Of a stretch of 64,000 bases of DNA, positions 1 to 64,000 are shown piece after piece. Location: positions 38,117-102,116 of the forward strand of contig CADCBB010000003.1 of assembly GCA_902799555.1 (NCBI GenBank). Reading direction: 5' to 3'. The translations under genes and the position numbers were made by a program. Source of the DNA: an uncultured Bacteroidales bacterium (GTDB taxonomy: Bacteria; Bacteroidota; Bacteroidia; Bacteroidales; Paludibacteraceae). The notes beneath the pieces were generated by a model. It had not been told where the DNA came from. It was given only the letters and a program-made list of their open reading frames with translations, and ran no database searches. The first letter of the stretch is position 1. Each line of letters begins with the position of its first letter.

Positions 1-1446
1 ATGGCGCAGATTGAAACGACTGCGGCTCCTCATAAACCGACCAAGACCATAGTAGCGGTGAATCCGATGGCGGCTGAGCCGGAGAAAGTGGAAAGTGGAA
101 AGCCGAAAGTGGAAAGTGAGCAGCCGGTAGTGGAGACTCCGAAGAAGAAACGCGGACGGCCGAAGAAAGCGGAAAGTGTCAAGCCGGCAGAAGCGCCGGA
201 GGCCCCGAAGCAAGAGGTAGCAGAGGCACCTAAGCCGGAAGCTCCGAAGCCGGCAGAGAAGCCGGCAGAAAAACCGGCAGAGAAACCGACAGAGAAACCC
301 AAGCCGACAATGCCGGATTTGGGTGAGAACGTGATCGCGATGGGTACCTTGGAGTGCACACCGGACGGCTACGGATTCTTGCGTTCGGCAGACTATAACT
401 ACCTGCCAAGTCCTGATGATGTCTATGTAAGCAAAGATCAGATGCGTCAGTACGGCCTGAAAGCGGGCGACACAGTAGAGTGCTCGATTCGTCTGAACCC
501 GCAGCCGGAGAAATTCTTCCCGATGGAGAAGGTGATTCGCATCAACGGTCTTGACCCTGAGTTGGCGAAGAAACGGGTAGCGTTTGAGAACCTCACTCCC
601 CTCTTCCCCGATGAAAAATTCAAGTTGTGTGTAGGAAATCGTCAAGACAGCCTGAGCGTACGTATGATCGACCTGTTCAGCCCGATCGGTAAGGGTCAAC
701 GTGGTCTGATTGTAGCGCAGCCGAAGACCGGTAAAACCGTGTTGCTCAAGGAGTTAGCCAATGCTATTCTGCATAACAACCCGGAGGTTTATATGATCGT
801 TCTGCTCATCGACGAGCGTCCGGAAGAGGTGACCGACATGGCGCGCAGCGTGGACGCCGAAGTGATTGCTTCGACCTTCGATGAGCCGGCCGAGAACCAT
901 GTGCGCGTAGCCAATATCGTCCATGAGAAAGCGAAACGCTTGGTAGAGAGCGGTCATGACGTCGTTATCCTGCTTGATTCGATCACTCGTTTGGCTCGTG
1001 CCTACAACACCGTGGCTCCGTCGAGCGGTAAAGTGCTGTCCGGCGGTGTAGAAGCACAGGCACTGCATAAACCGAAACGTTTCTTCGGTGCCGCCCGTAA
1101 CATTGAGAACGGCGGCAGCTTGACCATCATCGCGACGGCTTTGACCGAGACCGGAAGTAAGATGGACGACCTCATCTTTGAGGAATTCAAGGGAACGGGT
1201 AACATGGAACTGCAGCTCGATCGCAAGTTAGCCAACAAGCGTATCTTCCCGGCCGTGGATATCCCGGCATCGAGTACGCGTCGTGACGATTTGCTTTTAC
1301 CGGCAGACGTACTGAGCCGCATGTGGCAGATCCGTAAGATGCTGAGCGATATGAGCGGTCAGGAAGCCATGGAGAAACTGAAGAGCTACATGGAGCGAAC
1401 CGAAGATAACGACGAATTTTTATTAGCCGTTAACGGCGCACGATGA
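1..1446 (+). CDS. rho: Transcription termination factor Rho (probably 5'-partial)
   Basis: Hexameric RNA-dependent ATPase that ends transcription. Residues 1-105 are Lys/Pro/Glu/Ala-rich and disordered-looking, with an AT-hook-like RGRPKK at 51-56 and a PAEK repeat. Residues about 112-180 form the cold-shock-like RNA-binding domain (PDGYGFLR). The ATPase follows: Walker A QPKTGKT (240-246), Walker B VVILLD (321-326), Q-loop [20 protein letters not shown] (346-365). The helical Rho N-terminal domain usual in the family is missing. The frame begins at base 1, so the true start probably lies upstream of the window. Overlaps aroQ by 4 nt (ATGA). Codons 29-41 carry a period-7 repeat. Confidence 0.97.
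86..121 (+). repeat. In-frame period-7 repeat in the Rho N-terminal region
   Basis: Five AGTGGAA-type 7-mers encode [13 protein letters not shown] in the disordered segment. Distinct from the 12-bp PAEK repeat at 244-300. Confidence 0.8.
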
Positions 1447-1865
1447 AGATATTAATTCTCAACGGACCTAATCTGAACCGTCTGGGAACGCGTAAACCGG
1501 AGATCTACGGTACGCAGACGATGGCACAGATTTTGTTAGCTATCCAGCGACAATGGCCGGAGGTCTTCTTTACGTATGTGCAGTCGAACCACGAAGGCGA
1601 CCTGATCGATGCGATTCAGGACTTTGATGGCGACGGAATAATACTGAACGCAGGCGGGTACACGCATACGAGCGTAGCGTTGCGCGATGCAGTAGAGGAC
1701 TGCGAGGTGCCGGTAGTGGAAGTACATATCAGCGACATCCGCCAACGCGAGCCTTTCCGGCAACAAAGTTTATTAACCGATGTCTGTGCACACAGCATCA
1801 TAGGACATGGAACAAAAGGATATGAAGAAGCTGTTCTATACCTTGTTTCTGCTGATAAGCGTTAG
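1443..1865 (+). CDS. aroQ: 3-dehydroquinate dehydratase, type II
   Basis: Removes water from 3-dehydroquinate to give 3-dehydroshikimate in the shikimate pathway; cytosolic dodecamer in the family. At 140 aa it has the normal length. Family signatures in order: [18 protein letters not shown] at residues 5-22 (active-site Arg and Tyr), [45 protein letters not shown] and [14 protein letters not shown]. Translationally coupled to rho by a 4-nt overlap. The next gene starts inside its last 44 nt, so rho, aroQ and the outer-membrane gene are probably on one transcript although their functions differ. Confidence 0.97.
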
Positions 1866-4377
1866 TGCGTCTTTGATGGCAGCCCAGTTGACCGGTAAGG
1901 CGGTTGATTTCGGGACGAAGAAACCGATTGATTTTGCGAACGTCAGCGTCATGAAGGGCGATCAACTCATCACGGGTACGATCACCGATGCGGAAGGTAA
2001 CTTTACGCTGGACGTCAAGGACGGCGAATACACGCTGGTCGTGTCGTTCATGGGTTATAGCGAGCAACGCAAACAGATCACGGTAAGCGGTAAACCGCTG
2101 AATATAGGTCGAATCGCACTCAAGGAAGATACGCAAACGCTGCGGGACGTCGAAGTGGTAGCGCAGGGTAGCTCCATGCGTTTTGAGTTAGACAAGAAAG
2201 TATTCACCGTCGATCAGAATATCGCTTCAGCCGGCGCATCGGTGACCGATGTGCTGGAGAATATCCCGTCGGTGGATGTGGATCAGGAAGGAAACATCAG
2301 CCTGCGTAACAGCGAAGATGTGGAGATCTGGATCAACGGCAAGCCGGCAGGTCTCAACTCTGAGAACCGCGGTCAGGTGCTGCAACAGATGCCGGCAGGT
2401 ACGATCGAGAAGATCGAGTTGATCACCAACCCGTCCGCGAAGTACAGCCCCGAAGGAACGTCCGGCATCATCAACCTGGTGATGAAAAAAGACCGCGCTG
2501 CCGGTTATTACGGTTCGATTCAGGCTGGTATTGACTACGCTTTGGCCAAACCCTGGACGACCCCTCCGGGCGCCAATGTGGGCTTTAACATCAATTTCAA
2601 TGCCGGGCCGGTGGACGGCTATTTCAATGTGGGCTATCGCTATCACACGAGCAACGGAGGTAGCACGACGGACCGCTATAACCTGAGTGGAACGGGTAGC
2701 CAGGTGTTGGACTCGAGTCTGATCACGAGTCACCTGGTGCAAGAGGGTACGCAGACGCATAAAGGCGGCGGTATGTTCGCCCGCGGCGGTCTAAATTTTC
2801 ATGTCGCAGAAGGCCATACGATCGGCGTATCGGGATTTGGCATGGTGAGCGATCCGAAAGTATTCACGATGAGCAATAACAACCATCGTGCCTATACCTA
2901 CACAGACGTCATCAATAGTGCCAATAACCGCTCCTATACCCGCGACCAGTACGGCACAGGCTATCATCCGGGCGGTAACGCGACCCTCGACTACCAGTTC
3001 GAGATGGACGAGCATAAGTTGAACGTCAGCGGAACGTATAACCATTTCGGTTTCAATATGCTGACCGACTATACACAGATCGAAGGCACGGACACGACCT
3101 ATCAGGACCAGAACAGTTGGAGCAAGGAGCAAGGCATCGAGATCAAGGCCGACTATGAATGGAAACCGACGCCGCAAAGTCGTCTGGAAGCGGGATATGA
3201 CTACACGCGTAACTGGAGTAACAGTTCGGCGGACGCGCATAACAACTATGCCGACGGCACGCATATCCAAGAACTAAACGAGTACTATACGGACTTCAAC
3301 GGACTGACGCAGAACCATGCGTTGTATGTGACCTACGGAAACCGATTCTGGGACAAGTTGTCGCTGCAGGTAGGTCTGCGTGGCGAGTACTACATGCGTC
3401 ATCTGGAGTCGCATTATAAAGACGGCACGGGAGCCATCCAGGACTCGTACGCGGGAATGGAGAACAAGAAAGATACATCTTATTTCCAACTCTTCCCGAG
3501 CGCCTATATCGGCTATGATTTCGGTAACGGCCATGAGTTGCAGTTGAACTATACGCGTCGTGTTCGCCGTCCGTGGGGCCACCAGATCAACCCGCGCATG
3601 GACTTCAGCGATAGTACGAACATCGGCTATGGTAACGTGGATCTGTTGCCCGCCTACACCAATAACCTCGAGTTGAATTATCTCAAGAGTTGGGAGCGTC
3701 ATACGCTGAGTGCCGGCGTATTCTGGAAATATGGAGAGGGTGCGGTGCAGAACATCAAGTACATGGAGGGCAACGTGATGAAAAACACGTACCTCAATGT
3801 GGCGACGCGTCAGGAGTTAGGTGTCGAATTGGTAGCGAAGAACCGTTTGTTCGGCGAATTGCTGCAACTGACGACCAGCGCCAATTTTTACTGGAATAAT
3901 ATCGCGGCGGTGAACCAAACGATCATGCACCAAGGTACCGCTATTCCTGTGAACCTGCCCAAGCAGAATATTTTTGCCGGCTCGGTACGCGTGAACGCGC
4001 AGTTCCTCTTCACCAAGGACTTCAGTGGACAGCTGACGGCTGCATACCGTTCGCCGCGTGTGGTTGCACAAGGTACGACGAGTCACAGCTACTCGATCGA
4101 TCTGGGTCTGAGACATACCTTCCTCAACAAACAATTAGCCCTGGCGCTGAATGTGCGCGATATTTTGGATAGCCGTGCACGGCGTAACACCACTTGGGGT
4201 GCAGGTTTCTGGCAGTTTAGCGAGAATAGATGGCATAGCCGTTCGATCAGCCTAACGCTGACCTATAACTTCGGCAACCAAATGGGTCGCAAACGCGGTC
4301 GTCCGGACGGCGATTTCGATGGCGGAAGCGATGACTTCGATGATAGCGGAAACGGACATACGGATAGCGGATTTTGA
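1822..4377 (+). CDS. Outer-membrane beta-barrel protein with carboxypeptidase-like plug region (TonB-receptor-like)
   Basis: About 851 aa. Signal peptide [20 protein letters not shown], then a carboxypeptidase-regulatory-like beta domain (about 25-105), a plug-like domain (about 110-225, with VLENIPSVDVDQEGNISLRN and IEKIELITNPSAKYSPEGTS) and a barrel to the C-terminus, as in the OMP_b-brl_3 family. The C-terminus is Gly/Asp-rich. The ATG at 1822 is preferred to 1807 because AAAGGA lies just before it and it opens the signal peptide. No SusD partner is nearby, so a glycan-uptake SusCD role is unlikely. Substrate unknown. A paralogue lies at 58751-61222. Its stop codon lies at the edge of a GTGAAAR-type heptamer array. 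Confidence 0.9.
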   Translation: MKKLFYTLFLLISVSASLMAAQLTGKAVDFGTKKPIDFANVSVMKGDQLITGTITDAEGNFTLDVKDGEYTLVVSFMGYSEQRKQITVSGKPLNIGRIALKEDTQTLRDVEVVAQGSSMRFELDKKVFTVDQNIASAGASVTDVLENIPSVDVDQEGNISLRNSEDVEIWINGKPAGLNSENRGQVLQQMPAGTIEKIELITNPSAKYSPEGTSGIINLVMKKDRAAGYYGSIQAGIDYALAKPWTTPPGANVGFNINFNAGPVDGYFNVGYRYHTSNGGSTTDRYNLSGTGSQVLDSSLITSHLVQEGTQTHKGGGMFARGGLNFHVAEGHTIGVSGFGMVSDPKVFTMSNNNHRAYTYTDVINSANNRSYTRDQYGTGYHPGGNATLDYQFEMDEHKLNVSGTYNHFGFNMLTDYTQIEGTDTTYQDQNSWSKEQGIEIKADYEWKPTPQSRLEAGYDYTRNWSNSSADAHNNYADGTHIQELNEYYTDFNGLTQNHALYVTYGNRFWDKLSLQVGLRGEYYMRHLESHYKDGTGAIQDSYAGMENKKDTSYFQLFPSAYIGYDFGNGHELQLNYTRRVRRPWGHQINPRMDFSDSTNIGYGNVDLLPAYTNNLELNYLKSWERHTLSAGVFWKYGEGAVQNIKYMEGNVMKNTYLNVATRQELGVELVAKNRLFGELLQLTTSANFYWNNIAAVNQTIMHQGTAIPVNLPKQNIFAGSVRVNAQFLFTKDFSGQLTAAYRSPRVVAQGTTSHSYSIDLGLRHTFLNKQLALALNVRDILDSRARRNTTWGAGFWQFSENRWHSRSISLTLTYNFGNQMGRKRGRPDGDFDGGSDDFDDSGNGHTDSGF

Positions 4378-4409
4378 AAAGTGAAAAGTGAAAGGTGAAA
4401 AGTGAAAGG
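4374..4409 (+). repeat. Period-7 tandem repeat (GTGAAAR type), gene junction
   Basis: Five contiguous 7-mers of the form GTGAAAA/GTGAAAG. The array overlaps the upstream stop codon and supplies AAAGG plus the GTG start codon of the PorT-like gene. Confidence 0.9.
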
Positions 4410-5183
4410 ACATATTTAGTGAAAATTGAAAGGTTAAAGGTGAAAGGGATTCTCATTCTTTTCTTCCTTTCAATTTTCAATTTTCAATTTTCAACTTGCG
4501 AGGCACAGCAGGCGATGAACAAGCCGTATGTGGATGATAGACTCTTCCACTTCGGCTTTCAGTTGGGCGTCAACTTCAGTTCGTTCTTTGTCACGGACAG
4601 CGAGGTGCCTATCGCCGACCCCATCACAGGGCAAACGGAGATCTATCACAGCCGTGTGAGCAGTCTGCTACCGGGCTTCAATGTGGGTTTTGTGACGGAT
4701 TTACGGCTATGTAATTACCTCAGTCTGCGTTTCTGTCCGGGAATGCAATTTGCCAGCCGCAGCCTGACCTACAAGACGGAAAGCGGAAGACCCGTAGCAG
4801 GTAGTCCGGGGCACGGTGCGACGGTGGATGTACTCGCCATGCCCGTCTCGTTACCGCTCTACCTCAAATGGACGGCGGCACGGGAAGGAAACTACCGCCC
4901 CTATGTCATTGCCGGTGGCGGTGTGAGCTTCAACGTGAGTCGCGACCGCGAGAAACCCGTGGTGATGAACCTGATGGACTACTTCTGCGAGGTCGGTTTT
5001 GGCGTCGATCTGTATTTCCAGTGGTTTAAGTTCTGTCCGGAAATCACGTACCGCATCGGTTTTGCCGACCAACTCTACCCTGCGGACGGACGTATGGAAC
5101 TCGCTCCGCAAGATGCGTTCTACACCAATGCCATCCAACGGTTGACCAGCAGTTGTGTCTGTCTGACTTTCAATTTCGAATAA
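4395..5183 (+). CDS. porT: PorT-like outer-membrane beta-barrel protein
   Basis: 262 aa from GTG 4395. Residues about 16-38 form a hydrophobic signal sequence ending near TCEAQQ. The mature part begins with KPYVDDRLFHFGFQLGVNF, close to what I recall of PorT from Porphyromonas and other Bacteroidetes, where it is an outer-membrane component linked to type IX secretion. Alternating strands with glycine turns and a terminal aromatic (FNFE) fit a small barrel. A second in-frame GTG at 4440 could be the real start; I chose 4395 because the same heptamer module gives the start of the next gene. The signal peptide is partly encoded by TCAATTT repeats (residues IFNFQFST). The family call rests on memory of the N-terminal motif. 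Confidence 0.65.
   Translation: MKSERTYLVKIERLKVKGILILFFLSIFNFQFSTCEAQQAMNKPYVDDRLFHFGFQLGVNFSSFFVTDSEVPIADPITGQTEIYHSRVSSLLPGFNVGFVTDLRLCNYLSLRFCPGMQFASRSLTYKTESGRPVAGSPGHGATVDVLAMPVSLPLYLKWTAAREGNYRPYVIAGGGVSFNVSRDREKPVVMNLMDYFCEVGFGVDLYFQWFKFCPEITYRIGFADQLYPADGRMELAPQDAFYTNAIQRLTSSCVCLTFNFE
4419..4446 (+). repeat. Period-7 repeat, left arm of an inverted pair
   Basis: Four 7-mers of GTGAAAA/TTGAAAG type. Bases 4420-4433 are the exact reverse complement of 4466-4479, so the mRNA could form a 14-bp stem with a 32-nt loop containing the alternative GTG start at 4440. Confidence 0.85.
4466..4498 (+). repeat. Period-7 repeat (TCAATTT type) encoding part of a signal peptide
   Basis: Four tandem TTTCAAT units. 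In frame they encode FQFSIFNFQF-like hydrophobic residues of the PorT-like signal sequence. They form the right arm of the inverted pair with 4420-4433. Confidence 0.85.
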
Positions 5184-5184
5184 G

Positions 5185-5206
5185 GTGAAAGGTGAAAAGT
5201 GAAAGG
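5185..5206 (+). repeat. Period-7 repeat at a start codon
   Basis: Three GTGAAAR units between the stop of the PorT-like gene and the beta-helix lipoprotein. The GTG at 5192 within the array is the most likely start codon of that gene. Confidence 0.85.
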
Positions 5207-6583
5207 CACATATTCTTTTTCGTGGCGATTTTGCTTATAATGGTTAGTTGTCGCGAATATACGGTAAGCGATGATCCTTCGCTGCGCCTGACTTTCTCGA
5301 CCGACACGCTTCGATTTGATACGATTTTCACCAACCAAGGCAGTGCGACCTTGCAGCTAATGGTCTATAACCGCAACGCTTCCGCGATCGCGATCGACCG
5401 GATTTGGTTAGACAGCACGCATATTTTCGAAGTGAATATCGACGGAGAGCAGGACTTGTCGCGTATCAAACAGATGACGATCAACGGCGGGGACAGCGCG
5501 TTCGTTTTCGTACGCACACGGATGAACAAGACCGGGGTAAACAGTGCGGTACTGACTGAAGATCAGTTGCATTTTCACCTGAAAAGCGGTGCCACACAGG
5601 CGGTATGTCTGGAGGCGTATGGTCAAGATGTGACGCGTATAAGGACGAAGAAGGTGCTGAACGGATATCATTTTACATCTACCCTACCTTACCTCATCTT
5701 CGATACCTTACGTATTGACGGCGATGTGACGATCGATGCCGGTTCGACCTTGTACATGCATAGCGGCGCTTGTATCTGCATTACGGGCGATGTAACGGCG
5801 GTGGGTTCATTGTATCAACCGATCATCATTCGAGGGGACAGATTAGACCGACTCTTCGATTCCGTTCCCTACGCCTATGCCGGCGGCAGTTGGAACGGAA
5901 TCTACCTGCAGGCCGATAAGCCGCAGCAGTATGACTTGGCATATGTGGATATTTTATCCGGTAATATTGGATTGTACTGCTGGAGCAGTTGTACGGGTTC
6001 GTTGCCAAACCTGCGTATGGACGGATGTCGGATTCACAACCATACGTTGTATGGTTTGGTACTGATTCATGTGGATGCCTTGGTGACGAACACGGAGATC
6101 AGTAACTGCGCCTCGTACTGCGTTTATTGCGAAGGCGGCAAGCAAGATTTTATCCATACGACAATAGCTTCTTATTACGGCAACACGAATATCCGTCTGC
6201 AGCCGAACGACAACTACAAACCCGAAGCGGCAGCGGTCTATATCGATAACTTGAGTAAGACCGCTCCGCAGACGATCACTTCGTTCTACAATAGTATCAT
6301 CACCGGCTATCAAAAAGAACAACTCGTTCTCGCTACGCCGATCGAGCCTTATTATCCGGGTAAGTTCGTCGGAAACTACATCGGACAAGACACCACGAAA
6401 GTGTTTGTCAATAATTACTATAAATACAAGGAATACGTCTATTATGATTTTCGCCTGGACAGCCTGAGTCCGGCACGAGGTATAGGCGATAGCATCGTGG
6501 CGCTACCCTATCCTTTGGATAGAGAAGGTTTCTCACGCGCCGGTATTAAGCCGGACGCAGGATGCTATCAATATCGTCCTTGA
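5192..6583 (+). CDS. Lipoprotein with right-handed beta-helix-like domain, function unknown
   Basis: 463 aa, start GTG 5192. Signal peptide with lipobox-like IMVSC (Cys at about 20), so probably a lipoprotein. Residues about 25-150 resemble an Ig-like/anchor beta domain (TFSTDTLRFDTIFTNQGSA). Residues about 165-420 show irregular beta-helix repeats (GSTLYMHSGACICITGDVT, GSWNGIYLQ, NCRIHNHT-like rungs). The end PDAGCYQY is typical of Bacteroidetes beta-helix surface proteins. No catalytic signature is recognised. It follows the PorT-like gene by 8 nt and its 3' end overlaps convergent ribF by 38 bp. Confidence 0.75.
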   Translation: MKSERHIFFFVAILLIMVSCREYTVSDDPSLRLTFSTDTLRFDTIFTNQGSATLQLMVYNRNASAIAIDRIWLDSTHIFEVNIDGEQDLSRIKQMTINGGDSAFVFVRTRMNKTGVNSAVLTEDQLHFHLKSGATQAVCLEAYGQDVTRIRTKKVLNGYHFTSTLPYLIFDTLRIDGDVTIDAGSTLYMHSGACICITGDVTAVGSLYQPIIIRGDRLDRLFDSVPYAYAGGSWNGIYLQADKPQQYDLAYVDILSGNIGLYCWSSCTGSLPNLRMDGCRIHNHTLYGLVLIHVDALVTNTEISNCASYCVYCEGGKQDFIHTTIASYYGNTNIRLQPNDNYKPEAAAVYIDNLSKTAPQTITSFYNSIITGYQKEQLVLATPIEPYYPGKFVGNYIGQDTTKVFVNNYYKYKEYVYYDFRLDSLSPARGIGDSIVALPYPLDREGFSRAGIKPDAGCYQYRP

Positions 6584-7397
6584 TCTGCGCCCTTAATTCC
6601 TCCAAACTTTCGAAATGACGCTCTTCGCGCAAGAACTGCACGAAGTGAATCTCCAATTGGCGGTCATACAGATCGCCTTTGTACGAAGGGATATGCGCCT
6701 CGATAACACCCTGCTGGTCAATATTGACGAAAGCCGGCGCGTTGTCCATCGTTGGCGTATCAATGCGCGCCATATAGACGCCTGTTTTGGGAACGATCTT
6801 ATGCGGGTCGGCTGGCGCTATGTTGGCCGTCGGAAAACCGATCGTACGACCTAATGCCTTGCCATGCACCACCGTGCCGCATAGGCTGTAAGGGCGTCCT
6901 AAAAGTTCGTTTGCCACGGCAATATTGCCATTCTCGAGCGCGGTACGTATCTCCGTTGAAGAGACGTGCCACTCGCCTTCAACATACTCGTTAAGCGTGA
7001 GGACCTCAATGCCCAGCGACGCACCGATACGACGGTAGTCCTGCGGATGCCGCAAGCGGTCCGATCCGAAACGATGATCGTACCCCATGATGATGGCAGA
7101 GACGCCGTAAGTATCCCGTAGCATCGTCATAAAATCCGCCGCTGTGAGACTTTGGATCTCCTCGAAAGGCAACATCAGCACCTCGCCATAGGTTTGAAGC
7201 AAACGCTGACGCTCTTCGGGCGTAGTGAGTAACTGCGGGACATAGTCCGACTGCAGCGTCACGCGCGGATGATGCCGAAAGGTCACGATTAACGGCTCCA
7301 GCTCACGCTGCTCCGCTTCCGATATCAGATGCTCAAACAGGAACTGATGCCCCTTATGGACCCCATCAAAGAACCCTATGGTAGCTATGCGGCTCAC
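6546..7397 (-). CDS. ribF: Bifunctional riboflavin kinase / FAD synthetase
   Basis: Phosphorylates riboflavin to FMN and adenylylates FMN to FAD. 283 aa, slightly short for the family because the N-terminus starts almost at the nucleotidyltransferase motif (IGFFDGVHKGHQFL, residues 7-20). That domain also shows GYDHRFG and SSTEIR. The C-terminal riboflavin kinase domain starts near 170 with GTVVHGKALGRTIGFPTANI. Its usual NIGTRPTF segment reads NIDQQGVIEAHIPSY, still with the expected acidic and His positions. Overlaps the upstream acidic gene by 4 nt. Confidence 0.95.
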   Translation of the reverse strand: MSRIATIGFFDGVHKGHQFLFEHLISEAEQRELEPLIVTFRHHPRVTLQSDYVPQLLTTPEERQRLLQTYGEVLMLPFEEIQSLTAADFMTMLRDTYGVSAIIMGYDHRFGSDRLRHPQDYRRIGASLGIEVLTLNEYVEGEWHVSSTEIRTALENGNIAVANELLGRPYSLCGTVVHGKALGRTIGFPTANIAPADPHKIVPKTGVYMARIDTPTMDNAPAFVNIDQQGVIEAHIPSYKGDLYDRQLEIHFVQFLREERHFESLEELRAQIKDDIDSILRPA

Positions 7398-7747
7398 TCC
7401 TCTTCGTAGTAACCTTTTTCGATACCGAATTGCAACTCGGCATCCTGGATAAGTTGAATCTGTACGCCTGTGATCGGTCGTCCTTCTTCCTTTACACCCG
7501 CCAGCACGTAATTGAGTTGCTCCGTCTCGTCCACATCGCCTTCGAGGTACTCCATCTCACCGGTCTGGGGATCTTCGCGCAGCAAACCCTGCTCCTCGAG
7601 GTAGTCATCCATCAGATCCAGCACCAACAGGATATCGTCGGCGGTCAGTTCACCTCGGTCTTCAGTAGGAATGGCATTATAGATAAATGCCACTAACTCT
7701 CGTTCTTCCGGCTCCAAAAGAGCCATTTCAATCGTGTTATTTTCCAT
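7394..7747 (-). CDS. Small acidic conserved protein, unknown function
   Basis: 117 aa, strongly acidic, no signal peptide or membrane segment, so probably cytosolic. Mostly helical-looking with many Glu/Asp and an EYLEGDVDETEQLNYV stretch. I do not recognise a named domain. It has its own divergent promoter at 7768-7799 and is coupled to ribF by a 4-nt overlap. Clean start with a correctly spaced promoter supports it as a real gene. Confidence 0.75.
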   Translation of the reverse strand: MENNTIEMALLEPEERELVAFIYNAIPTEDRGELTADDILLVLDLMDDYLEEQGLLREDPQTGEMEYLEGDVDETEQLNYVLAGVKEEGRPITGVQIQLIQDAELQFGIEKGYYEEE

Positions 7748-7767
7748 AATTTTTCAAAAAACGCTGC

Positions 7768-7799
7768 AAATTTAGTAAAATTCTTGCATATATGCAAAA
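7768..7799 (-). promoter_or_regulatory. Bacteroidetes-type promoter for the acidic protein and ribF
   Basis: On the minus strand: TTTGCATAT (-33) ending the palindrome, 20 nt spacer, TAAATTTG (-7). Shares the palindrome TTGCATATATGCAA (7785-7798) with the divergent cdsA promoter. Confidence 0.75.
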
Positions 7800-7815
7800 A
7801 AAGTTGTAATTTTGC
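7785..7815 (+). promoter_or_regulatory. Bacteroidetes-type promoter for cdsA
   Basis: TTGCATAT (-33) at 7785, 20 nt spacer, TAATTTTG (-7) at 7808-7815. The cdsA ATG is at 7834, giving a leader of roughly 15 nt. Confidence 0.85.
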
Positions 7816-7833
7816 GTGCAAAATTGAATTATT

Positions 7834-8706
7834 ATGTCCGAATTTTGGAAACGAACCCTAAGTGGGAGTGTTTTTGTGGCCTGCGTAGTAGGTAGCATCC
7901 TTTGGAGCCCGTATGCTTTCAGCATCCTGTTTTTCCTATTCTGCATGCTGGCGGTGGATGAGTTTCATCGCTTGGTGCATTCGCCTCGCGCACTGCGTGT
8001 ATATGCCCTAGTAACAACGGTTTTGTTATGGATGACTGTAGAATGTCTGGCTTGGCGCATTGAGGGGAGTGAACAGAACCTGCATTTTTCCGGTTTCATC
8101 TTCGGTGCCGCCTATATGCTGATGCTCATCTTTGCCTTACTGGATGAGATTTGGAATACCTCTCATCAGCCTTTGCAGAACTGGGGCAACCTGCTTATCT
8201 CACAGGTGATGATCGCCTTACCTTTGGCGACTTTGCTCTTCTTGGGATTTTTGGACAAATGGCTATTATTGGCCTTATTCGTCCTGATATGGGTAAATGA
8301 TACCGGCGCGTACTGCGTAGGTTCGTTGACCGCCAAACGGAAGAACGGAAACCATAAGATGGCGCCGATGATCAGCCCCAAGAAGAGTTGGGAAGGCCTC
8401 ATCGGTGGCGTGGTCTTCACCGTTGGCGTAGCATATATACTGCATGCTTTCGGTTGGTTCACAGATCTGCAGGCGGAGGGTTCGGCATGGTTGATACCAC
8501 TGCTATTTGCGTTCTTCGTCAGCACCTTCGGTACGATCGGCGACCTGATGGAGAGTCTCTTAAAACGGTCGTTGGGTGTCAAAGACTCCGGTCGTTTCCT
8601 ACCCGGACATGGCGGTATATTGGATCGCTTTGACAGCGTCCTTTTGGCTGCCCCTATCATCACTGTTTTTAGTTGGCTATGTTACTTCATTGCGCCGCTG
8701 CTCTAA
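7834..8706 (+). CDS. cdsA: Phosphatidate cytidylyltransferase (CDP-diacylglycerol synthase)
   Basis: Integral membrane enzyme that makes CDP-diacylglycerol from phosphatidate and CTP, the branch point of phospholipid synthesis. 290 aa with about seven hydrophobic helices. The family signature is intact near the C-terminus: SLLKRSLGVKDSGRFLPGHG followed by GILDRFDS. SPKKSWEGLIGG precedes it. First gene of a plus-strand run; the acyltransferase gene starts inside its last codons, which fits a lipid-synthesis operon. Confidence 0.96.
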   Translation: MSEFWKRTLSGSVFVACVVGSILWSPYAFSILFFLFCMLAVDEFHRLVHSPRALRVYALVTTVLLWMTVECLAWRIEGSEQNLHFSGFIFGAAYMLMLIFALLDEIWNTSHQPLQNWGNLLISQVMIALPLATLLFLGFLDKWLLLALFVLIWVNDTGAYCVGSLTAKRKNGNHKMAPMISPKKSWEGLIGGVVFTVGVAYILHAFGWFTDLQAEGSAWLIPLLFAFFVSTFGTIGDLMESLLKRSLGVKDSGRFLPGHGGILDRFDSVLLAAPIITVFSWLCYFIAPLL

Positions 8707-9545
8707 GTCGTTTGCCCCTTCGCGTGCATTATGCATTGGCGGATTATTTCGTGTATCCGCTGATGTATTACGTGGTGCGGTACCGCCGGAAGATCGTTGC
8801 GATGAACCTGCGCAACTCTTTCCCGGACAAGACAGAGGCCGAACGCAAGCAGATCGAGAAGGATTTTTATCATCAGTTCTGCTATACGTTTGCGGAGACC
8901 CTCTACGGGTACAGCATGAAAGATGAAGAGATGCGGGAACGGCTGGATATCGGGAATATGGAGGAAGTGAACAGGCTTGTAGATGCAGCAGGCGGAGGCA
9001 TTTTTATGTTGGCGCATTTCGGCAATTGGGAGTGGATGGCATCGGTGCAACAATGGTTGAGTGAGGGCGTGACGGAGATGAATGTCTATCGGCGATTGAA
9101 GAACAAGAGCATGGATCGGCTGATGTTGGCTATCCGTGAGAAGCGGGGCGGTGTGTGTGTAGAGAAACAACGGATCTTGCGGGAAATGGTGAAATATCGG
9201 GCAGAAAAAAAGCCAGTTACGGTAGGACTGATTAGCGACCAGAAACCACGACCGGAAGTGACACGTATATGGGTAGATTTTCTGCATCAGGAGACAGGCT
9301 TTTTAGATGGCGGAGAGATGCTAAGCAAAAAATTCGGTTTTCCCGTCTTCTTCGCTTATACGACACGAACCAAGAGAGGTTACTACCACGTAGATGTACA
9401 GGTGATCAGTGCCGCGCCGCAGCAGACGGAAGAAGGCGAGATCACAAAGGCTTATACCAAAAAACTAGAGGAGAATATATTAGCACAGCCGCATTTGTGG
9501 CTTTGGACACATAACCGTTTTAAATGGAAAAAACCGCAGTCATAA
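8679..9545 (+). CDS. Lysophospholipid/lipid A acyltransferase family protein (LpxL/HtrB-like)
   Basis: Membrane-associated acyltransferase, probably adding a secondary acyl chain to lipid A. 288 aa from ATG 8679 (a TTG two codons earlier is possible). The N-terminus is amphipathic/hydrophobic. The HX4-[DE] motif appears as HFGNWEW near residue 110. Later blocks ISDQKP and LWLWTHNRFKWKKP are typical of the LpxL/MsbB family. Overlaps cdsA by 28 nt and the glycosyltransferase by 22 nt, so translation is probably coupled. Confidence 0.9.
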   Translation: MLLHCAAALSRLPLRVHYALADYFVYPLMYYVVRYRRKIVAMNLRNSFPDKTEAERKQIEKDFYHQFCYTFAETLYGYSMKDEEMRERLDIGNMEEVNRLVDAAGGGIFMLAHFGNWEWMASVQQWLSEGVTEMNVYRRLKNKSMDRLMLAIREKRGGVCVEKQRILREMVKYRAEKKPVTVGLISDQKPRPEVTRIWVDFLHQETGFLDGGEMLSKKFGFPVFFAYTTRTKRGYYHVDVQVISAAPQQTEEGEITKAYTKKLEENILAQPHLWLWTHNRFKWKKPQS

Positions 9546-10414
9546 TACTTAACTGGAACGGGGCACAGATGCTACGTACCTATCTGCCTTCGGTCATCGC
9601 GCATACGAAAGGCGCAGAGATCATTGTGGCTGATAACGGCAGTACGGACGATAGCTTAGAGGTTCTGCGCAAAGAGTTTCCTTCCGTCAAGACGATCGTC
9701 CTGGATATAAACTATGGTTTTGCAGAGGGATACAACAAAGCGATCGAACAGGTAGAGAGCGAGTACGTGGTGCTGCTCAACTCCGATGTGGAGGTGACAG
9801 AAGGATGGCTGAGTCCCCTTCTCGATTATATGACAGCGCATCCGGAGGTAGCGGCCGTGCAACCGAAGATACGCGCATGGCGGGAACGGGACCGTTTTGA
9901 GCATGCCGGTGCAGCAGGCGGATACTTGAGCTGGTTAGGCTATCCCTATTGTCGCGGACGCCGATTCGGACGCGTAGAACAAGACCACGGACAGTACGAC
10001 ACGATTGCTGAGATAGACTGGACCACAGGCGCATGCATGTGCGTGCGAACGAGCGTATATAAGGAGTGCGGAGGACTCGATGCCGCGTTCTTCGCCCATC
10101 AGGAAGAGATTGACCTATGCTGGCGTATGCGGAACAAAGGATGGAAATTGGCGTGCGTACCGCAAAGCGTGGTCTATCACCTCGGAGGCGGTTCGCTCAG
10201 TTATGACAACCCCCGTAAGACCTTCCTTAATTTCCGCAATAACCTGCTGATGATCTACAAGAACCGCCGCTTCCCGTGGATCGTGCTGACGCTTCGGTTC
10301 TTCCTGGACTATGCCGCAGCGGCTATGTTCCTCGCCACCGGCAAAAAAGGCAGCGCCAAAGCAGTCTATGAGGCACGAAAAGAATATAAACGAATGAGAA
10401 AAAACTACAGATAA
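9524..10414 (+). CDS. Glycosyltransferase family 2 protein
   Basis: 296 aa, GT-A fold. N-terminal VIILNWNGAQMLRTYLPSV, metal/nucleotide-binding ADNGSTDDS (36-44) and LLNSDVEV (about 85-92, the DXD-like position), then WTTGACMCVRTSVYKECGGL and the acceptor-region EEIDLCWRMRNKGWK. The pattern matches rhamnosyl/GT2 enzymes of the WcaA/RfbF type. One hydrophobic stretch near 260-280. Sits between a lipid A acyltransferase-like gene and ftsY, with 1-nt overlap to ftsY. Sugar and acceptor cannot be told. Confidence 0.9.
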   Translation: MEKTAVIILNWNGAQMLRTYLPSVIAHTKGAEIIVADNGSTDDSLEVLRKEFPSVKTIVLDINYGFAEGYNKAIEQVESEYVVLLNSDVEVTEGWLSPLLDYMTAHPEVAAVQPKIRAWRERDRFEHAGAAGGYLSWLGYPYCRGRRFGRVEQDHGQYDTIAEIDWTTGACMCVRTSVYKECGGLDAAFFAHQEEIDLCWRMRNKGWKLACVPQSVVYHLGGGSLSYDNPRKTFLNFRNNLLMIYKNRRFPWIVLTLRFFLDYAAAAMFLATGKKGSAKAVYEARKEYKRMRKNYR

Positions 10415-11373
10415 TGGCATTTTTCGGATTATTTAACAGAGAGAAGAAAGAGACACTTGACAAAGGTTTGGAGAAATCCAAGGAGTCGGTGCTCAGTAAG
10501 ATCGGTCACGCTATCGTCGGCAAATCGACCATTGACGATGAGGTGCTGGATAACTTGGAAGAAGCGCTCATCACTTCGGACGTAGGCGTAGAGACGACCT
10601 TGCGTATCATTGAGCGTGTGCAGGAACGCGTCAAACGCGATAAATATATCGGTACGGACGAACTGAAGAACCTGCTGGTAGATGAGATAGCATCGCTGCT
10701 GCAAGAGAACAATGTGGAAGATGTACTGGATTTCAGTGCACCGCTTCCCGCCAAGCCCTACGTCGTCATGGTCGTAGGTGTCAACGGCGTAGGTAAGACG
10801 ACTACCATCGGTAAGTTAGCTTACCAGTATAAAGCAGCCGGTAAGAAAGTTTATCTGGGTGCAGCCGACACTTTCCGTGCAGCTGCTGTGGAGCAGTTAT
10901 GCATCTGGGGCGAACGCGTAGGCGTACCCGTCATCAAACAGCAACAGGGCTCGGACCCGGCTTCCGTAGCGTTCGACACCCTGCAGTCCGCTAAGGCAAA
11001 CGACGCCGATGTGGTGCTGATCGACACAGCGGGCCGTCTGCATAACAAAATCAACCTGATGAACGAGTTGACCAAGATCAAGAACGTGATGCAAAAGGTA
11101 GTACCCGACGCACCGCATGACGTGATGTTGGTGCTGGATGGTTCAACCGGTCAGAACGCTTTCGAGCAGGCACGTCAGTTCACGGCAGCGACACAAGTAT
11201 CGTCCCTCGCTATCACGAAACTGGACGGCACCGCCAAAGGTGGTGTAGTCATCGGCATCAGCGACCAATTCAAGATTCCGGTACGCTATATAGGTCTGGG
11301 CGAACAGATGACCGACCTGCAATGCTTTAACCGGGTTGAGTTCGTCAAGTCCCTGTTAGGAGCTATCAATTAA
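10414..11373 (+). CDS. ftsY: Signal recognition particle receptor FtsY
   Basis: GTPase that docks SRP-ribosome complexes at the inner membrane. 319 aa, i.e. the NG core with only a short N-terminal segment (FFGLFNREKKETLDKGLEKS) instead of the long acidic A domain of E. coli. G1 GVNGVGKTTTIGKLA (about 122-136), DTFRAAAVEQL, G3 DTAGRLHN, G4 TKLDGTAKGG and closing GLGEQMTDLQCF. Starts at TAATG with the preceding gene. Its partner ffh lies at 30462-31766. Confidence 0.97.
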   Translation: MAFFGLFNREKKETLDKGLEKSKESVLSKIGHAIVGKSTIDDEVLDNLEEALITSDVGVETTLRIIERVQERVKRDKYIGTDELKNLLVDEIASLLQENNVEDVLDFSAPLPAKPYVVMVVGVNGVGKTTTIGKLAYQYKAAGKKVYLGAADTFRAAAVEQLCIWGERVGVPVIKQQQGSDPASVAFDTLQSAKANDADVVLIDTAGRLHNKINLMNELTKIKNVMQKVVPDAPHDVMLVLDGSTGQNAFEQARQFTAATQVSSLAITKLDGTAKGGVVIGISDQFKIPVRYIGLGEQMTDLQCFNRVEFVKSLLGAIN

Positions 11374-11398
11374 AGTAGAATCTTTAAATCACAATAAT

Positions 11399-12790
11399 AT
11401 GAATTACAGAATTGAGTCCGACTTGCTGGGCGAAATGCAAGTACCGGTAAACGCGTATTATGGGGTGCAGACCCAACGCGGTATTAACAACTACAAGGTT
11501 TCTAACCTCAAGATGTCCGACTTCCCGGAGTATATCATCGCTATGGGATACATCAAGTTAGCGGCCGTCGAGGCGAACCATGACTTAGGCGTCATCAACG
11601 ATGAGATCTATGCAGCGATCGCACAGGCTTGCCGTGAGATCATCGACGGAAAGATGCATGACCAGTTCCCCACCGATATGGTGCAGGGAGGTGCCGGAAC
11701 AACGGTGAATATGAACGCGAATGAGGTCATTGCGAACCGTGCCTTGGAGATCATGGGTCATCAACGCGGTGAGTACCAATATTGCTCGCCGAACGATCAT
11801 GTTAACTGCGCGCAGAGCACCAATGATGCCTACCCTTCTGCTTTCCGCTATGCCTTCATCCGCATGAACCGCGGGCTGGTAGAAGAGCTGCAACGCCTCA
11901 TCGTATCCTTGCGTAAGAAAGGAGATGAGTTCAATGACTCGATCAAGATGGGCCGTACGCAGTTGCAGGATGCCGTACCGATGACGAGCGGTCAGGAGTT
12001 CCATGCCTTTGCCAATAACCTCGAGGAAGAGGTAGCAAACCTCAGCCGCAACGTTAACTTGCTCTATGAGATCAATATGGGCGGTACAGCGATCGGTACG
12101 GGTCTGAATGCGGTAGCAGGCTATGCAGAACTGTGCATCAAGAAGATGTGCGAACTGACGGGCGAACCCTTCACGCTTGCGAGCGACCTCGTGGAAGCAA
12201 CACCGGATACAGGCGCCTATGTCAGCTATTCGGCAGCCCTCAAGCGTCTGGCTGTGAAATTAAGCAAGACCTGTAACGACCTGCGTCTCATGGCTTCCGG
12301 TCCGCGTTGCGGCCTGCATGAGATCAACCTGCCGCCGATGGCACCGGGTTCGTCTATCATGCCGGGAAAAGTGAATCCGGTCATTCCGGAGGTAACGAAC
12401 CAGGTATGCTTCAAGGTCATCGGTAACGACACAGCCGTCACCTTCGCCGCTGAATCAGGTCAGCTGCAACTCAACGTCATGGAGCCGATCATCACCGAGT
12501 GCATCTTCGAGTCCATCACCTGGCTGCGTAATGTGATGGCTATCCTGCGCGAGAAATGTATTGACGGCATCACGCTGAACCGTGAGCATAATCTCGAGAC
12601 CGTTAAGCACTCGATCGGTATCGTCACCGCGCTCAACCCTGTGATCGGATATAAAGCATCGACAAAGATCGCCAAAGAAGCGCTGGAGACCGGCCGTAGT
12701 GTCTATGACCTGGTGCTGGAGCATGGGCTGCTACAAAAAGAGCAGCTCGATGAGCTGCTCGATCCTAAGAATATGTTAGCGGCGCACTGA
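11399..12790 (+). CDS. aspA: Aspartate ammonia-lyase (aspartase)
   Basis: Converts L-aspartate to fumarate and ammonia. 463 aa, normal length. Fumarase/aspartase superfamily signature GSSIMPGKVNPVIPEV (about 318-333) contains the catalytic serine loop. GRTQLQDAVPMTSGQEF and TNDAYPS are also present. Aspartase is preferred to fumarase because of the N-terminal ESDLLGEMQVPVNAYYGVQT and ESGQLQLNVMEP. No clear promoter in the 25-nt gap after ftsY. Its end overlaps the convergent repeat-protein gene by 15 bp. Confidence 0.93.
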   Translation: MNYRIESDLLGEMQVPVNAYYGVQTQRGINNYKVSNLKMSDFPEYIIAMGYIKLAAVEANHDLGVINDEIYAAIAQACREIIDGKMHDQFPTDMVQGGAGTTVNMNANEVIANRALEIMGHQRGEYQYCSPNDHVNCAQSTNDAYPSAFRYAFIRMNRGLVEELQRLIVSLRKKGDEFNDSIKMGRTQLQDAVPMTSGQEFHAFANNLEEEVANLSRNVNLLYEINMGGTAIGTGLNAVAGYAELCIKKMCELTGEPFTLASDLVEATPDTGAYVSYSAALKRLAVKLSKTCNDLRLMASGPRCGLHEINLPPMAPGSSIMPGKVNPVIPEVTNQVCFKVIGNDTAVTFAAESGQLQLNVMEPIITECIFESITWLRNVMAILREKCIDGITLNREHNLETVKHSIGIVTALNPVIGYKASTKIAKEALETGRSVYDLVLEHGLLQKEQLDELLDPKNMLAAH

Positions 12791-14020
12791 TCCTCCGCCT
12801 CCTCTGCTGCCTCCTGATGAAGGAGCGCTACTGCCACCTCGGCTAGAGCCTACGCTACTTCCTCCTCGGCTACTACTTGCGCCTCCACCGCCGGAGTATG
12901 TACTTCCGCTGCGCGTTGAGGCGCTTGTTGTACGTGTAGATGTACTGCGTGTACTTGTGCTCGTACTCGGCGTACGTGCTACGCTGCTGCTGGTACTGCG
13001 AGTCGAGGTGCCGGTACTGCGAGAAACCGTACTGGTACTGCGTGTACTCGTGCTCGTACTCGGCGTGCGTGCTACACTGCTACTGGTGCTGCGGGTCGAA
13101 GTGCCGGTACTACGGGTTGCTGTGGCACTCGTGCTGCGAGTAGAATTACTTGCGCTACGTGTAGCGGTGGCACTTGTGCTGCGAGTAGAAGTACTTGCAC
13201 TGCGTGCACTGGAGCTTACTGCTGCACGACTTCCTGCTACAGGCGATGCCGAACGAACAGAAGAGTTAGCGCGTACACTGTGCGTATTACGGATCTCGCG
13301 GGCATTAACCATTCCTGCATTGCGACGCTCAAACGAACGCTCCGGATGCGCTACGGCGTAGTCACGATGGCTTACGTGATGATGCATGTCATGATAGCCG
13401 TGGTGGATATGATGTCCCGGACGGAACGAGCAGTGATGGTGATGATGATGGAAAGCGTAGCAGTGATGCCAATACCAGTCGTGTGCCCAGCAGTTGTGTG
13501 CGTACCACCAACTCGGGTAATAACCCCAGTACCAAGGACTATGCCATGCGTACCATGCGTCGCTCCAGAACCAGTCGTAGATAACAGGACGGTAGATATA
13601 AACCGGTTCGATGATATAGTTCGAACCATATACGTACTCGTCACCTATCACTTGAACGCTTACTTCGTTCTTCTCGTCTTTCTCTACATAGATAGAGGCC
13701 ACGTCCTGATAGATATCTTTGGCGAGAACAGCTTGCAGTACGATCAGACGCTTGTTTCCTTCGCCTGTCTCTACTACGCGTAAGTAGTCCACTTGACCGT
13801 CGCCATTCAGATCGAGATTGCAGAATGCGCTGTCCGGGTTGTTGAGCATCGTCTCGAACTCTTCCAGGTTCTTAGCCTCCGCAAAAAGCTTAGCTACCAC
13901 CTTCAGATCGAGTCCTTCCGAGATGTCAGAACTTTTGGCAGAAACGGTGATCGTCTCATCTGCCCATAACATGGTGCTTACCAGCGCCAGTGTCATCAGA
14001 AGTGTAGTTAATCGTTTCAT
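12776..14020 (-). CDS. Secreted His/aromatic-rich protein with Ser-Thr-Arg repeat tail
   Basis: 414 aa in four parts. (1) Signal peptide 1-20. (2) Residues 21-145: a folded domain with an EF-hand-like loop DLNGDGQVD at 70-78. (3) Residues 145-225: extremely rich in Trp, Tyr and His, with six consecutive His (191-196) and many HH pairs, suggesting metal binding. (4) Residues about 245-414: low-complexity Ser/Thr/Arg, including a roughly 30-residue unit (RSTGTSTRSTSSSVARTPST...) present twice almost identically, ending in Gly/Ser. Similar architecture exists in Bacteroidetes envelope proteins, but I know no function. A sigma-54-like site lies about 45 nt upstream. The repetitive DNA creates open frames on the other strand that I do not regard as genes. 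Confidence 0.85.
   Translation of the reverse strand: MKRLTTLLMTLALVSTMLWADETITVSAKSSDISEGLDLKVVAKLFAEAKNLEEFETMLNNPDSAFCNLDLNGDGQVDYLRVVETGEGNKRLIVLQAVLAKDIYQDVASIYVEKDEKNEVSVQVIGDEYVYGSNYIIEPVYIYRPVIYDWFWSDAWYAWHSPWYWGYYPSWWYAHNCWAHDWYWHHCYAFHHHHHHCSFRPGHHIHHGYHDMHHHVSHRDYAVAHPERSFERRNAGMVNAREIRNTHSVRANSSVRSASPVAGSRAAVSSSARSASTSTRSTSATATRSASNSTRSTSATATRSTGTSTRSTSSSVARTPSTSTSTRSTSTVSRSTGTSTRSTSSSVARTPSTSTSTRSTSTRTTSASTRSGSTYSGGGGASSSRGGSSVGSSRGGSSAPSSGGSRGGGGSVRR
12950..13215 (-). repeat. Nested tandem repeats coding for the Ser-Thr-Arg tail
   Basis: Degenerate repeats coding SATATRS/SASTSTRST and a larger roughly 90-bp unit duplicated almost exactly. Likely expanded by unequal recombination or slippage and prone to length change. 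Confidence 0.8.
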
Positions 14021-14061
14021 AATTGTAGTTGTTTAAAAGGGTTTGTACTCTTTTTCATTTA

Positions 14062-14083
14062 TTCTTTCAAAAACCGTGCCAAA
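14062..14083 (-). promoter_or_regulatory. Possible sigma-54 promoter upstream of the repeat-protein gene
   Basis: Minus strand reads TTTGGCACGGTTTTTGA: a full TGGCACG -24 element, N4, then TTGA in place of TTGC at -12. About 45 nt before the ATG at 14020. One mismatch in the -12 GC; not tested. Confidence 0.5.
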
Positions 14084-14087
14084 CACT

Positions 14088-15317
14088 TTATACAAGCTTC
14101 AGGTCGTGGTGCATCTTGTCTTTTTTGGTACGCATATAGCGTTCATTCCACTTATTAGGTTGAATCTCAATCGGCACATTCTCAACGATTTCGATGCCGT
14201 AACTCTCCAAGCCCACACGTTTCACAGGGTTATTGGTCATCAACCTCAGCTTATGTGCACCCATCTCGCGTAAGATCTGTGCGCCGACACCATAGTCGCG
14301 TTCATCGGGACGGAAACCCAGATGCACATTCGCCTCCACTGTATCTTCCCCCTGCTCTTGCAACTTATACGCGCGTATCTTATTCATAAGGCCTATACCG
14401 CGTCCTTCCTGATTCATATAGACGATGATCCCGCGTCCTTCCGCTTCGATCATCTGCATCGCTCTGGCTAACTGCTCGCCGCATTCGCAACGCATCGAGC
14501 CGAACACGTCACCCGTCATACAACTCGAGTGCACCCGACAAAGCACCGGTTCATCTTCTTTCCATTCCCCTTTGGTCAGCACCACATGCTCGAGCCCTGT
14601 CGTCAGATCGCGGAAAGGCGTTAACATAAACTCGCCGCTCTGCGTAGGAAGAAAGACCGTCTCGCCCTTCTCGACGAGAGACCTTTCGCCTTTCACCATT
14701 AACCTTTCCCCTTTACGGAGCCGATAAGCAATGAGGTCCTTGATGGTGATGATCTTGAGGTTGAATTCCTTCGCGACCTCTTGCAACTGCGGCATTCGCG
14801 CCATCGTGCCGTCTTCGTTCATGATTTCGATGAGAGCCGCCGCAGGATGCAGACCCGCCAGACGTGCCAGATCGACACCGGCTTCCGTATGGCCTGCACG
14901 TTGCAGTACCCCACCCGCTTTGGCATAGAGCGGGTTGATATGCCCCGGACGACCGAAGGTCTCCGGCTTAGAGTTCGGATCGGCTAAGGCCTGTATCGTA
15001 GCCGCGCGGTCAGCCGCAGAGACACCCGTTGTGCAGCCTTCTAATTTATCTACCGTCACCGTAAACGGCGTACCTAACATCGAGGTATTGTTCGTCACCT
15101 GATGCATCAAGTCCAACTCGGCACAACGCTGCTCCGTGATCGGACAGCAGAGTACACCGCGACCATGCTGTAACATAAAATTGACCTTATCCGGCGTGAT
15201 CTTCTCCGCAGCAATAATGAAATCGCCTTCGTTCTCGCGATCCTCATCGTCCACTACGATAACGAATTTCCCTTCCCGGAAATCAGCCAACGCTTCTTCT
15301 ATTGTATTGATTCTCAT
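14088..15317 (-). CDS. ribBA: RibBA: 3,4-dihydroxy-2-butanone-4-phosphate synthase / GTP cyclohydrolase II
   Basis: Catalyses the two entry steps of riboflavin synthesis. Residues 1-195: RibB domain ([36 protein letters not shown]). Residues about 220-400: RibA domain with zinc ligands in [20 protein letters not shown] and GTP-site [16 protein letters not shown]. Between them, residues about 201-212, a period-7 DNA repeat adds [19 protein letters not shown]-like sequence to the linker. Overlaps the upstream permease by 35 bp. Both catalytic halves look intact. Confidence 0.96.
14682..14716 (-). repeat. In-frame period-7 repeat in the RibBA linker
   Basis: Five 7-mers of CCTTTCR type (the reverse complement of the GTGAAAG family at 4.4 kb), read on the minus strand as Lys-Gly-Glu-Arg repeats between the two enzyme domains. 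Confidence 0.85.
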
Positions 15318-16779
15318 AAATCGTTTTAACTTTCAACTTTAGTTTGTCCATTTTCACCTTCCATGCTTCGGGGTTAAAGAGCGGCGAGTCGGTCGCTGCT
15401 TTGTAGGTCAGGAAGATGCCTACCGGCAGCAGTACAAACGAACTAAGCCACATCCCCGTCCAACAGGGCCAGATCGCTTCGCGCGCCATCTTATAGCCCG
15501 TATTGTCAATGATATAATAGATGATAAACAGGATGACGGAGATGACAACCGGCGCACCCAGACCACCTTTGCGGATGATGGCACCGAGCGGCGCACCGAT
15601 AAAGAAGAACACCAGGCAGGCAAAGGCCAGGGTGAACTTACGGTACAACTCGATCTCATGCTTACGAATATAGCGGTCGGCATCATCCAGCAAGATCGCG
15701 TTGTATTCAACCTGATCGCGGTAGTTCTGCGCGCGTTCTTCGGCGATGCTCAGAGCTTGGCGATGTTGAGCAACACTCAACGAAGCCCACAGGCTATCTA
15801 CGTTATAATGCTTACGCTCTTCCGGTGTAATATCTGTCGGTAGCACCACGGTGGCACGACGTGTGTCACGCCCGAAATAACGCTCATTGATCATCTGCGC
15901 ACTCTGCTCTTGGCATCGCTCACGCGAAACGCCACGCACGGAATCGATCGAGTGCGTCAACTGCACCACGTTCTTACTCACATGCTGATCCTCCAAGATC
16001 GACTCATCATATCGGTTAAAGTCCGTCGCAAAATCAATGATGATACGCTTATGACTGAAGGTCTCACGGCGGTACGGGATACTCTTCGTTGTTCCTGTCG
16101 CTTTCTGCTGTTTCTTATTCAGGTTCTCAAAGGACTCCCCGTTGATCAGGTCCAACGTCAGATAGCGTTTGTCGGCACTGGCAGCCAGACGACCTGTATC
16201 CGCTACCATTACTTTCGCGTTCTCAAAACCCATCGAGTAGTCGTAGATCATAATATTGAGCAACTCACCTTTGGGCGTTTTGTCGCGTACATAGATCTGG
16301 TATCCGCTTATCTCATCGTAGAACTCACCTACCGGAATTTGCAACTCCGGACTCTTCTGGCGAAGCGAGAAAATGAGCGCCCACAGCTTGGTTTGCGACT
16401 TAGGCAAGACATTATTGCTGAAAAAGAACGCTCCCACACTCAGCATCATCACAAAAAAGGTCAGCGGACGCAGGATGCGGAAGAGCGAGATACCCGCTGC
16501 TTTCATCGCCGTCAACTCAAATTTTTCGGCTAAGTTACCGAACGAAATGAGCGAACTAAGCAAGATTGCCAAAGGCAAGGCCAAGGGTACTACCGATGCC
16601 GCGGCGTAAATAAAGAACTCCGCCAGCACCCCGATGCCTATTCCTTTTCCTACCAGATCGTTCACATGCATCCACATGAACTGCATCAGCAGGATAAAAA
16701 TGGCAATAAAGAACGTAGCCAAAAAGAGCCCCAGAAAATTCCGGAGCAGATAAATGTCTATTTTTTTAATTAATCTCAC
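15283..16779 (-). CDS. LptF/LptG-family permease (YjgP/YjgQ)
   Basis: 498 aa inner-membrane protein of the LPS export ABC transporter family. Membrane helices at about 12-35, 50-75 and 95-120, a large periplasmic domain (about 125-380), then three C-terminal helices (about 390-470). [17 protein letters not shown] is the conserved coupling region. Whether it acts as LptF or LptG cannot be told. Its last 26 residues are Lys-rich ([10 protein letters not shown]) and encoded by a degraded period-7 repeat running into the ribBA start. Coupled to cdd by a 4-nt overlap. Confidence 0.9.
15324..15361 (-). repeat. Degenerate period-7 repeat at the permease/ribBA junction
   Basis: About five imperfect TTTCAAC/TTTCACC 7-mers encoding the Lys/Leu-rich tail of the permease, just upstream of the ribBA ATG. 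Confidence 0.6.
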
Positions 16780-17261
16780 CCTTTGAGGTTCTCCTTCACA
16801 AAAATAAGCGGCAGCAGGTCGGCTGCGGACTCAAATACATACGTTGCATCCTCACCATACAGCAACACCTCCATCTTTTGATTCGGATAGCGATGCTCTG
16901 TCTCCAACATCACCTGACGGCAGGAACCGCAAGGCGAACCCGGCTCTTTGGTGAAATGACCGCCCGTAAAACAAGCGATAGCCAACTTCGTTACCGGCTG
17001 GTCCGGGTATTGCGCGCCGGCAGCAAAAAGCGCCACTCGCTCCGCACACAAACCACTCGGATAGGCCGCATTCTCTTGGTTCGCACCACGGATGATCTCT
17101 CCATTCGCCAACAATGCACCTGCTCCTACATGGAAACCGCTATACGGACAATAGCTGCGTTTGATTTGCTCTTTCGCTACTTCTACTACCTTACGCTGCT
17201 CCTCTGTCAATTCGTCCCACTTATAGGCACGCATCTTGGCTGTCAAATTGAACTCTTTCAT
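16776..17261 (-). CDS. cdd: Cytidine deaminase
   Basis: Deaminates cytidine/deoxycytidine for pyrimidine salvage. 161 aa, homotetrameric-type length. Zinc site complete: CAE at 72-74 (catalytic Glu 74) and PCGSC at 110-114. Substrate-binding YSGFHVGAGALL precedes it. First gene of a minus-strand unit cdd-lptF/G-ribBA with 4-nt and 35-nt overlaps. Promoter at 17307-17338. Confidence 0.96.
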   Translation of the reverse strand: MKEFNLTAKMRAYKWDELTEEQRKVVEVAKEQIKRSYCPYSGFHVGAGALLANGEIIRGANQENAAYPSGLCAERVALFAAGAQYPDQPVTKLAIACFTGGHFTKEPGSPCGSCRQVMLETEHRYPNQKMEVLLYGEDATYVFESAADLLPLIFVKENLKG

Positions 17262-17306
17262 ATATCGATTTGGTTAAATATTATTCGTTCAAAACCTTTG
17301 CGGCTG

Positions 17307-17338
17307 CAAAGGTACAACAAAAAAATGACATATGCAAA
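17307..17338 (-). promoter_or_regulatory. Bacteroidetes-type promoter for cdd-lptF/G-ribBA
   Basis: Minus strand: TTTGCATATG, 20 nt spacer measured from TTTG, TACCTTTG followed by CAGCCG. About 45 nt before the cdd ATG. Confidence 0.85.
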
Positions 17339-17344
17339 TTATTC

Positions 17345-17383
17345 TTTGCTTTTTGTCCAAAATGACCAAAAAATAATCAAAAA
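17345..17383. repeat. A/T-rich box shared with 21101-21144
   Basis: TTTGCT followed by GTCCAAAATGACCAAAAA matches 21101-21144 with few differences. Non-coding in both places. Partly overlaps the terminator of the neighbouring operon. Confidence 0.6.
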
Positions 17384-17406
17384 GGGCGAGAGTAACCTCC
17401 CACCCT
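17378..17406 (-). terminator. Intrinsic terminator after the LPP20-like gene
   Basis: Minus strand: 10-bp stem (AGGGTGGGAG pairing with CTCTCGCCCT, two G-T pairs), 4-nt loop, then a T-run. Starts about 25 nt after the stop codon at 17431. Confidence 0.8.
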
Positions 17407-17430
17407 AACTATTTCACATCGGAAGAATCC

Positions 17431-18507
17431 TTATTGTGCTATTTGAGATTGTAAAATCGATACTATCTGTGGCGTGATTTCTTTATAGGCCTCACGGGCT
17501 GCATGGTCAAAGCCCTTTGTATGAGATTTGTTTTTGGATGTGATACTATTACTATAGATGCGTTTTTTATCGGAAAGCCGTTCTATATCCAAATGCGCCT
17601 CTATAAAAGCGGTATAGTTACTTACCGAACCGAAATCTGTTTTTGTATACTCCTGCGCAGAAGCGGTTATATAGACCGCCCAATCTGCCGCAGTCGGATC
17701 ATCCACAAAAGAAACACCTATTTCGGATAGTGCTCCTTCCACAGCTCCGCACAATGCCGGATAGTTGCTATCAATCAGTTTTGCATCGCATTGAAGATAA
17801 ACTGCTACTGCATTTCGCAACTGTGACAACATATCTTTTAATTGCCGTTTGAGTGTTTGTGTCTGCGCTGTCTGGAGTGTTTCTTCGTCTGCAAACTCAT
17901 CCACTATAGCCAGTAAAGATTGCAAGTCTTCCAGTTGGGCTAATTGCGCCATTCCGTTTTCTGCGTGTGAACGTGCTTGCGTTTTTTGTCCTTGTTCATA
18001 ATAAGAAAACGATTGTTGCCACTCATTTTCGGCTTTGCCGGACAACATGGCGATTCGTCTTGTCAGTTGATTTACGAGCGTTTGGCGTTTGACATATGCA
18101 AAGGCGGCAATAGTTCCGCCGGACGGATTATGGTACACTTCAATCTGCAATCCGGGGATGTCCTTTATGCTGGATGAGATACGTGTCTCAACGGAAAAGG
18201 ATTCGTGAATCTGTTCCTCAAAATCCCGTGTAGATTGTACCAAATCGCTCTGCGTACGGCTGTCTATTGTTTGTTCTACAGTCGTCCGGATGGTAGAAGC
18301 TAACTCTGCGCGCGCTGCGTCTTTAAGGCGGCTAATGGCGTCTTCCAAAGCCTCGCCTTTTTGTTGTTCCCCCTCCGCATAGCCGGTATAATAGGCTTCA
18401 AGCGGATAGTACATTTTGCGGCTTGCCGCATTATACCAGTTCGGCATTTGTGCAGCAAGCGGCAAAATGACTGATAGTAAGCAAACTATGTTTAATAATC
18501 TGCGCAT
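17431..18507 (-). CDS. LPP20-like secreted protein
   Basis: 358 aa. Signal peptide 1-19 (LLSVILPLAAQ). N-terminal domain about 25-140 (PNWYNAASRKMYYPLEAYYTGYAEG ... AFAYVKR) resembles the LPP20 family of envelope proteins. A helical middle (150-240) is followed by a C-terminal domain (about 245-358; DWAVYITASAQEYTKT, IEAHLDIERLSDKKRIYSNS) resembling LPP20/LpoB-type small domains. The Cys in the signal peptide is not followed by a good lipobox. Last gene of a tight three-gene operon (ATG directly after the previous stop) and followed by a terminator. Precise function unknown. Confidence 0.65.
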   Translation of the reverse strand: MRRLLNIVCLLSVILPLAAQMPNWYNAASRKMYYPLEAYYTGYAEGEQQKGEALEDAISRLKDAARAELASTIRTTVEQTIDSRTQSDLVQSTRDFEEQIHESFSVETRISSSIKDIPGLQIEVYHNPSGGTIAAFAYVKRQTLVNQLTRRIAMLSGKAENEWQQSFSYYEQGQKTQARSHAENGMAQLAQLEDLQSLLAIVDEFADEETLQTAQTQTLKRQLKDMLSQLRNAVAVYLQCDAKLIDSNYPALCGAVEGALSEIGVSFVDDPTAADWAVYITASAQEYTKTDFGSVSNYTAFIEAHLDIERLSDKKRIYSNSITSKNKSHTKGFDHAAREAYKEITPQIVSILQSQIAQ

Positions 18508-19155
18508 TTATTCTTCAACGAACGCTTCTTCGATAAATTTAGAAACTTGATCTGCATATTTCTGTGCAACAGCGGATTCTTTTGCAGCGGCTTGGAATGC
18601 CCGGATACGAGCACGCGAAGCGGCAGCTTCGTCGATGATGTAATATGCCTCAAACTCGAAAGCATCTTTGCCATGCACTTTCACCGGGCGGAAGATCGAA
18701 TACGACGGGCGCAACTCACCGCGGATTTCTGCTTTCACTTTGTTCTCATAAGCAGAATAGAAATGGTCAAACTCAGCCAGTTCTTCCGTAGTCAAGGTAG
18801 AACCCATATCTTCCACAATGCGGCCTTTGATGTTGCTCCCGATCATCTGCGCATAAGCGGTGCAAGCAGACATCATCAGCTTGTCCTTGCCGACATTTTT
18901 GCTGGCAGAGGTCGCATAGCCAACTACTTCAGCTACATTATCCTTCTCCAGAGCCTCATAGTGATTGAGCAATGCCATCTCCAATGTATGAGAAGAGCCG
19001 AAAACTTGCCAACCTTCCTTGTTGAGTTTCTTTACTTTTTGTTTGTACTCTTTCTTGGCTTGTTTTGCTTTTTGCTTAGAATAAGCGGTTTGAGCACTTG
19101 CCGTAAAAGACATACCGAGGCATACTGCCAATAAACAAACGAGAATCTTTTTCAT
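18508..19155 (-). CDS. Secreted protein of unknown function, middle gene of CsgG-like operon
   Basis: 215 aa. Signal peptide 1-21 ending at ASA-Q. Then a very basic helix (KQKAKQAKKEYKQKVKKLNK) and a mixed domain with GWQVFGSSHTLEMALLNHY and a C-terminal helix. This type recurs in Bacteroidales next to CsgG/LPP20-like genes in my recollection, but I know no assigned function. No membrane helix beyond the signal. Spacing of 36 nt to the upstream gene and 0 nt to the downstream gene. Confidence 0.7.
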   Translation of the reverse strand: MKKILVCLLAVCLGMSFTASAQTAYSKQKAKQAKKEYKQKVKKLNKEGWQVFGSSHTLEMALLNHYEALEKDNVAEVVGYATSASKNVGKDKLMMSACTAYAQMIGSNIKGRIVEDMGSTLTTEELAEFDHFYSAYENKVKAEIRGELRPSYSIFRPVKVHGKDAFEFEAYYIIDEAAASRARIRAFQAAAKESAVAQKYADQVSKFIEEAFVEE

Positions 19156-19191
19156 AATGTTTGATTTTTTGAGGGTTAATATGATAGATTA

Positions 19192-20373
19192 TTAAAATTG
19201 AACTGCTAATCCTACTCCATTATATCCAGAAATCAGGTTTAAAGACAGGGGCTTTGCGCTTGATGAAGCACAAGTATTATTGTAGATATCCGTTGAACTT
19301 TTCTTGGTTTTGATACCAAAATATAGCAAAGGTACGGAACCCACCGCTGCAATCGGACCTACAACAGCTAAAGCGGTACCGGAATTTTTCATACCAGATG
19401 CAGAAGCTACCTCAGGATCCGCATCACGCTGCTGCTCATATAGTTTGATTTGGGCATTGTATGCATCTATTTGGTTTAACGCGTTTTCCATTTCGGTACA
19501 CTCATCATCGTTAAACTCATAATACATCCATCTATCATAAGTATAATGCCAATCCTCATTGCTATATTCATGACCATATTTATTATTCATTTCAGTCTCT
19601 ATTTTGTCTATCTTAGCCTGTTCTTCATTAATTTTATCATTATAGGATTTTGCTGCTATTTGGTAGTTGTTGTTCCCCACAATTATCAAGCCAGCACCAA
19701 TGCTTGTCATTGCCAAACCAACACCAAATGCCACCCAACCGGAAATGGTCATGATGCGCCCTTTGTTATATTGCGAGAATGCTTCTGGACAATTATTCCG
19801 CAAGAAATTCATATATGCTTTCTCATCCAGCGTTTGCCCACGGTACGAATAATAATTACCGCTCAATGCTGAAACATAGTATTTCGATGCCTGAGAAGCG
19901 ACTGCTCCAATACCGAATAGTTTGCGAGCCAAATCATTACAGCCTTGTTGCATAGCCGAGGATTCAAGCCCCATTGTAGTATTATCTGTCATATCTACAC
20001 GTCCGGTTTCCACATTCAGAATCTTAGCCGTTACAAAGATTTTGTTAGCGTCGATAAGTACACCTTCCGTTACGAGAATGAGCGATACACCTGTCATTTC
20101 TCCCAGTTTCTGGATTTCTTTCTCGCTCACAATACCAGTGCGTTGGAAATCCTGCTCACTCATGATCATGTCCACATCAGACCGATCGTAGGCTTCGTAA
20201 CCATCCGTGTTCGCTATGGCACGTGCCATGTTGCTACGCAAGACGAGTTTCTGACTGTAAGACAAGCGTCCTTCACGATCCACGACTTCCAAGATAGCGA
20301 CTTTCTTGGAGTTTTGCGCGAATGTTAATGCAACAAAAAGCATCAAACACATTAAAAAGAAAATTCTTTTCAT
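19192..20373 (-). CDS. CsgG/LpoB-like envelope protein with two membrane segments
   Basis: 393 aa. Signal peptide 1-19. Residues about 22-160 resemble the CsgG/FlgO/LpoB fold: KVAILEVVDREGRL, MARAIANTDGYEAYDRSDVD, KLGEMTGVSLILVTEGVLI, AKILNVETGRV. Hydrophobic segments near 211-233 and 336-356 flank a charged helical stretch, unlike classic CsgG, which is a single lipoprotein domain. No lipobox Cys. May belong to an envelope complex with the next two genes. No clear promoter: only a weak TATGCATAT/TATTAAAT pair lies upstream, so read-through from the small-RNA promoter is possible. Confidence 0.65.
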   Translation of the reverse strand: MKRIFFLMCLMLFVALTFAQNSKKVAILEVVDREGRLSYSQKLVLRSNMARAIANTDGYEAYDRSDVDMIMSEQDFQRTGIVSEKEIQKLGEMTGVSLILVTEGVLIDANKIFVTAKILNVETGRVDMTDNTTMGLESSAMQQGCNDLARKLFGIGAVASQASKYYVSALSGNYYSYRGQTLDEKAYMNFLRNNCPEAFSQYNKGRIMTISGWVAFGVGLAMTSIGAGLIIVGNNNYQIAAKSYNDKINEEQAKIDKIETEMNNKYGHEYSNEDWHYTYDRWMYYEFNDDECTEMENALNQIDAYNAQIKLYEQQRDADPEVASASGMKNSGTALAVVGPIAAVGSVPLLYFGIKTKKSSTDIYNNTCASSSAKPLSLNLISGYNGVGLAVQF

Positions 20374-20414
20374 AAGTATAAATATTTAATAGTTGTTATT
20401 TGTTGTATATGCAT

Positions 20415-20448
20415 AAAAAAGCGGAGCTGCAATCTTGCTGTTCCGCTT
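20415..20448 (-). terminator. Intrinsic terminator of the small RNA
   Basis: Minus strand: AAGCGGA pairing with TCCGCTT, inner AGC/GCT pairs, then six T. Its 5' arm shares four bases with the closing stem of the RNA (20445-20452), so the two folds compete. Confidence 0.8.
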
Positions 20449-20665
20449 ACCGAGGCTCTAGCACTGCCTTTACTACTGAACAAACAACACTGAAGCCCAC
20501 GCCGTATGTATATACATGTACGCATGTGCGTACCTTTAATACATACCAATGAGCATCTTGTGCTGCAATGTTTTGGTAGCTTGTGAATTTGCTAGATTCC
20601 GGTAAGCCAAAACAAAGCGCGTAAGACGCCTTTTTCAATATGTCTGCAATGAGTTTAACTCATCA
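20415..20665 (-). ncRNA. Structured small RNA, family unknown (6S-like rod or Bacteroidales-specific RNA)
   Basis: A stand-alone transcription unit of about 250 nt with a strong promoter (20672-20703) and terminator. By eye it folds into a long rod. GCUUACCG (20607-20600) pairs with CGGUAAGC (20452-20445). CUAGCA (20595-20590) pairs with UGCUAG (20463-20458). Inside, GUAUGUAU/AUACAUAC (20546-20539 with 20511-20504) encloses a hairpin GUACGC-ACAU-GCGUAC (20533-20518). The only overlapping frame (63 codons) would need a TTG start. A rod of about 163 nt with closed ends recalls 6S RNA, but the Bacteroidales-1 motif is another option. Family assignment is inference. Confidence 0.65.
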
Positions 20666-20671
20666 CGGCTG

Positions 20672-20703
20672 CAAAATTACAACAAAAAATTGGAATATGC
20701 AAA
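20672..20703 (-). promoter_or_regulatory. Bacteroidetes-type promoter for the small RNA
   Basis: Minus strand: TTTGCATATTCC, 20 nt spacer, TAATTTTG followed by CAGCCG. Same spacing and discriminator as the valS, ffh, cdd and metK promoters. Confidence 0.85.
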
Positions 20704-20758
20704 TATTAGCGCAAAAAAATGAGAATTTTTATGCAGAGTCAAGAAAAAGGGGACTATA

Positions 20759-20869
20759 TGGCGACAAAAATGTCACCAAAATGCACGATGAAAGATCCAG
20801 AATACAATTTCTTAGCCACAAGGGCACGATTATTTCAGGAAACGGAGGAAGGTGGGCGCCATGCGGGAA
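20759..20869. repeat. Direct repeat, copy A
   Basis: GCGACAAAAATGTCACC followed by AAAATGCACGATGAA matches copy B at 21155-21240. Similarity continues as GAAGGTGGG and GCCATGCGG after a gap of about 29 nt in copy B. Confidence 0.75.
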
Positions 20870-20879
20870 GGAGCGAAGG

Positions 20880-20965
20880 CGAAGCGAAATAGAGGGCGAG
20901 ACGTAATGGTCAATAATGCCGCTTAAACCTATCAGAATGCGTGTTTTTAAGCGTCGTGACATGTG
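20880..20965 (-). pseudogene. Remnant of the orphan gene found at the window end
   Basis: Minus strand translates to KTRILIGLSGIIDHYVS, matching TRIQMGLSSIIDHYVA at the start of the gene at 63301-63987. The DNA match covers about 46 nt (20899-20945 against 63953-64000) with about four differences. Similarity fades after about 25 codons, so only a 5' fragment remains. Confidence 0.6.
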
Positions 20966-21100
20966 TGTTTAAATCATTGTATATGTGTTGTTTATGTGCT
21001 ATTAAAAATAGGTATGGTCTAGGACGCATAGAACGAGCCTTGTTTCCGCCTCTAATTTGGATCCTTTTGGGGCTCGAAATGAGGCACAAAAAATGAAGTT

Positions 21101-21144
21101 TTTTGCTATTTTAGTCCAAAATGGCCAAAAATGATTCAAAAAAC
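21101..21144. repeat. A/T-rich box shared with 17345-17383
   Basis: TTTGCT followed by GTCCAAAATGGCCAAAAATG; near-match to the box upstream of cdd. Confidence 0.6.
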
Positions 21145-21154
21145 TATGCAGCGA

Positions 21155-21240
21155 GTGGTGACAAAAATGTCACCAAAATGCACGATGAATGATCCAGGAT
21201 AAAATCTCAGGAAATCGACGAAGGTGGGATGCCATGCGGA
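21155..21240. repeat. Direct repeat, copy B, with perfect palindrome
   Basis: Contains GGTGACA-AAAA-TGTCACC (21157-21174), a perfect 7-bp inverted repeat; copy A has one mismatch. Could be a protein-binding site or small hairpin. Confidence 0.75.
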
Positions 21241-21477
21241 GAGCACAAACCGACAGCGTGCACACCCGCATTGAGCACCTCGCGGGCGGGCCGGTATCTT
21301 CCGCGGCCTTACGGAGAGGGGGGACTAAGGGGCTGCGTATGACGCGGGTATGCCGGACGCGAGGTGGCGAACTTGTCCGCTCGTGGAGAGCGGACGGTGA
21401 GGGCTAATCCGCCATATGCCCGAGCCACGCAAGCAGCGGATGGTAATTAGAAAAAAGAGAAAAAATCACGTGCGGGC

Positions 21478-21508
21478 TTGCATATGTCAGAAAAAAGCAG
21501 TACCTTTG
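21478..21508 (+). promoter_or_regulatory. Bacteroidetes-type promoter for valS
   Basis: TTGCATATG at 21478, 20 nt spacer, TACCTTTG at 21501-21508, then CAGCCG. The leader to the ATG at 21565 is about 50 nt and begins with a small GCCG-TTTT-CGGC hairpin (21511-21522). Confidence 0.85.
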
Positions 21509-21564
21509 CAGCCGTTTTCGGCGCAAAGGCTGAAACCACAAATGACAAATCAAATATAAACTCT

Positions 21565-24210
21565 ATGGATAGTAAATATAATCCTACTGACATTGAAGCC
21601 CGCTGGTACCAATACTGGCTGGACAATAAACTCTTTCACAGCGAGCCGGATGCGGTCAACGACCGAGGTGAGCAAAAAGAACCGTTTACGATTGTTATTC
21701 CGCCGCCCAACGTTACGGGCGTGCTGCATATGGGTCACGTGCTGAACGAGACGATTCAGGATATCCTCGTTCGTCGTGCGCGTTTGGAAGGCAAGAACGC
21801 CTGCTGGGTACCGGGTACGGACCATGCATCTATTGCGACCGAGGCGAAAGTGATCAAGCGCCTCAAAGAGCAAGGTATCAACAAATCCGACCTTACCCGC
21901 GAGGAGTTCTTAAAGCACGCGTGGGCGTGGACAGACGAACACGGAGGCATCATCCTCAAGCAACTCCGCAAACTCGGTTGCTCTTGCGACTGGGATCGTA
22001 CCTCTTTCACGATGGACGAGACGCGCAGCAAAGCCGTTATCAAGGTTTTCTGCGACCTGTATAAAAAAGGTCTCATCTACCGCGGCCTGCGTATGGTGAA
22101 CTGGGATCCGGAGCGTCAGACGGCGTTGAGCGACGAGGAGGTCATCTATCACGAGGAGCACTCGAAATTCTACTACCTGCGTTATGAGGTAGCGGAAGAG
22201 CCGGGTAAGTATGCCATCGTGGCTACTACCCGTCCGGAGACCATCTTCGGCGATATCGCCGTTTGTATCAACCCCAAGGAAGAGAAGAACCAGTGGTTGA
22301 GGGGTAAGCATGTGATCGTACCGGGTGTAGGCCGTGTGATCCCGATTATTGAGGATCGCTATGTGGAGATCGGTTTCGGTACGGGATGTCTAAAAGTGAC
22401 GCCGGCACATGACGTGAACGACTATATGCTGGGTCAGAAATACAACCTCAAGACGATCGATATCTTCACGCCGGACGCGCATCTGAACATGGACACGGTG
22501 GAGGACGAGTTGCAGGCTAACGTACGCAAGTACCACGGCATGGATCGTTTCGACTGCCGCAAGCAGATCGTGGAAGATCTGCAGACAGCAGGACTCGTGG
22601 AGAAGATCGAGGACTATGACAATAAAGTCGGTTACAGTGAGCGTACGAATGTTCCTATTGAACCGCGGTTGAGTCTCCAGTGGTTCGTGAAGATGCAGCA
22701 TTTTGCAGATATCGCCCTACCGCCGGTAATGAACGACGACATCGTCTTCTATCCCGCCAAATACAAGAATACCTATCGTAACTGGCTGGAGAACATCAAA
22801 GACTGGTGTATCTCGCGCCAACTCTGGTGGGGTCATCGTATTCCGGCGTACTACGATGCCGACTTGCTGGCTGAGACCGGCCTCGAGAATTACCCGGACG
22901 ATAAGATCATCGTTTCCGAGACGAAGCCGGAAGGCAACTACGTACAAGACGAAGGTGCACTGGATACCTGGTTTAGTTCATGGCTTTGGCCGATCTCGCT
23001 CTTCGATGGCATTGAGCATCCCGACAACAAAGAGATCAATTATTACTACCCCACCGCAGACCTTGTAACGGGACCGGATATTATCTTCTTCTGGGTAGCA
23101 CGTATGATCATGGCGGGCTACGAATACGTAGGAAAGATGCCGTTCAAGCATGTCTATTTCACGGGTATCGTACGCGATAAATTAGGTCGTAAGATGTCTA
23201 AATCGCTCGGTAACTCGCCCGATCCGCTGGATCTGATCGAGCGTTTCGGCGCCGATGGCGTGCGTATGGGTATTTTGCTGAGTGCGCCGGCAGGTAACGA
23301 CATCCTGTACGATGATTCGCTTTGCGAACAGGGACGTAACTTCTGCAATAAGATCTGGAACTGTTTCCGTATGGTAAAGGGGCTCGAAGTAGCGGATATC
23401 CCGCAACCGGAGACCTCTAAATATGCCATCGAATGGTTTGCCGCTCAACTCGCTAATACCGAAGCTGAGATCGCTGATCTGTTCAGCAAGTACCGCCTCT
23501 CCGAAGCGCTGATGGAGATCTACAAACTCTACTGCGACGAGTTCAGCGGATGGTATCTGGAGATGATCAAACCCGGGTATCAACAACCGATCGACAAGGC
23601 TACGTATGAAGCTACGCTGGCGTTCTTCGACCGCCTGCTGCGTGTACTGCATCCGTTCATGCCGTTCATCACGGAAGAACTCTGGCAGAACCTGTATGAG
23701 CGCAAGGAAGGCGAATCGATAATGATCGCTTCGCTCAATGATGCAAATGGTGACGCTCCGCTTAATGGTGAAATTCTCAAAGAAGTAGAGAACCTCAAAG
23801 AGATCATTGCCGGTGTACGTAACGCACGTGCGTCGAAGAACATTCCGCAGAAGGAGCGTCTCACGCTCATCTCACCGGAACCGCTCAACGCCCTCGTAGA
23901 TAAATTAGCGAATGTGGAGGTCGTAGTGAATGGTGAAGTAAGCGGTAACGCATCGAAATTCATTGTCGGTACGACCGAGTTCGCGATTCCGATGGATGCG
24001 TTCATCAACGTAGAGGAAGAACTCAAGAAACTCGAGGCAGACCTCGCGCACCAACAAGGATTCTTAAAAGGTGTGATGGCGAAACTGAGCAACGAACGTT
24101 TCGTGGCAAACGCCAAACCCGAGATCGTGGACTTAGAGCGCAAAAAGAAAGCGGACGCGGAAGCCCGCATCGCAGCCCTCGAAGAAGCGATAGCAGCGTT
24201 AAAACGCTGA
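21565..24210 (+). CDS. valS: Valyl-tRNA synthetase
   Basis: Class I synthetase charging tRNA-Val. 881 aa from ATG 21565. An upstream ATG at 21478 lies in the promoter and is not credible. HIGH motif in [16 protein letters not shown] (about 44-59), the CP1 editing domain, the KMSKS loop [14 protein letters not shown] (about 541-554), the anticodon-binding domain and a C-terminal coiled coil (about 810-881) ending with alternating Glu/Lys/Ala helix. The length is typical. The stop codon begins a period-7 repeat. Confidence 0.98.
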
Positions 24211-24236
24211 TTTAAGATTTAAAATTTAAGATTTTA
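24208..24236. repeat. Period-7 repeat filling a convergent gene junction
   Basis: Four GATTTAA-type 7-mers make up the whole valS/GSCFA intergenic region and contain both stop codons (TGA of valS, TAA of the GSCFA gene). Confidence 0.85.
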
Positions 24237-25082
24237 ATGTAACGGAAGATGATGCTCGTGTTTCCAACGCTTATGTTGGAGCACGAGTTCATTTTTTGTT
24301 TGGGGTGTGCAGAAGGTATCCACGAACCGCTCCCAGATATAGCTCACCGCCAAAGACGAAGGATGCACCAGATCATCGGCATAGAAACGGTAGTCACGTA
24401 ATTCGTCCAACATTATTTCGTAAGAAGGGAAGTACAAAACCCCACCCGACCTCCCCTCAAGGGAGGAGAGTTGTTCTACCGCCATAAGGAGTGTGGCTTT
24501 AGAGAGTTGGTTCTCATGGAGACCGTCTCGGATATGCCGAATAGGCGAGACAGTAAAGAGCCAATGTTTATCAGGATAGCGGTCAAGGATGGGACGCCAT
24601 GCTGCCACAATCTCTTCGACCGAAAGACGCCGCCGTGTAAAACAACTCTCCGGCAACTTATGGCAATTACCAACGATCTCACCATCTTTCTCATAGACCC
24701 ATGCCGTACCGAACGTGACGATCACCACCGTCGCTTCCTTCAACGCCTGCTGCATAGTTTCTATGGATGCACGTACCGTTCGCTCTGCCTCCTCTTTCGT
24801 AGCCCTTGAAAACGATCCATGATGCGCCATCGAGTGCCATAAGCCGTCGTGCTCAACGAGCAGTAATGGGTCATTGGTCATTGGTAATTGGTAATTCATC
24901 GCTTGCGCGATCGAGAGAGGATTATAGAGTGTACCGAAGGGATTACAGGTGACGTTCAGATAGCGTTGCTGCATCTGTTCGCCTATCTCGTCCGAGAAAC
25001 ACGAACCGAGCATCAGGATTTTATCCTCATACCCTATCTTCCATTTGGAAGGCGCTATATCTACGATCGTTTGTAACTTCAT
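24234..25082 (-). CDS. GSCFA-domain protein (SGNH-like hydrolase superfamily)
   Basis: 282 aa from ATG 25082. The family motif appears as LGSCFSDEIG near residue 25. Other conserved blocks: NPFGTLYNPLS, VIVTFGTAWVYE, GNCHKLP, FTVSPIRHIRDG and the C-terminal YADDLVHPS with the likely catalytic Asp/His. The family is probably an esterase/hydrolase of unknown substrate. Two unusual in-frame pieces: NYQLPMTN (24863-24897, period-7 repeat) and LSSLEGRSGG from a CCTCCC/GGGAGG palindrome (24450-24466). Starts at TGATG with the permease gene. Confidence 0.88.
   Translation of the reverse strand: MKLQTIVDIAPSKWKIGYEDKILMLGSCFSDEIGEQMQQRYLNVTCNPFGTLYNPLSIAQAMNYQLPMTNDPLLLVEHDGLWHSMAHHGSFSRATKEEAERTVRASIETMQQALKEATVVIVTFGTAWVYEKDGEIVGNCHKLPESCFTRRRLSVEEIVAAWRPILDRYPDKHWLFTVSPIRHIRDGLHENQLSKATLLMAVEQLSSLEGRSGGVLYFPSYEIMLDELRDYRFYADDLVHPSSLAVSYIWERFVDTFCTPQTKNELVLQHKRWKHEHHLPLH
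24450..24466. repeat. Palindrome CCTCCC-ctcaa-GGGAGG inside the GSCFA gene
   Basis: Perfect 6-bp inverted repeat in an unusually C/G-rich patch, translated in frame as SSLEGRSGG. Looks like a small dispersed palindromic element rather than conserved protein sequence. Confidence 0.6.
24863..24897 (-). repeat. In-frame period-7 repeat in the GSCFA gene
   Basis: Five 7-mers of GTCATTG/GTAATTG type, read on the minus strand as MNYQLPMTNDPL. Confidence 0.85.
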
Positions 25083-26308
25083 CACTCGAAATGCATGACC
25101 TTCGCCGGCGAGATCTTCGTAATGATCATTGACGGCAACAACAGAATAAGTAGCGAGACACCAATGGTAAGTCCGTTCAGCGCCAGGATCCATCCCCAAG
25201 GGAATGCAATCGGCACATAGCTGACGTAATAGGTGGCGGACTCCAGAGGGATCCAATGGAATTTATATTGGATGCTTGCCAAGATAAACGCGATTGCATT
25301 GCCGTACAGGACACCTTTCCCGATCAGCAAAGCAGCCTGCCATAGGAAGACACGCCGTACGAAGCTGTTATCCGCGCCTAAGGCTTTGAGGGTGCCGATG
25401 AGTTGGATGCCGTCCAAAATCAAGATGATGAGTCCCGAAACGATATTAAATCCCGCGACGAGTAACATCAGGATAATGATCACCACGACATTCATATCCA
25501 GCAGATCGAGCCAGGCAAAGATAGCCGGATTCTGCTCCTGCAGCGTCTGCACATAATAACATTGATAGCCGTTCTCATCCAGCTTATTGACCGTCGCAAA
25601 GTATATCCGATCAGCTGTCTCATCGAGGTACTGTATGTCATCTACAAGAATCTCGACACCCGAATAGGTATTCGCCTCCCATCCTTGCAACCTTCGCACA
25701 TCACGAAGGGTTGTTATTACAAACAAATCATCGAACTGGCCAAAACCGGTATTATAAATACCGCAGATGGTAAAGCGCCGTGCGCGTACATCGTTATCGT
25801 CCACAAAATAGGCATACACGCCGTCTCCTACCTGCAGCTTTAATTGCGAGGAAACCGTCTGCGAGATGATGATCTGATTAGGTTTGGTCGGCAGACCACC
25901 TTCGATGATGTTATGCCGGAAAAAATTCCAGTAGTCCGTTCCTTTGAGCACAATACCGTGGAAAGCTGAATCGGTCTTGAGCATACCGGGTTTGGTGATA
26001 AAGGGCGCGGCCTTACGCACATGCTCATAGCTACCGAGCCTCAGCAACAGGCTGTCCGACACCTCGATCGGCTGCATGTCGTAGGTGTTGTTATTATCAA
26101 AGGAAACGACTTGTATATGCGCGCCAAAACCTGCTACTTTCTGCGTGACCGTCTGCTTAAAACCGACCACGATACAGAGCGTCAAGATCATCACGACCAC
26201 GCCGACGATGATGCCTGCTAAGGCAACCCGCACCGCAGGACGCGAATGACGCTCCGCACCTTCTTGCGAAAAATACAGTCGATTCGCTATTTTAATCTCA
26301 TTGCTCAT
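25082..26308 (-). CDS. FtsX-like/LolC-E-type ABC transporter permease
   Basis: 408 aa. One N-terminal helix (about 25-50), a periplasmic MacB-PCD-like domain (about 55-265) and three C-terminal helices (about 275-300, 320-345, 370-395), the classic lipoprotein-release permease layout. The N-terminal ANRLYFSQEGAERHSRPAVRVALAGI and final ISPAKVMHFE fit the LolE-type family in Bacteroidetes. No ATPase gene is adjacent, so it would rely on one encoded elsewhere. Overlaps the GSCFA gene by 1 nt. Confidence 0.88.
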   Translation of the reverse strand: MSNEIKIANRLYFSQEGAERHSRPAVRVALAGIIVGVVVMILTLCIVVGFKQTVTQKVAGFGAHIQVVSFDNNNTYDMQPIEVSDSLLLRLGSYEHVRKAAPFITKPGMLKTDSAFHGIVLKGTDYWNFFRHNIIEGGLPTKPNQIIISQTVSSQLKLQVGDGVYAYFVDDNDVRARRFTICGIYNTGFGQFDDLFVITTLRDVRRLQGWEANTYSGVEILVDDIQYLDETADRIYFATVNKLDENGYQCYYVQTLQEQNPAIFAWLDLLDMNVVVIIILMLLVAGFNIVSGLIILILDGIQLIGTLKALGADNSFVRRVFLWQAALLIGKGVLYGNAIAFILASIQYKFHWIPLESATYYVSYVPIAFPWGWILALNGLTIGVSLLILLLPSMIITKISPAKVMHFE

Positions 26309-26326
26309 TTGGCACGATTTTTGTTG
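26308..26326 (+). promoter_or_regulatory. Possible sigma-54 promoter before the small secreted protein
   Basis: TTTGGCACGATTTTTGT: TGGCACG, N4, TTGT. Same layout as the site at 14062-14083. The ATG follows only 14 nt after TTGT, so the transcript would be nearly leaderless if this is used; that lowers confidence. Confidence 0.4.
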
Positions 26327-26337
26327 TTCTTTTTTAT

Positions 26338-26745
26338 ATGAAAAGATTCTACTCTCTTATTTTAATGGCCCTTATGGCGGGTAGTATGATGGCGCAAGAG
26401 CCGGTTCTCGAATCGCGTCCTCAGCGTACGCCGGAGGAGGAAGCGCTTAAGCAGACCACACGTCTTGTGCGCGAGTTAGGTATCAAGGACTCCGTGCGTA
26501 TCGATACTATCTATCGGATGCATCTCAAGTATGCGCTCTCTCGTCAGAAAGGTCTGACGCGTGCTCAGAACATGGAGCGGATGCAAGCTATCTACGCGGA
26601 GTTAAAGCATCTGTTGACGCCGGAGGAGTTCGAAACCTTTATGAATCACCCGGCAGAGCAGCCTCGTCGTCCACGGGGAGCCAATGTAATAGCGCCAGCC
26701 AAACAAGCAGCGCCCATAGAGACCCGATCAGCAGACCCGCAATAA
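26338..26745 (+). CDS. Small secreted protein, DUF4890/Spy-like
   Basis: 135 aa. Signal peptide 1-19 (LILMALMAGSMMA-Q). Mature part is helical: EEEALKQTTRLVRELGIKDSVRIDTIYRMHLKYALSRQ, then MQAIYAELKHLLTPEEFETFM, a pattern of two-helix Spy/CpxP-like Bacteroidetes proteins (DUF4890 type). C-terminal tail is Pro/Arg/Ala-rich. The last 107 nt overlap the convergent PAP2 gene in antisense. Flanked by two minus-strand genes, so it is a lone plus-strand unit. Confidence 0.75.
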   Translation: MKRFYSLILMALMAGSMMAQEPVLESRPQRTPEEEALKQTTRLVRELGIKDSVRIDTIYRMHLKYALSRQKGLTRAQNMERMQAIYAELKHLLTPEEFETFMNHPAEQPRRPRGANVIAPAKQAAPIETRSADPQ

Positions 26746-27211
26746 TATCGCTCGGATAATGTACACCAAGGTACATCCGACTATAGCAGTTCAGTGCCAC
26801 CCAAGCCATCAGGCTGACGGTGGCATATTTATTTCGATACAACAGACTAAAGAGTAACGCGACCGCCATCGTATTCGCAGCATGAGAGCTGCAGAAACCA
26901 TATCGTCCGCCGGCATAGCCACGCACCAGATGCAGCGGATCGAGAGCGGGTTCATGGGTCGGCCGCAGCCTACAAACCCAAGGCTTGAGGATGCCGCTGC
27001 AGAGGAAGTCACTCAAGCCTACGGCGATACCGAAACCGACCAGCATCAGCAGCACAAGTTTCCAGCTCCGGTATTTGCGATAAAGCAGAATGATCAAGAC
27101 CACATAGAGCCACACCCAGGTCTTGGCAGCACTCGCCGTCCACATCACCTTATCGAGCCATCCGGCATAATGACCGTTGATCCAAAGTAATATGTCCGCG
27201 TCTAACGACAT
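26639..27211 (-). CDS. PAP2-family phosphatase
   Basis: 190 aa membrane phosphatase of the undecaprenyl-pyrophosphate/phosphatidic-acid phosphatase superfamily. Five or six hydrophobic helices. The three PAP2 motifs are present: KPWVCRLRP (about 75-83), CSSHAANT (about 106-113, SxxH variant of PSGH) and SRMYLGVHYPSD (about 143-154). Substrate could be undecaprenyl pyrophosphate or a lipid A phosphate. Overlaps the convergent secreted-protein gene by 107 bp. Confidence 0.92.
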   Translation of the reverse strand: MSLDADILLWINGHYAGWLDKVMWTASAAKTWVWLYVVLIILLYRKYRSWKLVLLMLVGFGIAVGLSDFLCSGILKPWVCRLRPTHEPALDPLHLVRGYAGGRYGFCSSHAANTMAVALLFSLLYRNKYATVSLMAWVALNCYSRMYLGVHYPSDIIAGLLIGSLWALLVWLALLHWLPVDDEAALPGDS

Positions 27212-27245
27212 TTATGATTTATGATTTCAAATTTATGATTTATTC
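27211..27245. repeat. Period-7 repeat at the PAP2/rsmE junction
   Basis: Five TTTATGA-type 7-mers (one TTTCAAA) spanning from the PAP2 start codon to past the rsmE stop codon. Confidence 0.85.
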
Positions 27246-27944
27246 ATTGATCAGAACGGCTGTATGGCAGGCGACGATAGCAGCCGTTTCGGTACGCAGA
27301 CGTGCTGCTCCAAGGCTCACGGGCTGGTAGCCGTTCGTCAATGCCCACTCTACTTCGGCAGGCGAGAAATCGCCTTCGGGACCGATCAGTACGGTTGTTT
27401 GATGACCGCGCACAATTTGGTCTTTTAGTGCACCTTTGTTATCCGTCGCTTTATAGCCCTCGATACAATGCGCGATGAACTTATCGCCTTCAACCTGCAG
27501 ATCGGTCATTTTCGTGAGGGGTTTGAGTATAGGGAAACGGGTCTTGAGGCTCTGCTTGGCGGCCGAGACCACAATCTTCTGCAAGCGCTCTATATTAACC
27601 GTCTTACGCTCCGAATGTTCGCAGAGCAGCAGCGTGATCTCATCCGCTCCCATCTCCACACATTTCTCGATTGCCCACTCGGTACGGTCGATATTCTTGG
27701 TCGGCGCGATACCGATATGGATATAACCTTCGTGCAAGGCTTCGGACGTCTCTACGGAGGCTATACGCACCTCACAATGCTTGCGATGCGGGTTCGTGAT
27801 GATACAATGATAGAGTTGCCCAACTCCATCCGTGACGAGAATCTCATCGCCGGCCGTACGACGCAGGACCTGCACACAATGATTGCTCTCCTCTTCGGGA
27901 AGAACAGGTTCTACAGTAATATTTGGCGCGTAAAATAAATACAT
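27240..27944 (-). CDS. rsmE: 16S rRNA m3U1498 methyltransferase
   Basis: SPOUT-class enzyme methylating U1498 of 16S rRNA. 234 aa. N-terminal PUA-like domain (EEESNHCVQVLRRTAGDEILVTDG), then the SPOUT domain with EWAIEKCVEMGADEITLL, ERLQKIVVSAAKQSLKTRFP, and the knot motifs LIGPEGDFSPAEV (about 190-202) and SLGAARLRTETAAI (about 213-226). Lies between two short-period repeats that carry or abut its stop and start. Confidence 0.96.
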   Translation of the reverse strand: MYLFYAPNITVEPVLPEEESNHCVQVLRRTAGDEILVTDGVGQLYHCIITNPHRKHCEVRIASVETSEALHEGYIHIGIAPTKNIDRTEWAIEKCVEMGADEITLLLCEHSERKTVNIERLQKIVVSAAKQSLKTRFPILKPLTKMTDLQVEGDKFIAHCIEGYKATDNKGALKDQIVRGHQTTVLIGPEGDFSPAEVEWALTNGYQPVSLGAARLRTETAAIVACHTAVLINE

Positions 27945-27945
27945 G

Positions 27946-27977
27946 TCGTCATATCGTCATGACGTCATTTCGTCATA
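27946..27977. repeat. Period-8 tandem repeat at the rsmE/prfA junction
   Basis: Four exact-period 8-mers of TCGTCATA type. Covers the intergenic gap and the prfA stop codon (27973-27975). The only period-8 array seen here. Confidence 0.85.
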
Positions 27978-29073
27978 ACTCACTTTCTTTGAGACGTTCT
28001 GCGTTTTCGGCTACTTGGAGGGCATCGATGACGCCTTGGATATCGCCGTCCATGAAGGCCGCGAGGTTATAAACCGTATAGCCGATACGATGGTCGGTGA
28101 TGCGTCCCTGCGGATAGTTATAGGTGCGGATCTTCGCCGATCGGTCACCGGTCGAGACCATGGTCTTACGGCGGGCCGCGATGTCGTCGATGTATTTCTG
28201 GTGCTCCTTATCATAGATCTGCGTACGCAGGCGCGAGAGGGCACGCTCTTTATTCTTCGGCTGGTCGCGAGTCTCGGTACACTCGATCAGGATCTCCTGC
28301 ACTTCGCCTGTATTGGGGTTCTTCCAGTTATAACGGAGCCGTACGCCGGACTCGACCTTATTGACGTTTTGTCCTCCGGCACCACCTGAACGGAAAGTCT
28401 CCCATTTGATCTCGCCCTCATTGATATGCACCTCAAACTCATCCGCTTCGGGCAGTACGGCTACGGTAGCCGCCGAGGTATGGACACGACCCTGGGTCTC
28501 CGTCACCGGTACACGCTGCACGCGGTGCACACCCGATTCGTATTTGAGCGTACCATAGACATTCTCGCCCATGACGTTGAAGATGATCTCCTTGTATCCG
28601 CCGCAAGCACCTTCGCTGAAGGAAGAGACCGTATATTTGAAGCCCTTCACCTCGAAATACTTGGTGTACATACGGAAGAGGTCGCCGGCAAAGATCGCCG
28701 CTTCGTCTCCACCCGTACCGCCACGGATCTCCATGACGACGTTCTTGCCATCTTCGGGATCTTGGGGCAAGAGTTGGAGCTTGAGTTCTTCCTCGAGCTC
28801 AGGGATCTTCGGTTCGAGCTCATCGATCTCAGCGCGCGCCATCTCCTTCATATCGGGATCGGTCTCGTTGTAAAAGAGGTCCTTGGCATCCTGCAGATCT
28901 TTGACCGCTTTCTTATAGCGATGCGCACATTCGAGCACCCGCTCCAAGTCATGGTAGTCACGATTCAGCCGCACATACCGCGCCTGATCGGCAATGACCG
29001 CCGGATCCGTAATGAGCAGCGATACCTCGTGGAACTTCGCTTCTAAGCCATCTATTTTATCGAGAATATTCAT
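27973..29073 (-). CDS. prfA: Peptide chain release factor 1
   Basis: Terminates translation at UAA and UAG. 366 aa. PVT (189-191) is the stop-codon-reading PxT tripeptide. GGQ (233-235) in RSGGAGGQNVNKVES catalyses peptidyl-tRNA hydrolysis. HTSAATVAVLPE and ECTETRDQPKNKERAL are further RF1 signatures. No frameshift site, unlike prfB. Its first codons overlap the end of folD by 17 bp. Confidence 0.97.
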   Translation of the reverse strand: MNILDKIDGLEAKFHEVSLLITDPAVIADQARYVRLNRDYHDLERVLECAHRYKKAVKDLQDAKDLFYNETDPDMKEMARAEIDELEPKIPELEEELKLQLLPQDPEDGKNVVMEIRGGTGGDEAAIFAGDLFRMYTKYFEVKGFKYTVSSFSEGACGGYKEIIFNVMGENVYGTLKYESGVHRVQRVPVTETQGRVHTSAATVAVLPEADEFEVHINEGEIKWETFRSGGAGGQNVNKVESGVRLRYNWKNPNTGEVQEILIECTETRDQPKNKERALSRLRTQIYDKEHQKYIDDIAARRKTMVSTGDRSAKIRTYNYPQGRITDHRIGYTVYNLAAFMDGDIQGVIDALQVAENAERLKESEL

Positions 29074-29941
29074 TATAAGCTTGTAAGGTGTTTTGCAATA
29101 ACGAAACGATGGTCATGGGGCCTACACCACCGGGAACAGGGGTGATATACGCCGCTTTCGGAGCGACGTTCTCAAAATCCACATCTCCGACGAGATGCCC
29201 GTCCACGCGGTTGATGCCCACATCAATGACGGTGGCACCCTCTTTGACCATGTCGGCGGTCAGCAGCTTGGGACTACCGGCTGCGACGATGATGATATCG
29301 GCGGTACGGCATATGGCCTTGAGGTCCTGCGTCTTACTATGGCAAACGGTGACGGTCGCATCCCCTAAGGAAGCGGCACTCATGCCGGGCAGGCTCAAGT
29401 AGGGTCGTTGCATCAGCAGCAAAGCTACGGGTTTACCGACGATATTCGACCGCCCGATAACGACCACATGCTTGCCTTCCGTCTGAATCTGATAACGCGC
29501 CAGCAGTTCTCGGATACCTCGCGGCGTGGCACTGACGATAGACGGCAGCCCTTGTACGGTGCGTCCTACGTTAGCCGGCGTCAGGCCATCGACATCCTTG
29601 CGGTAGTCGATCGCAGAGAGGATGGCGGACTCATGGATATGGTCGGGCAGCGGCAGTTGAACGATGAAACCGTCGATAGAGGGGTCGTTATTGAGCCGCG
29701 AGACTTCATTGAGCAGCGTCTGCTCGGAGATCTCGGTCGGATAGGCGATCTTCACCGCCTCTATCCCTACCTCGGCACAGGCTTTCATCTTATTATTCAC
29801 ATAGGTCTCGCTGGCTGGGTTATTGCCCACGATAACGACCGCCAACTTCGGCGCACGCTTACCGTCAGCCACCAAGGCGGCGACCTCTTCGCGAATCTCA
29901 GCACGGATGTCTGCCGCTATTTTTTTTCCGTCTAATATCAT
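29057..29941 (-). CDS. folD: Methylenetetrahydrofolate dehydrogenase / cyclohydrolase
   Basis: Interconverts 5,10-methylene-THF and 10-formyl-THF (NADP-linked). 294 aa. Catalytic region SETYVNNKMKAC (Tyr and Lys of the YxxxK motif), VQLPLPDHI, DVDGLTPANVG, Rossmann GRSNIVGKPVALLL and the closing PGGVGPMTIVSLLQNT. Overlaps both neighbours by a few bases, so it sits in one translational chain with the TM protein and prfA. Confidence 0.97.
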   Translation of the reverse strand: MILDGKKIAADIRAEIREEVAALVADGKRAPKLAVVIVGNNPASETYVNNKMKACAEVGIEAVKIAYPTEISEQTLLNEVSRLNNDPSIDGFIVQLPLPDHIHESAILSAIDYRKDVDGLTPANVGRTVQGLPSIVSATPRGIRELLARYQIQTEGKHVVVIGRSNIVGKPVALLLMQRPYLSLPGMSAASLGDATVTVCHSKTQDLKAICRTADIIIVAAGSPKLLTADMVKEGATVIDVGINRVDGHLVGDVDFENVAPKAAYITPVPGGVGPMTIVSLLQNTLQAYNEYSR

Positions 29942-30462
29942 GGCTCTTGCGATTCTTCTTTGGATTTACGCTGGTCTGCTTTCTTTTGTTTGCGCTCCCA
30001 CCGCATGACTTTGTAATCCGCCCAGATCTTTTTCCATTCGCGTTGGGTGATATACCATTTATCTTCTCGGCGGGGAGGACGATAGACATGGTGCGACTCC
30101 GTCTGCACTTTCCTGATGGTCGTCGAATCGAACTGATAGGATTTCGCTATACTGTCGCTCAGCATCAATGCTTCCTCTTTCTCCACCCTCCGGATATCCA
30201 ACTCGTCCACATTCATCTCCATCGACGGATCATCGTTCGGCATCTCTCTCAACTCATGGGCTACCATACCGATCAACTTATAGGCCCCAAAGCCCAACGC
30301 CGCCACCAAAACGAACATCAGGCCATAGTAAGCCTGCTTGTCTTTCATTCGCAAAGCACCGCCCCAACCGCGGTTATTCTCGTTAGGTCCGGTGTGATGA
30401 TGGTGGTGATGTTTCTTCTTCTCACCCCAGCCCGGTTGATATGATTTCGGTTCTTCAGCCAT
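29938..30462 (-). CDS. Single-pass membrane protein with native hexahistidine, unknown function
   Basis: 174 aa. Residues 1-40 are polar with KKKHHHHHHTG (six consecutive His at about 18-23). One TM helix about 47-68 (GLMFVLVAALGFGAYKLIGMVA). Then an acidic stretch, RPPRREDKWYITQREWKKIWADYKVMRWERKQKK and a Lys/Glu tail. Without a signal peptide the His-rich end is probably cytoplasmic. I recognise no domain. Overlaps folD by 4 nt and ffh by 1 nt, so it belongs to the ffh-folD-prfA transcript. Confidence 0.75.
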   Translation of the reverse strand: MAEEPKSYQPGWGEKKKHHHHHHTGPNENNRGWGGALRMKDKQAYYGLMFVLVAALGFGAYKLIGMVAHELREMPNDDPSMEMNVDELDIRRVEKEEALMLSDSIAKSYQFDSTTIRKVQTESHHVYRPPRREDKWYITQREWKKIWADYKVMRWERKQKKADQRKSKEESQEP

Positions 30463-31766
30463 TAACGTTTTCGACTACTCATCTGTTGCACTTTCCGCAT
30501 CATCTTAGCCGTTTGCTCAAACTGTTTGAGGAAACGATTGAGTTCGACGATCGTCACGCCGGCACCTTTGGCAATGCGGTTCTTGCGGCTACCGTTCAGT
30601 ATACCCGGGTTCGCACGCTCCTCCGGCGTCATCGAGTTGATCATCGCTTCGATGGGTTTGAAGGCATCATCGCTCACTTCGATGCCCTTGAGGGCTTTAT
30701 CCATACCCGGGATCATGCTCATCAGATCCTTCATCGAGCCCATCTTCTTGATCTGCGCCAATTGGCTGAGGAAATCATTGAAGTCGAATTGGTTCTTGGC
30801 GATCTTCTTGGATATACGGCGGGCCTCTGCTTCGTCGTACTGCTCTTGGGCGCGCTCCACGAGGGAAACGACGTCACCCATACCGAGGATACGATCGGCC
30901 ATACGCGCGGGATGGAAGACATCCAGCGCCTCCATCTTCTCGCCTGTACCGATGAACTTGATCGGTTTATCTACCACGCTGCGGATCGAGAGAGCCGCAC
31001 CGCCACGTGTATCACCATCCAGCTTGGTCAGTACCACGCCGTCAAAATCGATGCGGTCATTGAACTCCTTGGCGGTGTTCACGGCATCCTGACCGGTCAT
31101 GGCATCGACCACGAAGAGGGTCTCACTCGGCGTGATCGCCTCTTTGATAGCCGCTATCTCCTGCATCATCTGCTCATCGACCGCCAGACGGCCGGCTGTA
31201 TCGACGATGACGACATCATAGCCCATCCTCTTCGCTTCAGCGATAGCGTCTTGCGCTTTCTTGACGGGGTTCGACTCGTTCTCGCCCGTATAGACCGTCG
31301 CTTTGATCTGCTCGCCTAACACACGTAATTGCTCGATAGCGGCAGGACGATAGACGTCGCAGGCTACGAGCATGACCCGTTTGTTCTTCTTGGTCTGAAG
31401 ATAATTGGCGAGCTTGGCAGCGAAAGTCGTTTTACCGCTACCCTGAAGACCGGACATCAGGATGACCGCCGGCGAACCCTTGAGGTTCAACTCCTGCGCC
31501 TCGCCGCCCATCAACTCCGCCAACTCATCGTGTGTGATCTTGATCAACAGTTGCCCCGGGCGCACGGCATTGATGACGTTCTGCCCCAGGGCTTTCTCCT
31601 TCACGCGGTCGGTGAACTGCTTGGCGGTCTTATAGTTGACGTCGGCCTCCAAGAGGGCTTTACGGATATCCTTGACGGTCTCCGCAATATTGATTTCGGT
31701 GATACGGCCCTCACCTTTGAGAATCTTAAAAGACCGTTCTAATCGTTCGCTTAAATTATCAAACAT
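30462..31766 (-). CDS. ffh: Signal recognition particle protein Ffh
   Basis: SRP54 GTPase that binds signal sequences and SRP RNA. 434 aa. N domain 1-90; G domain with GLQGSGKTTFAAKLA (about 105-119), DVYRPAAIEQL, DTAGRLAVDE, TKLDGDTRGGAALS. The Met-rich M domain runs from about 300 to the end (MGSMKDLMSMIPGMD, RIAKGAGVTIVELNRFLKQF). Heads the minus-strand unit with promoter at 31791-31821. Confidence 0.98.
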   Translation of the reverse strand: MFDNLSERLERSFKILKGEGRITEINIAETVKDIRKALLEADVNYKTAKQFTDRVKEKALGQNVINAVRPGQLLIKITHDELAELMGGEAQELNLKGSPAVILMSGLQGSGKTTFAAKLANYLQTKKNKRVMLVACDVYRPAAIEQLRVLGEQIKATVYTGENESNPVKKAQDAIAEAKRMGYDVVIVDTAGRLAVDEQMMQEIAAIKEAITPSETLFVVDAMTGQDAVNTAKEFNDRIDFDGVVLTKLDGDTRGGAALSIRSVVDKPIKFIGTGEKMEALDVFHPARMADRILGMGDVVSLVERAQEQYDEAEARRISKKIAKNQFDFNDFLSQLAQIKKMGSMKDLMSMIPGMDKALKGIEVSDDAFKPIEAMINSMTPEERANPGILNGSRKNRIAKGAGVTIVELNRFLKQFEQTAKMMRKVQQMSSRKR

Positions 31767-31790
31767 TTTACTCCTAATTTAAATCGGCTG

Positions 31791-31822
31791 CAAAGGTACA
31801 AATAAAAAATGACATATGCAAG
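31791..31822 (-). promoter_or_regulatory. Bacteroidetes-type promoter for ffh
   Basis: Minus strand: CTTGCATATG, 20 nt spacer, TACCTTTG, then CAGCCG. About 20 nt before the ATG with AGGAG in the leader. Confidence 0.85.
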
Positions 31823-31862
31823 CATATGCCATTCTTTTTGCGATTTTTGTCGCTTTTTTACT

Positions 31863-32768
31863 TCACCATACTCCTAAACAATTGCAAAGATGGGAAGCAC
31901 GACGATACGCCATATGAGGAGAAATAGCATAGGATATTTTGACTCCTATGTCGAAAAGCGCACATGAATTTACCAGCGGGCTTCCTTGGCGGTTCGCCTC
32001 CATAATCGGCGTCAGAAGACGTTTCAGCGGAAAACCGTCACGTGTGTCGGACAGCATAATCAATGACTCTGCATCGCTATGCGATGGGGTGTACCGACTA
32101 AGGCAATAATCGAAATAAGCGCCCACTATCAAATAGGAACGATAATTTCGCGCCCAACGATTCAATGGAATAGCGTAACTTAACTCTGTCGCTACCCACC
32201 ACTGCACTTTCGGTAGTTGCAATTCCCCCTCTTGAGACATCGCAAAATCCCGCGATGCCGCTAAAGGATAAGACTCATACACACAATTGTCATAAGCCGG
32301 ATAGTAGACGGAGAGAGCCGCATTTTGTACACTCTGTTTCCATGTGTTTGCAAGAGGGAAAGATGCTTTGCCACCGGCAAAAAGCATAATGCCTTTATAG
32401 GATAGCGCCACCTGAACCGGCACTCCGACCGACCAAATAGCATATTGCTCTTGCAGGTTTCCGATTGAATAAGCAATGTCCATCTGTTGCCCTTCAACGT
32501 CTATCGTGGAGTATGAATCTTGGTAGTCTGTTTTTCGCCATCCAAGAGCATGGTGATCGACCGTGACGCCCAGACGAAAACCGAACACGCTCTCCGAGAG
32601 ATAGTTGTAATAGAGGTGTGCGCCACCCTGTAAACCCATCTGCGGATGGATATAATCCGTTGAAGCCGCCCATGAACCTGCTCCGCCATGAATACCCATC
32701 TCAAATAGATTCTCTGCCTGTACGCAGAGCGAAACCATCAATAATATGGATAGTAAAATACGTCTCAT
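31863..32768 (-). CDS. Outer-membrane-like secreted protein, partner of the repeat protein
   Basis: 301 aa from ATG 32768 (an upstream ATG is possible, but this one opens the signal peptide MRRILLSILLMVSLCVQA). The mature part is rich in aromatic and glycine beta strands (GIHGGAGSWAAS, MGLQGGAHLYYNYLSESVFGFRLGVTV, YLIVGAYFDYCLSRY), fitting a small outer-membrane barrel such as the PorT/OmpA-like group. The final residues lack the usual terminal Phe. ATGA overlap with the upstream secreted-repeat gene implies co-production. Function unknown. Confidence 0.65.
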   Translation of the reverse strand: MRRILLSILLMVSLCVQAENLFEMGIHGGAGSWAASTDYIHPQMGLQGGAHLYYNYLSESVFGFRLGVTVDHHALGWRKTDYQDSYSTIDVEGQQMDIAYSIGNLQEQYAIWSVGVPVQVALSYKGIMLFAGGKASFPLANTWKQSVQNAALSVYYPAYDNCVYESYPLAASRDFAMSQEGELQLPKVQWWVATELSYAIPLNRWARNYRSYLIVGAYFDYCLSRYTPSHSDAESLIMLSDTRDGFPLKRLLTPIMEANRQGSPLVNSCALFDIGVKISYAISPHMAYRRASHLCNCLGVW

Positions 32769-34897
32769 GGTATCAATCGTTTTTCCGTCCATACTTTGTC
32801 ACCCTGCTCGTAACGAATCAAATACAAGTTTTGCCAATTATATACCTTTATCTCAATCGGCACTTCTGTCTCCGAAGGGGAAATCGTGAGGATGTTCGAC
32901 CATATAATCTGATCTCCGTCTAATGTGACGCGCAATTGGAAGATACCGTTCAACTCATTCTGTTCGGCGTAGTCATCTTCGGTTGCTCCGGATATCGGTT
33001 CTTCGTTTTTGTACCACTGATACGACGTAGCCGTTCGATTCGGGAAGAGACGTCGCAAGGTGACGTTGTCCAGGAGGAGTTGCCAGTTGTACTTGTTGAC
33101 GATGAGGGGATAGAGACGCTCGCAATGCTCGACATTTAATATAACCGTTATGCGGTACGCAATACAATCCGGCCATCGTTTACTGGGTATTTCTATTATG
33201 TGTTCTCCCTCTTCTTCAATGACGGCAGAATCTCCGAATCCATGCCAAACATATGGCATGAGCGTGTCGCATATATAGTGATGCTCTTGTCCTCGAATCA
33301 TGTAAGGGCAACAGGTTTCGGTAGAAATATTTAAAACAAAATACACACTATCCGCTCCAAATGCGTCGTATAATGTATCTCGCAGTTCGGAGGTAACGGC
33401 ATAGATTTTATCCCGCCATGCTATTTGCGCAAGGGTGTCGCAAATCGTGGTGTCGGAAGAGATAGTAACAGGAGGATACGGGCAATGGTAGCGCGTTATG
33501 TGTAAGGTACAATACACGCTATCATATCCATACGCATCATATACTGTGTCGTGTATCTCGGGCGTTATGGGAAATAGTTTGTCGTGCCATTTGATTTGCG
33601 AAAGGGTATCACAAATCGTGGTGTCTTGGCTGACAGATACGGGTGGATAGGGGCAATGAAATGTGCTTAACGTGTAATCAATCTCAATACTATCGCAACC
33701 CTGTTCATCCTTCAGTAATATGGTTTGCGAACCGGGTGCATCGAATAGCATCCCTCGCCATGTGAAAGGCATCAGCGTGTCACAAACGGTGGTGTCTGCA
33801 GTAATCGTCAGTAACTCCGGGCAAGGTGGTATAGGCGGCACACATTCTTTGACGCTTAGCTTGAACGGTACACTCATTGCACGACAGTTGACGCTTTCAA
33901 TATTGCCAACACCGGAAACAGCTACTTTAAACCATCCGGAGTCTGCCTTCTGTATAGCTGCTATAGAGAGCGAAGAAGAGGTTTCGCTCAACTCCGTCCA
34001 GGTCAAACTATCCTCCGAATGCCACCATTTATATTTCAAGGGTTCGAGAAACGTACCATCATTCGTAAAAACGGCATTCAAAGTAATTGCCTCATTATCA
34101 CACACTTCCGTTTCTCCTTCAATCGTCACCGGCGGCGTACACAGACGTATCTCGATATCGTCTATGGCAAAATCATTACCATTAGAGGCCGTACAAGCAT
34201 TCTTAATCAGCAGTTTGATAGCCGTTTTTCCGGCAGGCACTGTAAAATTCATACCTACCAACTGCCAATGTGCTGAATTTCGCCACTCACCGGGCATGCC
34301 CTGATAACTCCTATCCACAGGGATAGGTCCGGTCTTATAGGGCGTCGCCAGTTCCGCACCTGTATTCGGATCTACTAACACAAAACTCAATTGCGGGTCA
34401 CCGTTGTTACCTTGGTTGTACGAATCAGAAGTCGTTACGTTCACCACATACGCAGAAAAAGTCAGTCTGCTCCCTTCACATAAACCGTCAATAACCGTCT
34501 CAAACAAGGTCGCATTATCCGTCCGGCCGTCAATCTCCAAAAGGTACCCGCGCGTATAATCATTCGGATACGTATGGTCATCCATGATGAACCAATGCGA
34601 ATAATTGTAGCCCCTTGAGTTACGGTAACCGACCTTGGTCAGCAGATACCGCCCGCTACCCATACCGGTACACGGATACCTGCCGTTACAGGTAGCTGTG
34701 TCGTAAATCTGCGTATAACTGCTGGTCATGCCCGGCGCAGGATCTGTTCCCGCTACCGGATCATTCGGATCGTTTCCTCCGAAATCTTCCCGAAACAACA
34801 AGGTCCCATCCATGCATAATTCCTCCGCTTGCACGCACAAATTTGCGCTCATCAACACAAGCACAACGAGAATCTTATGTAGGAACCTATTTACCAT
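32765..34897 (-). CDS. Large secreted modular protein with CDTL repeats and T9SS-like tail
   Basis: 710 aa from ATG 34897. Signal peptide 1-24. Residues about 25-250: jelly-roll-like module (FREDFGGNDP, NDFAIDDIEIRLC). Residues about 255-345: Ig/PKD-like module (VTIEGETEVCDNEAITLNAVF ... KWWHSEDSLTW). Residues about 355-575: four repeats built on xxICDTLxxxxWxxx ... DSxYxxLxI, the middle two nearly identical and joined by HCPYPPV. The C-terminus ends LYLIRYEQGDKVWTEKRLIP, resembling the strand pattern of type IX secretion sorting domains. Likely a surface or adhesion protein; target unknown. Confidence 0.75.
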   Translation of the reverse strand: MVNRFLHKILVVLVLMSANLCVQAEELCMDGTLLFREDFGGNDPNDPVAGTDPAPGMTSSYTQIYDTATCNGRYPCTGMGSGRYLLTKVGYRNSRGYNYSHWFIMDDHTYPNDYTRGYLLEIDGRTDNATLFETVIDGLCEGSRLTFSAYVVNVTTSDSYNQGNNGDPQLSFVLVDPNTGAELATPYKTGPIPVDRSYQGMPGEWRNSAHWQLVGMNFTVPAGKTAIKLLIKNACTASNGNDFAIDDIEIRLCTPPVTIEGETEVCDNEAITLNAVFTNDGTFLEPLKYKWWHSEDSLTWTELSETSSSLSIAAIQKADSGWFKVAVSGVGNIESVNCRAMSVPFKLSVKECVPPIPPCPELLTITADTTVCDTLMPFTWRGMLFDAPGSQTILLKDEQGCDSIEIDYTLSTFHCPYPPVSVSQDTTICDTLSQIKWHDKLFPITPEIHDTVYDAYGYDSVYCTLHITRYHCPYPPVTISSDTTICDTLAQIAWRDKIYAVTSELRDTLYDAFGADSVYFVLNISTETCCPYMIRGQEHHYICDTLMPYVWHGFGDSAVIEEEGEHIIEIPSKRWPDCIAYRITVILNVEHCERLYPLIVNKYNWQLLLDNVTLRRLFPNRTATSYQWYKNEEPISGATEDDYAEQNELNGIFQLRVTLDGDQIIWSNILTISPSETEVPIEIKVYNWQNLYLIRYEQGDKVWTEKRLIP

Positions 34898-34980
34898 TTC
34901 GTTAATCCATTTGGAAAAAGACAAATCCAAAATATTCAAAAATTTTAGGCATAACAATTGTGTGTTTACATTTTGTGCTG

Positions 34981-35011
34981 CAAAATTACAAAAAATGTTC
35001 GATGTATGCAA
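34981..35011 (-). promoter_or_regulatory. Bacteroidetes-type promoter for the secreted repeat protein operon
   Basis: Minus strand: TTGCATAC, 20 nt spacer, TAATTTTG. About 80 nt before ATG 34897, and divergent from the metK promoter. Confidence 0.85.
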
Positions 35012-35048
35012 GTTTTTGGCAAAAAACTTAACTTTTTGTGCCTCAAAA

Positions 35049-35080
35049 TTTGCATATTCCAAATATTTGTAGTAATTTTG
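35049..35080 (+). promoter_or_regulatory. Bacteroidetes-type promoter for metK
   Basis: TTTGCATATTCC at 35049, 20 nt spacer, TAATTTTG at 35073-35080, then CAGCCG. Transcription from here produces the riboswitch leader. Confidence 0.88.
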
Positions 35081-35095
35081 CAGCCGATTTCGATC

Positions 35096-35142
35096 AGGAG
35101 GATGGATTTGACTGCTTGCAACCTCGTAAAAAAATGCTAAAA
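35096..35142 (+). promoter_or_regulatory. SAM-II-like riboswitch in the metK leader
   Basis: Matches the conserved SAM-II (SAM-alpha) core as I recall it: GATTTG-C (35105-35112), GCTTGCA (35114-35120), CGTAAA (35125-35130) and GCTAAAA (35136-35142), with P1 GAGG/CCTC (35098-35101 with 35122-35125). It lies between promoter and start codon of SAM synthetase, the expected target for SAM feedback. The pseudoknot pairing is not convincing by eye, so a covariance-model check is needed. Confidence 0.75.
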
Positions 35143-35148
35143 CTTGTG

Positions 35149-35181
35149 CCACAAGCTAAAACAGTCGCTTGTGGATTTTTT
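35149..35181 (+). terminator. Intrinsic terminator inside the metK leader
   Basis: Perfect 8-bp stem CCACAAGC (35149-35156) / GCTTGTGG (35167-35174), 10-nt loop, then A and six T. Sits 16 nt before the metK ATG. CTTGT (35144-35148) could pair with ACAAG (35151-35155), giving a competing hairpin, as in attenuators. Confidence 0.85.
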
Positions 35182-35196
35182 ATAATTATTAGTATT

Positions 35197-36450
35197 ATGC
35201 ATTATTTATTTACATCAGAATCGGTGTCGGAAGGACATCCGGACAAAGTGAGTGACCAGATATCGGATGCGATACTGGACAATATGTTAGCACAAGATCC
35301 GCACGCACACGTAGCATGCGAGACGCTGTGCACAACAGGACAGGTGGTGATCGCCGGCGAGGTGAGTTGCAAGGGATGGGTAGATATCCAGAAGATCGCC
35401 CGTAAGACGATCGCGGAGATCGGCTACACGAAAGCAGCGTATAAGTTCGAAGCCGAGAGTTGCGGCATCCTGACAGCGCTGCATGCTCAGTCCGCGGATA
35501 TCGACATGGGCGTGAGTCGTGCCAATGCCGAAGAGCAAGGAGCCGGCGACCAAGGTATGATGTTCGGCTATGCAACCGACGAGACGGATAACTACATGCC
35601 TCTGACCCTTGACCTGGCGCACACGCTGGTCTATACGCTCGCCCGCATCCGCAAAGAGGGCAAGCAGATGACCTATCTTCGTCCGGACAGCAAGAGCCAG
35701 GTGACGATCGAGTATGACGAGCAGAACCAGCCGGTTCGTATCGATACCATCGTATTAAGCACCCAGCATGATGAGGGCGTAACGCCAGAACAGATCAAGA
35801 AGGATATCATCGATATCCTGCTGCCGCGTGTAGCGACGCGAGACAGCCGTTACAGCCACCTGTTGCATGAGTTTTTGGCCGATAAGAACGCGAAGTTGTT
35901 AGTCAATCCGACGGGAAACTTCGTGATCGGCGGCCCTCACGGCGACACAGGTCTGACAGGACGCAAGATCATCGTAGATACCTACGGCGGTCGCGGGGCA
36001 CACGGCGGCGGTGCTTTTTCGGGTAAGGACCCATCGAAAGTGGATCGTTCGGCCGCTTATGCCGCCCGCTGGATCGCGAAACATCTGGTAGCCGCGGGTG
36101 TAGCCCATGAGGTGCTGGTTCAGGTGAGTTACGCCATCGGTGTAGCCGAGCCGGTATCGCTCTATGTAAACACCTACGGCACAGCAATCGTACCGATGAG
36201 CGATGCGGAGATAGCCGTTAAGGTAGCGCAGCTGTTTGACTTGCGTCCGGCTGCCATCATCCGTGATCTGAAATTGACACAGCCGATATACGAAGAGACC
36301 GCGAAATACGGTCATGTAGGTAGAACGAACGAGGTCGTTACGAAGACATTCTTCGATGCAGACGGCAATTCATTCACCCGCGAAGTAGAATTATTCACAT
36401 GGGAAAAATTGGATCGCTTAGCAGCCGTCAAGGCCGCATTTGGCTTGTAA
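35197..36450 (+). CDS. metK: S-adenosylmethionine synthetase
   Basis: Makes SAM from methionine and ATP. 417 aa from ATG 35197; in-frame upstream codons lie in the leader and are not translated in this reading. N-terminal [21 protein letters not shown] is the substrate-binding signature. [15 protein letters not shown] (adenine loop) and [16 protein letters not shown] (phosphate loop) are intact. Preceded by its own promoter, SAM-II-like riboswitch and terminator. The lspA start lies 52 nt inside its 3' end. Confidence 0.98.
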
Positions 36451-36947
36451 TAGGAATCGTACTTGGGGCCGTGGTGATCGACCAGGCCATAAAATTGTAT
36501 ATCGCCACCCATTTTGCGTTAGGCGAGAGCCGCGAGGTATTCTCGTGGTTCTGGCTGTGCTATGTGGAGAACAACGGTATGGCGTTTGGCATCGAGTGGT
36601 TCAGCAAGTTAGCGCTGACGCTCTTCCGGTTGGTGGCAGTAGGCCTGCTCAGCTGGTATATACATACCTTGATCAAGAAAGAAGAGACCTCCACCGGCTT
36701 TATCGCCACGATCGCCTTTATCATCGCCGGAGCGTTGGGAAACATCATCGACTGCGTATTCTACGGTAAGCTCTTCGGCTATGCGGGATGGTTCTACGGG
36801 AGAGTGGTCGATATGTTCTATTTTCCGCTGATCCGTAACGGCGCAGGCGAGGTACTTTTCTTCCGTCCGGTATTCAATTTTGCAGACAGTTGTATCACAT
36901 GTGCAGTAGGAGTCATATTGCTATTTTACTGGCGCTCTTTGCGGTAA
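36399..36947 (+). CDS. lspA: Lipoprotein signal peptidase (signal peptidase II)
   Basis: Cleaves prolipoproteins ahead of the lipid-modified cysteine. 182 aa, four membrane helices. Catalytic aspartates in [10 protein letters not shown] (about 118-127) and FNFADSCIT (about 160-168). Other family marks: NNGMAFG and a VDMFYFP segment. Overlaps metK by 52 nt and the DUF4296 gene by about 49 nt. The following gene is itself a predicted lipoprotein. Confidence 0.95.
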
Positions 36948-37420
36948 TATGCGTCGGCTGTCGACCGGAAGGCATCATGAGTTCGCGTCAGATGCGGAAG
37001 GTGCTGATCGATATCCATAAGACGGAGGGTGCTATCCAGGCGGCAGGCGTACGGTATGACGCCTACGAAGAGCGGGATATGTACTATGCGCAGGTATTAG
37101 AGAAACACGGCATCACGCAGGCGCAGTTCGATTCGTCGATCGTATGGTACACTGCCCATCCGCAATTCTTCAATAAGATCTACCCGAAAGTGCTCAAAGA
37201 GATCGAAGCGGAAGAGGAGGCCTTTGTGGCAGCGCACCAAGACGAATTGAGCACTCTGGCACCGGCCGTAACGGATATGACCGTAGCGGAGAAGGTCTTC
37301 ACCCGCTACGATCTGGACAGTGTACTATGGGTACAGCGGAACGGTTACCCCAACTCGTGGCAGCCCTTAGTGCATGATTTTAAAGATGAGCTCTTTCCAC
37401 AGATCGGCGTCCTTCGCTGA
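36899..37420 (+). CDS. DUF4296 lipoprotein
   Basis: 173 aa from ATG 36899. Signal peptide with lipobox ICVGC (Cys at about 21). The mature helical domain holds the DUF4296 pattern: MRKVLIDIHKTEGAIQ, YYAQVLEKHGITQAQFDSSIVWYTAHPQFFNKIYPKVLKEI. Known only as a conserved Bacteroidetes envelope lipoprotein, often encoded beside lspA. Function unknown. Converges on holA with a 54-bp overlap. Confidence 0.85.
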   Translation: MCSRSHIAILLALFAVICVGCRPEGIMSSRQMRKVLIDIHKTEGAIQAAGVRYDAYEERDMYYAQVLEKHGITQAQFDSSIVWYTAHPQFFNKIYPKVLKEIEAEEEAFVAAHQDELSTLAPAVTDMTVAEKVFTRYDLDSVLWVQRNGYPNSWQPLVHDFKDELFPQIGVLR

Positions 37421-38398
37421 GGGGTTATTGACGCCCTTGAGCCGCGCATCCATCTCCCGCAGATAGCCTACGATAAGGAAAGTCTTACCGGCCGGATAAC
37501 GTCTGGCCGCCATCTCATAATCTTTGACGAAATAGGGGTTGATGCCTAACTCTCTGGCCACCGTCGCCTGCGACTTATCCGGCATGTAATGATACATGAG
37601 CAAATTGGAGAAGAAGGTAAAGAGCGGGGCTATCTCGCGGATCATGACATGCTCTTTCGTGGAGGCAAAATAGAGGGCGATGCGGTTCGCTTTGACGATA
37701 TCGCCGCGAATAAGCGCCGCCTGCAATTCCATGATATTATAATCTTTGGAGATGCCGATATTTCGCTCGACGAGCGCGGCATCGATGGTATGGACGCCCT
37801 CGGGACGTCCTGCTATCAGTTTATCCAACGCGCCCACAATAGCCGAGAGATCCGTACCGATATGATCCGCCAATAACGGCGCCACTTTCGGATCGATCTG
37901 TATCTCGGGATGTTCTTTTTTGTAGTCGGCTATATAGGCGCTGATCCAGCGTTCGACCTCATAGTCCCGCAGCTTATCGGACTGCATCCAAACGACCTGC
38001 GGATGCTCGGCGATCTTCTTCCATATATTCTGCCGTTTGTCGGGTTTGCCGTTAAAGCAGATGACGAGCACCGTCTGCGGCATGACGGCAGCGAGGTAGG
38101 CTTCGAGGGCCTCCCATTTCTTGACGGTCTGTGCTTCGCGTACAATAACGACCTTACGACCTCCCATCATCGCGTATCCGCGTGCGGCACTGACGACAGG
38201 GGCGATATCCGCCCCTTGCAAGTCGCGTCCATAGACGACCTGTTGGTCAAACTCCCGCGCCATCTCATCCAAGGCGTTCTCGGCAATGAAATCATACACC
38301 CGGTCGATATAATAGGGTTCTTCGCCGCACAGGATATAGATCGGCGCATACTTACCGGCCTTGAGTTCGGCCATGATATCAGGGAATTTCTTAGTCAT
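37367..38398 (-). CDS. holA: DNA polymerase III subunit delta
   Basis: Clamp-loader subunit that opens the sliding clamp. 343 aa, typical length. N-terminal AAA+-like fold: PIYILCGEEPYYIDRVYDFI (Walker-like region degenerate, as in delta), RKVVIVREAQTVKKWEALEAYL, then DLSAIVGALDKLIAG, NIGISKDYNIMELQAAL and a C-terminal helical collar domain. The start codon lies in a TGATTGA heptamer array shared with the 3' end of the upstream gene. Confidence 0.95.
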   Translation of the reverse strand: MTKKFPDIMAELKAGKYAPIYILCGEEPYYIDRVYDFIAENALDEMAREFDQQVVYGRDLQGADIAPVVSAARGYAMMGGRKVVIVREAQTVKKWEALEAYLAAVMPQTVLVICFNGKPDKRQNIWKKIAEHPQVVWMQSDKLRDYEVERWISAYIADYKKEHPEIQIDPKVAPLLADHIGTDLSAIVGALDKLIAGRPEGVHTIDAALVERNIGISKDYNIMELQAALIRGDIVKANRIALYFASTKEHVMIREIAPLFTFFSNLLMYHYMPDKSQATVARELGINPYFVKDYEMAARRYPAGKTFLIVGYLREMDARLKGVNNPSAKDADLWKELIFKIMH

Positions 38399-39938
38399 TG
38401 ATGATTGATGATTGATGATTTGGAGGAAGGTAGATCATGTATTTATATGCAGAGCGGTCTAGCGTCCGATAGCCGTGCGCACGGAGCATATTCTCCAGAC
38501 AGGACTCGGTATCGCGGTCGTTCTCTTTCTTAAAGCCCGGCGCAAACGAGCAGAAGACGATGGGCTGTCGTGCCTCGATGAACGCTTCGTATTTGCGCGT
38601 ATAAACCGAATCATAAATATTGGACCAGAACTCATTATACACCGCCGCCTCACAGCCTGTGATAGCGCGCATGAGGTGCATGCTACGCCCTACAGCCAGC
38701 ACCTCTCCGGCCAGGCTATCCCGGTCGGCAAGCACCTGCTGCATCCATGCTTCTTCTTTGTCCGTGATCCGGATATGGGTGTAGGGCGCTATTTGCGAAG
38801 GGGTATTCGAGACGCGGAGGTTACTGCTGCCGACACTATTGATGGAGAAACGGATCATGACCGTGACCGCGAAGATAGCGAGGAGCGGAAAGAGAAACCG
38901 CCGCATCGGTGCTTCGTACGATGATGCCGCGACAGGAAGCAGACAGAGCACGGCAGGGAAGAGCTTGAGCCAAGCCATGTCGGTACCTAAGGTCGCTATC
39001 ATCAAGATGATAGCTCCAATTGGTAATTGGTAATTTGTAATTGGTAATTTGCCAACTGCTAAGACGAGGACCATGGCGGAGATCATGTAGGTCAGGTCGA
39101 TATTATACCATTTCCATGTCGGGATGGCGTAGGTGACGTAACAGCTGAGGAGAGCGCCGACAATGACTCCTGCTAAAATTTGAAATTTGATATTTGCTAT
39201 TTGAGATTTATATCCTATCGCGAGGGCGCCGCCTCCCATCAAAAGGTAGAGGATTAGCACATAACTACGCTCCCATAGGGCGGAGATCATCTCCCCTACT
39301 CCGTGGCTACCCATGGACGGATCCATGGAGACCGGCGTGATGAGGGCGTAGCCTAACAGATAGACGAGTCCGGCAGACAAGGCAGCGATAGGCACGAGCC
39401 AAAGGCTCTTCTTACGCCACAACGGAATAAGGATCAGCAGGACCAATATATTCGGGAAACGGACAGTTACGGCTATTCCGGCAAGAATAGCCGTGACTAT
39501 TTGTAATTTGTCATTGGTTATTTGTGATTTAACGGCACAGACCCAGATGGCGGAGAGAAGGAGGACGGTGAGGGTGCCTGAACTGAACTCCTGGAACGCG
39601 CCGTAGTTCATGAAGGCGAAAGCGAGAGCGAGCCAATGGATATTATCGCGTCGCTGCTCTTTGGTCAGCAGCGCGCAGTAGGGCAGCACGATAGCAGCCG
39701 CTACCGTAGCCCACGCGGTGAGCCTCAGCATGAGCAGGTTCGCCCCGAAGAGCCGCACGAGTGCAGCACCGGTGAGGATCGTACCGACAGCCATCCATCC
39801 GCATTCGAGTGTCTGGTACTTATAGAGCCAATACAGCGGATCTTGCGGATTACCAAAACCCGCAAAGACGAACCATAAGGACCAGCCGATAGCGAAGAGT
39901 AAAAGGCTTACTGATAGTATGTCTTTATAAGATCGCAT
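38391..39938 (-). CDS. Polytopic membrane protein (GT-C-like) with heptamer-encoded insertions
   Basis: 515 aa, about eleven membrane helices followed by a soluble C-terminal part (about 385-515; MQQVLADRDSLAGEVLAVGRSMHL, ENMLRAHGYRTLDRS). General layout resembles membrane glycosyltransferases or polymerases that use lipid-linked sugars, but I see no catalytic motif. Three internal loops carry peptides from period-7 DNA repeats: KSQITNDKLQIVT (about 137-149), KSQIANIKFQILAG (about 244-257) and KLPITNYQLPIGA (about 296-308). The last residues (NHQSSIIND) come from a fourth. Overlaps the aminotransferase gene by 31 bp. Function unknown. Confidence 0.8.
   Translation of the reverse strand: MRSYKDILSVSLLLFAIGWSLWFVFAGFGNPQDPLYWLYKYQTLECGWMAVGTILTGAALVRLFGANLLMLRLTAWATVAAAIVLPYCALLTKEQRRDNIHWLALAFAFMNYGAFQEFSSGTLTVLLLSAIWVCAVKSQITNDKLQIVTAILAGIAVTVRFPNILVLLILIPLWRKKSLWLVPIAALSAGLVYLLGYALITPVSMDPSMGSHGVGEMISALWERSYVLILYLLMGGGALAIGYKSQIANIKFQILAGVIVGALLSCYVTYAIPTWKWYNIDLTYMISAMVLVLAVGKLPITNYQLPIGAIILMIATLGTDMAWLKLFPAVLCLLPVAASSYEAPMRRFLFPLLAIFAVTVMIRFSINSVGSSNLRVSNTPSQIAPYTHIRITDKEEAWMQQVLADRDSLAGEVLAVGRSMHLMRAITGCEAAVYNEFWSNIYDSVYTRKYEAFIEARQPIVFCSFAPGFKKENDRDTESCLENMLRAHGYRTLDRSAYKYMIYLPPNHQSSIIND
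38395..38422. repeat. Period-7 repeat across the holA start
   Basis: Four TGATTGA-type 7-mers covering the holA ATG and the last codons of the upstream membrane protein. Confidence 0.85.
39017..39053 (-). repeat. In-frame period-7 repeat 1 in the membrane protein
   Basis: Five GTAATTG/GTAATTT 7-mers, read as KLPITNYQLPIG. Confidence 0.9.
39175..39211 (-). repeat. In-frame period-7 repeat 2 in the membrane protein
   Basis: Five AAATTTG/ATATTTG/CTATTTG 7-mers, read as YKSQIANIKFQIL. Confidence 0.85.
39497..39531 (-). repeat. In-frame period-7 repeat 3 in the membrane protein
   Basis: Five GTAATTT/GTCATTG/GTTATTT/GTGATTT 7-mers, read as KSQITNDKLQIV. Confidence 0.85.
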
Positions 39939-41062
39939 ATGGTGTTTACTTGCTCGATCGTCAGGTCATAGAAGAGCGGCAGACGCACGAGGCAATCGGC
40001 ATAACGATCGCACTCGGGCAGTTGACGTCCGTCATGGCGGGACTTGTAGAACTCACTGCTATGCAGGCTCAGATAATGGAACACCGCTCCTACCCCGTTC
40101 TCTTTGAGGTACTTGATGAGGGCCGTACGTGCTTCGAGAGACGGCAGGACGAGGTAGAACATATGCGCATTATTGGTCGCATAATCCGGTATATCCGGCA
40201 AGGAGAAGCAACCCTTGTCAGCCAGCGGTTTCAAGCGTTTCTGATAAGTCTCCCAGATGTATTTGCGTTTATGCTGGATGGCATCGATATTCTCCAGTTG
40301 CGCCCATAGGAAAGCGGCATTCACTTCGCTGGGCAGGAAAGAGGAGCCCATATCGACCCATCCGTACTTATTGACCTCTCCGCGGAAGAACTCGGCACGG
40401 TTGGTACCTTTCTCCCAGATGATCTCGGCACGGCGAATAAAACGCTCATCGTTCACGACCAACAGACCACCTTCCCCTCCGGCGGTGATATTCTTCGTCT
40501 CGTGGAAAGAGAAAGCAGCGAGATGACCGATGCTGCCTAAAGGCAGAATTTGTGATTTATGATTTCTGATTTTTGATTTGTAGTAGCTGTCGATTGCTTG
40601 TGCGGCATCTTCGACCACGAGCAGATGATGCTTGTCAGCGATGGTCATGATGGCATCCATGTCGCATGCTACACCGGCATAGTGAACAGGCACGATGACC
40701 TTGGTACGCGGTGTGATGAGGGCTTCCAGCGTCTCGGCATCGAGGTTCGGGTTGCGCTTCATGCTATCGGCAAACACCACTTTCGCCCCTTCGCGCAGGA
40801 AAGCCAAAGCGGTACTGACGAAGGTATAGGAAGGGATGATAACCTCATCGCCCGGCCGGAGATCGCAGAGCATGGCGCACATCTCGAGTGCGTCCGTACC
40901 GGAGGTGGTAAGCAGACATTTGCGGAAACCGTAGCGCTCTTCGAACCACGCCTGGCAGCGCTTGGTGAACATACCGTTACCGGATAACTTACCGTTATAC
41001 ACGGCCTGGTACATGTAATGGGCTTCTTTGCCCGTCAGAGTTGGTCTGTTAAAATCTATCAT
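39908..41062 (-). CDS. rffA: dTDP-4-amino-4,6-dideoxygalactose transaminase-like aminotransferase (RffA/WecE)
   Basis: PLP enzyme of the DegT/DnrJ/EryC1 family that makes amino-deoxy sugars. 384 aa. FNRPTLTGKEAHYMYQA at the N-terminus and TSGTDALEMCAML, DEVIIPSYTFVSTA, EDAAQAIDSYY and the Schiff-base lysine region SFHETKNITAGGEGG match RffA. Between AQAIDSYYK and GSIGHLAAFSFHE, a period-7 DNA repeat adds about ten residues (SKIRNHKSQIL) just ahead of the active-site lysine region. Other family members have only a short GKPLG-like link there as I recall. Probably still active. Confidence 0.92.
   Translation of the reverse strand: MIDFNRPTLTGKEAHYMYQAVYNGKLSGNGMFTKRCQAWFEERYGFRKCLLTTSGTDALEMCAMLCDLRPGDEVIIPSYTFVSTALAFLREGAKVVFADSMKRNPNLDAETLEALITPRTKVIVPVHYAGVACDMDAIMTIADKHHLLVVEDAAQAIDSYYKSKIRNHKSQILPLGSIGHLAAFSFHETKNITAGGEGGLLVVNDERFIRRAEIIWEKGTNRAEFFRGEVNKYGWVDMGSSFLPSEVNAAFLWAQLENIDAIQHKRKYIWETYQKRLKPLADKGCFSLPDIPDYATNNAHMFYLVLPSLEARTALIKYLKENGVGAVFHYLSLHSSEFYKSRHDGRQLPECDRYADCLVRLPLFYDLTIEQVNTICDLIKTYYQ
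40548..40582 (-). repeat. In-frame period-7 repeat in the aminotransferase gene
   Basis: Five GATTTAT/GATTTCT/GATTTTT 7-mers, read on the minus strand as KSKIRNHKSQI. Confidence 0.9.
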
Positions 41063-41080
41063 AGTATAAAAATATTTTCG

Positions 41081-42262
41081 TTAATGAAAAGTCTGCATGA
41101 TCAGGAATCGCAGCAGATAAACGATACCGAAGATCACATGAAGGCCATAAAGCGCTACCATACCTATCTCACGTTTCTGCCAGCCGTTCTTTTGAACGCC
41201 CTGCACCACTACTTTCAACACATAATAATATACAAACCACATGGCAGCATAGATTTGCCATGCAAAATTACCATGGCTGGCTCTCGGTCCTCTCTCCACG
41301 CAGAAGAGGAAGATGCCCAACGCAACCGCCAAGAGGCCTGCCACCGTATAGAACTCATAATCTTTGCGTATCTCTTTCCAGTACAGCCAGGCAAAGATAA
41401 TCGGCAGAGCCAGAGAAACCGTCCAGGACTGCAGACGCACCTGCCAGAAAGGCCATTGAGCAAAGCGCTCCGCCGTGATAGCAACGCCTCCTGTTCCGCC
41501 GGAAGGGAAGAAGAGGAAGATCGTCAGGTACTCATACAGCACGGCGCATACACCTGCTGCAACCGGTATCATCATGAGCCAGAACGTTTTGCTGAAGCGA
41601 TATCTCATCCAGTAGATGATCGGGAAAACGACTGCGTAGATGAAGAAGAAACTGGGTTTGACCAACACGCTCAGCATCAAGGAAAGGCCGATATACCAGG
41701 TACGGCGTGGGTCATACTGCTCCAACTGGCGAATAGACAACAGATAAGCAATGATGGCAAAAGGCATCATGCAGATAAAGGTACTGTTATGCCACTCGTT
41801 CGGCGTGAGATAGATCAGATGCATATAATGCAAATGAGGCCATATGCCCGGGAAGAAATACAGCACGGGAATGATATACACCACCAGTAACGCAGCCGAC
41901 ATCATACGTGCCCAGCGTTGGTCTATATCCAGGGCAAATGCATTGCGCACGATCACATATTTGGCTGTATTGGCAGCGGCCACCACCAACGCAAAAGCGA
42001 CATAGATAGCGATCATATCGCCGGAGAAAAGCGTCAGGAGATTGACGATGAAATACATGAGAAAATTACCGGAGAACATATGTGAATCCGGTACGGTCAC
42101 ATAATCCCGAATCGCCTCAGCATGCGTTTGAAAATCCGAAGCCGACACAGGGAACGCAAAGAGGACATAGGTGAATATCGCCATCATCGCGGCAAAAACA
42201 GCCAGTACATCTCCGTTCGTTCGGAAGAAAGCTAAGATTCGTTTCATAGGCATGTTATTCAA
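41081..42262 (-). CDS. Polytopic membrane protein of the glycan cluster
   Basis: 393 aa with about ten hydrophobic helices from residue 17 onward. An early loop between the first helices has FPVSASDFQTHAEAIRDYV, with acidic/His residues where membrane GT-C enzymes often keep the catalytic Asp. WPHLHYMHLIYLTPNEWHNSTF is another conserved-looking loop. No Pfam-type signature that I can name. Its place between aminotransferase and epimerase suggests a role in transferring or polymerising a lipid-linked sugar. Start at 42262, or MKRIL five codons later. Confidence 0.8.
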   Translation of the reverse strand: MNNMPMKRILAFFRTNGDVLAVFAAMMAIFTYVLFAFPVSASDFQTHAEAIRDYVTVPDSHMFSGNFLMYFIVNLLTLFSGDMIAIYVAFALVVAAANTAKYVIVRNAFALDIDQRWARMMSAALLVVYIIPVLYFFPGIWPHLHYMHLIYLTPNEWHNSTFICMMPFAIIAYLLSIRQLEQYDPRRTWYIGLSLMLSVLVKPSFFFIYAVVFPIIYWMRYRFSKTFWLMMIPVAAGVCAVLYEYLTIFLFFPSGGTGGVAITAERFAQWPFWQVRLQSWTVSLALPIIFAWLYWKEIRKDYEFYTVAGLLAVALGIFLFCVERGPRASHGNFAWQIYAAMWFVYYYVLKVVVQGVQKNGWQKREIGMVALYGLHVIFGIVYLLRFLIMQTFH

Positions 42263-43261
42263 TTATTCGTAGTCAGCTTCGGTGCCCCATATCTTGGCGA
42301 AACGTTGTGCGGCGCGTTCGTTCTTGAGCCACACGCAGTAGTCATGCCAGGTATAACGGGGTTCGTAGCCTAATTCTTTTTTCGTTTTGGATATATCGAG
42401 TATATATTGCGAGCAGAGGGGTTTATCCGGTGCGTAGGTAACCTCGGACTTATGTCCCTCGTGTCCGAACACATCGATGATGGCGCGAATACGTTCCTCA
42501 AGAGACGAACCGCCGGATCCGATATTATAGATGCCGCCGTCATGGGTGACGGTAGCACATTTCTCGATGATCTGCAGGAAATCTTCCACATGGCAGGTCT
42601 CGAGTACGCGGGTCGGATCGCCCCATATCTCGATGGGTTCGCCTTTCTCGGCCTTGGAAATGAAGAACCAATCGTTGATAAGGGTCTTCTTGCCGTCGGT
42701 GAAGGTGTAATGGTTCGGATGGTACTGATAGACCTTGGACAGGCGCACGATGAAACGCTGCAGCCCGTACTCGCGATGGTACATCTCGATCATCTCGACG
42801 GCTGCCATCTTGGCAATGACGTACATCTGATGGTCTCCTACCAGCGGTACGCGTTTCTCGGCATCGGCAGAGATGGGTTCGCGACTACCAAAGAGGTAAT
42901 GTATATCGAAGAGGGTCTGCGGGAAGATGATACGCGGTATCTTGTTTTCCCGCATCCATTCCAGCACGTTAAACGTACCCTTGATGATCGAGTTGATATA
43001 GCGTTCCGCCACGTAGCCCTCCATGGAAGCCGGCAGGTCTCCTGCAAAATCCGCTACCACATCAATATCCGTCGGCAGTTGGGCAAAAGACGCTTTGTCC
43101 GTAATATCCACCGAGTAATAAGGGATAGCATAGTCCGCAAAGAAACCTCCGTCATCTTTCCGACGGCTGGCTGCGATCACTCTCCAGCCCAGCTTATGGA
43201 AATGGAGCGTTATATAAGCGCCTAAATTACCGGTAGCACCGAGCACTAAGATGGATTTCAT
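42263..43261 (-). CDS. NAD-dependent epimerase/dehydratase (extended SDR)
   Basis: 332 aa. Rossmann motif GATGNLGAYITLHFHKLGW (8-26), active-site tyrosine and lysine in MYVIAKMAAVEM (YxxxK), and the sugar-binding C-terminal half typical of nucleotide-sugar epimerases/reductases (PIEIWGDPTRVLETCHVEDF, YNIGSGGSSLEERIRAI). Probably modifies the sugar made or aminated by its neighbours. Exact reaction not clear. Overlaps the ATP-grasp gene by 4 nt. Confidence 0.9.
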   Translation of the reverse strand: MKSILVLGATGNLGAYITLHFHKLGWRVIAASRRKDDGGFFADYAIPYYSVDITDKASFAQLPTDIDVVADFAGDLPASMEGYVAERYINSIIKGTFNVLEWMRENKIPRIIFPQTLFDIHYLFGSREPISADAEKRVPLVGDHQMYVIAKMAAVEMIEMYHREYGLQRFIVRLSKVYQYHPNHYTFTDGKKTLINDWFFISKAEKGEPIEIWGDPTRVLETCHVEDFLQIIEKCATVTHDGGIYNIGSGGSSLEERIRAIIDVFGHEGHKSEVTYAPDKPLCSQYILDISKTKKELGYEPRYTWHDYCVWLKNERAAQRFAKIWGTEADYE

Positions 43262-44373
43262 AAAACAAGTTTTTTGTTATCTTGGTAAATCATATATCCG
43301 CTTCGGTCGTTGTTGGTGATCGATTCGGAGATGTTAGTTGTATATTCTTTTTGCACGACGCAAGGGATGTCCTGCTCAAAATAAGGCAAGAGTCGTTGCG
43401 TCTGTTTGGTCAGGAAATAGACACCTGAGCAAGCGATGTTCTTGTACGGATAGGCCGACGGGTCAAAGCAGTCCAGCGCGATGCGTATGATCTCGCGGCT
43501 ATAATCGCAGTTAGTAGAGAGCGGCACAAGATGGGTGGATATATAATCGCCTCCGCCACGCGGGTTGAGGTCGATGAGGTAGATCGCGCCGTCTTCGGTG
43601 ATCTTGAGTTCGATATGGGATGCTCCGTTGGTATAACCGACCGCGGTCAGGATATCATAGATGGCTTGCTGCACCTTGGCGCGGCACGCATCGGAGAGTT
43701 CCGCCGGTTGGTGATGCCCCAGTTCGACAAAATGCGGTGCACCGTCCGATAGTTTCTCCGTGATCTGCACCATGTAATGGTTGCCGTGGAAAGAGAGGGA
43801 CTCGACGGAGTACTCCTTGCCCACGATGAACTGCTCGACGAGTGCGTTCTCGTTCTGATGAAAATCCGCATGGGCCTTGACATAGTCCAACTCGTCGAGC
43901 GCATGCACGAACCACACGCCACGTTTGCCGAAACCGTGCACCGGCTTAATGACGCACGGCACGAAAGGCAGGGTAAGTGTATCGAGCGGACCGGTGAAGG
44001 TCTTCGGATGCGCGATTGAAGTGAGGTTCTTGGTCTGCTCCCGCACCCATGCTTTGTCGTGGATATGAAGCACCGTGTCGTAACTATTGGTGTTAAGCCC
44101 CAAGTGTTCTGCCACCCAGCAGGCTATCTCGGTCGCAAAATCCGAGGCGCAGGTAACGACACCGTCCACCCCTATGGCACGGCATTGCGCCAACACTGCC
44201 TCTTTGTCGGCCAACGAGATGGGATAGAAATAGTCAGCTACCTCACGCGCCACCTCATTGCCGTCTTCATAGGCAAAGCCATGCGTCTCAATGCCCATCT
44301 CCCGGGCCTTGAGGTACAGCGGCATTTGCCATTTACCTGCACCCATGATGGCTATTTTGCGTTTCGTATTCAT
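43258..44373 (-). CDS. ATP-grasp carboxylate-amine ligase, paralogue 1
   Basis: 371 aa from ATG 44373, which overlaps the upstream stop (TAATG). N-terminal preATP-grasp Rossmann-like domain (KIAIMGAGKWQMPLYLKA), ATP-grasp domain about 110-300: VIKPVHGFGKRGVWFVHA (phosphate loop), NALVEQFIVGKEYSVESLS, then the metal site YLIDLNPRGGGDYI. Such enzymes form amide or peptide bonds through acyl phosphates. Close relative of the gene at 45963-47090 (shared HFVELxHHQPAEL and GxTNGASHxExKIT). Partners unknown; an amino sugar from the nearby aminotransferase is a possible acceptor. Confidence 0.88.
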   Translation of the reverse strand: MNTKRKIAIMGAGKWQMPLYLKAREMGIETHGFAYEDGNEVAREVADYFYPISLADKEAVLAQCRAIGVDGVVTCASDFATEIACWVAEHLGLNTNSYDTVLHIHDKAWVREQTKNLTSIAHPKTFTGPLDTLTLPFVPCVIKPVHGFGKRGVWFVHALDELDYVKAHADFHQNENALVEQFIVGKEYSVESLSFHGNHYMVQITEKLSDGAPHFVELGHHQPAELSDACRAKVQQAIYDILTAVGYTNGASHIELKITEDGAIYLIDLNPRGGGDYISTHLVPLSTNCDYSREIIRIALDCFDPSAYPYKNIACSGVYFLTKQTQRLLPYFEQDIPCVVQKEYTTNISESITNNDRSGYMIYQDNKKLVL

Positions 44374-44705
44374 TAGATATAAAAGACAATTATTCCGCCT
44401 ACTATAAGCAGCATGGCGAAGATTTCCTGCCACCCTATTTTCTCCTGCAGGAAGAAGAAGGAGAGGATGGGCACGAAGATATATCCGGAGGCCTCCAAAG
44501 CCGGTAACTCCTTGAGGTTCAACCCATGCCGCATAGCCGCCACGTTGATCAGCATGGAGCCGAAGAAGATGGCGTATGCCAGGATGACCCGCCAGTTGAG
44601 CATCGAAGCCAACCACGACTTATGCTCCCGTGTAGCGCTGTTCTTGAGTAAAATCTGCGAGCAAGAGCAGGCGAAGATACCCAGTATGACAAAGAGATAC
44701 ATCAT
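44373..44705 (-). CDS. Small 4-TM transporter (SMR/ArnE-like), protein 1
   Basis: 110 aa from ATG 44705 (ATGA overlap with the upstream gene). Four hydrophobic helices: YLFVILGIFACSCSQILLKN, NWRVILAYAIFFGSMLINVA, ASGYIFVPILSFFFL, IFAMLLIVGGIIVFYI. Half-size members of the drug/metabolite transporter superfamily such as ArnE/ArnF flip undecaprenyl-linked amino sugars. The next gene encodes a second such protein, so they probably form a heterodimer. Confidence 0.82.
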   Translation of the reverse strand: MMYLFVILGIFACSCSQILLKNSATREHKSWLASMLNWRVILAYAIFFGSMLINVAAMRHGLNLKELPALEASGYIFVPILSFFFLQEKIGWQEIFAMLLIVGGIIVFYI

Positions 44706-45043
44706 GCCGTTTGCCCTTTCTTGTAGGAGAGCACCATGATACCGGCGATGATCATGACGCAACCGATGATATTCTGAATCGTTATCTGTTCGCCGAAGAG
44801 CAGGTAAGCATACAGCAGACTGATGCCGACCGTGGAGCTCTTGCACAGATACGCGATATTGAGAGGGATATCCTCTAATACTTTCTGCCATAAGACCGCA
44901 TACACCGCCATGACCAGCACCGTCAGGCCGAAATAGGCGATGTATGCAAGGGATAGGAACTCTTGCATCGACGCCATCTTCAAACACGCCCCGGAGCAGG
45001 ACAGGATGAGGAAGCTGAATATGAGCAGAAGGTATTTTTTCAT
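44702..45043 (-). CDS. Small 4-TM transporter (SMR/ArnF-like), protein 2
   Basis: 113 aa, four helices, ending YKKGQTA. Sequence LKMASMQEFLSLAYIAYFGLTVLVMAVYAVLWQ and NIAYLCKSSTVGISLLYAYLLFGEQI is typical of EmrE/ArnF-like proteins. Overlaps the glycosyltransferase gene by 4 nt and its partner by 4 nt, a gene order (transferase then two half-flippases) like the Arn pathway. Confidence 0.85.
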   Translation of the reverse strand: MKKYLLLIFSFLILSCSGACLKMASMQEFLSLAYIAYFGLTVLVMAVYAVLWQKVLEDIPLNIAYLCKSSTVGISLLYAYLLFGEQITIQNIIGCVMIIAGIMVLSYKKGQTA

Positions 45044-45966
45044 TCGTCTATATTGAGTGTCTCGCGTACTACGGAATAAGGCCGGCCCTTGACTTGGTCG
45101 TAGATCTTACCGATATACAGGCCGATCATGCCGAGCACGAAGAGGATGAGTCCGCCCACGAACCATATGGAAGCGATGGTCGAGGTATAACCCTGCATGA
45201 TATTCATTCCCGCCAACTTGGCAATGACCTGACAGATGGACAGGAGACCTGCCACAATAGACATGATAAGACCCAGATAGGTCGCCATCCGCAAGGGTTT
45301 ATTACTATTGGATATACTATTCTCAAAAGCCAACTTGAGCAAGCGGCTCAAGGTATAACCGGTCGTACCCTCTTCACGCTGCGGACGATCCACATCGATG
45401 AAAGTGACCTTACCCCCCACATGACGGATCAGCGTACCGAAAGCACGCGACTGATCGGGAATACGGGCTATCTCATCGGCGTAAATGCGTTTGAAGATGC
45501 AGTAGTTACCGATGTTCTTATCGGTATTGATACCGGTGAGCCAGCGGAAGAACATATGGAAGACCTTGCCGCCGAGTTGCTTGAAGAAGCCGTCATGGCG
45601 TTCGCCTCGACGTGCAAAAACGACATCCCAGCCTTCCTGGGTCTTGGCATAAAGCGCCGGTATATCTTCAGGACGGTCCTGCAGGTCGCAGTCCATGACC
45701 ACGATCCAATCACCGGTGACATACTTGAGTCCGGTAGAGATTGCAGGATGCTGACCAAAATTACGGCTATGGTCAATGGCTTTGACATGTTTATCCTTCG
45801 CGCAGATCTCACGGAGCACTTCCCATGAGTTATCCGGCGAACAGTCGTTGACGAGTATCAGTTCGTAGTCATCGGTAAGGGTGGACACGGCTGCTTCGCA
45901 GCGTTCTACCAGATGATGCAGCATCTTCTCTCCCTTATAGATCGGGGAAACGATGGATAGTTTCAT
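45040..45966 (-). CDS. Undecaprenyl-phosphate glycosyltransferase (DPM1/GtrB/ArnC-like)
   Basis: 308 aa GT2 enzyme that transfers a sugar onto a polyprenyl phosphate at the cytoplasmic face. LSIVSPIYKGEKMLHHLVER, LVNDCSPDNSWEVL, DHSRNFGQHPAISTGL, VVMDCDLQDRPEDIP (DxD-like), then two C-terminal helices (about 228-250 and 268-290) found in GtrB/ArnC. Together with the two small transporters this forms a lipid-carrier loading and flipping set. Confidence 0.93.
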   Translation of the reverse strand: MKLSIVSPIYKGEKMLHHLVERCEAAVSTLTDDYELILVNDCSPDNSWEVLREICAKDKHVKAIDHSRNFGQHPAISTGLKYVTGDWIVVMDCDLQDRPEDIPALYAKTQEGWDVVFARRGERHDGFFKQLGGKVFHMFFRWLTGINTDKNIGNYCIFKRIYADEIARIPDQSRAFGTLIRHVGGKVTFIDVDRPQREEGTTGYTLSRLLKLAFENSISNSNKPLRMATYLGLIMSIVAGLLSICQVIAKLAGMNIMQGYTSTIASIWFVGGLILFVLGMIGLYIGKIYDQVKGRPYSVVRETLNIDE

Positions 45967-47090
45967 ACTGTTTCTATTTTAAATTTATGATCGGCCTGAT
46001 AGATGAAATACCCGCTGCGTTCACTACTGCAGTTGACGTGACGCAGTTCGTCGCTGGTCTGTTCTGCCATGACGATCTCGGGGTAGTCATCTTGATGGTC
46101 GATATAATGTTTCACTTGTTCGGTCTCCGCAGAGAGGAAATAGACACCAGCGTACTTGTGGACGGGTTGCTGAGGCACCTCAAACAGCCCCAACGCCACC
46201 TCGATGACACCTTGCACAAAGTCATAACCGGTACTGAGCCGTACGAGATCGGAACCGATGAAGTCACCGCCCATACGTGCCCCTATCTCCATGACGTATA
46301 TCTGCCCATCTGCCGTGATCTTATACTCCGAGTGGCTGGCACCGTTGGTGACACCCAAGGCATTGAGGGCTTTTTGCGTCAAGGCATAGATGGCTTTATA
46401 TTGCTCCTCGGTCAGTTCAGCCGGCTGATGGTGCGCCAATTCGACAAAATGCGGCGCTTCGGTTGTGACCTTATCCGTTATCTGCAGCGGATAATGAGTG
46501 CCGCAGTAGGAGATGAACTCAACGCTTATCTCCCGTCCCTCGATGAACTGCTCCACAAGGGCTTCGTGTTCAAACGAATGGTTCACAGCAATCGTGACCG
46601 CTTGACGCAGTTCGTCCGGATTCGTCACCTTGGTGATACCGAGACTACCCGAGCGGTCGGTAGGTTTGACGATAACAGGATAATGAATATCCGTCTGCGC
46701 CAACTCATCAAAACTCTTGCATACATGGTAAGCAGGACAGGGTACGCCGGCAGCCATGAACGCATTGCGCATGGCGAACTTGTTATTGGCCCGCACGGCC
46801 GCCTCATAGCTGTTTCCGGTCAATTTCATCTGCTCTGCCACATAGGCCACAGTAGGCGCTGCCACATCACTGGCGATCGTACATATGCCGTCTATCTGTT
46901 CCTTGCGGCATACGTCCAGGATCTGTTCCTTCTCCGTGATGGAGATAGGATAGAACACATCGCATATATCCTTGCATACAGCCCCTTCCGCCCACGCGAA
47001 ACAGATCGTACGCAAGCCCAGTTGTTTGGCGCGTTCAACCAATGGTCGCTGCAAGTAACTGGCTCCTATGATTGCTATCGTTTTAGTCAT
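45963..47090 (-). CDS. ATP-grasp carboxylate-amine ligase, paralogue 2
   Basis: 375 aa. Same layout as paralogue 1: Rossmann-like start (AIIGASYLQRPLVERAKQLG), VIVKPTDRSGSLGITKV phosphate loop, EALVEQFIEGREISVEFISY and metal site YVMEIGARMGGDFI. The metal-site motif differs from paralogue 1 (EIGAR instead of DLNPR), so the two may use different substrates rather than being simple duplicates. Overlaps both neighbours by 4 nt. Confidence 0.88.
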   Translation of the reverse strand: MTKTIAIIGASYLQRPLVERAKQLGLRTICFAWAEGAVCKDICDVFYPISITEKEQILDVCRKEQIDGICTIASDVAAPTVAYVAEQMKLTGNSYEAAVRANNKFAMRNAFMAAGVPCPAYHVCKSFDELAQTDIHYPVIVKPTDRSGSLGITKVTNPDELRQAVTIAVNHSFEHEALVEQFIEGREISVEFISYCGTHYPLQITDKVTTEAPHFVELAHHQPAELTEEQYKAIYALTQKALNALGVTNGASHSEYKITADGQIYVMEIGARMGGDFIGSDLVRLSTGYDFVQGVIEVALGLFEVPQQPVHKYAGVYFLSAETEQVKHYIDHQDDYPEIVMAEQTSDELRHVNCSSERSGYFIYQADHKFKIETV

Positions 47091-48670
47091 TCGTTTTCTG
47101 TTTTTTGTTCTACGATCTTCACAACGGCATAATGGTCATTGCTGCACATCTCCTCCACCGTTGTCTGAATGCCGTAATGATGCGCTATCCGTTCACGGAT
47201 GAGGTTGAGGAACGATGAATCTTGCTTATAAGTATAATGGGTGAAGATGACCACATCGTCCCGAAGGAAGATCCGGTAACTCTGGCCGACAGGTGTATTG
47301 AGCGGCACCCATGTAAGCCATCCGAGCGTATATTTGCGGATGTCGTACGGCCAAACGTGCCAGGGATCAGCCGCCTCCATCGGTACACTCACACCGACCG
47401 AAACCATCGTGGTATTCGAAGGCACTTTAGTCAGCAGCGGTCGCTGCATATCTTGCCATATATGGCGAAAATGCCGTTTGGGAATCTGCTCACAATTAGT
47501 TTTATAACCATACCAACCGCATAGCGCCAACATGACGATGACGATACCCCATTTACGTTTCTTACCAGTGGTATCCGGCAGAAACATGAAATCCGTCACC
47601 AACATCGGCATCAGCATACAGAGAAAAACATGATTTTTCAGCACGCCGTCCAAACTTGTATAGGCCATCAACGCGAGGGCAAAGCCGGTATAGAGGACGA
47701 GGAAGATCGATTTCGATTTGTTGTCGGAGCTCAGGATCATCAGTACCAGCAAAACCAATAACAGGGCCAGCTCGACGGCATAATGATCCAAGTAACGGAT
47801 ATTCTTTAGTTTGGCACTAAAAGGCACGGTGCTGACAACGGCATTCAAGCGTTTAAGGGCATCCAGATCCATCTGTTCCGGATCCGGGAAATAGCGCAAC
47901 AAGAGTTTATAATCCTCCCACTCTATCCCTTCCGGCATATCTTCCGGTTGCAGGGTATAGGCGTTGAGATTATCGGTCAGATTGCCACGTAGCGGGTTAT
48001 ACGCATTGTAGTACTTCCACTCCGGATCGCTATTATAGACCACATTATTGGCCACGCGGCATCCCAATACCAAAAGTAGCATCACGGCTATAGGGATATA
48101 CCTACGCCACTCGAGCCGATAAGTATAAACGATGATAGGCGCCATGAGGAGGCCTACGAGTCCGGCCGCAGTGATGCGTATCAGCGAAGCAATAACGATC
48201 AGTAGTACCCCGATCCACCGTGCTTTGGGACTTGGACGTAATAATAGGACGCACCCCGCCAGACAGGTCAAGCCAGCGGTAGTAGTAAACTGGAAGGCAG
48301 CCATGATCATCGCCCATAAGGTATAGAGAACCAAGAGCCATAAAACACGTTCCCACTTTGCACGATTCGGTATGGTGAGAATGCTATATACCAGTACGGA
48401 CATCGACAAAATATGCAACACAGCAAAAGAGAGGGTGTACCACTCGACGGCTTTGGTCCAGGAATAAAGGGCTGCCAAGACGGCACCGTAGAGTACGTTG
48501 ATAAAGACCAGATGCCCATCGGGCGTACCGGAGTAACCGCCATTGGCGATCATGGCCATCACCACATCGTCGTTCCCTTCATAGCAGATCGGTAAGATAA
48601 ACGACAGGGCTGTGAAAATCAGGACATTACACCCTAATACGATATATTTAAGCCATTTACTCTCTATCAT
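47087..48670 (-). CDS. Polytopic membrane protein (GT-C-like), large
   Basis: 527 aa, about ten helices in two blocks (about 8-205 and 300-390) and a soluble C-terminal domain (about 395-527). First loop ICYEGNDDVVMAMIANGGYSG places paired acidic residues (NDD) after helix 1, as in GT-C fold enzymes that use lipid-phosphate sugars. C-terminal region contains YRIFLRDDVVIFTHYTYKQDSS. Probably adds a sugar from the flipped carrier outside the inner membrane; inferred from position and layout only. Confidence 0.78.
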   Translation of the reverse strand: MIESKWLKYIVLGCNVLIFTALSFILPICYEGNDDVVMAMIANGGYSGTPDGHLVFINVLYGAVLAALYSWTKAVEWYTLSFAVLHILSMSVLVYSILTIPNRAKWERVLWLLVLYTLWAMIMAAFQFTTTAGLTCLAGCVLLLRPSPKARWIGVLLIVIASLIRITAAGLVGLLMAPIIVYTYRLEWRRYIPIAVMLLLVLGCRVANNVVYNSDPEWKYYNAYNPLRGNLTDNLNAYTLQPEDMPEGIEWEDYKLLLRYFPDPEQMDLDALKRLNAVVSTVPFSAKLKNIRYLDHYAVELALLLVLLVLMILSSDNKSKSIFLVLYTGFALALMAYTSLDGVLKNHVFLCMLMPMLVTDFMFLPDTTGKKRKWGIVIVMLALCGWYGYKTNCEQIPKRHFRHIWQDMQRPLLTKVPSNTTMVSVGVSVPMEAADPWHVWPYDIRKYTLGWLTWVPLNTPVGQSYRIFLRDDVVIFTHYTYKQDSSFLNLIRERIAHHYGIQTTVEEMCSNDHYAVVKIVEQKTENE

Positions 48671-49729
48671 TTACTCCCAGTTTCTATCTTTGGCAAAGAA
48701 CCGCAAGGCACCGTGCAATAGGGTCTCCGCCTGCATATGTCGCGCATATGCAGGACTATATCGACGAATACGCTTCGCGTTTTTCAGCCGTTCCTGCATC
48801 GTATGCCATTTACGCAAAATACGGTTTTTGATCTCTTTGTGCTCAGCCTTCGGCGCCACCATCTTTCCTGCCAGCAGATCGCTCATCAGGCGTTCTGCCC
48901 GATCGGCTACCTTTTCCGTATAGAAAAGCATCTCATCACGTGGTAATCCTAGACCATTGACGAGGTTATATGCATATAATTGCCATACGTCATACAGATG
49001 TAAAGCCTTTAACCACCTCCGCAGTAAGCCCGCATCTATCGCATCTTTGTAGCGATGCAGCAAGAGCGCCAAATCACATAACTGCCGGATATTCGCCCCT
49101 TGTGTGGTCATGTGCTCCCACGAATGGAGCATGACGAACAGGGCATTGAAGGTAGGATCGAAAACTTTTACTTCTAATCCGCCTATGTTCAATTCGCATG
49201 CGTGTGCGGCGCCATAGGCTTCCATCTTGGCGTACCGCCGTTCGTCAATCGGATGCTGAAAACCTACCGTCACCCGGTGGATCTCGATCGAGATACCATC
49301 CGCGATGAGGTTATAATGCTTATAATGGTCGAGTTCCTCGTCGAACTTAAGGGCATCCGGGAAGGTCTCTCGCATCACAGCACATGCCGGATGGTACTGC
49401 TCCTTGCCGACAAAGAGGTCGATATCGCCCCATGCCCGTTGTTCCGGAGAGGGATACAAAGCCGCTAAACTGGCACCTTTCATCAATACCGGATGAATGC
49501 CGGCCTTCGTAAGCGCCGTCCATGCTACCGATAAAGTATGTTGCAACTTCACCTGTTGCTGCATGTTCTGCACACAAACCATCTTCATGGCCGGTGTCAT
49601 CGCAAAGAGCGGAAACGCCAATGGTCCTGTTCCCTGACACATATGCATCCGGATCAGGTCATCGCTGAGCGCTGCCGGCTCAAAGGGCTTTCCCCATAAG
49701 GCTGCTTGTATTGTATCAAAATAGGTCAT
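48671..49729 (-). CDS. Nucleotidyltransferase-like protein (NTP_transf_5 type)
   Basis: 352 aa. The core HPVLMKGASLAALYP followed by RAWGDIDLFV (about 80-105) carries the G-x-D-x-D pattern of the uncharacterised nucleotidyltransferase family often found in polysaccharide clusters. Then a mainly helical remainder with HSWEHMTTQGANIRQLCDLALLLHRY. Substrate unknown. Sits directly upstream of the 527-aa membrane gene (0-nt gap) and overlaps the sugar transferase by 4 nt. Confidence 0.82.
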   Translation of the reverse strand: MTYFDTIQAALWGKPFEPAALSDDLIRMHMCQGTGPLAFPLFAMTPAMKMVCVQNMQQQVKLQHTLSVAWTALTKAGIHPVLMKGASLAALYPSPEQRAWGDIDLFVGKEQYHPACAVMRETFPDALKFDEELDHYKHYNLIADGISIEIHRVTVGFQHPIDERRYAKMEAYGAAHACELNIGGLEVKVFDPTFNALFVMLHSWEHMTTQGANIRQLCDLALLLHRYKDAIDAGLLRRWLKALHLYDVWQLYAYNLVNGLGLPRDEMLFYTEKVADRAERLMSDLLAGKMVAPKAEHKEIKNRILRKWHTMQERLKNAKRIRRYSPAYARHMQAETLLHGALRFFAKDRNWE

Positions 49730-51240
49730 GCGCTATGTGTCTTGCGTGTTAGAATAGATTTCATCGTTAGGAAGAAATATTTGCAATCGGTACGGAACGG
49801 ATGCTCCAGGTACTCGGTGAGGTATTTGTCTTCGCTGGCGAATAGTTCGTCAAACGTATTCGGATGATCGATATAAAACGGCGGTATCAGTCCTGGTTTA
49901 CAACGCGTACGCTTATCCTGCAACCACTGCGGATAAGTGTCGAACATCGTTCGGCTGAGCGGACGAACGCCTACTAACTTGACATCACCTTTGAGCCAGT
50001 TGATCAGCATCGGCAGTTCGTCCAACCAATATTTACGCATGAATTTGCCCCAGGTTGTGATACGCCAATCGTCGTTACTCTTATCAGCGATATCCATACC
50101 GCCACGGGAGTCAAACACATATTTCTGGATATACTCCGCATACGGATGCATGGTTCGAGTTTTGTAGAAATACCTGATCTCCTTATTCTTGCACACACGC
50201 GGTAACTTGATCAGCGGACCATACACCTTAAACTGCTCCTGCGGATAAGGTTGCGAATGACGATGCGCGAACACATACTCGATATGTCCCATCGGCACGA
50301 TCTCGTCCACCTCAAAACCGCAATAATATAGTCGGCCAAGCACCTCGGTCTTACTGAGCATACGCTTGCGACCTTTGGTCAAATCATAATAAAGACGGCT
50401 GGTAAGTACTAAACGCGGAACGACCCGTTTATGGACGAAATAGAGACTATATACGATCCAGTTGATACCCCACGGGTACTTAGCCAGGATCTTTGATTTG
50501 ATATACTCTTGCGGCCGATAGCAGCATACATAACGCCCTTCATCCGGCAGTTTCTGATTCACGATGCAGAAACGCCGGTTAATACCTTTCGCATCATTGA
50601 GAAGGGTCAGATCGACGATAGTACTATACTGATAGTCAGGCAGTTGAAGGAAAGCGAAACGATTCCTGTCGCATACGGCTTTGGTCTGCCGGCTATCTAA
50701 ACGCGCTTTATCGAGCAACATCCGATAGTCCTCTTCGGTAGTTACAGAAAGAACCGATTGACGTATTGAACGCATCGAGTTAGCGGAACGCGGAGAATCG
50801 GGTCGCGTGACCTGTGCATTCTCACGTTGCTCCACCTGCATCGCCGGTACGGTCATGTTCGTCGCATACTTCCAGTAATGCTCCATGAGTACAACGAAGG
50901 TCTCCAGTGCACCGACGATCAAGATCGTATACATCGCCACCTTTGGTGAGAGGTTATAGGGCAACATCGGCAGCAACCAGTAACAGAGCCCGATGAGAAT
51001 ACCGGCATCTGCTATCAGAGAGAGCATTGATTGCCAGAACCACGCCTCTTTATAGGAGCGGTAGAGTTGTACGGCAAAGCCGATCACTATCCATACGGCA
51101 GTGAGTACGCCGAACAAGGCCCAGTAATTCACCATCTCACTCTTATTGGCTACCCAGCGCCATAACATACATAACAGCGCTGCGATCACCCAAACGAGGA
51201 TATCCACGCCTATTCTTCTATGCCATCCTTCTCGAATCAT
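49726..51240 (-). CDS. Sugar (phosphoglycosyl) transferase with atypical N-terminal half
   Basis: 504 aa. Four membrane helices at 1-130, a soluble middle domain (about 150-330), then a C-terminal bacterial sugar transferase domain: YKTRTMHPYAEYIQK, WRITTWGKFMRKYWLDELPM (with the conserved Asp-Glu), INWLKGDVKLVGVRPLSR. Such enzymes start glycan assembly by moving a sugar phosphate to undecaprenyl phosphate. The usual short membrane re-entrant segment directly before the domain is not obvious here. Likely first committed step of this cluster. Confidence 0.85.
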   Translation of the reverse strand: MIREGWHRRIGVDILVWVIAALLCMLWRWVANKSEMVNYWALFGVLTAVWIVIGFAVQLYRSYKEAWFWQSMLSLIADAGILIGLCYWLLPMLPYNLSPKVAMYTILIVGALETFVVLMEHYWKYATNMTVPAMQVEQRENAQVTRPDSPRSANSMRSIRQSVLSVTTEEDYRMLLDKARLDSRQTKAVCDRNRFAFLQLPDYQYSTIVDLTLLNDAKGINRRFCIVNQKLPDEGRYVCCYRPQEYIKSKILAKYPWGINWIVYSLYFVHKRVVPRLVLTSRLYYDLTKGRKRMLSKTEVLGRLYYCGFEVDEIVPMGHIEYVFAHRHSQPYPQEQFKVYGPLIKLPRVCKNKEIRYFYKTRTMHPYAEYIQKYVFDSRGGMDIADKSNDDWRITTWGKFMRKYWLDELPMLINWLKGDVKLVGVRPLSRTMFDTYPQWLQDKRTRCKPGLIPPFYIDHPNTFDELFASEDKYLTEYLEHPFRTDCKYFFLTMKSILTRKTHSA

Positions 51241-52127
51241 GTCAGATCATACCCATAATGGCGTAAACGACCGGTGTTGGACCGCCAGTCTTTATCCACT
51301 TTCACAAATAGTTGTAAGAAAACACGTTTCTGGAGAAACTCCTCGATATCCTTGCGCGCCAATGACCCCACCCGTTTGAGGGCCGAACCGGCCTTACCGA
51401 TGATGATACCTTTTTGGCTATCCCGCTCACAATAGATGATCGCGGAGATACGGATGATATCCTCTTCTTCGATGAACGACTCTACCTCTACTTCTACGGA
51501 ATACGGGATCTCTTTGTCATAGTTGAGTAAGATCTTCTCGCGGATGATCTCGTTGACAAAGAAGCGCTCTGACTTATCGGTGAGTTGATCCTTGGGGAAG
51601 AAAGCCGGTCCTTCGGGCAATGCCTCTTTGATGGCATCAAACAGTTGCGCCACACCGAATCGCTCTTGTGCCGAGATCGGGAAGATCTCCGCTTCAGGCA
51701 GTTGGGTATGCCAAAACTCAACCAGATTCTCCAGCGTCTCTTGGGTCGTGAGGTCGATCTTATTTATAATAAGGAATACGCGCGTACCGGATGCCGCCAT
51801 GCGTTTCACTTTCTCCAGGAAATCCGCATTGCGTTCCGTATTATCCTGCACCTCAGTGACGTAGAGCAACACATCGGCATCAACTAACGCAGAACGGGAA
51901 AACTCCAACATCTGTCGCTGGAGTTGATAGTTCGGCGAGAGAACTCCCGGTGTATCCGAATAGACCATCTGAAAGTCCTCGCCGTTGACGATACCCATAA
52001 TACGATGGCGGGTGGTTTGCGCCTTCGATGTGATGATCGAAAGGCGCTCCCCTACCAGCGCATTCATCAAAGTCGATTTACCAACGTTAGGGTTACCTAC
52101 GATATTTACAAATCCGGAACGATGCAT
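51237..52127 (-). CDS. era: GTPase Era
   Basis: Ribosome-assembly GTPase binding 16S rRNA. 296 aa. G1 GNPNVGKSTLMNALVG (11-26), T-rich switch I, G3 DTPGV, G4 NKIDL, then the KH domain (about 200-285; GIIIGKAGSALKRVGSLARKDIEEFL). Overlaps the sugar-transferase gene by 4 nt, which ties the glycan cluster to a housekeeping gene. Confidence 0.97.
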   Translation of the reverse strand: MHRSGFVNIVGNPNVGKSTLMNALVGERLSIITSKAQTTRHRIMGIVNGEDFQMVYSDTPGVLSPNYQLQRQMLEFSRSALVDADVLLYVTEVQDNTERNADFLEKVKRMAASGTRVFLIINKIDLTTQETLENLVEFWHTQLPEAEIFPISAQERFGVAQLFDAIKEALPEGPAFFPKDQLTDKSERFFVNEIIREKILLNYDKEIPYSVEVEVESFIEEEDIIRISAIIYCERDSQKGIIIGKAGSALKRVGSLARKDIEEFLQKRVFLQLFVKVDKDWRSNTGRLRHYGYDLT

Positions 52128-52128
52128 A

Positions 52129-55047
52129 TTAATATCCTGCAGGCGTTACGGCGTCAATAACCTCTTGTACGTCATTGAACAACTTAGCCGTTGACAACTT
52201 GGTTACCTTGCAACCTACTTTCGCCTCGATCTGCTTGAGGTTGATCTTCTTCGGGTCACCCATGAGGATGATCGTTACCGGTTTACCCTTGATATTATCC
52301 TCGTAGAACTTTTCGATATCGTTGAAAGTAAGGTCATTAACAGCCTTGGCATTTACCTTAGCCGGGTCCTCTTTATAACCCAGACGCTGCCAGTACTCGT
52401 AGGTCGAAGCCATACCACGCATCGAAGGCTTAGCCGTTTGACCGGCCTGCTTGAGCGATGCACGCAGCGCCTCTAAGTTCGTCGAATCCTTCGGCATGTC
52501 GGTCAAGATATCCATATAGGTACTGATTGCATCAACCACCTTGTCGCTCTGCGTACCGATATAGCCGTAGAAATAGCAGTCCTTACCGGGCAGAGAAGGT
52601 GTAGCGTCTACACCATAAGCGGTATAAGCCATCGAACGTTTCTCACGAATCTCATACATGATCAGACCCGTGAAACCGCCGGACATATAGTGGTTAAACG
52701 CATCCGACTGTACATCCGAAGCGATATCATACGGACGACCGTTGATATAGAAATAGATATCAGCTTGCTGCACATTGCTGTTCGGCAAAAAGAGTACGGT
52801 CGGTTTATCATAGGTCACGCGATCTTGAATGAACGGCGACTTGGACGCACGCATACCTTCGGTCAACGGCAGATCCGCTACAAGTTGCTCCTTGGTAAGC
52901 GTACCGCAGTAGAAGACATCCAACGCATAGGTACGAGCCTCAGCTACCAGCGACTGAACGCGCGGAAGACCCAGCGTCCAGATGTCCGCAAACGGCACCT
53001 CATCGAGGTATTGCGACTTCTTGCCATACAACGCATACTGCAAGAGAGCGGATTTTTGAACGGCTGTACGTTTCTGACGACTGAAACGACTGAAGAACTC
53101 ACTACCCTTCACAGCATCCAACTGCTTCTGCTCGAGGTACGGCATCAAGAGTTGACGGCTGACGAGGTTCATGATCTTACCCATATTCGCATCCTCACCG
53201 GAGATAACGACGCTGAAGTACGAATCGCTGCAACCATAAGATACAGAGCCACCGAGTTCAGCTACTTTCTGGTCAAAGTCCTTACCCTCGATATTCGGGT
53301 TACCCATGATACCGGCATCCTGCATCAAGAGCGTTGCATAAGGCAACAGAGGCATCTCGTGTGCGCCTACTCCGTAACGGAGGGTCAGCGAGAAGACGTC
53401 GTTCTTCGTATTCGGTGTATAATGCAGCGTGACGTTCTCTCCTAACGAAGATACCTGTACATCGTTGAAATTATTGAAAGTCTGCTTGATATCTTCCTTC
53501 GGCAGCTGTTTGAAAACTTTCGCATAGGACGTCTCTTCACGCGAAGGCTCTACCGGCTTGATATTCGGTTTCGGCAGGGTCTTGGCTTTCGGAGTCTTGG
53601 TATCCTCATCAAACGAGATGGTCATATACGGCGCATCGAAATATTTCTTTGCCACGCGTACAATCTCCTCTTTGGTCAAGTTCTGAATACGCTCGTTCTC
53701 GGTGAAGATATCATCGGTCGGTTTGTTATATACAAAAGTATACAAAAGACTCTGGATCTTTGCCTCCGGATTCTCTTCCTGTACTTTGTACGACTGAGCA
53801 TAGAGACGTTTCACGTTCGCGATCAACGCATCGTCGATATCGCCGTTTTTAATCTTATCTACCTCTTTCATGATGATCTTCTCCGTCGTACCATCGTCCT
53901 CGAACTGCTGCTGGTTCGCATCGTAGTACGGTATGGCCTCAATGATGATACGACCGGTATTACGACGGCTGTCACAGTAAGCATACGAAGCGGATACGTC
54001 ACCCTTGGTATTCACCTTATCCAACAGACCAATGGTACCGTTATAGAGCAACGCACAAACGAAATCCAACGCTTCTTCGTCCGGGTCACCCTCTTTGACA
54101 CCCTGATAAACCCAAGCTACCTGCGGGTTATAGCCGAGGTTATAGTGCTTCTTACCTTTCAGGTTCACTTCCGGATAGGAAGGACGAGCCGGCAACTCTT
54201 TGGGTTGCAGACGGGAGAAAGTCTCCTGAATCATCGGTTTGGTCTTCTCGGTATCAAAATCACCGACAATGATCAGCGCCATGTTATTCGGCACGTACCA
54301 TGTGTTGTAGAACTCGATGAGTTTAGACAGACGCGGGTTCTTAAGGTGCTCCGGCAGACCGATCACGTCACGCTCATACGGAGAACCTTTGTAGATATCC
54401 TCCATCAATTGTTTCTGCGCCTGCGATGACGGTTCGTTGGCATACATGTTATACTCCTCGAACACGTTCTCCAACTCGGCCTGGAACGTACGGAATACAG
54501 GGTCAATCAGACGATCGGAGAAGATCGTCAGCCAACGGTACATCTCTGCAGCCGGGAACGAGTTGTGGTATGCCGTAAGGTCATAGGACGTAAAGGCATT
54601 CACACCTTCCGCTCCGATGAGGTCGAGGAGCACGAAGAAGTCCTCGAGGGACGATATCTTCGCCTGACGCATCGAAGCCTCGTTGATCTGCGTAGCCAGT
54701 TGTTCACGTACCTTCGGATCAGTGGACTCGCTGTACTGGTCATAGAGGGCGATGATCGAATCATAGATCGGCTTCTCTTCTTCCCAGTTCAGGGCACCGA
54801 TCTTCTGCGTACCCTTGAAGAGCATATGCTCGAGGTAGTGTGCCAAACCGGTATATTCAGCCGGTTCATCGACAGCACCGGCACGTACTACGACGTATCC
54901 GGTTACATCGGGAGCATCATGATCTTCCCATAACATGACGGTCAGACCGTTGTCTAACTTGTACTCAGTCAGTCCCTCACGGGTAAGGGCTGAGCTCATG
55001 GCGATGCTGCCTATCAGCAGCAGAGCGCTTAGTAAAATCTTTTTCAT
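52129..55047 (-). CDS. M16-family zinc metalloprotease (pitrilysin/PqqL-like), double domain
   Basis: 972 aa. Signal peptide 1-20, so periplasmic. First M16 half has the zinc site HYLEH (70-74) in GLAHYLEHMLFKG and the downstream Glu in ENVFEEYNMY. The second half (about 520-960) is an inactive-type partner domain (GGFTGLIMYEIREKRSMAYTAYG). Likely degrades peptides in the periplasm. Only 1 nt separates it from era. Confidence 0.95.
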   Translation of the reverse strand: MKKILLSALLLIGSIAMSSALTREGLTEYKLDNGLTVMLWEDHDAPDVTGYVVVRAGAVDEPAEYTGLAHYLEHMLFKGTQKIGALNWEEEKPIYDSIIALYDQYSESTDPKVREQLATQINEASMRQAKISSLEDFFVLLDLIGAEGVNAFTSYDLTAYHNSFPAAEMYRWLTIFSDRLIDPVFRTFQAELENVFEEYNMYANEPSSQAQKQLMEDIYKGSPYERDVIGLPEHLKNPRLSKLIEFYNTWYVPNNMALIIVGDFDTEKTKPMIQETFSRLQPKELPARPSYPEVNLKGKKHYNLGYNPQVAWVYQGVKEGDPDEEALDFVCALLYNGTIGLLDKVNTKGDVSASYAYCDSRRNTGRIIIEAIPYYDANQQQFEDDGTTEKIIMKEVDKIKNGDIDDALIANVKRLYAQSYKVQEENPEAKIQSLLYTFVYNKPTDDIFTENERIQNLTKEEIVRVAKKYFDAPYMTISFDEDTKTPKAKTLPKPNIKPVEPSREETSYAKVFKQLPKEDIKQTFNNFNDVQVSSLGENVTLHYTPNTKNDVFSLTLRYGVGAHEMPLLPYATLLMQDAGIMGNPNIEGKDFDQKVAELGGSVSYGCSDSYFSVVISGEDANMGKIMNLVSRQLLMPYLEQKQLDAVKGSEFFSRFSRQKRTAVQKSALLQYALYGKKSQYLDEVPFADIWTLGLPRVQSLVAEARTYALDVFYCGTLTKEQLVADLPLTEGMRASKSPFIQDRVTYDKPTVLFLPNSNVQQADIYFYINGRPYDIASDVQSDAFNHYMSGGFTGLIMYEIREKRSMAYTAYGVDATPSLPGKDCYFYGYIGTQSDKVVDAISTYMDILTDMPKDSTNLEALRASLKQAGQTAKPSMRGMASTYEYWQRLGYKEDPAKVNAKAVNDLTFNDIEKFYEDNIKGKPVTIILMGDPKKINLKQIEAKVGCKVTKLSTAKLFNDVQEVIDAVTPAGY

Positions 55048-55064
55048 TTCCTTAAATTATTTAG

Positions 55065-56090
55065 TTACCATTCTAATAGTACTTTTCCGCATTGGCCGCT
55101 GACCATGACGTCGAAGCCTTTCTGGAAGTCATCGAACTTAAAGCGGTGCGTGATGACTGGAGAGAGGTCGAGACCGCCAAGGAGCATCTGTTCCATCTGA
55201 TACCAAGTCTCCCACATACGGCGGCCGGTGATGCCCTTGATGGTCAGTGCATTGAAGATGACATCCGACCAGTTGACCTGCGTGTCCGAAGGCAAGATAC
55301 CCAATTGGGCGATGTTCGCACCTTTGTACATATGGGCGATCATGTCGTTGAAGGCAGCCGGTGCGCCCGACATCTCCAAACCTACATCGAAGCCTCTAAT
55401 ACCAAGTTGCTTCATCGCACCCTCTATGGTCTCGCCTTTCGAACCGTCCACGGTCAGCGTTGCGCCCATCTTCTTGGCTATCTCCAGACGAAGCGGGTTG
55501 ATGTCCGTTACCACAATATGCTTCGCGCCGGCATAACGACATATACCCGCCGCCATCGTGCCGATCAAACCTGCGCCGGTAATGAGCACATCTTCGCCTA
55601 AAAGCGGGAAGGCAAGCGCTGTATGGGTAGCGTTACCGAACGGATCCATGATGGCTGCAAAGTCATCGGGTATCTCATCGCGCAACTTAACGACATTCGA
55701 TTCGGGGATCGTGACATACTCGGCAAAACAGCCGTCTTTACCCATGATACCGACCGAGATCGTGTTCTCGCATACATGCCCCATGCCTCGACGGCAGTTA
55801 CGGCAATGTCCGCAAGTGATATGTCCTTCGGCCGTCACGCGTTCGCCTACTTTGAAGTTCTTCACACCAACGCCTACCCATGCCACTTCGCCTACGAACT
55901 CATGACCCATCGTGTAAGGCGGTTTGCAATGTGCCTGAGACCATGCGTCCCATTTATACATGTGCAAGTCAGTTCCGCAGATAGCGGCTTTCTTCACCTT
56001 GATGAGTACATCATTTACTCCCACCTCGGGCATCGGAACGTCTTCCATCCAGATGCCCGGCTCGGCATATTTCTTAACTAACGCTTTCAT
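55065..56090 (-). CDS. tdh: L-threonine 3-dehydrogenase
   Basis: Zinc-dependent MDR enzyme oxidising L-threonine to 2-amino-3-ketobutyrate with NAD. 341 aa. Catalytic zinc ligand in [14 protein letters not shown] and GHEFVGEV, structural zinc Cys4 in [16 protein letters not shown], Rossmann [13 protein letters not shown]. Two bases after kbl... it lies 3 nt downstream of kbl, and together they convert threonine to glycine and acetyl-CoA. Confidence 0.97.
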
Positions 56091-56093
56091 AAT

Positions 56094-57284
56094 TTACTTT
56101 AATACAGCAAGTTTCGTGCCAATTTTCGTAAAGGCAGCGATACACTTATCCAATTGTTCGCGTGTATGAGCGGCAGAAACCTGTACGCGGATACGCGCTT
56201 GACCTTTCGGAACGACCGGATAATAGAAGCCTGTCACGTAAATACCTTCCTTCTGCAGTTCGGCGGCGAACACCTGACTCAACTTCGCATCATACAGCAT
56301 GACCGCACAGATCGCAGACTGCGTCGGTTTGATATCGAAACCTGCTGCTTTCATCTTCTCAACGAAATAAGCGGTATTCTCGTGCAGACGGTCTTGCAAC
56401 TCATTGGAGCGGGTTAGGATCTCGAAGGTCTTGATACCGGCCGCTGCGATCATCGGCGGGATCGAGTTCGAGAAGAGATACGGACGACTACGTTGACGCA
56501 GCAGGTCAATGATCTCTTTCTTACCTGTCGTGAATCCACCTACCGAGCCACCGAAGGCCTTGCCCAGGGTACCGGTAATAATCTCCACTTTTCCGCGCAT
56601 ATTGTACAATTCAGTTACACCGTGACCGGTCTTACCTACCACGCCTGCCGAGTGACTCTCATCGACCATGACAAGCGCGTTGTATTTCTGCGCCAACTCG
56701 TAGATCTTATCCAACGGACATACGTTTCCATCCATCGAGAAGACACCGTCCGTTGCGATGATACGGAAGCGTTGTGCCTGTGCTTCTTTGAGTTTGGCTT
56801 CCAGATCCGCCATATCACCGTTCGCATAGCGGTAACGCACCGCCTTACAAAGACGTACGCCGTCGATGATCGAGGCATGATTGAGGGCATCGGAGATGAT
56901 AGCATCCTCCTCAGTTAATAGCGGTTCAAACAGACCACCGTTCGCATCGAAACATGCAGCATAGAGGATCGTATCTTCCGTGCCGAAGAAATCCGAGATC
57001 ACACGCTCAAGCTCCTTATGCGTATCTTGCGTACCGCAGATGAAACGCACCGAAGCCATACCGTAACCTCGCGCGTCCATGCGGTCTTTGGCTGCCTGAA
57101 TCAGTTCAGCATTGTCCGCCAAACCAAGGTAGTTGTTCGCACAGAAATTGATCACTTCCTGTCCGCCTTCGACAGCGATACCCGAACTCTGCGGCGTGAT
57201 AATCACGCGTTCGTTCTTATATAGACCTGCCTCGCGAATTTCATTCAGCGTTGACTGCAGGTGTTTTTGAAAATCCTGATACAT
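56094..57284 (-). CDS. kbl: Glycine C-acetyltransferase (2-amino-3-ketobutyrate CoA ligase)
   Basis: PLP enzyme cleaving 2-amino-3-ketobutyrate with CoA to glycine and acetyl-CoA. 396 aa. INFCANNYLGLADN, FGTEDTILYAACFDANGG, DESHSAGVVGKTGHGV and the PLP-lysine segment GTLGKAFGGSVGGF are all present. Directly upstream of tdh (3-nt gap) and 6 nt downstream of gdhA, forming an amino-acid catabolic operon. Confidence 0.97.
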   Translation of the reverse strand: MYQDFQKHLQSTLNEIREAGLYKNERVIITPQSSGIAVEGGQEVINFCANNYLGLADNAELIQAAKDRMDARGYGMASVRFICGTQDTHKELERVISDFFGTEDTILYAACFDANGGLFEPLLTEEDAIISDALNHASIIDGVRLCKAVRYRYANGDMADLEAKLKEAQAQRFRIIATDGVFSMDGNVCPLDKIYELAQKYNALVMVDESHSAGVVGKTGHGVTELYNMRGKVEIITGTLGKAFGGSVGGFTTGKKEIIDLLRQRSRPYLFSNSIPPMIAAAGIKTFEILTRSNELQDRLHENTAYFVEKMKAAGFDIKPTQSAICAVMLYDAKLSQVFAAELQKEGIYVTGFYYPVVPKGQARIRVQVSAAHTREQLDKCIAAFTKIGTKLAVLK

Positions 57285-57290
57285 AACTTA

Positions 57291-58634
57291 TCAAATTATA
57301 CCCTGCTCAAGCATGGCCGTTGCCACTTTCATAAAGCCTGCGATGTTGGCGCCTTTGACGTAGTCGATTGTGCCGTCGGGCTGGGTGCCATAACGCACGC
57401 ACTGCTCATGGATGGACTCCATGATATGATGTAGACGGTCGTCTACCTCTTCTGCCTTCCAACTCAAGTGCTCTGCGTTCTGGGTCATCTCGAGGCCCGA
57501 AGTAGCCACACCACCGGCGTTAACCGCCTTACCCGGCGCAAAGAGTACACCGTTATGTTGGAAATAATGGATAGCGCCCGGCTGGCAGCCCATGTTCGAA
57601 ACCTCACAGCAACACCAACAACCGTTGGTCTTGAGCTCCTTCGCATCATCTTCGCTTAACTCGTTTTGGAAAGCACACGGCAGCGCGATGTCGCACGGGA
57701 TAGACCATGCTTTCTTACCCTCGGTAAATACGCATTGACCCGGGAACTTATCCGCCATGTCTTGCACTTTATTGCGGTTCGACGCACGCATAACGAGCAT
57801 GTAATCAATCATTTCCTTGGTGATACCGTCTTTGATAGCTACTACACCGTCCGGACCGGAGATAGCAACAACCTTTGCACCCAACTCAACGGCCTTGGTA
57901 GCAGCACCCCAAGCGACGTTACCGAAACCGGAGATAGCGACTTTCTTTCCCTTGATATCTTTACCGGCCTTATCCAACAGGTGTTGCGTGAAATACAACG
58001 CACCGAAGCCCGTTGCTTCCGGACGGAGAATCGAACCGCCCCATGTCATACCTTTTCCGGTGAGGACACCTGTATGATATTCGCGCGCAAGCTTCTGATA
58101 CATTCCGTTAAGGAAACCGATCTCACGACCGCCTACACCTACGTCACCTGCCGGAATATCCTGATCCGGACCAATGCAACGCCAGAGTTCCAACATAAAG
58201 GCCTGACAGAAACGCATGATCTCCGCGTCGGACTTACCTACCGGGTCAAAATCCGAACCGCCCTTGGCACCGCCCATCGGCAAAGTCGTCAAGGCATTCT
58301 TAAAGGTCTGCTCAAAGCCCAAAAACTTAAGCATAGACGGCGTAACAGCACGGTGGAAACGAAGACCACCCTTGTACGGGCCGATAGCCGAGTTAAACTG
58401 CACACGATAGCCGAGGTTCGTCTGTACCTCACCTTGATCGTCAATCCATGTTACACGGAAGGTAAAGATACGATCCGGCTCGACCATGCGTTCCACGATC
58501 TTTGCCGCCTCAAACTCGGGGTGTTGGTTATACACCTCTTCAATCGACTCCAATACTTCCTGAACCGCCTGCAGGTACTCTGCTTCCCCCGGGTGTTTCG
58601 CAGCTAACTGCGACATGATAGTTTGTACTTTCAT
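57291..58634 (-). CDS. gdhA: NADP-type glutamate dehydrogenase
   Basis: Interconverts glutamate and 2-oxoglutarate plus ammonia. 447 aa, hexameric small-type GDH. GPYKGGLRFH and PMGGAKGGSDFDPVGKSD hold the catalytic lysines; AISGFGNVAWGAATKAVELG is the coenzyme fold. NADP preference is suggested by family length and context, not proven. Promoter at 58680-58710; first gene of the long minus-strand run. Confidence 0.96.
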   Translation of the reverse strand: MKVQTIMSQLAAKHPGEAEYLQAVQEVLESIEEVYNQHPEFEAAKIVERMVEPDRIFTFRVTWIDDQGEVQTNLGYRVQFNSAIGPYKGGLRFHRAVTPSMLKFLGFEQTFKNALTTLPMGGAKGGSDFDPVGKSDAEIMRFCQAFMLELWRCIGPDQDIPAGDVGVGGREIGFLNGMYQKLAREYHTGVLTGKGMTWGGSILRPEATGFGALYFTQHLLDKAGKDIKGKKVAISGFGNVAWGAATKAVELGAKVVAISGPDGVVAIKDGITKEMIDYMLVMRASNRNKVQDMADKFPGQCVFTEGKKAWSIPCDIALPCAFQNELSEDDAKELKTNGCWCCCEVSNMGCQPGAIHYFQHNGVLFAPGKAVNAGGVATSGLEMTQNAEHLSWKAEEVDDRLHHIMESIHEQCVRYGTQPDGTIDYVKGANIAGFMKVATAMLEQGII

Positions 58635-58679
58635 AATGTTTTGTGTTTTTCAATTAGTATGTTAAATCAATTTTGCCCG

Positions 58680-58710
58680 CAAAATTACAAAAAAAAAATG
58701 ACATACGCAA
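58680..58710 (-). promoter_or_regulatory. Bacteroidetes-type promoter for gdhA
   Basis: Minus strand: TTGCGTATG (one change from TTGCATATG), 20 nt spacer, TAATTTTG then CGGGC. About 45 nt before the ATG. Confidence 0.8.
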
Positions 58711-58750
58711 GCGCGCACGTCACTTTTTTATAAAAAAAGTTATTTTTACC

Positions 58751-61222
58751 TTAATTTCCGGCAGAAACACCACCTCCGCCGCCGAGACGGTTGAGTTCGT
58801 CCAGATCGCCTACCTTACGGTTTTTATGTTGTTGATACTGACCGAACATCCAGGTCACGGATAGCATCACACGCTGCTGGCGAACCGTGTTCTTATACCA
58901 ACTGTTATAACCGGGTGCTTGTCCCAGATCTTCTTCATGGAAGGAGAGCGAACGCGCCAAATCCTGTACATTCAAGTTGAAGATCAAGCCCTTAGCCATA
59001 TACATCTTTCGAACGCCGAAACTAAGGAAATAGGTACTGCCTTGCCGGTTATAGCCGGTGGACATCGGCGAGGACCAGTTGCCGTCTAATGTCATCGTCC
59101 AATCTTTGGGCAGATAAGCTGAGAGCGTTCCGCCGGCGTAGCCATAATGATTCCGATTCTCATAGACGGGCTTGCCGTCGGCTTGCTTCTCGTAAGATTT
59201 GTTAATAAAATGCAACCAGCCGGCATTGACGGTGAGAGCAAGCCATGCGCCATTCACCTTATGCTCGTCGTCGAATTTCGGAACAAGCGGCAGTTCGGTC
59301 AACGATACATTCGCGCCATGCGTGGTACAGGTACCGAAATTGATCCATTGTGACCGTCCGATACCACTCGGCATAATGGTCATTTTGGAAGAGAACATAT
59401 CCTGCGTGTGCGCAAAATTGAACGTCACATTCAGGTACTGCGTCCAACTGAAATGCACTTCGACATCGTTGTTAAACTCTGGTTTGAGGGTCGTATTTCC
59501 TTCCTGATAACTATACGCATCGACATAGGTCTTGAAGGGGTTCAGCATCCAGTAGTTCGGTCGTTTGATACGCCGTGTATAACTGGCGCTGACCGATATC
59601 GGTTGACCGAGTTTGCCTAACGGTTTGCTCGTATAACCCACATAGGCTGTCGGGAAGGGATCAAAATAGGATTTGCTGGTCAGCGAGTCTTTCTGCGCCT
59701 GTTTCCACAGACCCTTGCTATACGTATATTCGCCGCGCAGACCTAACTTAACCGACCAATGTTCGCCGAACTGTTTGCCGACAGAAATATAAGCCGCTGC
59801 TACATGTTCATCATAGATAAAGTTGGAGACCGTTTGAGATTGTAGGATGTCGTTGATCGTCGAGTCGGTCGTCATGGAGTTGTTCGTAGATGACAGACCA
59901 TACTTGACGCCACACTCGATCATTCCCGTCTGCCAGAACTTGGTCTGAAAATCCAACTTCGCGCTGTAGATATCGACGACCTGACGACTACGGATATCGA
60001 GTCCCAGAGACGTATTACCCAGATAAGGTTTGTCGTACCGCGTACCCTGTTCGTTGGACGAAGCGTTGTTATAACGGTTATAGTCCACATTCACCGTCAA
60101 CTCACGCTCCAGCGCCTCGTTAAAAGTATGGGTATAGTTGAGGTTCGCCGTGTGCTGCGGAGACTGCATTCGGTTCTTCGAATGAGTGATACTATTCGTC
60201 GTATCGGCAAGCGTTTTGTCAATCATATAGGCGCTGTTACCGTCGGGCATAATGCGCTGATTGACATGCATATACGGTACTTGCAGAATAAAACCGAAGG
60301 TATTGAGCGAGTCGATATACCAATCGTTGCCGACCTTGAGCATGTAATACTGAAAATTCATGTCATAGTGCGAGTACGAATAGTTCTTGAACAGCGGTGT
60401 CTCGCGGTAACTTTCAAAATCGATATCATTATCCGAATAGACCTGCGTCAACTGCCCGAAAGTATACGTTTTTTCTCCCCGATAATTAAGCATAAGCGAG
60501 AACATTTCCTGACTCAGCCAGCGGTTGACGTCCGAGAAATACATGCCTCCATAACCGGCAGAAAGCATTCCGTTCAGACCGCGCATCATATTGCGCTTGG
60601 TCTTGATATTGATGATACCTCCTTGACCGGAAGCGTCGTATTTGGCGGAAGGATTCGAGATGATCTCGATCTTCTCGATCGTATTGCCGTCTGTACCATC
60701 GAGCATCGCTTTGAGTTGCTGGCCGCTTAGATATGAGGGTTTACCGTCCACGTATATTTCGACAGATTTGCCGTTCACGGTAATGTTTCCATCCTTATCA
60801 ATACGCACACCGGGCGCACGACGAAGGATGTCGTTTCCGTTCGAACCGGCAGATAAAGGTGAGGCGCTGACGTTGACCACAAGTTTGTCCATTTGTCGTT
60901 CAATAAGCGGTTTTTTGGCCTTGACCTCCAATTCTTTGAGTTGTTCGGTCTCTTCGCGCAGCACGAAATCCGGTCCGCCATACGCGGTGTGGTAGCCGAT
61001 ATACGAAGCTTGAATGATAGGGTTCGGCACATTAACCTCGACTGCATAATGGCCGTTATCATCGGTGATAGCGCCGGTGACAAGCGTGGAGTCTTGCGTC
61101 AAAACAGAAACAGTCACAAAAGGAATAGCCTCGCCTTGCGAATTGATCACACTTCCCTTAATCGTTTCGGCGGATACGACCGTAGAAATCAACAATAAGA
61201 GTCCTAAAATTATCTTTTTCAT
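58751..61222 (-). CDS. Outer-membrane beta-barrel protein with carboxypeptidase-like plug region (paralogue)
   Basis: 823 aa from ATG 61222 (ATG 61225 equally possible). Signal peptide MKKIILGLLLLISTVVSA. Carboxypeptidase-like domain (ETIKGSVINSQGEAIPFVTV), plug-like domain (PGVRIDKDGNITVNGKSVEIYVDG, IEKIEIISNPSAKYDASG) and barrel. Same family as the protein at 1822-4377. C-terminus is Gly-rich (GGGGGVSAGN), so the usual terminal aromatic is absent. Starts 29 nt after the sensor kinase stop, so both may be co-transcribed. Confidence 0.9.
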   Translation of the reverse strand: MKKIILGLLLLISTVVSAETIKGSVINSQGEAIPFVTVSVLTQDSTLVTGAITDDNGHYAVEVNVPNPIIQASYIGYHTAYGGPDFVLREETEQLKELEVKAKKPLIERQMDKLVVNVSASPLSAGSNGNDILRRAPGVRIDKDGNITVNGKSVEIYVDGKPSYLSGQQLKAMLDGTDGNTIEKIEIISNPSAKYDASGQGGIINIKTKRNMMRGLNGMLSAGYGGMYFSDVNRWLSQEMFSLMLNYRGEKTYTFGQLTQVYSDNDIDFESYRETPLFKNYSYSHYDMNFQYYMLKVGNDWYIDSLNTFGFILQVPYMHVNQRIMPDGNSAYMIDKTLADTTNSITHSKNRMQSPQHTANLNYTHTFNEALERELTVNVDYNRYNNASSNEQGTRYDKPYLGNTSLGLDIRSRQVVDIYSAKLDFQTKFWQTGMIECGVKYGLSSTNNSMTTDSTINDILQSQTVSNFIYDEHVAAAYISVGKQFGEHWSVKLGLRGEYTYSKGLWKQAQKDSLTSKSYFDPFPTAYVGYTSKPLGKLGQPISVSASYTRRIKRPNYWMLNPFKTYVDAYSYQEGNTTLKPEFNNDVEVHFSWTQYLNVTFNFAHTQDMFSSKMTIMPSGIGRSQWINFGTCTTHGANVSLTELPLVPKFDDEHKVNGAWLALTVNAGWLHFINKSYEKQADGKPVYENRNHYGYAGGTLSAYLPKDWTMTLDGNWSSPMSTGYNRQGSTYFLSFGVRKMYMAKGLIFNLNVQDLARSLSFHEEDLGQAPGYNSWYKNTVRQQRVMLSVTWMFGQYQQHKNRKVGDLDELNRLGGGGGVSAGN

Positions 61223-61251
61223 CATACAACATTTAAAAATTTGGAAAAACA

Positions 61252-63237
61252 TTACTGCCTCCGCAAATAGATATAGAAGGTCGTACCCTTGGGCGATGTC
61301 TCGAACTCGATTCGTCCGCCCGAACCTTCAACAATATGCTTCGAGATAGCCAGACCAAGACCGTTACCGTTGGATTTTGTGGTGAAGTTCGGCTGGAAGA
61401 TACGTGCCTGGATGTCTTCGGGAATGCCTGTCCCGTCATCGGAGATAGAGATCTGCACTTCGCGCTCCGAATAAGCGGCATTCAGCACGACGATGATATC
61501 GGTCGGCGAAGCCTGCAAGGCATTCTTGATAATATTGACGAATACCTGACTAATCTGCTCATTATCAGCCAGTACCGTCACACCGGAGTCGGCGCCCACA
61601 TAGCGAACCGGTATCTGCTCATCATTCTCCCGTTGCAAGGTAATGACGTTCGACAGTTTCTCGGCGATATCCACTTCGGTCGTCACCACTTCGGGCTGTT
61701 TCGCCAGCGCCGAGAAGGACTGCGCGATATGAGCTAAGTTATCGATCTCCGCAATCAGCATTTTGGTCGTCTTGTCGAAGTACTCATCAAAGCCGTCCGT
61801 GCCGCGCTTGAGTTGCAACTTTTGCACGGATAACTTCATAGGAGTCAAGGGGTTATTGATCTCGTGTGCGATCTGCCGCGCCATCGTGCGCCATGCGCCT
61901 TCGCGTTCGGCACGAGCTAAATGCGCCGCACTCTCTTCCACCTGATCAACCAAAATATTATACCGCTCTACCAGCGCGCCCAACTCATCGTGATACGGAT
62001 AGTTGATATGACTGTCGTGACCGCCTATCTCAAAGCGCCGCATCTTATCCGTCAGGATCGATATAGGGGCGGTCATCGACTTGGCAGCGGCAAAAGAGAA
62101 AACAAGGGCTAAGATCAGCACGATGATATACGGCGGCAATAGACGCGCCAACAACGCATCGACCTCTTCATTACGCGTGCGCTCGCTCATGAAATAAGGT
62201 ATGGCGATATACCCGATCGTCACAAATGAACCGTTATGGAAAGGGATATAAGACACCAAGTAAGGGTGCGAACCGATATATTCGTAGCACAAGGTAGCAT
62301 GCTCTTCGCTGAAGATCGCCTCCGGCGCCATGCGTTTCGACAAGACACCGCTGTTAAAGAGCATCGGAGAAGACGAAGCGAGCAACTCACCGTTCAGCCC
62401 ATAGACATGGATATCCTGATTCATGTCGTACGCCAAATCATGCAGGTCGATCGCCAGACCTTGCGCCTGATCGGTCGTCAAAGCGACATCCCAATAATAG
62501 AGCGACCGCAAGAAAGACTGAACATATTCCGATCGAATCAGCAAGTCATGTCGTTGATGCTGCTCGTTCGTGCGATGCACATAGCGGATCGACATAAAGA
62601 AGACATAGATAAACACCGCCAGAACAGGCGTCATGACGATATACAAGATCCGCGTTGAGAGCCGCATATTACGGATACCCTTATTCCATAACAGGCCGAT
62701 AATACCGATTAATATCACCAACCCAAACAGAACATGGCATAGATAGAAATAGAGCCGTGATTTGGCATAGGTTCTGGTGTCCGATTCGATAAGTTGGCGG
62801 AAAGAGAAAGTCTGCGAACTCAAGGTCTTCTCGTCGATATATTCCTGCGGTTCAAGGTACTGTACCGGCAACACAGTCAGCACATTGTAGATACCTGCCT
62901 TTGACCAGCGCGCCATCGTCTTTGCATTCGCAAAACTCAACTCACGCCATGTATCATAGGACGACAGATAAACCGCACCCGAGGCCAGCCGATTCGAGGA
63001 CCAATAGACCATTTGCCTTGCGTCAAAGACATAGAAGAACAGGTCATCCTTCCCCTCCGCAAGCGCACGAATACTGTCCAGCGGCGCATTGTGCAGCAAG
63101 GCCTCGCACAGCACAGCCGTCTGCTTCTCCGCCTCCGCCTGCCGCTTACTCAACGCCTTCTCCTCTGCCCCGCTCCGACAGGCCATCATCATCCCCGCCA
63201 GCACGATAAATCCTATGAATCGAATGATCTTTTTCAT
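61252..63237 (-). CDS. NtrY-like membrane sensor histidine kinase
   Basis: 661 aa from ATG 63237. N-terminal hydrophobic segment ends in lipobox-like GMMMAC; an extracytoplasmic region follows, then TM helices about 160-185 and 195-225, a sensor loop, another TM about 370-395, HAMP (about 395-445), HisKA with the phospho-His in RQIAHEINNPLTPMKLSVQ, and HATPase (NIIKNALQA, DDGTGIPEDI, GNGLGLAISKHIVEGSGG). The HEINNPLTP block resembles NtrY/NtrB kinases that feed sigma-54 activators. No response regulator gene is next to it. Confidence 0.93.
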   Translation of the reverse strand: MKKIIRFIGFIVLAGMMMACRSGAEEKALSKRQAEAEKQTAVLCEALLHNAPLDSIRALAEGKDDLFFYVFDARQMVYWSSNRLASGAVYLSSYDTWRELSFANAKTMARWSKAGIYNVLTVLPVQYLEPQEYIDEKTLSSQTFSFRQLIESDTRTYAKSRLYFYLCHVLFGLVILIGIIGLLWNKGIRNMRLSTRILYIVMTPVLAVFIYVFFMSIRYVHRTNEQHQRHDLLIRSEYVQSFLRSLYYWDVALTTDQAQGLAIDLHDLAYDMNQDIHVYGLNGELLASSSPMLFNSGVLSKRMAPEAIFSEEHATLCYEYIGSHPYLVSYIPFHNGSFVTIGYIAIPYFMSERTRNEEVDALLARLLPPYIIVLILALVFSFAAAKSMTAPISILTDKMRRFEIGGHDSHINYPYHDELGALVERYNILVDQVEESAAHLARAEREGAWRTMARQIAHEINNPLTPMKLSVQKLQLKRGTDGFDEYFDKTTKMLIAEIDNLAHIAQSFSALAKQPEVVTTEVDIAEKLSNVITLQRENDEQIPVRYVGADSGVTVLADNEQISQVFVNIIKNALQASPTDIIVVLNAAYSEREVQISISDDGTGIPEDIQARIFQPNFTTKSNGNGLGLAISKHIVEGSGGRIEFETSPKGTTFYIYLRRQ

Positions 63238-63246
63238 TTCCGCCCG

Positions 63247-63278
63247 CAAAGGTACAACAAAAATTGCATATATGCAAA
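63247..63278 (-). promoter_or_regulatory. Bacteroidetes-type promoter for the sensor kinase
   Basis: Minus strand: TTTGCATATATGC, 20 nt spacer, TACCTTTG then CGGGC. Only 9 nt lie between TTTG and the ATG at 63237, so the mRNA would be almost leaderless. Confidence 0.75.
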
Positions 63279-63300
63279 TTTTTCTGCAAAAAAAGCCTAA

Positions 63301-63987
63301 TTAGCCGGAAAAGGGAGCGGTGGGCTGGAGGATGAAGGACTCGTCAAAGGATGGAGAGTGGAAGGTGCGGCGAGCAGCGGAACGGAGAGGTGAATGGACG
63401 AAAGAGCGGGACAGAGAGGCGGACATAGAGCGGCGGATAGTATCCGCCTGTAAGGGACAAACGTCTTGAGAATGCGAGGAAACGTCAACAGGATCGAAAG
63501 AAACAGACTCGTCGGGATGTTGGGCTTTATCGCGGGCAGACTGGAGCTGGCGGTAGATGGAGACGTAGGTATATTGATAGAAACGGGAGTAGGGTTTGAG
63601 GCCGGGTTCGGGCGCAGCGCCGCCTTTGACGACAGAGAAATAATGATTAAAGAAGCGGAGTCTCCATTCGAGTGCTTCGCGGGTATGAGCATGCTCTAAG
63701 GCGTGGGCTTGGCGCTGGGCTTGCTTGATGAGTTCACGATTCGCTACGCAGGCTGCAGACCAGGTCTTCGGGAAATGGTAGGTATAGAGCTGGAGAAGGC
63801 CTTGGGCATAAGGCATTCGACGGACAACGATGTGCTTTTTGTAGCGGCGACCTGCTTTGACGGAATTCATCGCGCCCCAGTAGGCTTCGTAGAGGGTTAT
63901 TGGCACAAAATAGCGCACTCCTCGGGCGCGAGGTGCGGAATTGGGCTGAAGAGCGACGTAATGGTCAATAATGCTGCTTAAACCCAT
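63301..63987 (-). CDS. Orphan protein of unknown family; frame open to the window end
   Basis: At least 228 aa; codons upstream of ATG 63987 (reading TRIQ) stay open to base 64000, so it may be partial. Basic and helical first part: YFVPITLYEAYWGAMNSVKA, GRRYKKHIVVRRMPYAQGLL, ANRELIKQAQRQAHALEHAH, FNHYFSVVKGGAAPEPGLKP, YSRFYQYTYVSIYRQLQSAR. The C-terminal 70 residues are Ser/Asp-rich and disordered-looking. No signal peptide or motif I know. A short copy of its 5' end lies at 20880-20965, suggesting a multi-copy family. Confidence 0.6.
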   Translation of the reverse strand: MGLSSIIDHYVALQPNSAPRARGVRYFVPITLYEAYWGAMNSVKAGRRYKKHIVVRRMPYAQGLLQLYTYHFPKTWSAACVANRELIKQAQRQAHALEHAHTREALEWRLRFFNHYFSVVKGGAAPEPGLKPYSRFYQYTYVSIYRQLQSARDKAQHPDESVSFDPVDVSSHSQDVCPLQADTIRRSMSASLSRSFVHSPLRSAARRTFHSPSFDESFILQPTAPFSG

Positions 63988-64000
63988 CTGAATGCGTGTT

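Follow-up and report, generated by a model that had tools for sequence, protein, structure and literature searches.

Short in-frame arrays of period 7 recur at loops and turns of conserved proteins in uncultured Bacteroidales

Why should one membrane protein gene carry four short DNA arrays with a period of 7 nt? The gene lies in a stretch of 64,000 nt from an uncultured Bacteroidales bacterium (Paludibacteraceae), and this whole analysed stretch is referred to below as the window (Table 1). A sequence-only reading had described three internal arrays and a C-terminal one in this gene, and all four were present in the DNA and in the translated frame; the holA frame was also found to begin inside array 4, as that reading had stated. 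That reading spoke of a 5-unit array of 35 nt; the detected lengths were non-uniform at approximately 24–34 nt. Array 1 was missed both by TRF at a score of 40 and by the scan at a score of at least 14, and emerged, with 32 nt, only once the threshold had been lowered to a score of 10.

Table 1 Positions of the genes and period-7 arrays discussed for the window.
Feature	Position	Strand	Remarks
Membrane protein gene	38391..39938	-	515 aa, multi-helix, predicted GT-C-like fold (ArnT / oligosaccharyltransferase-like)
Array 1	39497..39531	-	~32 nt, unit ~AAATCAC, weakest; peptide KSQITNDKLQIV at inter-helix turn (predicted)
Array 2	39175..39211	-	unit AAATATC; peptide (Y)KSQIANIKFQIL at inter-helix turn (predicted); TRF bounds 39176-39209
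Array 3	39017..39053	-	unit AATTACC; peptide KLPITNYQLPIG at inter-helix turn (predicted); TRF bounds 39018-39049
Array 4	38395..38422	-	unit AATCATC; spans C-terminus, stop codon and overlapping holA start codon; TRF bounds 38397-38420
holA-like gene (DNA polymerase III delta)	37367..38398	-	start codon within array 4
DegT-family sugar aminotransferase gene (dTDP-4-amino-4,6-dideoxygalactose transaminase-like)	39908..41062	-	adjoins membrane protein gene; best test case
Aminotransferase heptamer array	40548..40579	-	peptide KSKIRNHKSQI in beta-hairpin turn
Array in Rho-like ORF, N-terminal part	84..118	+	13-residue peptide; ORF cut by window edge
Array in GSCFA-family ORF, within domain	24863..24896	-	peptide NYQLPMTNDP
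Intergenic heptamer array	4375..4407		unit TGAAAAG
Intergenic heptamer array	4468..4494		unit TTTCAAT
Intergenic heptamer array	5182..5206		unit AAGGTGA
Intergenic heptamer array	24209..24234		unit GATTTAA
Heptamer array, lower score	14681..14714		unit ACCTTTC; TRF only
Heptamer array, lower score	27210..27243		unit ATTTATG; TRF only

The membrane protein had no Pfam match. Its AlphaFold2 model (mean pLDDT 84) places the three internal peptides at or across inter-helix turns, in agreement with the earlier proposal that they fall between membrane helices: residues 137–148 at site 1 (predicted flanking helices 120–138 and 144–159), residues 246–255 at site 2 (214–247 and 250–271), and residues 297–307 at site 3 (277–296 and 304–317). 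The array 4 peptide forms the C-terminal tail, which ends in NHQSSIIND before the stop codon and whose last block has a pLDDT of 45. Of 23 homologous membrane-protein frames, a set that includes the window's own and leaves the partial homologue L024 out of the per-site counts, 8 had an array at site 1, 7 at site 2, 4 at site 3, and 3 at an additional site. The array-bearing homologues differed in unit and other relatives were short at these sites (down to 2 aa at site 1); the peptides are not conserved among the homologues. At site 3, one relative (L056) displayed no array and another (L057) displayed heptamers around a hairpin core. One of the related loci, L025, proved to be the second piece of the membrane gene of L020.

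Period-7 arrays were in excess well beyond this gene. In the window, period 7 accounted for 12 of the 26 TRF rows, and 8 period-7 arrays had a score of at least 14; among the remaining periods between 2 and 21, this score was reached once by period 12, twice by the harmonic period 14, and once by the harmonic period 21. The window and 44 related loci together (869,070 bases) contained 118 period-7 arrays, compared with 0 in one dinucleotide-shuffled copy and with 25 arrays of the next unrelated period, 8; these loci were picked around the membrane gene, and their array density is not a random sample of the genomes. The arrays were short and impure, had 64 different consensus units, and were located in reading frames in 62 cases. 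The genome-wide count that the sequence-only reading called for gave 51 arrays in 458 kb of the window's own genome, 30 of them in ORFs, 18 intergenic, and 3 at edges. Since ORFs, called heuristically here and for the 118 arrays as the longest frames of at least 100 aa, cover approximately 91% of this genome, 30 of 51 represents a depletion in ORFs, and 5 of these 30 lie in frames of 105–155 aa that may not be genes. The host proteins were ordinary, with a Pfam family in 17 of the 18 scanned, and included the core enzymes HisRS, PriA and a Rho-like protein. The comparison, which sampled one genome per species, confirmed that the window's protein is one case of a genome-wide and genus-wide pattern in uncultured Bacteroidales/Paludibacteraceae. 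The bacteria that carry the arrays live in the gut, in many cases that of ruminants.

The turn of the neighboring aminotransferase was empty in 22 of 62 relatives, carried a heptamer array in 22, and carried another insert in 18. Among the 22 arrays, which had 13 different units, one (L046) was a short array within a 129-nt insert. The insert was missing in both solved relatives that were aligned, and the empty turn occurred in other genera and recurred across the genus. The state of this fixed site had changed repeatedly: on a tree of 62 of the 63 rows (L026, a copy of the window's own gene, was left out), at least 14 switches between empty and filled were counted, and for the label 'empty' 12 changes were forced by starred branches. 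The states were clustered on the tree (21 changes versus a shuffled mean of 29.4), and much of the turn state is therefore inherited. The 18 other inserts displayed a lag-7 self-match with a z of 4.5, followed by the harmonic lag 14 with a z of 2.8, as decayed arrays would. Hairpins and other non-heptamer inserts were also accepted at this turn. Array sites are tolerant of inserts and accept non-heptamer ones as well. The heptamer peptides are not conserved protein sequence, and the conservation in homologues that the sequence-only reading had named as its refutation did not come about.

Two further hosts were followed in the same way. Among the matches listed, arrays were present at the PriA site in 9 of 31 rows and at the UbiE site in 5 of 30 at a low threshold, at which the arrays in L157, L163, L190 and L193 were weak and could be chance, and below which some rows, e.g. 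L188, scored despite a heptameric appearance. Matches were obtained in 60 of 61 genomes for PriA and in 39 of 61 for UbiE; the rows represent 30 loci each among the matches listed, plus the PriA query, and the alignment could be parsed for all 31 and all 30. In several of the PriA relatives listed, the arrays all measured 54 nt but were built from different units. In HisRS, some arrays replaced ordinary sequence with no lengthening of the protein.

The reading frame was kept in the total insert and not in the array itself. In 235 of the 240 coding comparisons between relatives, the lengths were equal or differed by a multiple of 3, a result that is partly built in because only open frames were compared, and none of these differences was a multiple of 7 without being a multiple of 21. 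The corresponding number for intergenic arrays was 17 of 43 comparisons. Sense units were free of stops in 75 of 87 cases in ORFs, whereas between genes the numbers were 24 of 65 for one strand and 23 of 65 for the other. This contrast resembles selection but is not used as evidence here, because the ORF call itself excludes stops. Units had also changed at near-identical flanks. L063 and L070, with flanks 99/96% identical, carried CTAATCC-type and AAAAATC units, respectively, and L092 and L077 (98/98%) carried a heptamer array and a G-rich insert. L065 and L071 (95/98%) were separated by a step of three units, or 21 nt. The unit was kept at 6 of the 8 sites with flanks at least 94% identical.

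Like units recurred within single genomes. The within-locus excess of unit similarity was 0.046, for a null standard deviation of 0.008 and a maximum of 0.029 over 1000 permutations. Matches to an AGAGGTT repeat, of which one array can yield several, numbered 47 in G206, 24 in G203, 9 in G202, and 0–2 in five other genomes; those to an AAACCAC repeat numbered 15 in G200, 8 in G201, 1 in G203, and 0 in five genomes. Block copying of whole arrays received no support, as shuffling the unit order rarely lowered identity in 109 same-genome pairs of at least 85% identity, a test with little power on such short arrays.

Some arrays belonged to a composite element of heptamer arms and a 21-nt core. 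The core was not seen in most arrays. Related cores with differing arms were observed, with AAATCAC arms in G000 and G208 and AACTTTC arms in the PriA gene of G015, and the core hairpin folded only modestly better than shuffled sequence, 14 of 200 shuffles being as good. Rickettsia palindromic elements, small repeats that are palindromes of fixed sequence, are found as in-frame insertions in many unrelated proteins. The composite resembles them in its in-frame occurrence in unrelated proteins, at 8 places in four of six genomes, in six protein families and in all three reading frames. Unlike those elements, the repeats here are tandem heptamers, with a small hairpin only in the minority composite. 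Array phase was not kept across interrupting cores as a general rule, with only 7 of 28 same-unit pairs in register; six of the seven were composite-family rows from three separate places (L102 with L144; L057 with L148 and L149; L147), and the seventh was L117.

Based on these observations, we consider it likely that the arrays are lineage-specific heptamer elements with fast turnover, spread by slippage and by copying between sites and filtered by frame and fold. Tandem arrays with a 7-bp unit would arise repeatedly at many places in the genome, genes included, and undergo rapid turnover. Inside genes, such arrays would survive only at turns, loops and tails that tolerate a short peptide, with the total insert in frame. 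Slippage-type DNA synthesis would create the arrays and homogenize their units, and established arrays would expand or contract by 7 bp, visible in genes only as 21-bp steps. Copying between sites would bring like units to other sites of one genome and disperse some arrays with a short core as the composite element. Selection would confine the arrays to tolerant sites, and the encoded peptides may have no function of their own.

The sequence-only reading had suggested an active or recent process placing heptamers at many sites. Unit change at near-identical flanks and the occurrence of the composite in unrelated genes support a process that is recent and has affected many sites; the heptamers may have been placed or may have grown locally. 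In a test of 35 arrays, empty sites resembled the later unit slightly more than expected by chance (2.03 versus 2.28 mismatches; 13 of 500 permutations), a weak signal that favors local growth for some arrays and on which a local seed as the sole origin was rejected. The same signal fits a scheme in which ancestral arrays at set sites have only drifted in place by slippage and homogenization, with never an insertion or a transfer of units. The differing units of the 54-nt PriA arrays, the unit kept at most sites with closely similar flanks, and a unit order not common to different sites agree with it as well. However, such drift is rendered improbable by the empty state, which recurs across the genus and is seen in other genera as well as in both solved relatives aligned, by like units at different sites of a single genome, and by the common 21-nt core in unrelated genes.

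Synthesis from a template acting in trans, e.g. by a reverse transcriptase that, like telomerase, copies a short RNA, would account for a period fixed at 7 nt while units change and are genome-specific. The only two RVT_1 matches in the window's own genome (86% complete) were a DRT3a/DRT3b pair, and these proteins serve in phage defense. DRT10 was not among the RVT_1 matches of this genome at that completeness, as judged with a 2023 PADLOC library that may lack DRT10. DRT10, a bacterial reverse transcriptase, provides a precedent for enzymes that produce short tandem repeats, but its tandem-repeat cDNA has a 9-nt unit and is a defense product, and the portion of the article available describes neither chromosomal insertion nor genomic arrays (PMC12632851), in contrast to the 7-nt genomic arrays here. 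With the RVT_1 search covering the own genome, we regard templated synthesis as very unlikely. A clear RAYT (Y1 transposase) was also not found in the own genome, 86% complete, where the best partial match had 21.4 bits against a cut-off of 23, a value exceeded in two of eight genomes. Neither RAYT nor reverse transcriptase was convincing there as a generator.

Phase variation, in which 7-bp slippage would toggle proteins on and off as at contingency loci, fits a step that breaks the frame, and two papers take up heptanucleotide repeats in connection with the hmw adhesin genes of Haemophilus influenzae (PMC8262952, PMC2424069). Phase variation is highly improbable here, given hosts that are core enzymes, orthologous coding lengths that nearly always differ by multiples of 3, and arrays that are short and impure. 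Equally improbable are adaptive peptides, e.g. linkers or binding motifs selected per protein: the same loops are occupied recurrently, but the peptide changes with unit and reading frame, and the aminotransferase turn is empty in many relatives and accepts hairpins and other inserts. An assembly or binning artefact is hardly credible, as the arrays are in frame, site-specific and found in many assemblies from different projects, even though all 44 named related records were titled as MAGs or as assemblies of uncultured or MAG isolates, with no cultured strain seen.

Heptamer repeats as such are already known. In the cyanobacteria, Xanthomonas and Nostoc, as far as the consulted text goes, 7-bp units occupy many loci per genome and vary in length and sequence between close relatives, and their abundance is ascribed to polymerase slippage, citing a 2007 survey (PMC4692102). 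The present arrays likewise exceed chance and vary in length and unit between close relatives. They differ from the intergenic over-representation and G-rich units described in that text in having 64 units in 118 arrays, about half of them in reading frames; we take the mainly intergenic location to be a habit reported for heptameric SSRs that does not define them. Beggiatoaceae, Cyanobacteria and Bacteroidetes, including a Paludibacter, carry TAACTGA direct repeats; these are also heptamer arrays, some of them in ORFs, and their possible mobility has been discussed (PMC4679880). In the sections of that report available, they have one unit, lie mostly just upstream of starts, and in ORFs mostly affect protein ends, with one RNA polymerase-like exception, whereas the arrays here have changing units at recurrent sites in internal loops of core enzymes. 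None of the 64 consensus units found among the 118 arrays was TAACTGA, and single TAACTGA-type units occurred in mixed arrays of another genus (L122). The Class I and Class II motifs of the Nostoc trnL intron P6b loop show, in the excerpt consulted, a similar repeated heptamer shift at one site, in a structured RNA loop and not in protein-coding sequence (PMC4476775). The Class I form AATCTTC also appeared in array L102 of the own genome.

What is new is the dense, recurrent, in-frame use of heptamers inside core enzymes; a search of the open-licence PMC literature turned up no earlier description of heptamer arrays recurring in frame in conserved Bacteroidales enzymes. It is possible, though rather unlikely, that a mobile 'writing' system exists in the genus and produces tandem arrays with a 7-bp unit, at times with a hairpin core between heptamer arms. 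Its unit would be set in trans in each lineage, with arrays rewritten genome-wide and peptides inserted or edited in conserved proteins in all frames. If units are set in trans, a DNA-synthesis or mobility system awaits identification. The over-abundance of heptamers in bacteria has long been reported, with polymerase slippage only a proposed reason in the text available (PMC4692102). In the present case, arrays whose period is not divisible by three are common in core enzymes, at fixed loops that can be compared as empty, filled or differently filled. This makes it possible to measure, within one genus, how arrays are gained and lost, how units are replaced, and how selection acts on the frame. 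The arrays provide a natural catalogue of the peptide insertions that essential enzymes tolerate, and rare insight into the spread and tolerance of tiny repeats.

Period 7 accounted for 12 of the 26 rows returned by Tandem Repeats Finder for the window, where 8 period-7 arrays reached a simple match/mismatch score of at least 14; among the other periods from 2 to 21 scanned, only 12 (1 array), 14 (2) and 21 (1) were represented. The reading frame, peptides and coordinates that the sequence-only reading had assigned to the arrays of the membrane protein gene were borne out by the sequence, and its placement of the peptides between membrane helices agrees with an AlphaFold2 model (pLDDT 84), in which they lie at inter-helix turns and in the C-tail. 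A Foldseek search with this model retrieved GT-C enzymes, e.g., ArnT and oligosaccharyltransferase (best E 2e-5, TM about 0.5). Homologues were found in 24 of 101 genomes sampled from the genus, own genome counted. Among 23 homologous frames, arrays occupied site 1 in 8, site 2 in 7 and site 3 in 4, and three frames had an array at a fourth internal site without counterpart in the window's protein. The proposed comparison with related homologues showed that the peptides are not conserved: array units varied from genome to genome, and other relatives had short loops.

Coordinates of the arrays, their host genes and neighbouring observations
Location	Strand	Feature
window 38391-39938	-	membrane protein, 515-aa ORF
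window 39497-39531		array, site 1; weakest of the membrane protein (score 10)
window 39175-39211		array, site 2
window 39017-39053		array, site 3
window 38395-38422		C-terminal array
window 39908-41062	-	aminotransferase, DegT family
window 40548-40579		array in the aminotransferase
window 12776-14020		414-aa secreted-looking ORF; repetitive C-terminal region rich in Ser/Thr/Arg/Ala, 45-93 bp repeats
L077:11197-11594		intergenic region of repeated blocks, each with heptamers plus hairpins inside; far shorter in L092 (locus 96% identical)
L084:9431-9936		GGTTATT heptamer arrays alternating with 58-64 nt hairpin-like cores (array-core-array; core different from the composite's)
L122:12380-12467		G101, another genus: mixed heptamer arrays including TAACTGA-type units, as described for Beggiatoaceae and some Bacteroidetes
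G000:C16:24629-26673		two neighbouring reverse transcriptases (L140, L141), Drt3a and Drt3b by PADLOC

The array of the adjoining aminotransferase gene occupies one beta-turn, which was compared in 62 relatives (window copy counted once). The turn was empty (KGRP-like, 12 nt) in 22, filled by a heptamer array in 22 and by another insert in 18. The arrays had 13 different units, and a lag-7 signal remained in the 18 other inserts (z 4.5). Because these included hairpins and unrelated sequence, the turn is tolerant in general. The three states required at least 21 changes on a quick flanking-DNA tree (29.4 on average after shuffling, and none of 200 shuffles as low), and empty versus filled at least 14, so that the states are clustered but recurrent. 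These are counts on a single tree, in which many rows differ in composition and genes may have been transferred. The aminotransferase model places the insert between strands 160-163 and 171-174. Here the array adds residues, nine of them missing from both 4piw and 6blg. Other small elements were seen at this turn in L038, L058, L076 and L046, e.g., a GTAG...CTAC palindrome in L038.

The related set comprised 44 loci whose titles give Bacteroidales, Paludibacteraceae or, once, a Bacteroidia bacterium, several also mentioning rumen or other ruminant gut compartments. Together with the window (869,070 bases) it held 118 period-7 arrays with a score of at least 14 and 64 different consensus units, compared to 0 in one dinucleotide-shuffled copy; 62 lay inside ORFs, 49 between ORFs and 7 at edges. 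Periods 8 and 11 gave 25 and 12 arrays, and periods 14, 21 and 28 are harmonics of 7. In the window and L056-L119, period-8 (e.g., TTCATCCG, GGATTAGA) and period-11 (e.g., CTATGGTGATC) arrays were also above expectation, in fewer places, and several own-genome period-8 arrays (CGTTATAA/CGTCATGA) seem to form a family of their own. For the own genome (2.34 Mb, 82 contigs, completeness about 86%), a 394 kb sample plus the window (458 kb) contained 51 arrays with a score of at least 12: 30 inside ORFs, 18 between and 3 at edges. Since ORFs cover about 91% of this sample, arrays are common in genes yet depleted there. At a score of at least 14, the own sample had 6.9 arrays per 100 kb. Samples from three further genera in the family had 4.3, 1.4 and 0, and a set of 26 short loci from other genera had 1.0.

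In the own-genome sample, arrays occurred in twenty ORFs that were 150 aa or longer. A Pfam match was obtained for 17 of the 18 array-bearing ORFs scanned, and the array was often inside the matched domain; the aminotransferase had a match and the membrane protein had none. Hosts included histidyl-tRNA synthetase, a Rho-like factor, a DEAD helicase, ThiF, a UvrD-like helicase, fructose bisphosphatase and a Kdo transferase with three arrays. In histidyl-tRNA synthetase, compared with 6nhi, the array stands in place of ordinary sequence and length is not increased.

Orthologous array sites were paired via 200-bp flanks (706 raw matches, 81 of 118 arrays). With both flanks at least 94% identical (11 comparisons, 8 sites), the unit was kept at six sites (8 comparisons), while one site had another unit (2 comparisons) and one a long non-heptamer insert (1 comparison). 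The changed pairs were L063/L070 (99/96%) and L092/L077 (98/98%); a third, L068/L067 (98/86%), had one less similar flank. Each direction counts as a comparison of its own. Flanks of 88-93% gave the same unit in 5 comparisons, another unit in 4, a long other insert in 2 and a short state in 4; the corresponding numbers at 82-87% were 14, 30, 39 and 13. In coding arrays the length difference was zero or divisible by 3 in 235 of 240 comparisons, many of which revisit a small number of sites, and none was a multiple of 7 unless also of 21; for intergenic arrays the count was 17 of 43 (11 edge comparisons excluded). L065 and L071 differed by exactly 21 nt.

Units resembled each other more within a locus than across loci, by a difference of 0.046 (null sd 0.008; the highest value in 1000 permutations was 0.029). 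Near-identical units made up 9.1% of 231 within-locus pairs versus 1.9% of between-locus pairs, and 8.1% of the 186 within-locus pairs separated by over 1.5 kb. AGAGGTT repeats, for which one array gives several matches, had 47 matches in G206, 24 in G203, 9 in G202 and between 0 and 2 in five others; AAACCAC repeats had 15 in G200, 8 in G201, 1 in G203 and 0 in five others. Like arrays had no common unit order, and the spread of units therefore does not resemble simple whole-array copying.

A composite recurs in frame in unrelated genes, both in the clade of the window and in one additional genome: heptamers, for instance (AAATCAC)n, are followed by a 21-nt core (CACGGCTCTGCCGATCGAYAG) and then by heptamers again. 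The core forms a small hairpin, although 14 of 200 shuffles fold equally well. A search of six genomes found nine places. Eight of them, spread over 4 genomes, show heptamer-like arms on visual inspection, and one is a single-mismatch match to the core without arms; G200 and G205 had no match. Both arms were in register at three of the eight by automatic search. All eight armed places lie in open frames, with all three frames used. Six protein families hold the composite. Three of the places, from two genomes, belong to the membrane protein; the other families are PriA, a UbiE-like methyltransferase, a DUF4861 protein and two identified by sequence inspection, a small methyltransferase and a hydrolase-like protein. 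PriA of the own genome shares 95% identity with that of L150 and has at the composite's place an array without the core, 21 nt shorter; in the PriA of G015 the core is a variant and the arms are AACTTTC. At a low threshold, arrays occupied the PriA site in 9 of 31 relatives and the UbiE site in 5 of 30. Core-type hairpins in sampled loci were within 40 nt of an array in 6 of 7 cases versus 2.4% expected, five of the six being previously seen; of two newly found, one was near an array and the other was not.

Two features count against a pure insertion view, namely a weak seed signal and the PriA arrays, which have one length and different units. Slippage would produce 7- and 21-nt steps and homogenisation, but does not by itself account for like units at different sites or for the composite. 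Because it leaves these unexplained, we infer that some copying or trans-acting template is likely. RVT_1 matches in the own genome occurred only at the Drt3a/Drt3b pair.

Over-representation of heptameric repeats in bacteria has been described, with polymerase slippage proposed (PMC4692102); in the species covered there the repeats are mostly intergenic, whereas 62 of the 118 arrays here lie inside ORFs. The TAACTGA repeats, whose described hosts include Bacteroidetes, are few in ORFs and there mostly at protein ends (PMC4679880). In the Nostoc trnL P6b region, as reported, the heptamer motif shifts at one site (PMC4476775). What is new relative to known heptamer repeats is that the arrays are dense, internal, in-frame, recurrent and changing. 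They behave as short-lived heptamer elements, whose position and frame would be set by the tolerance of the protein and whose sequence would be set by the lineage.
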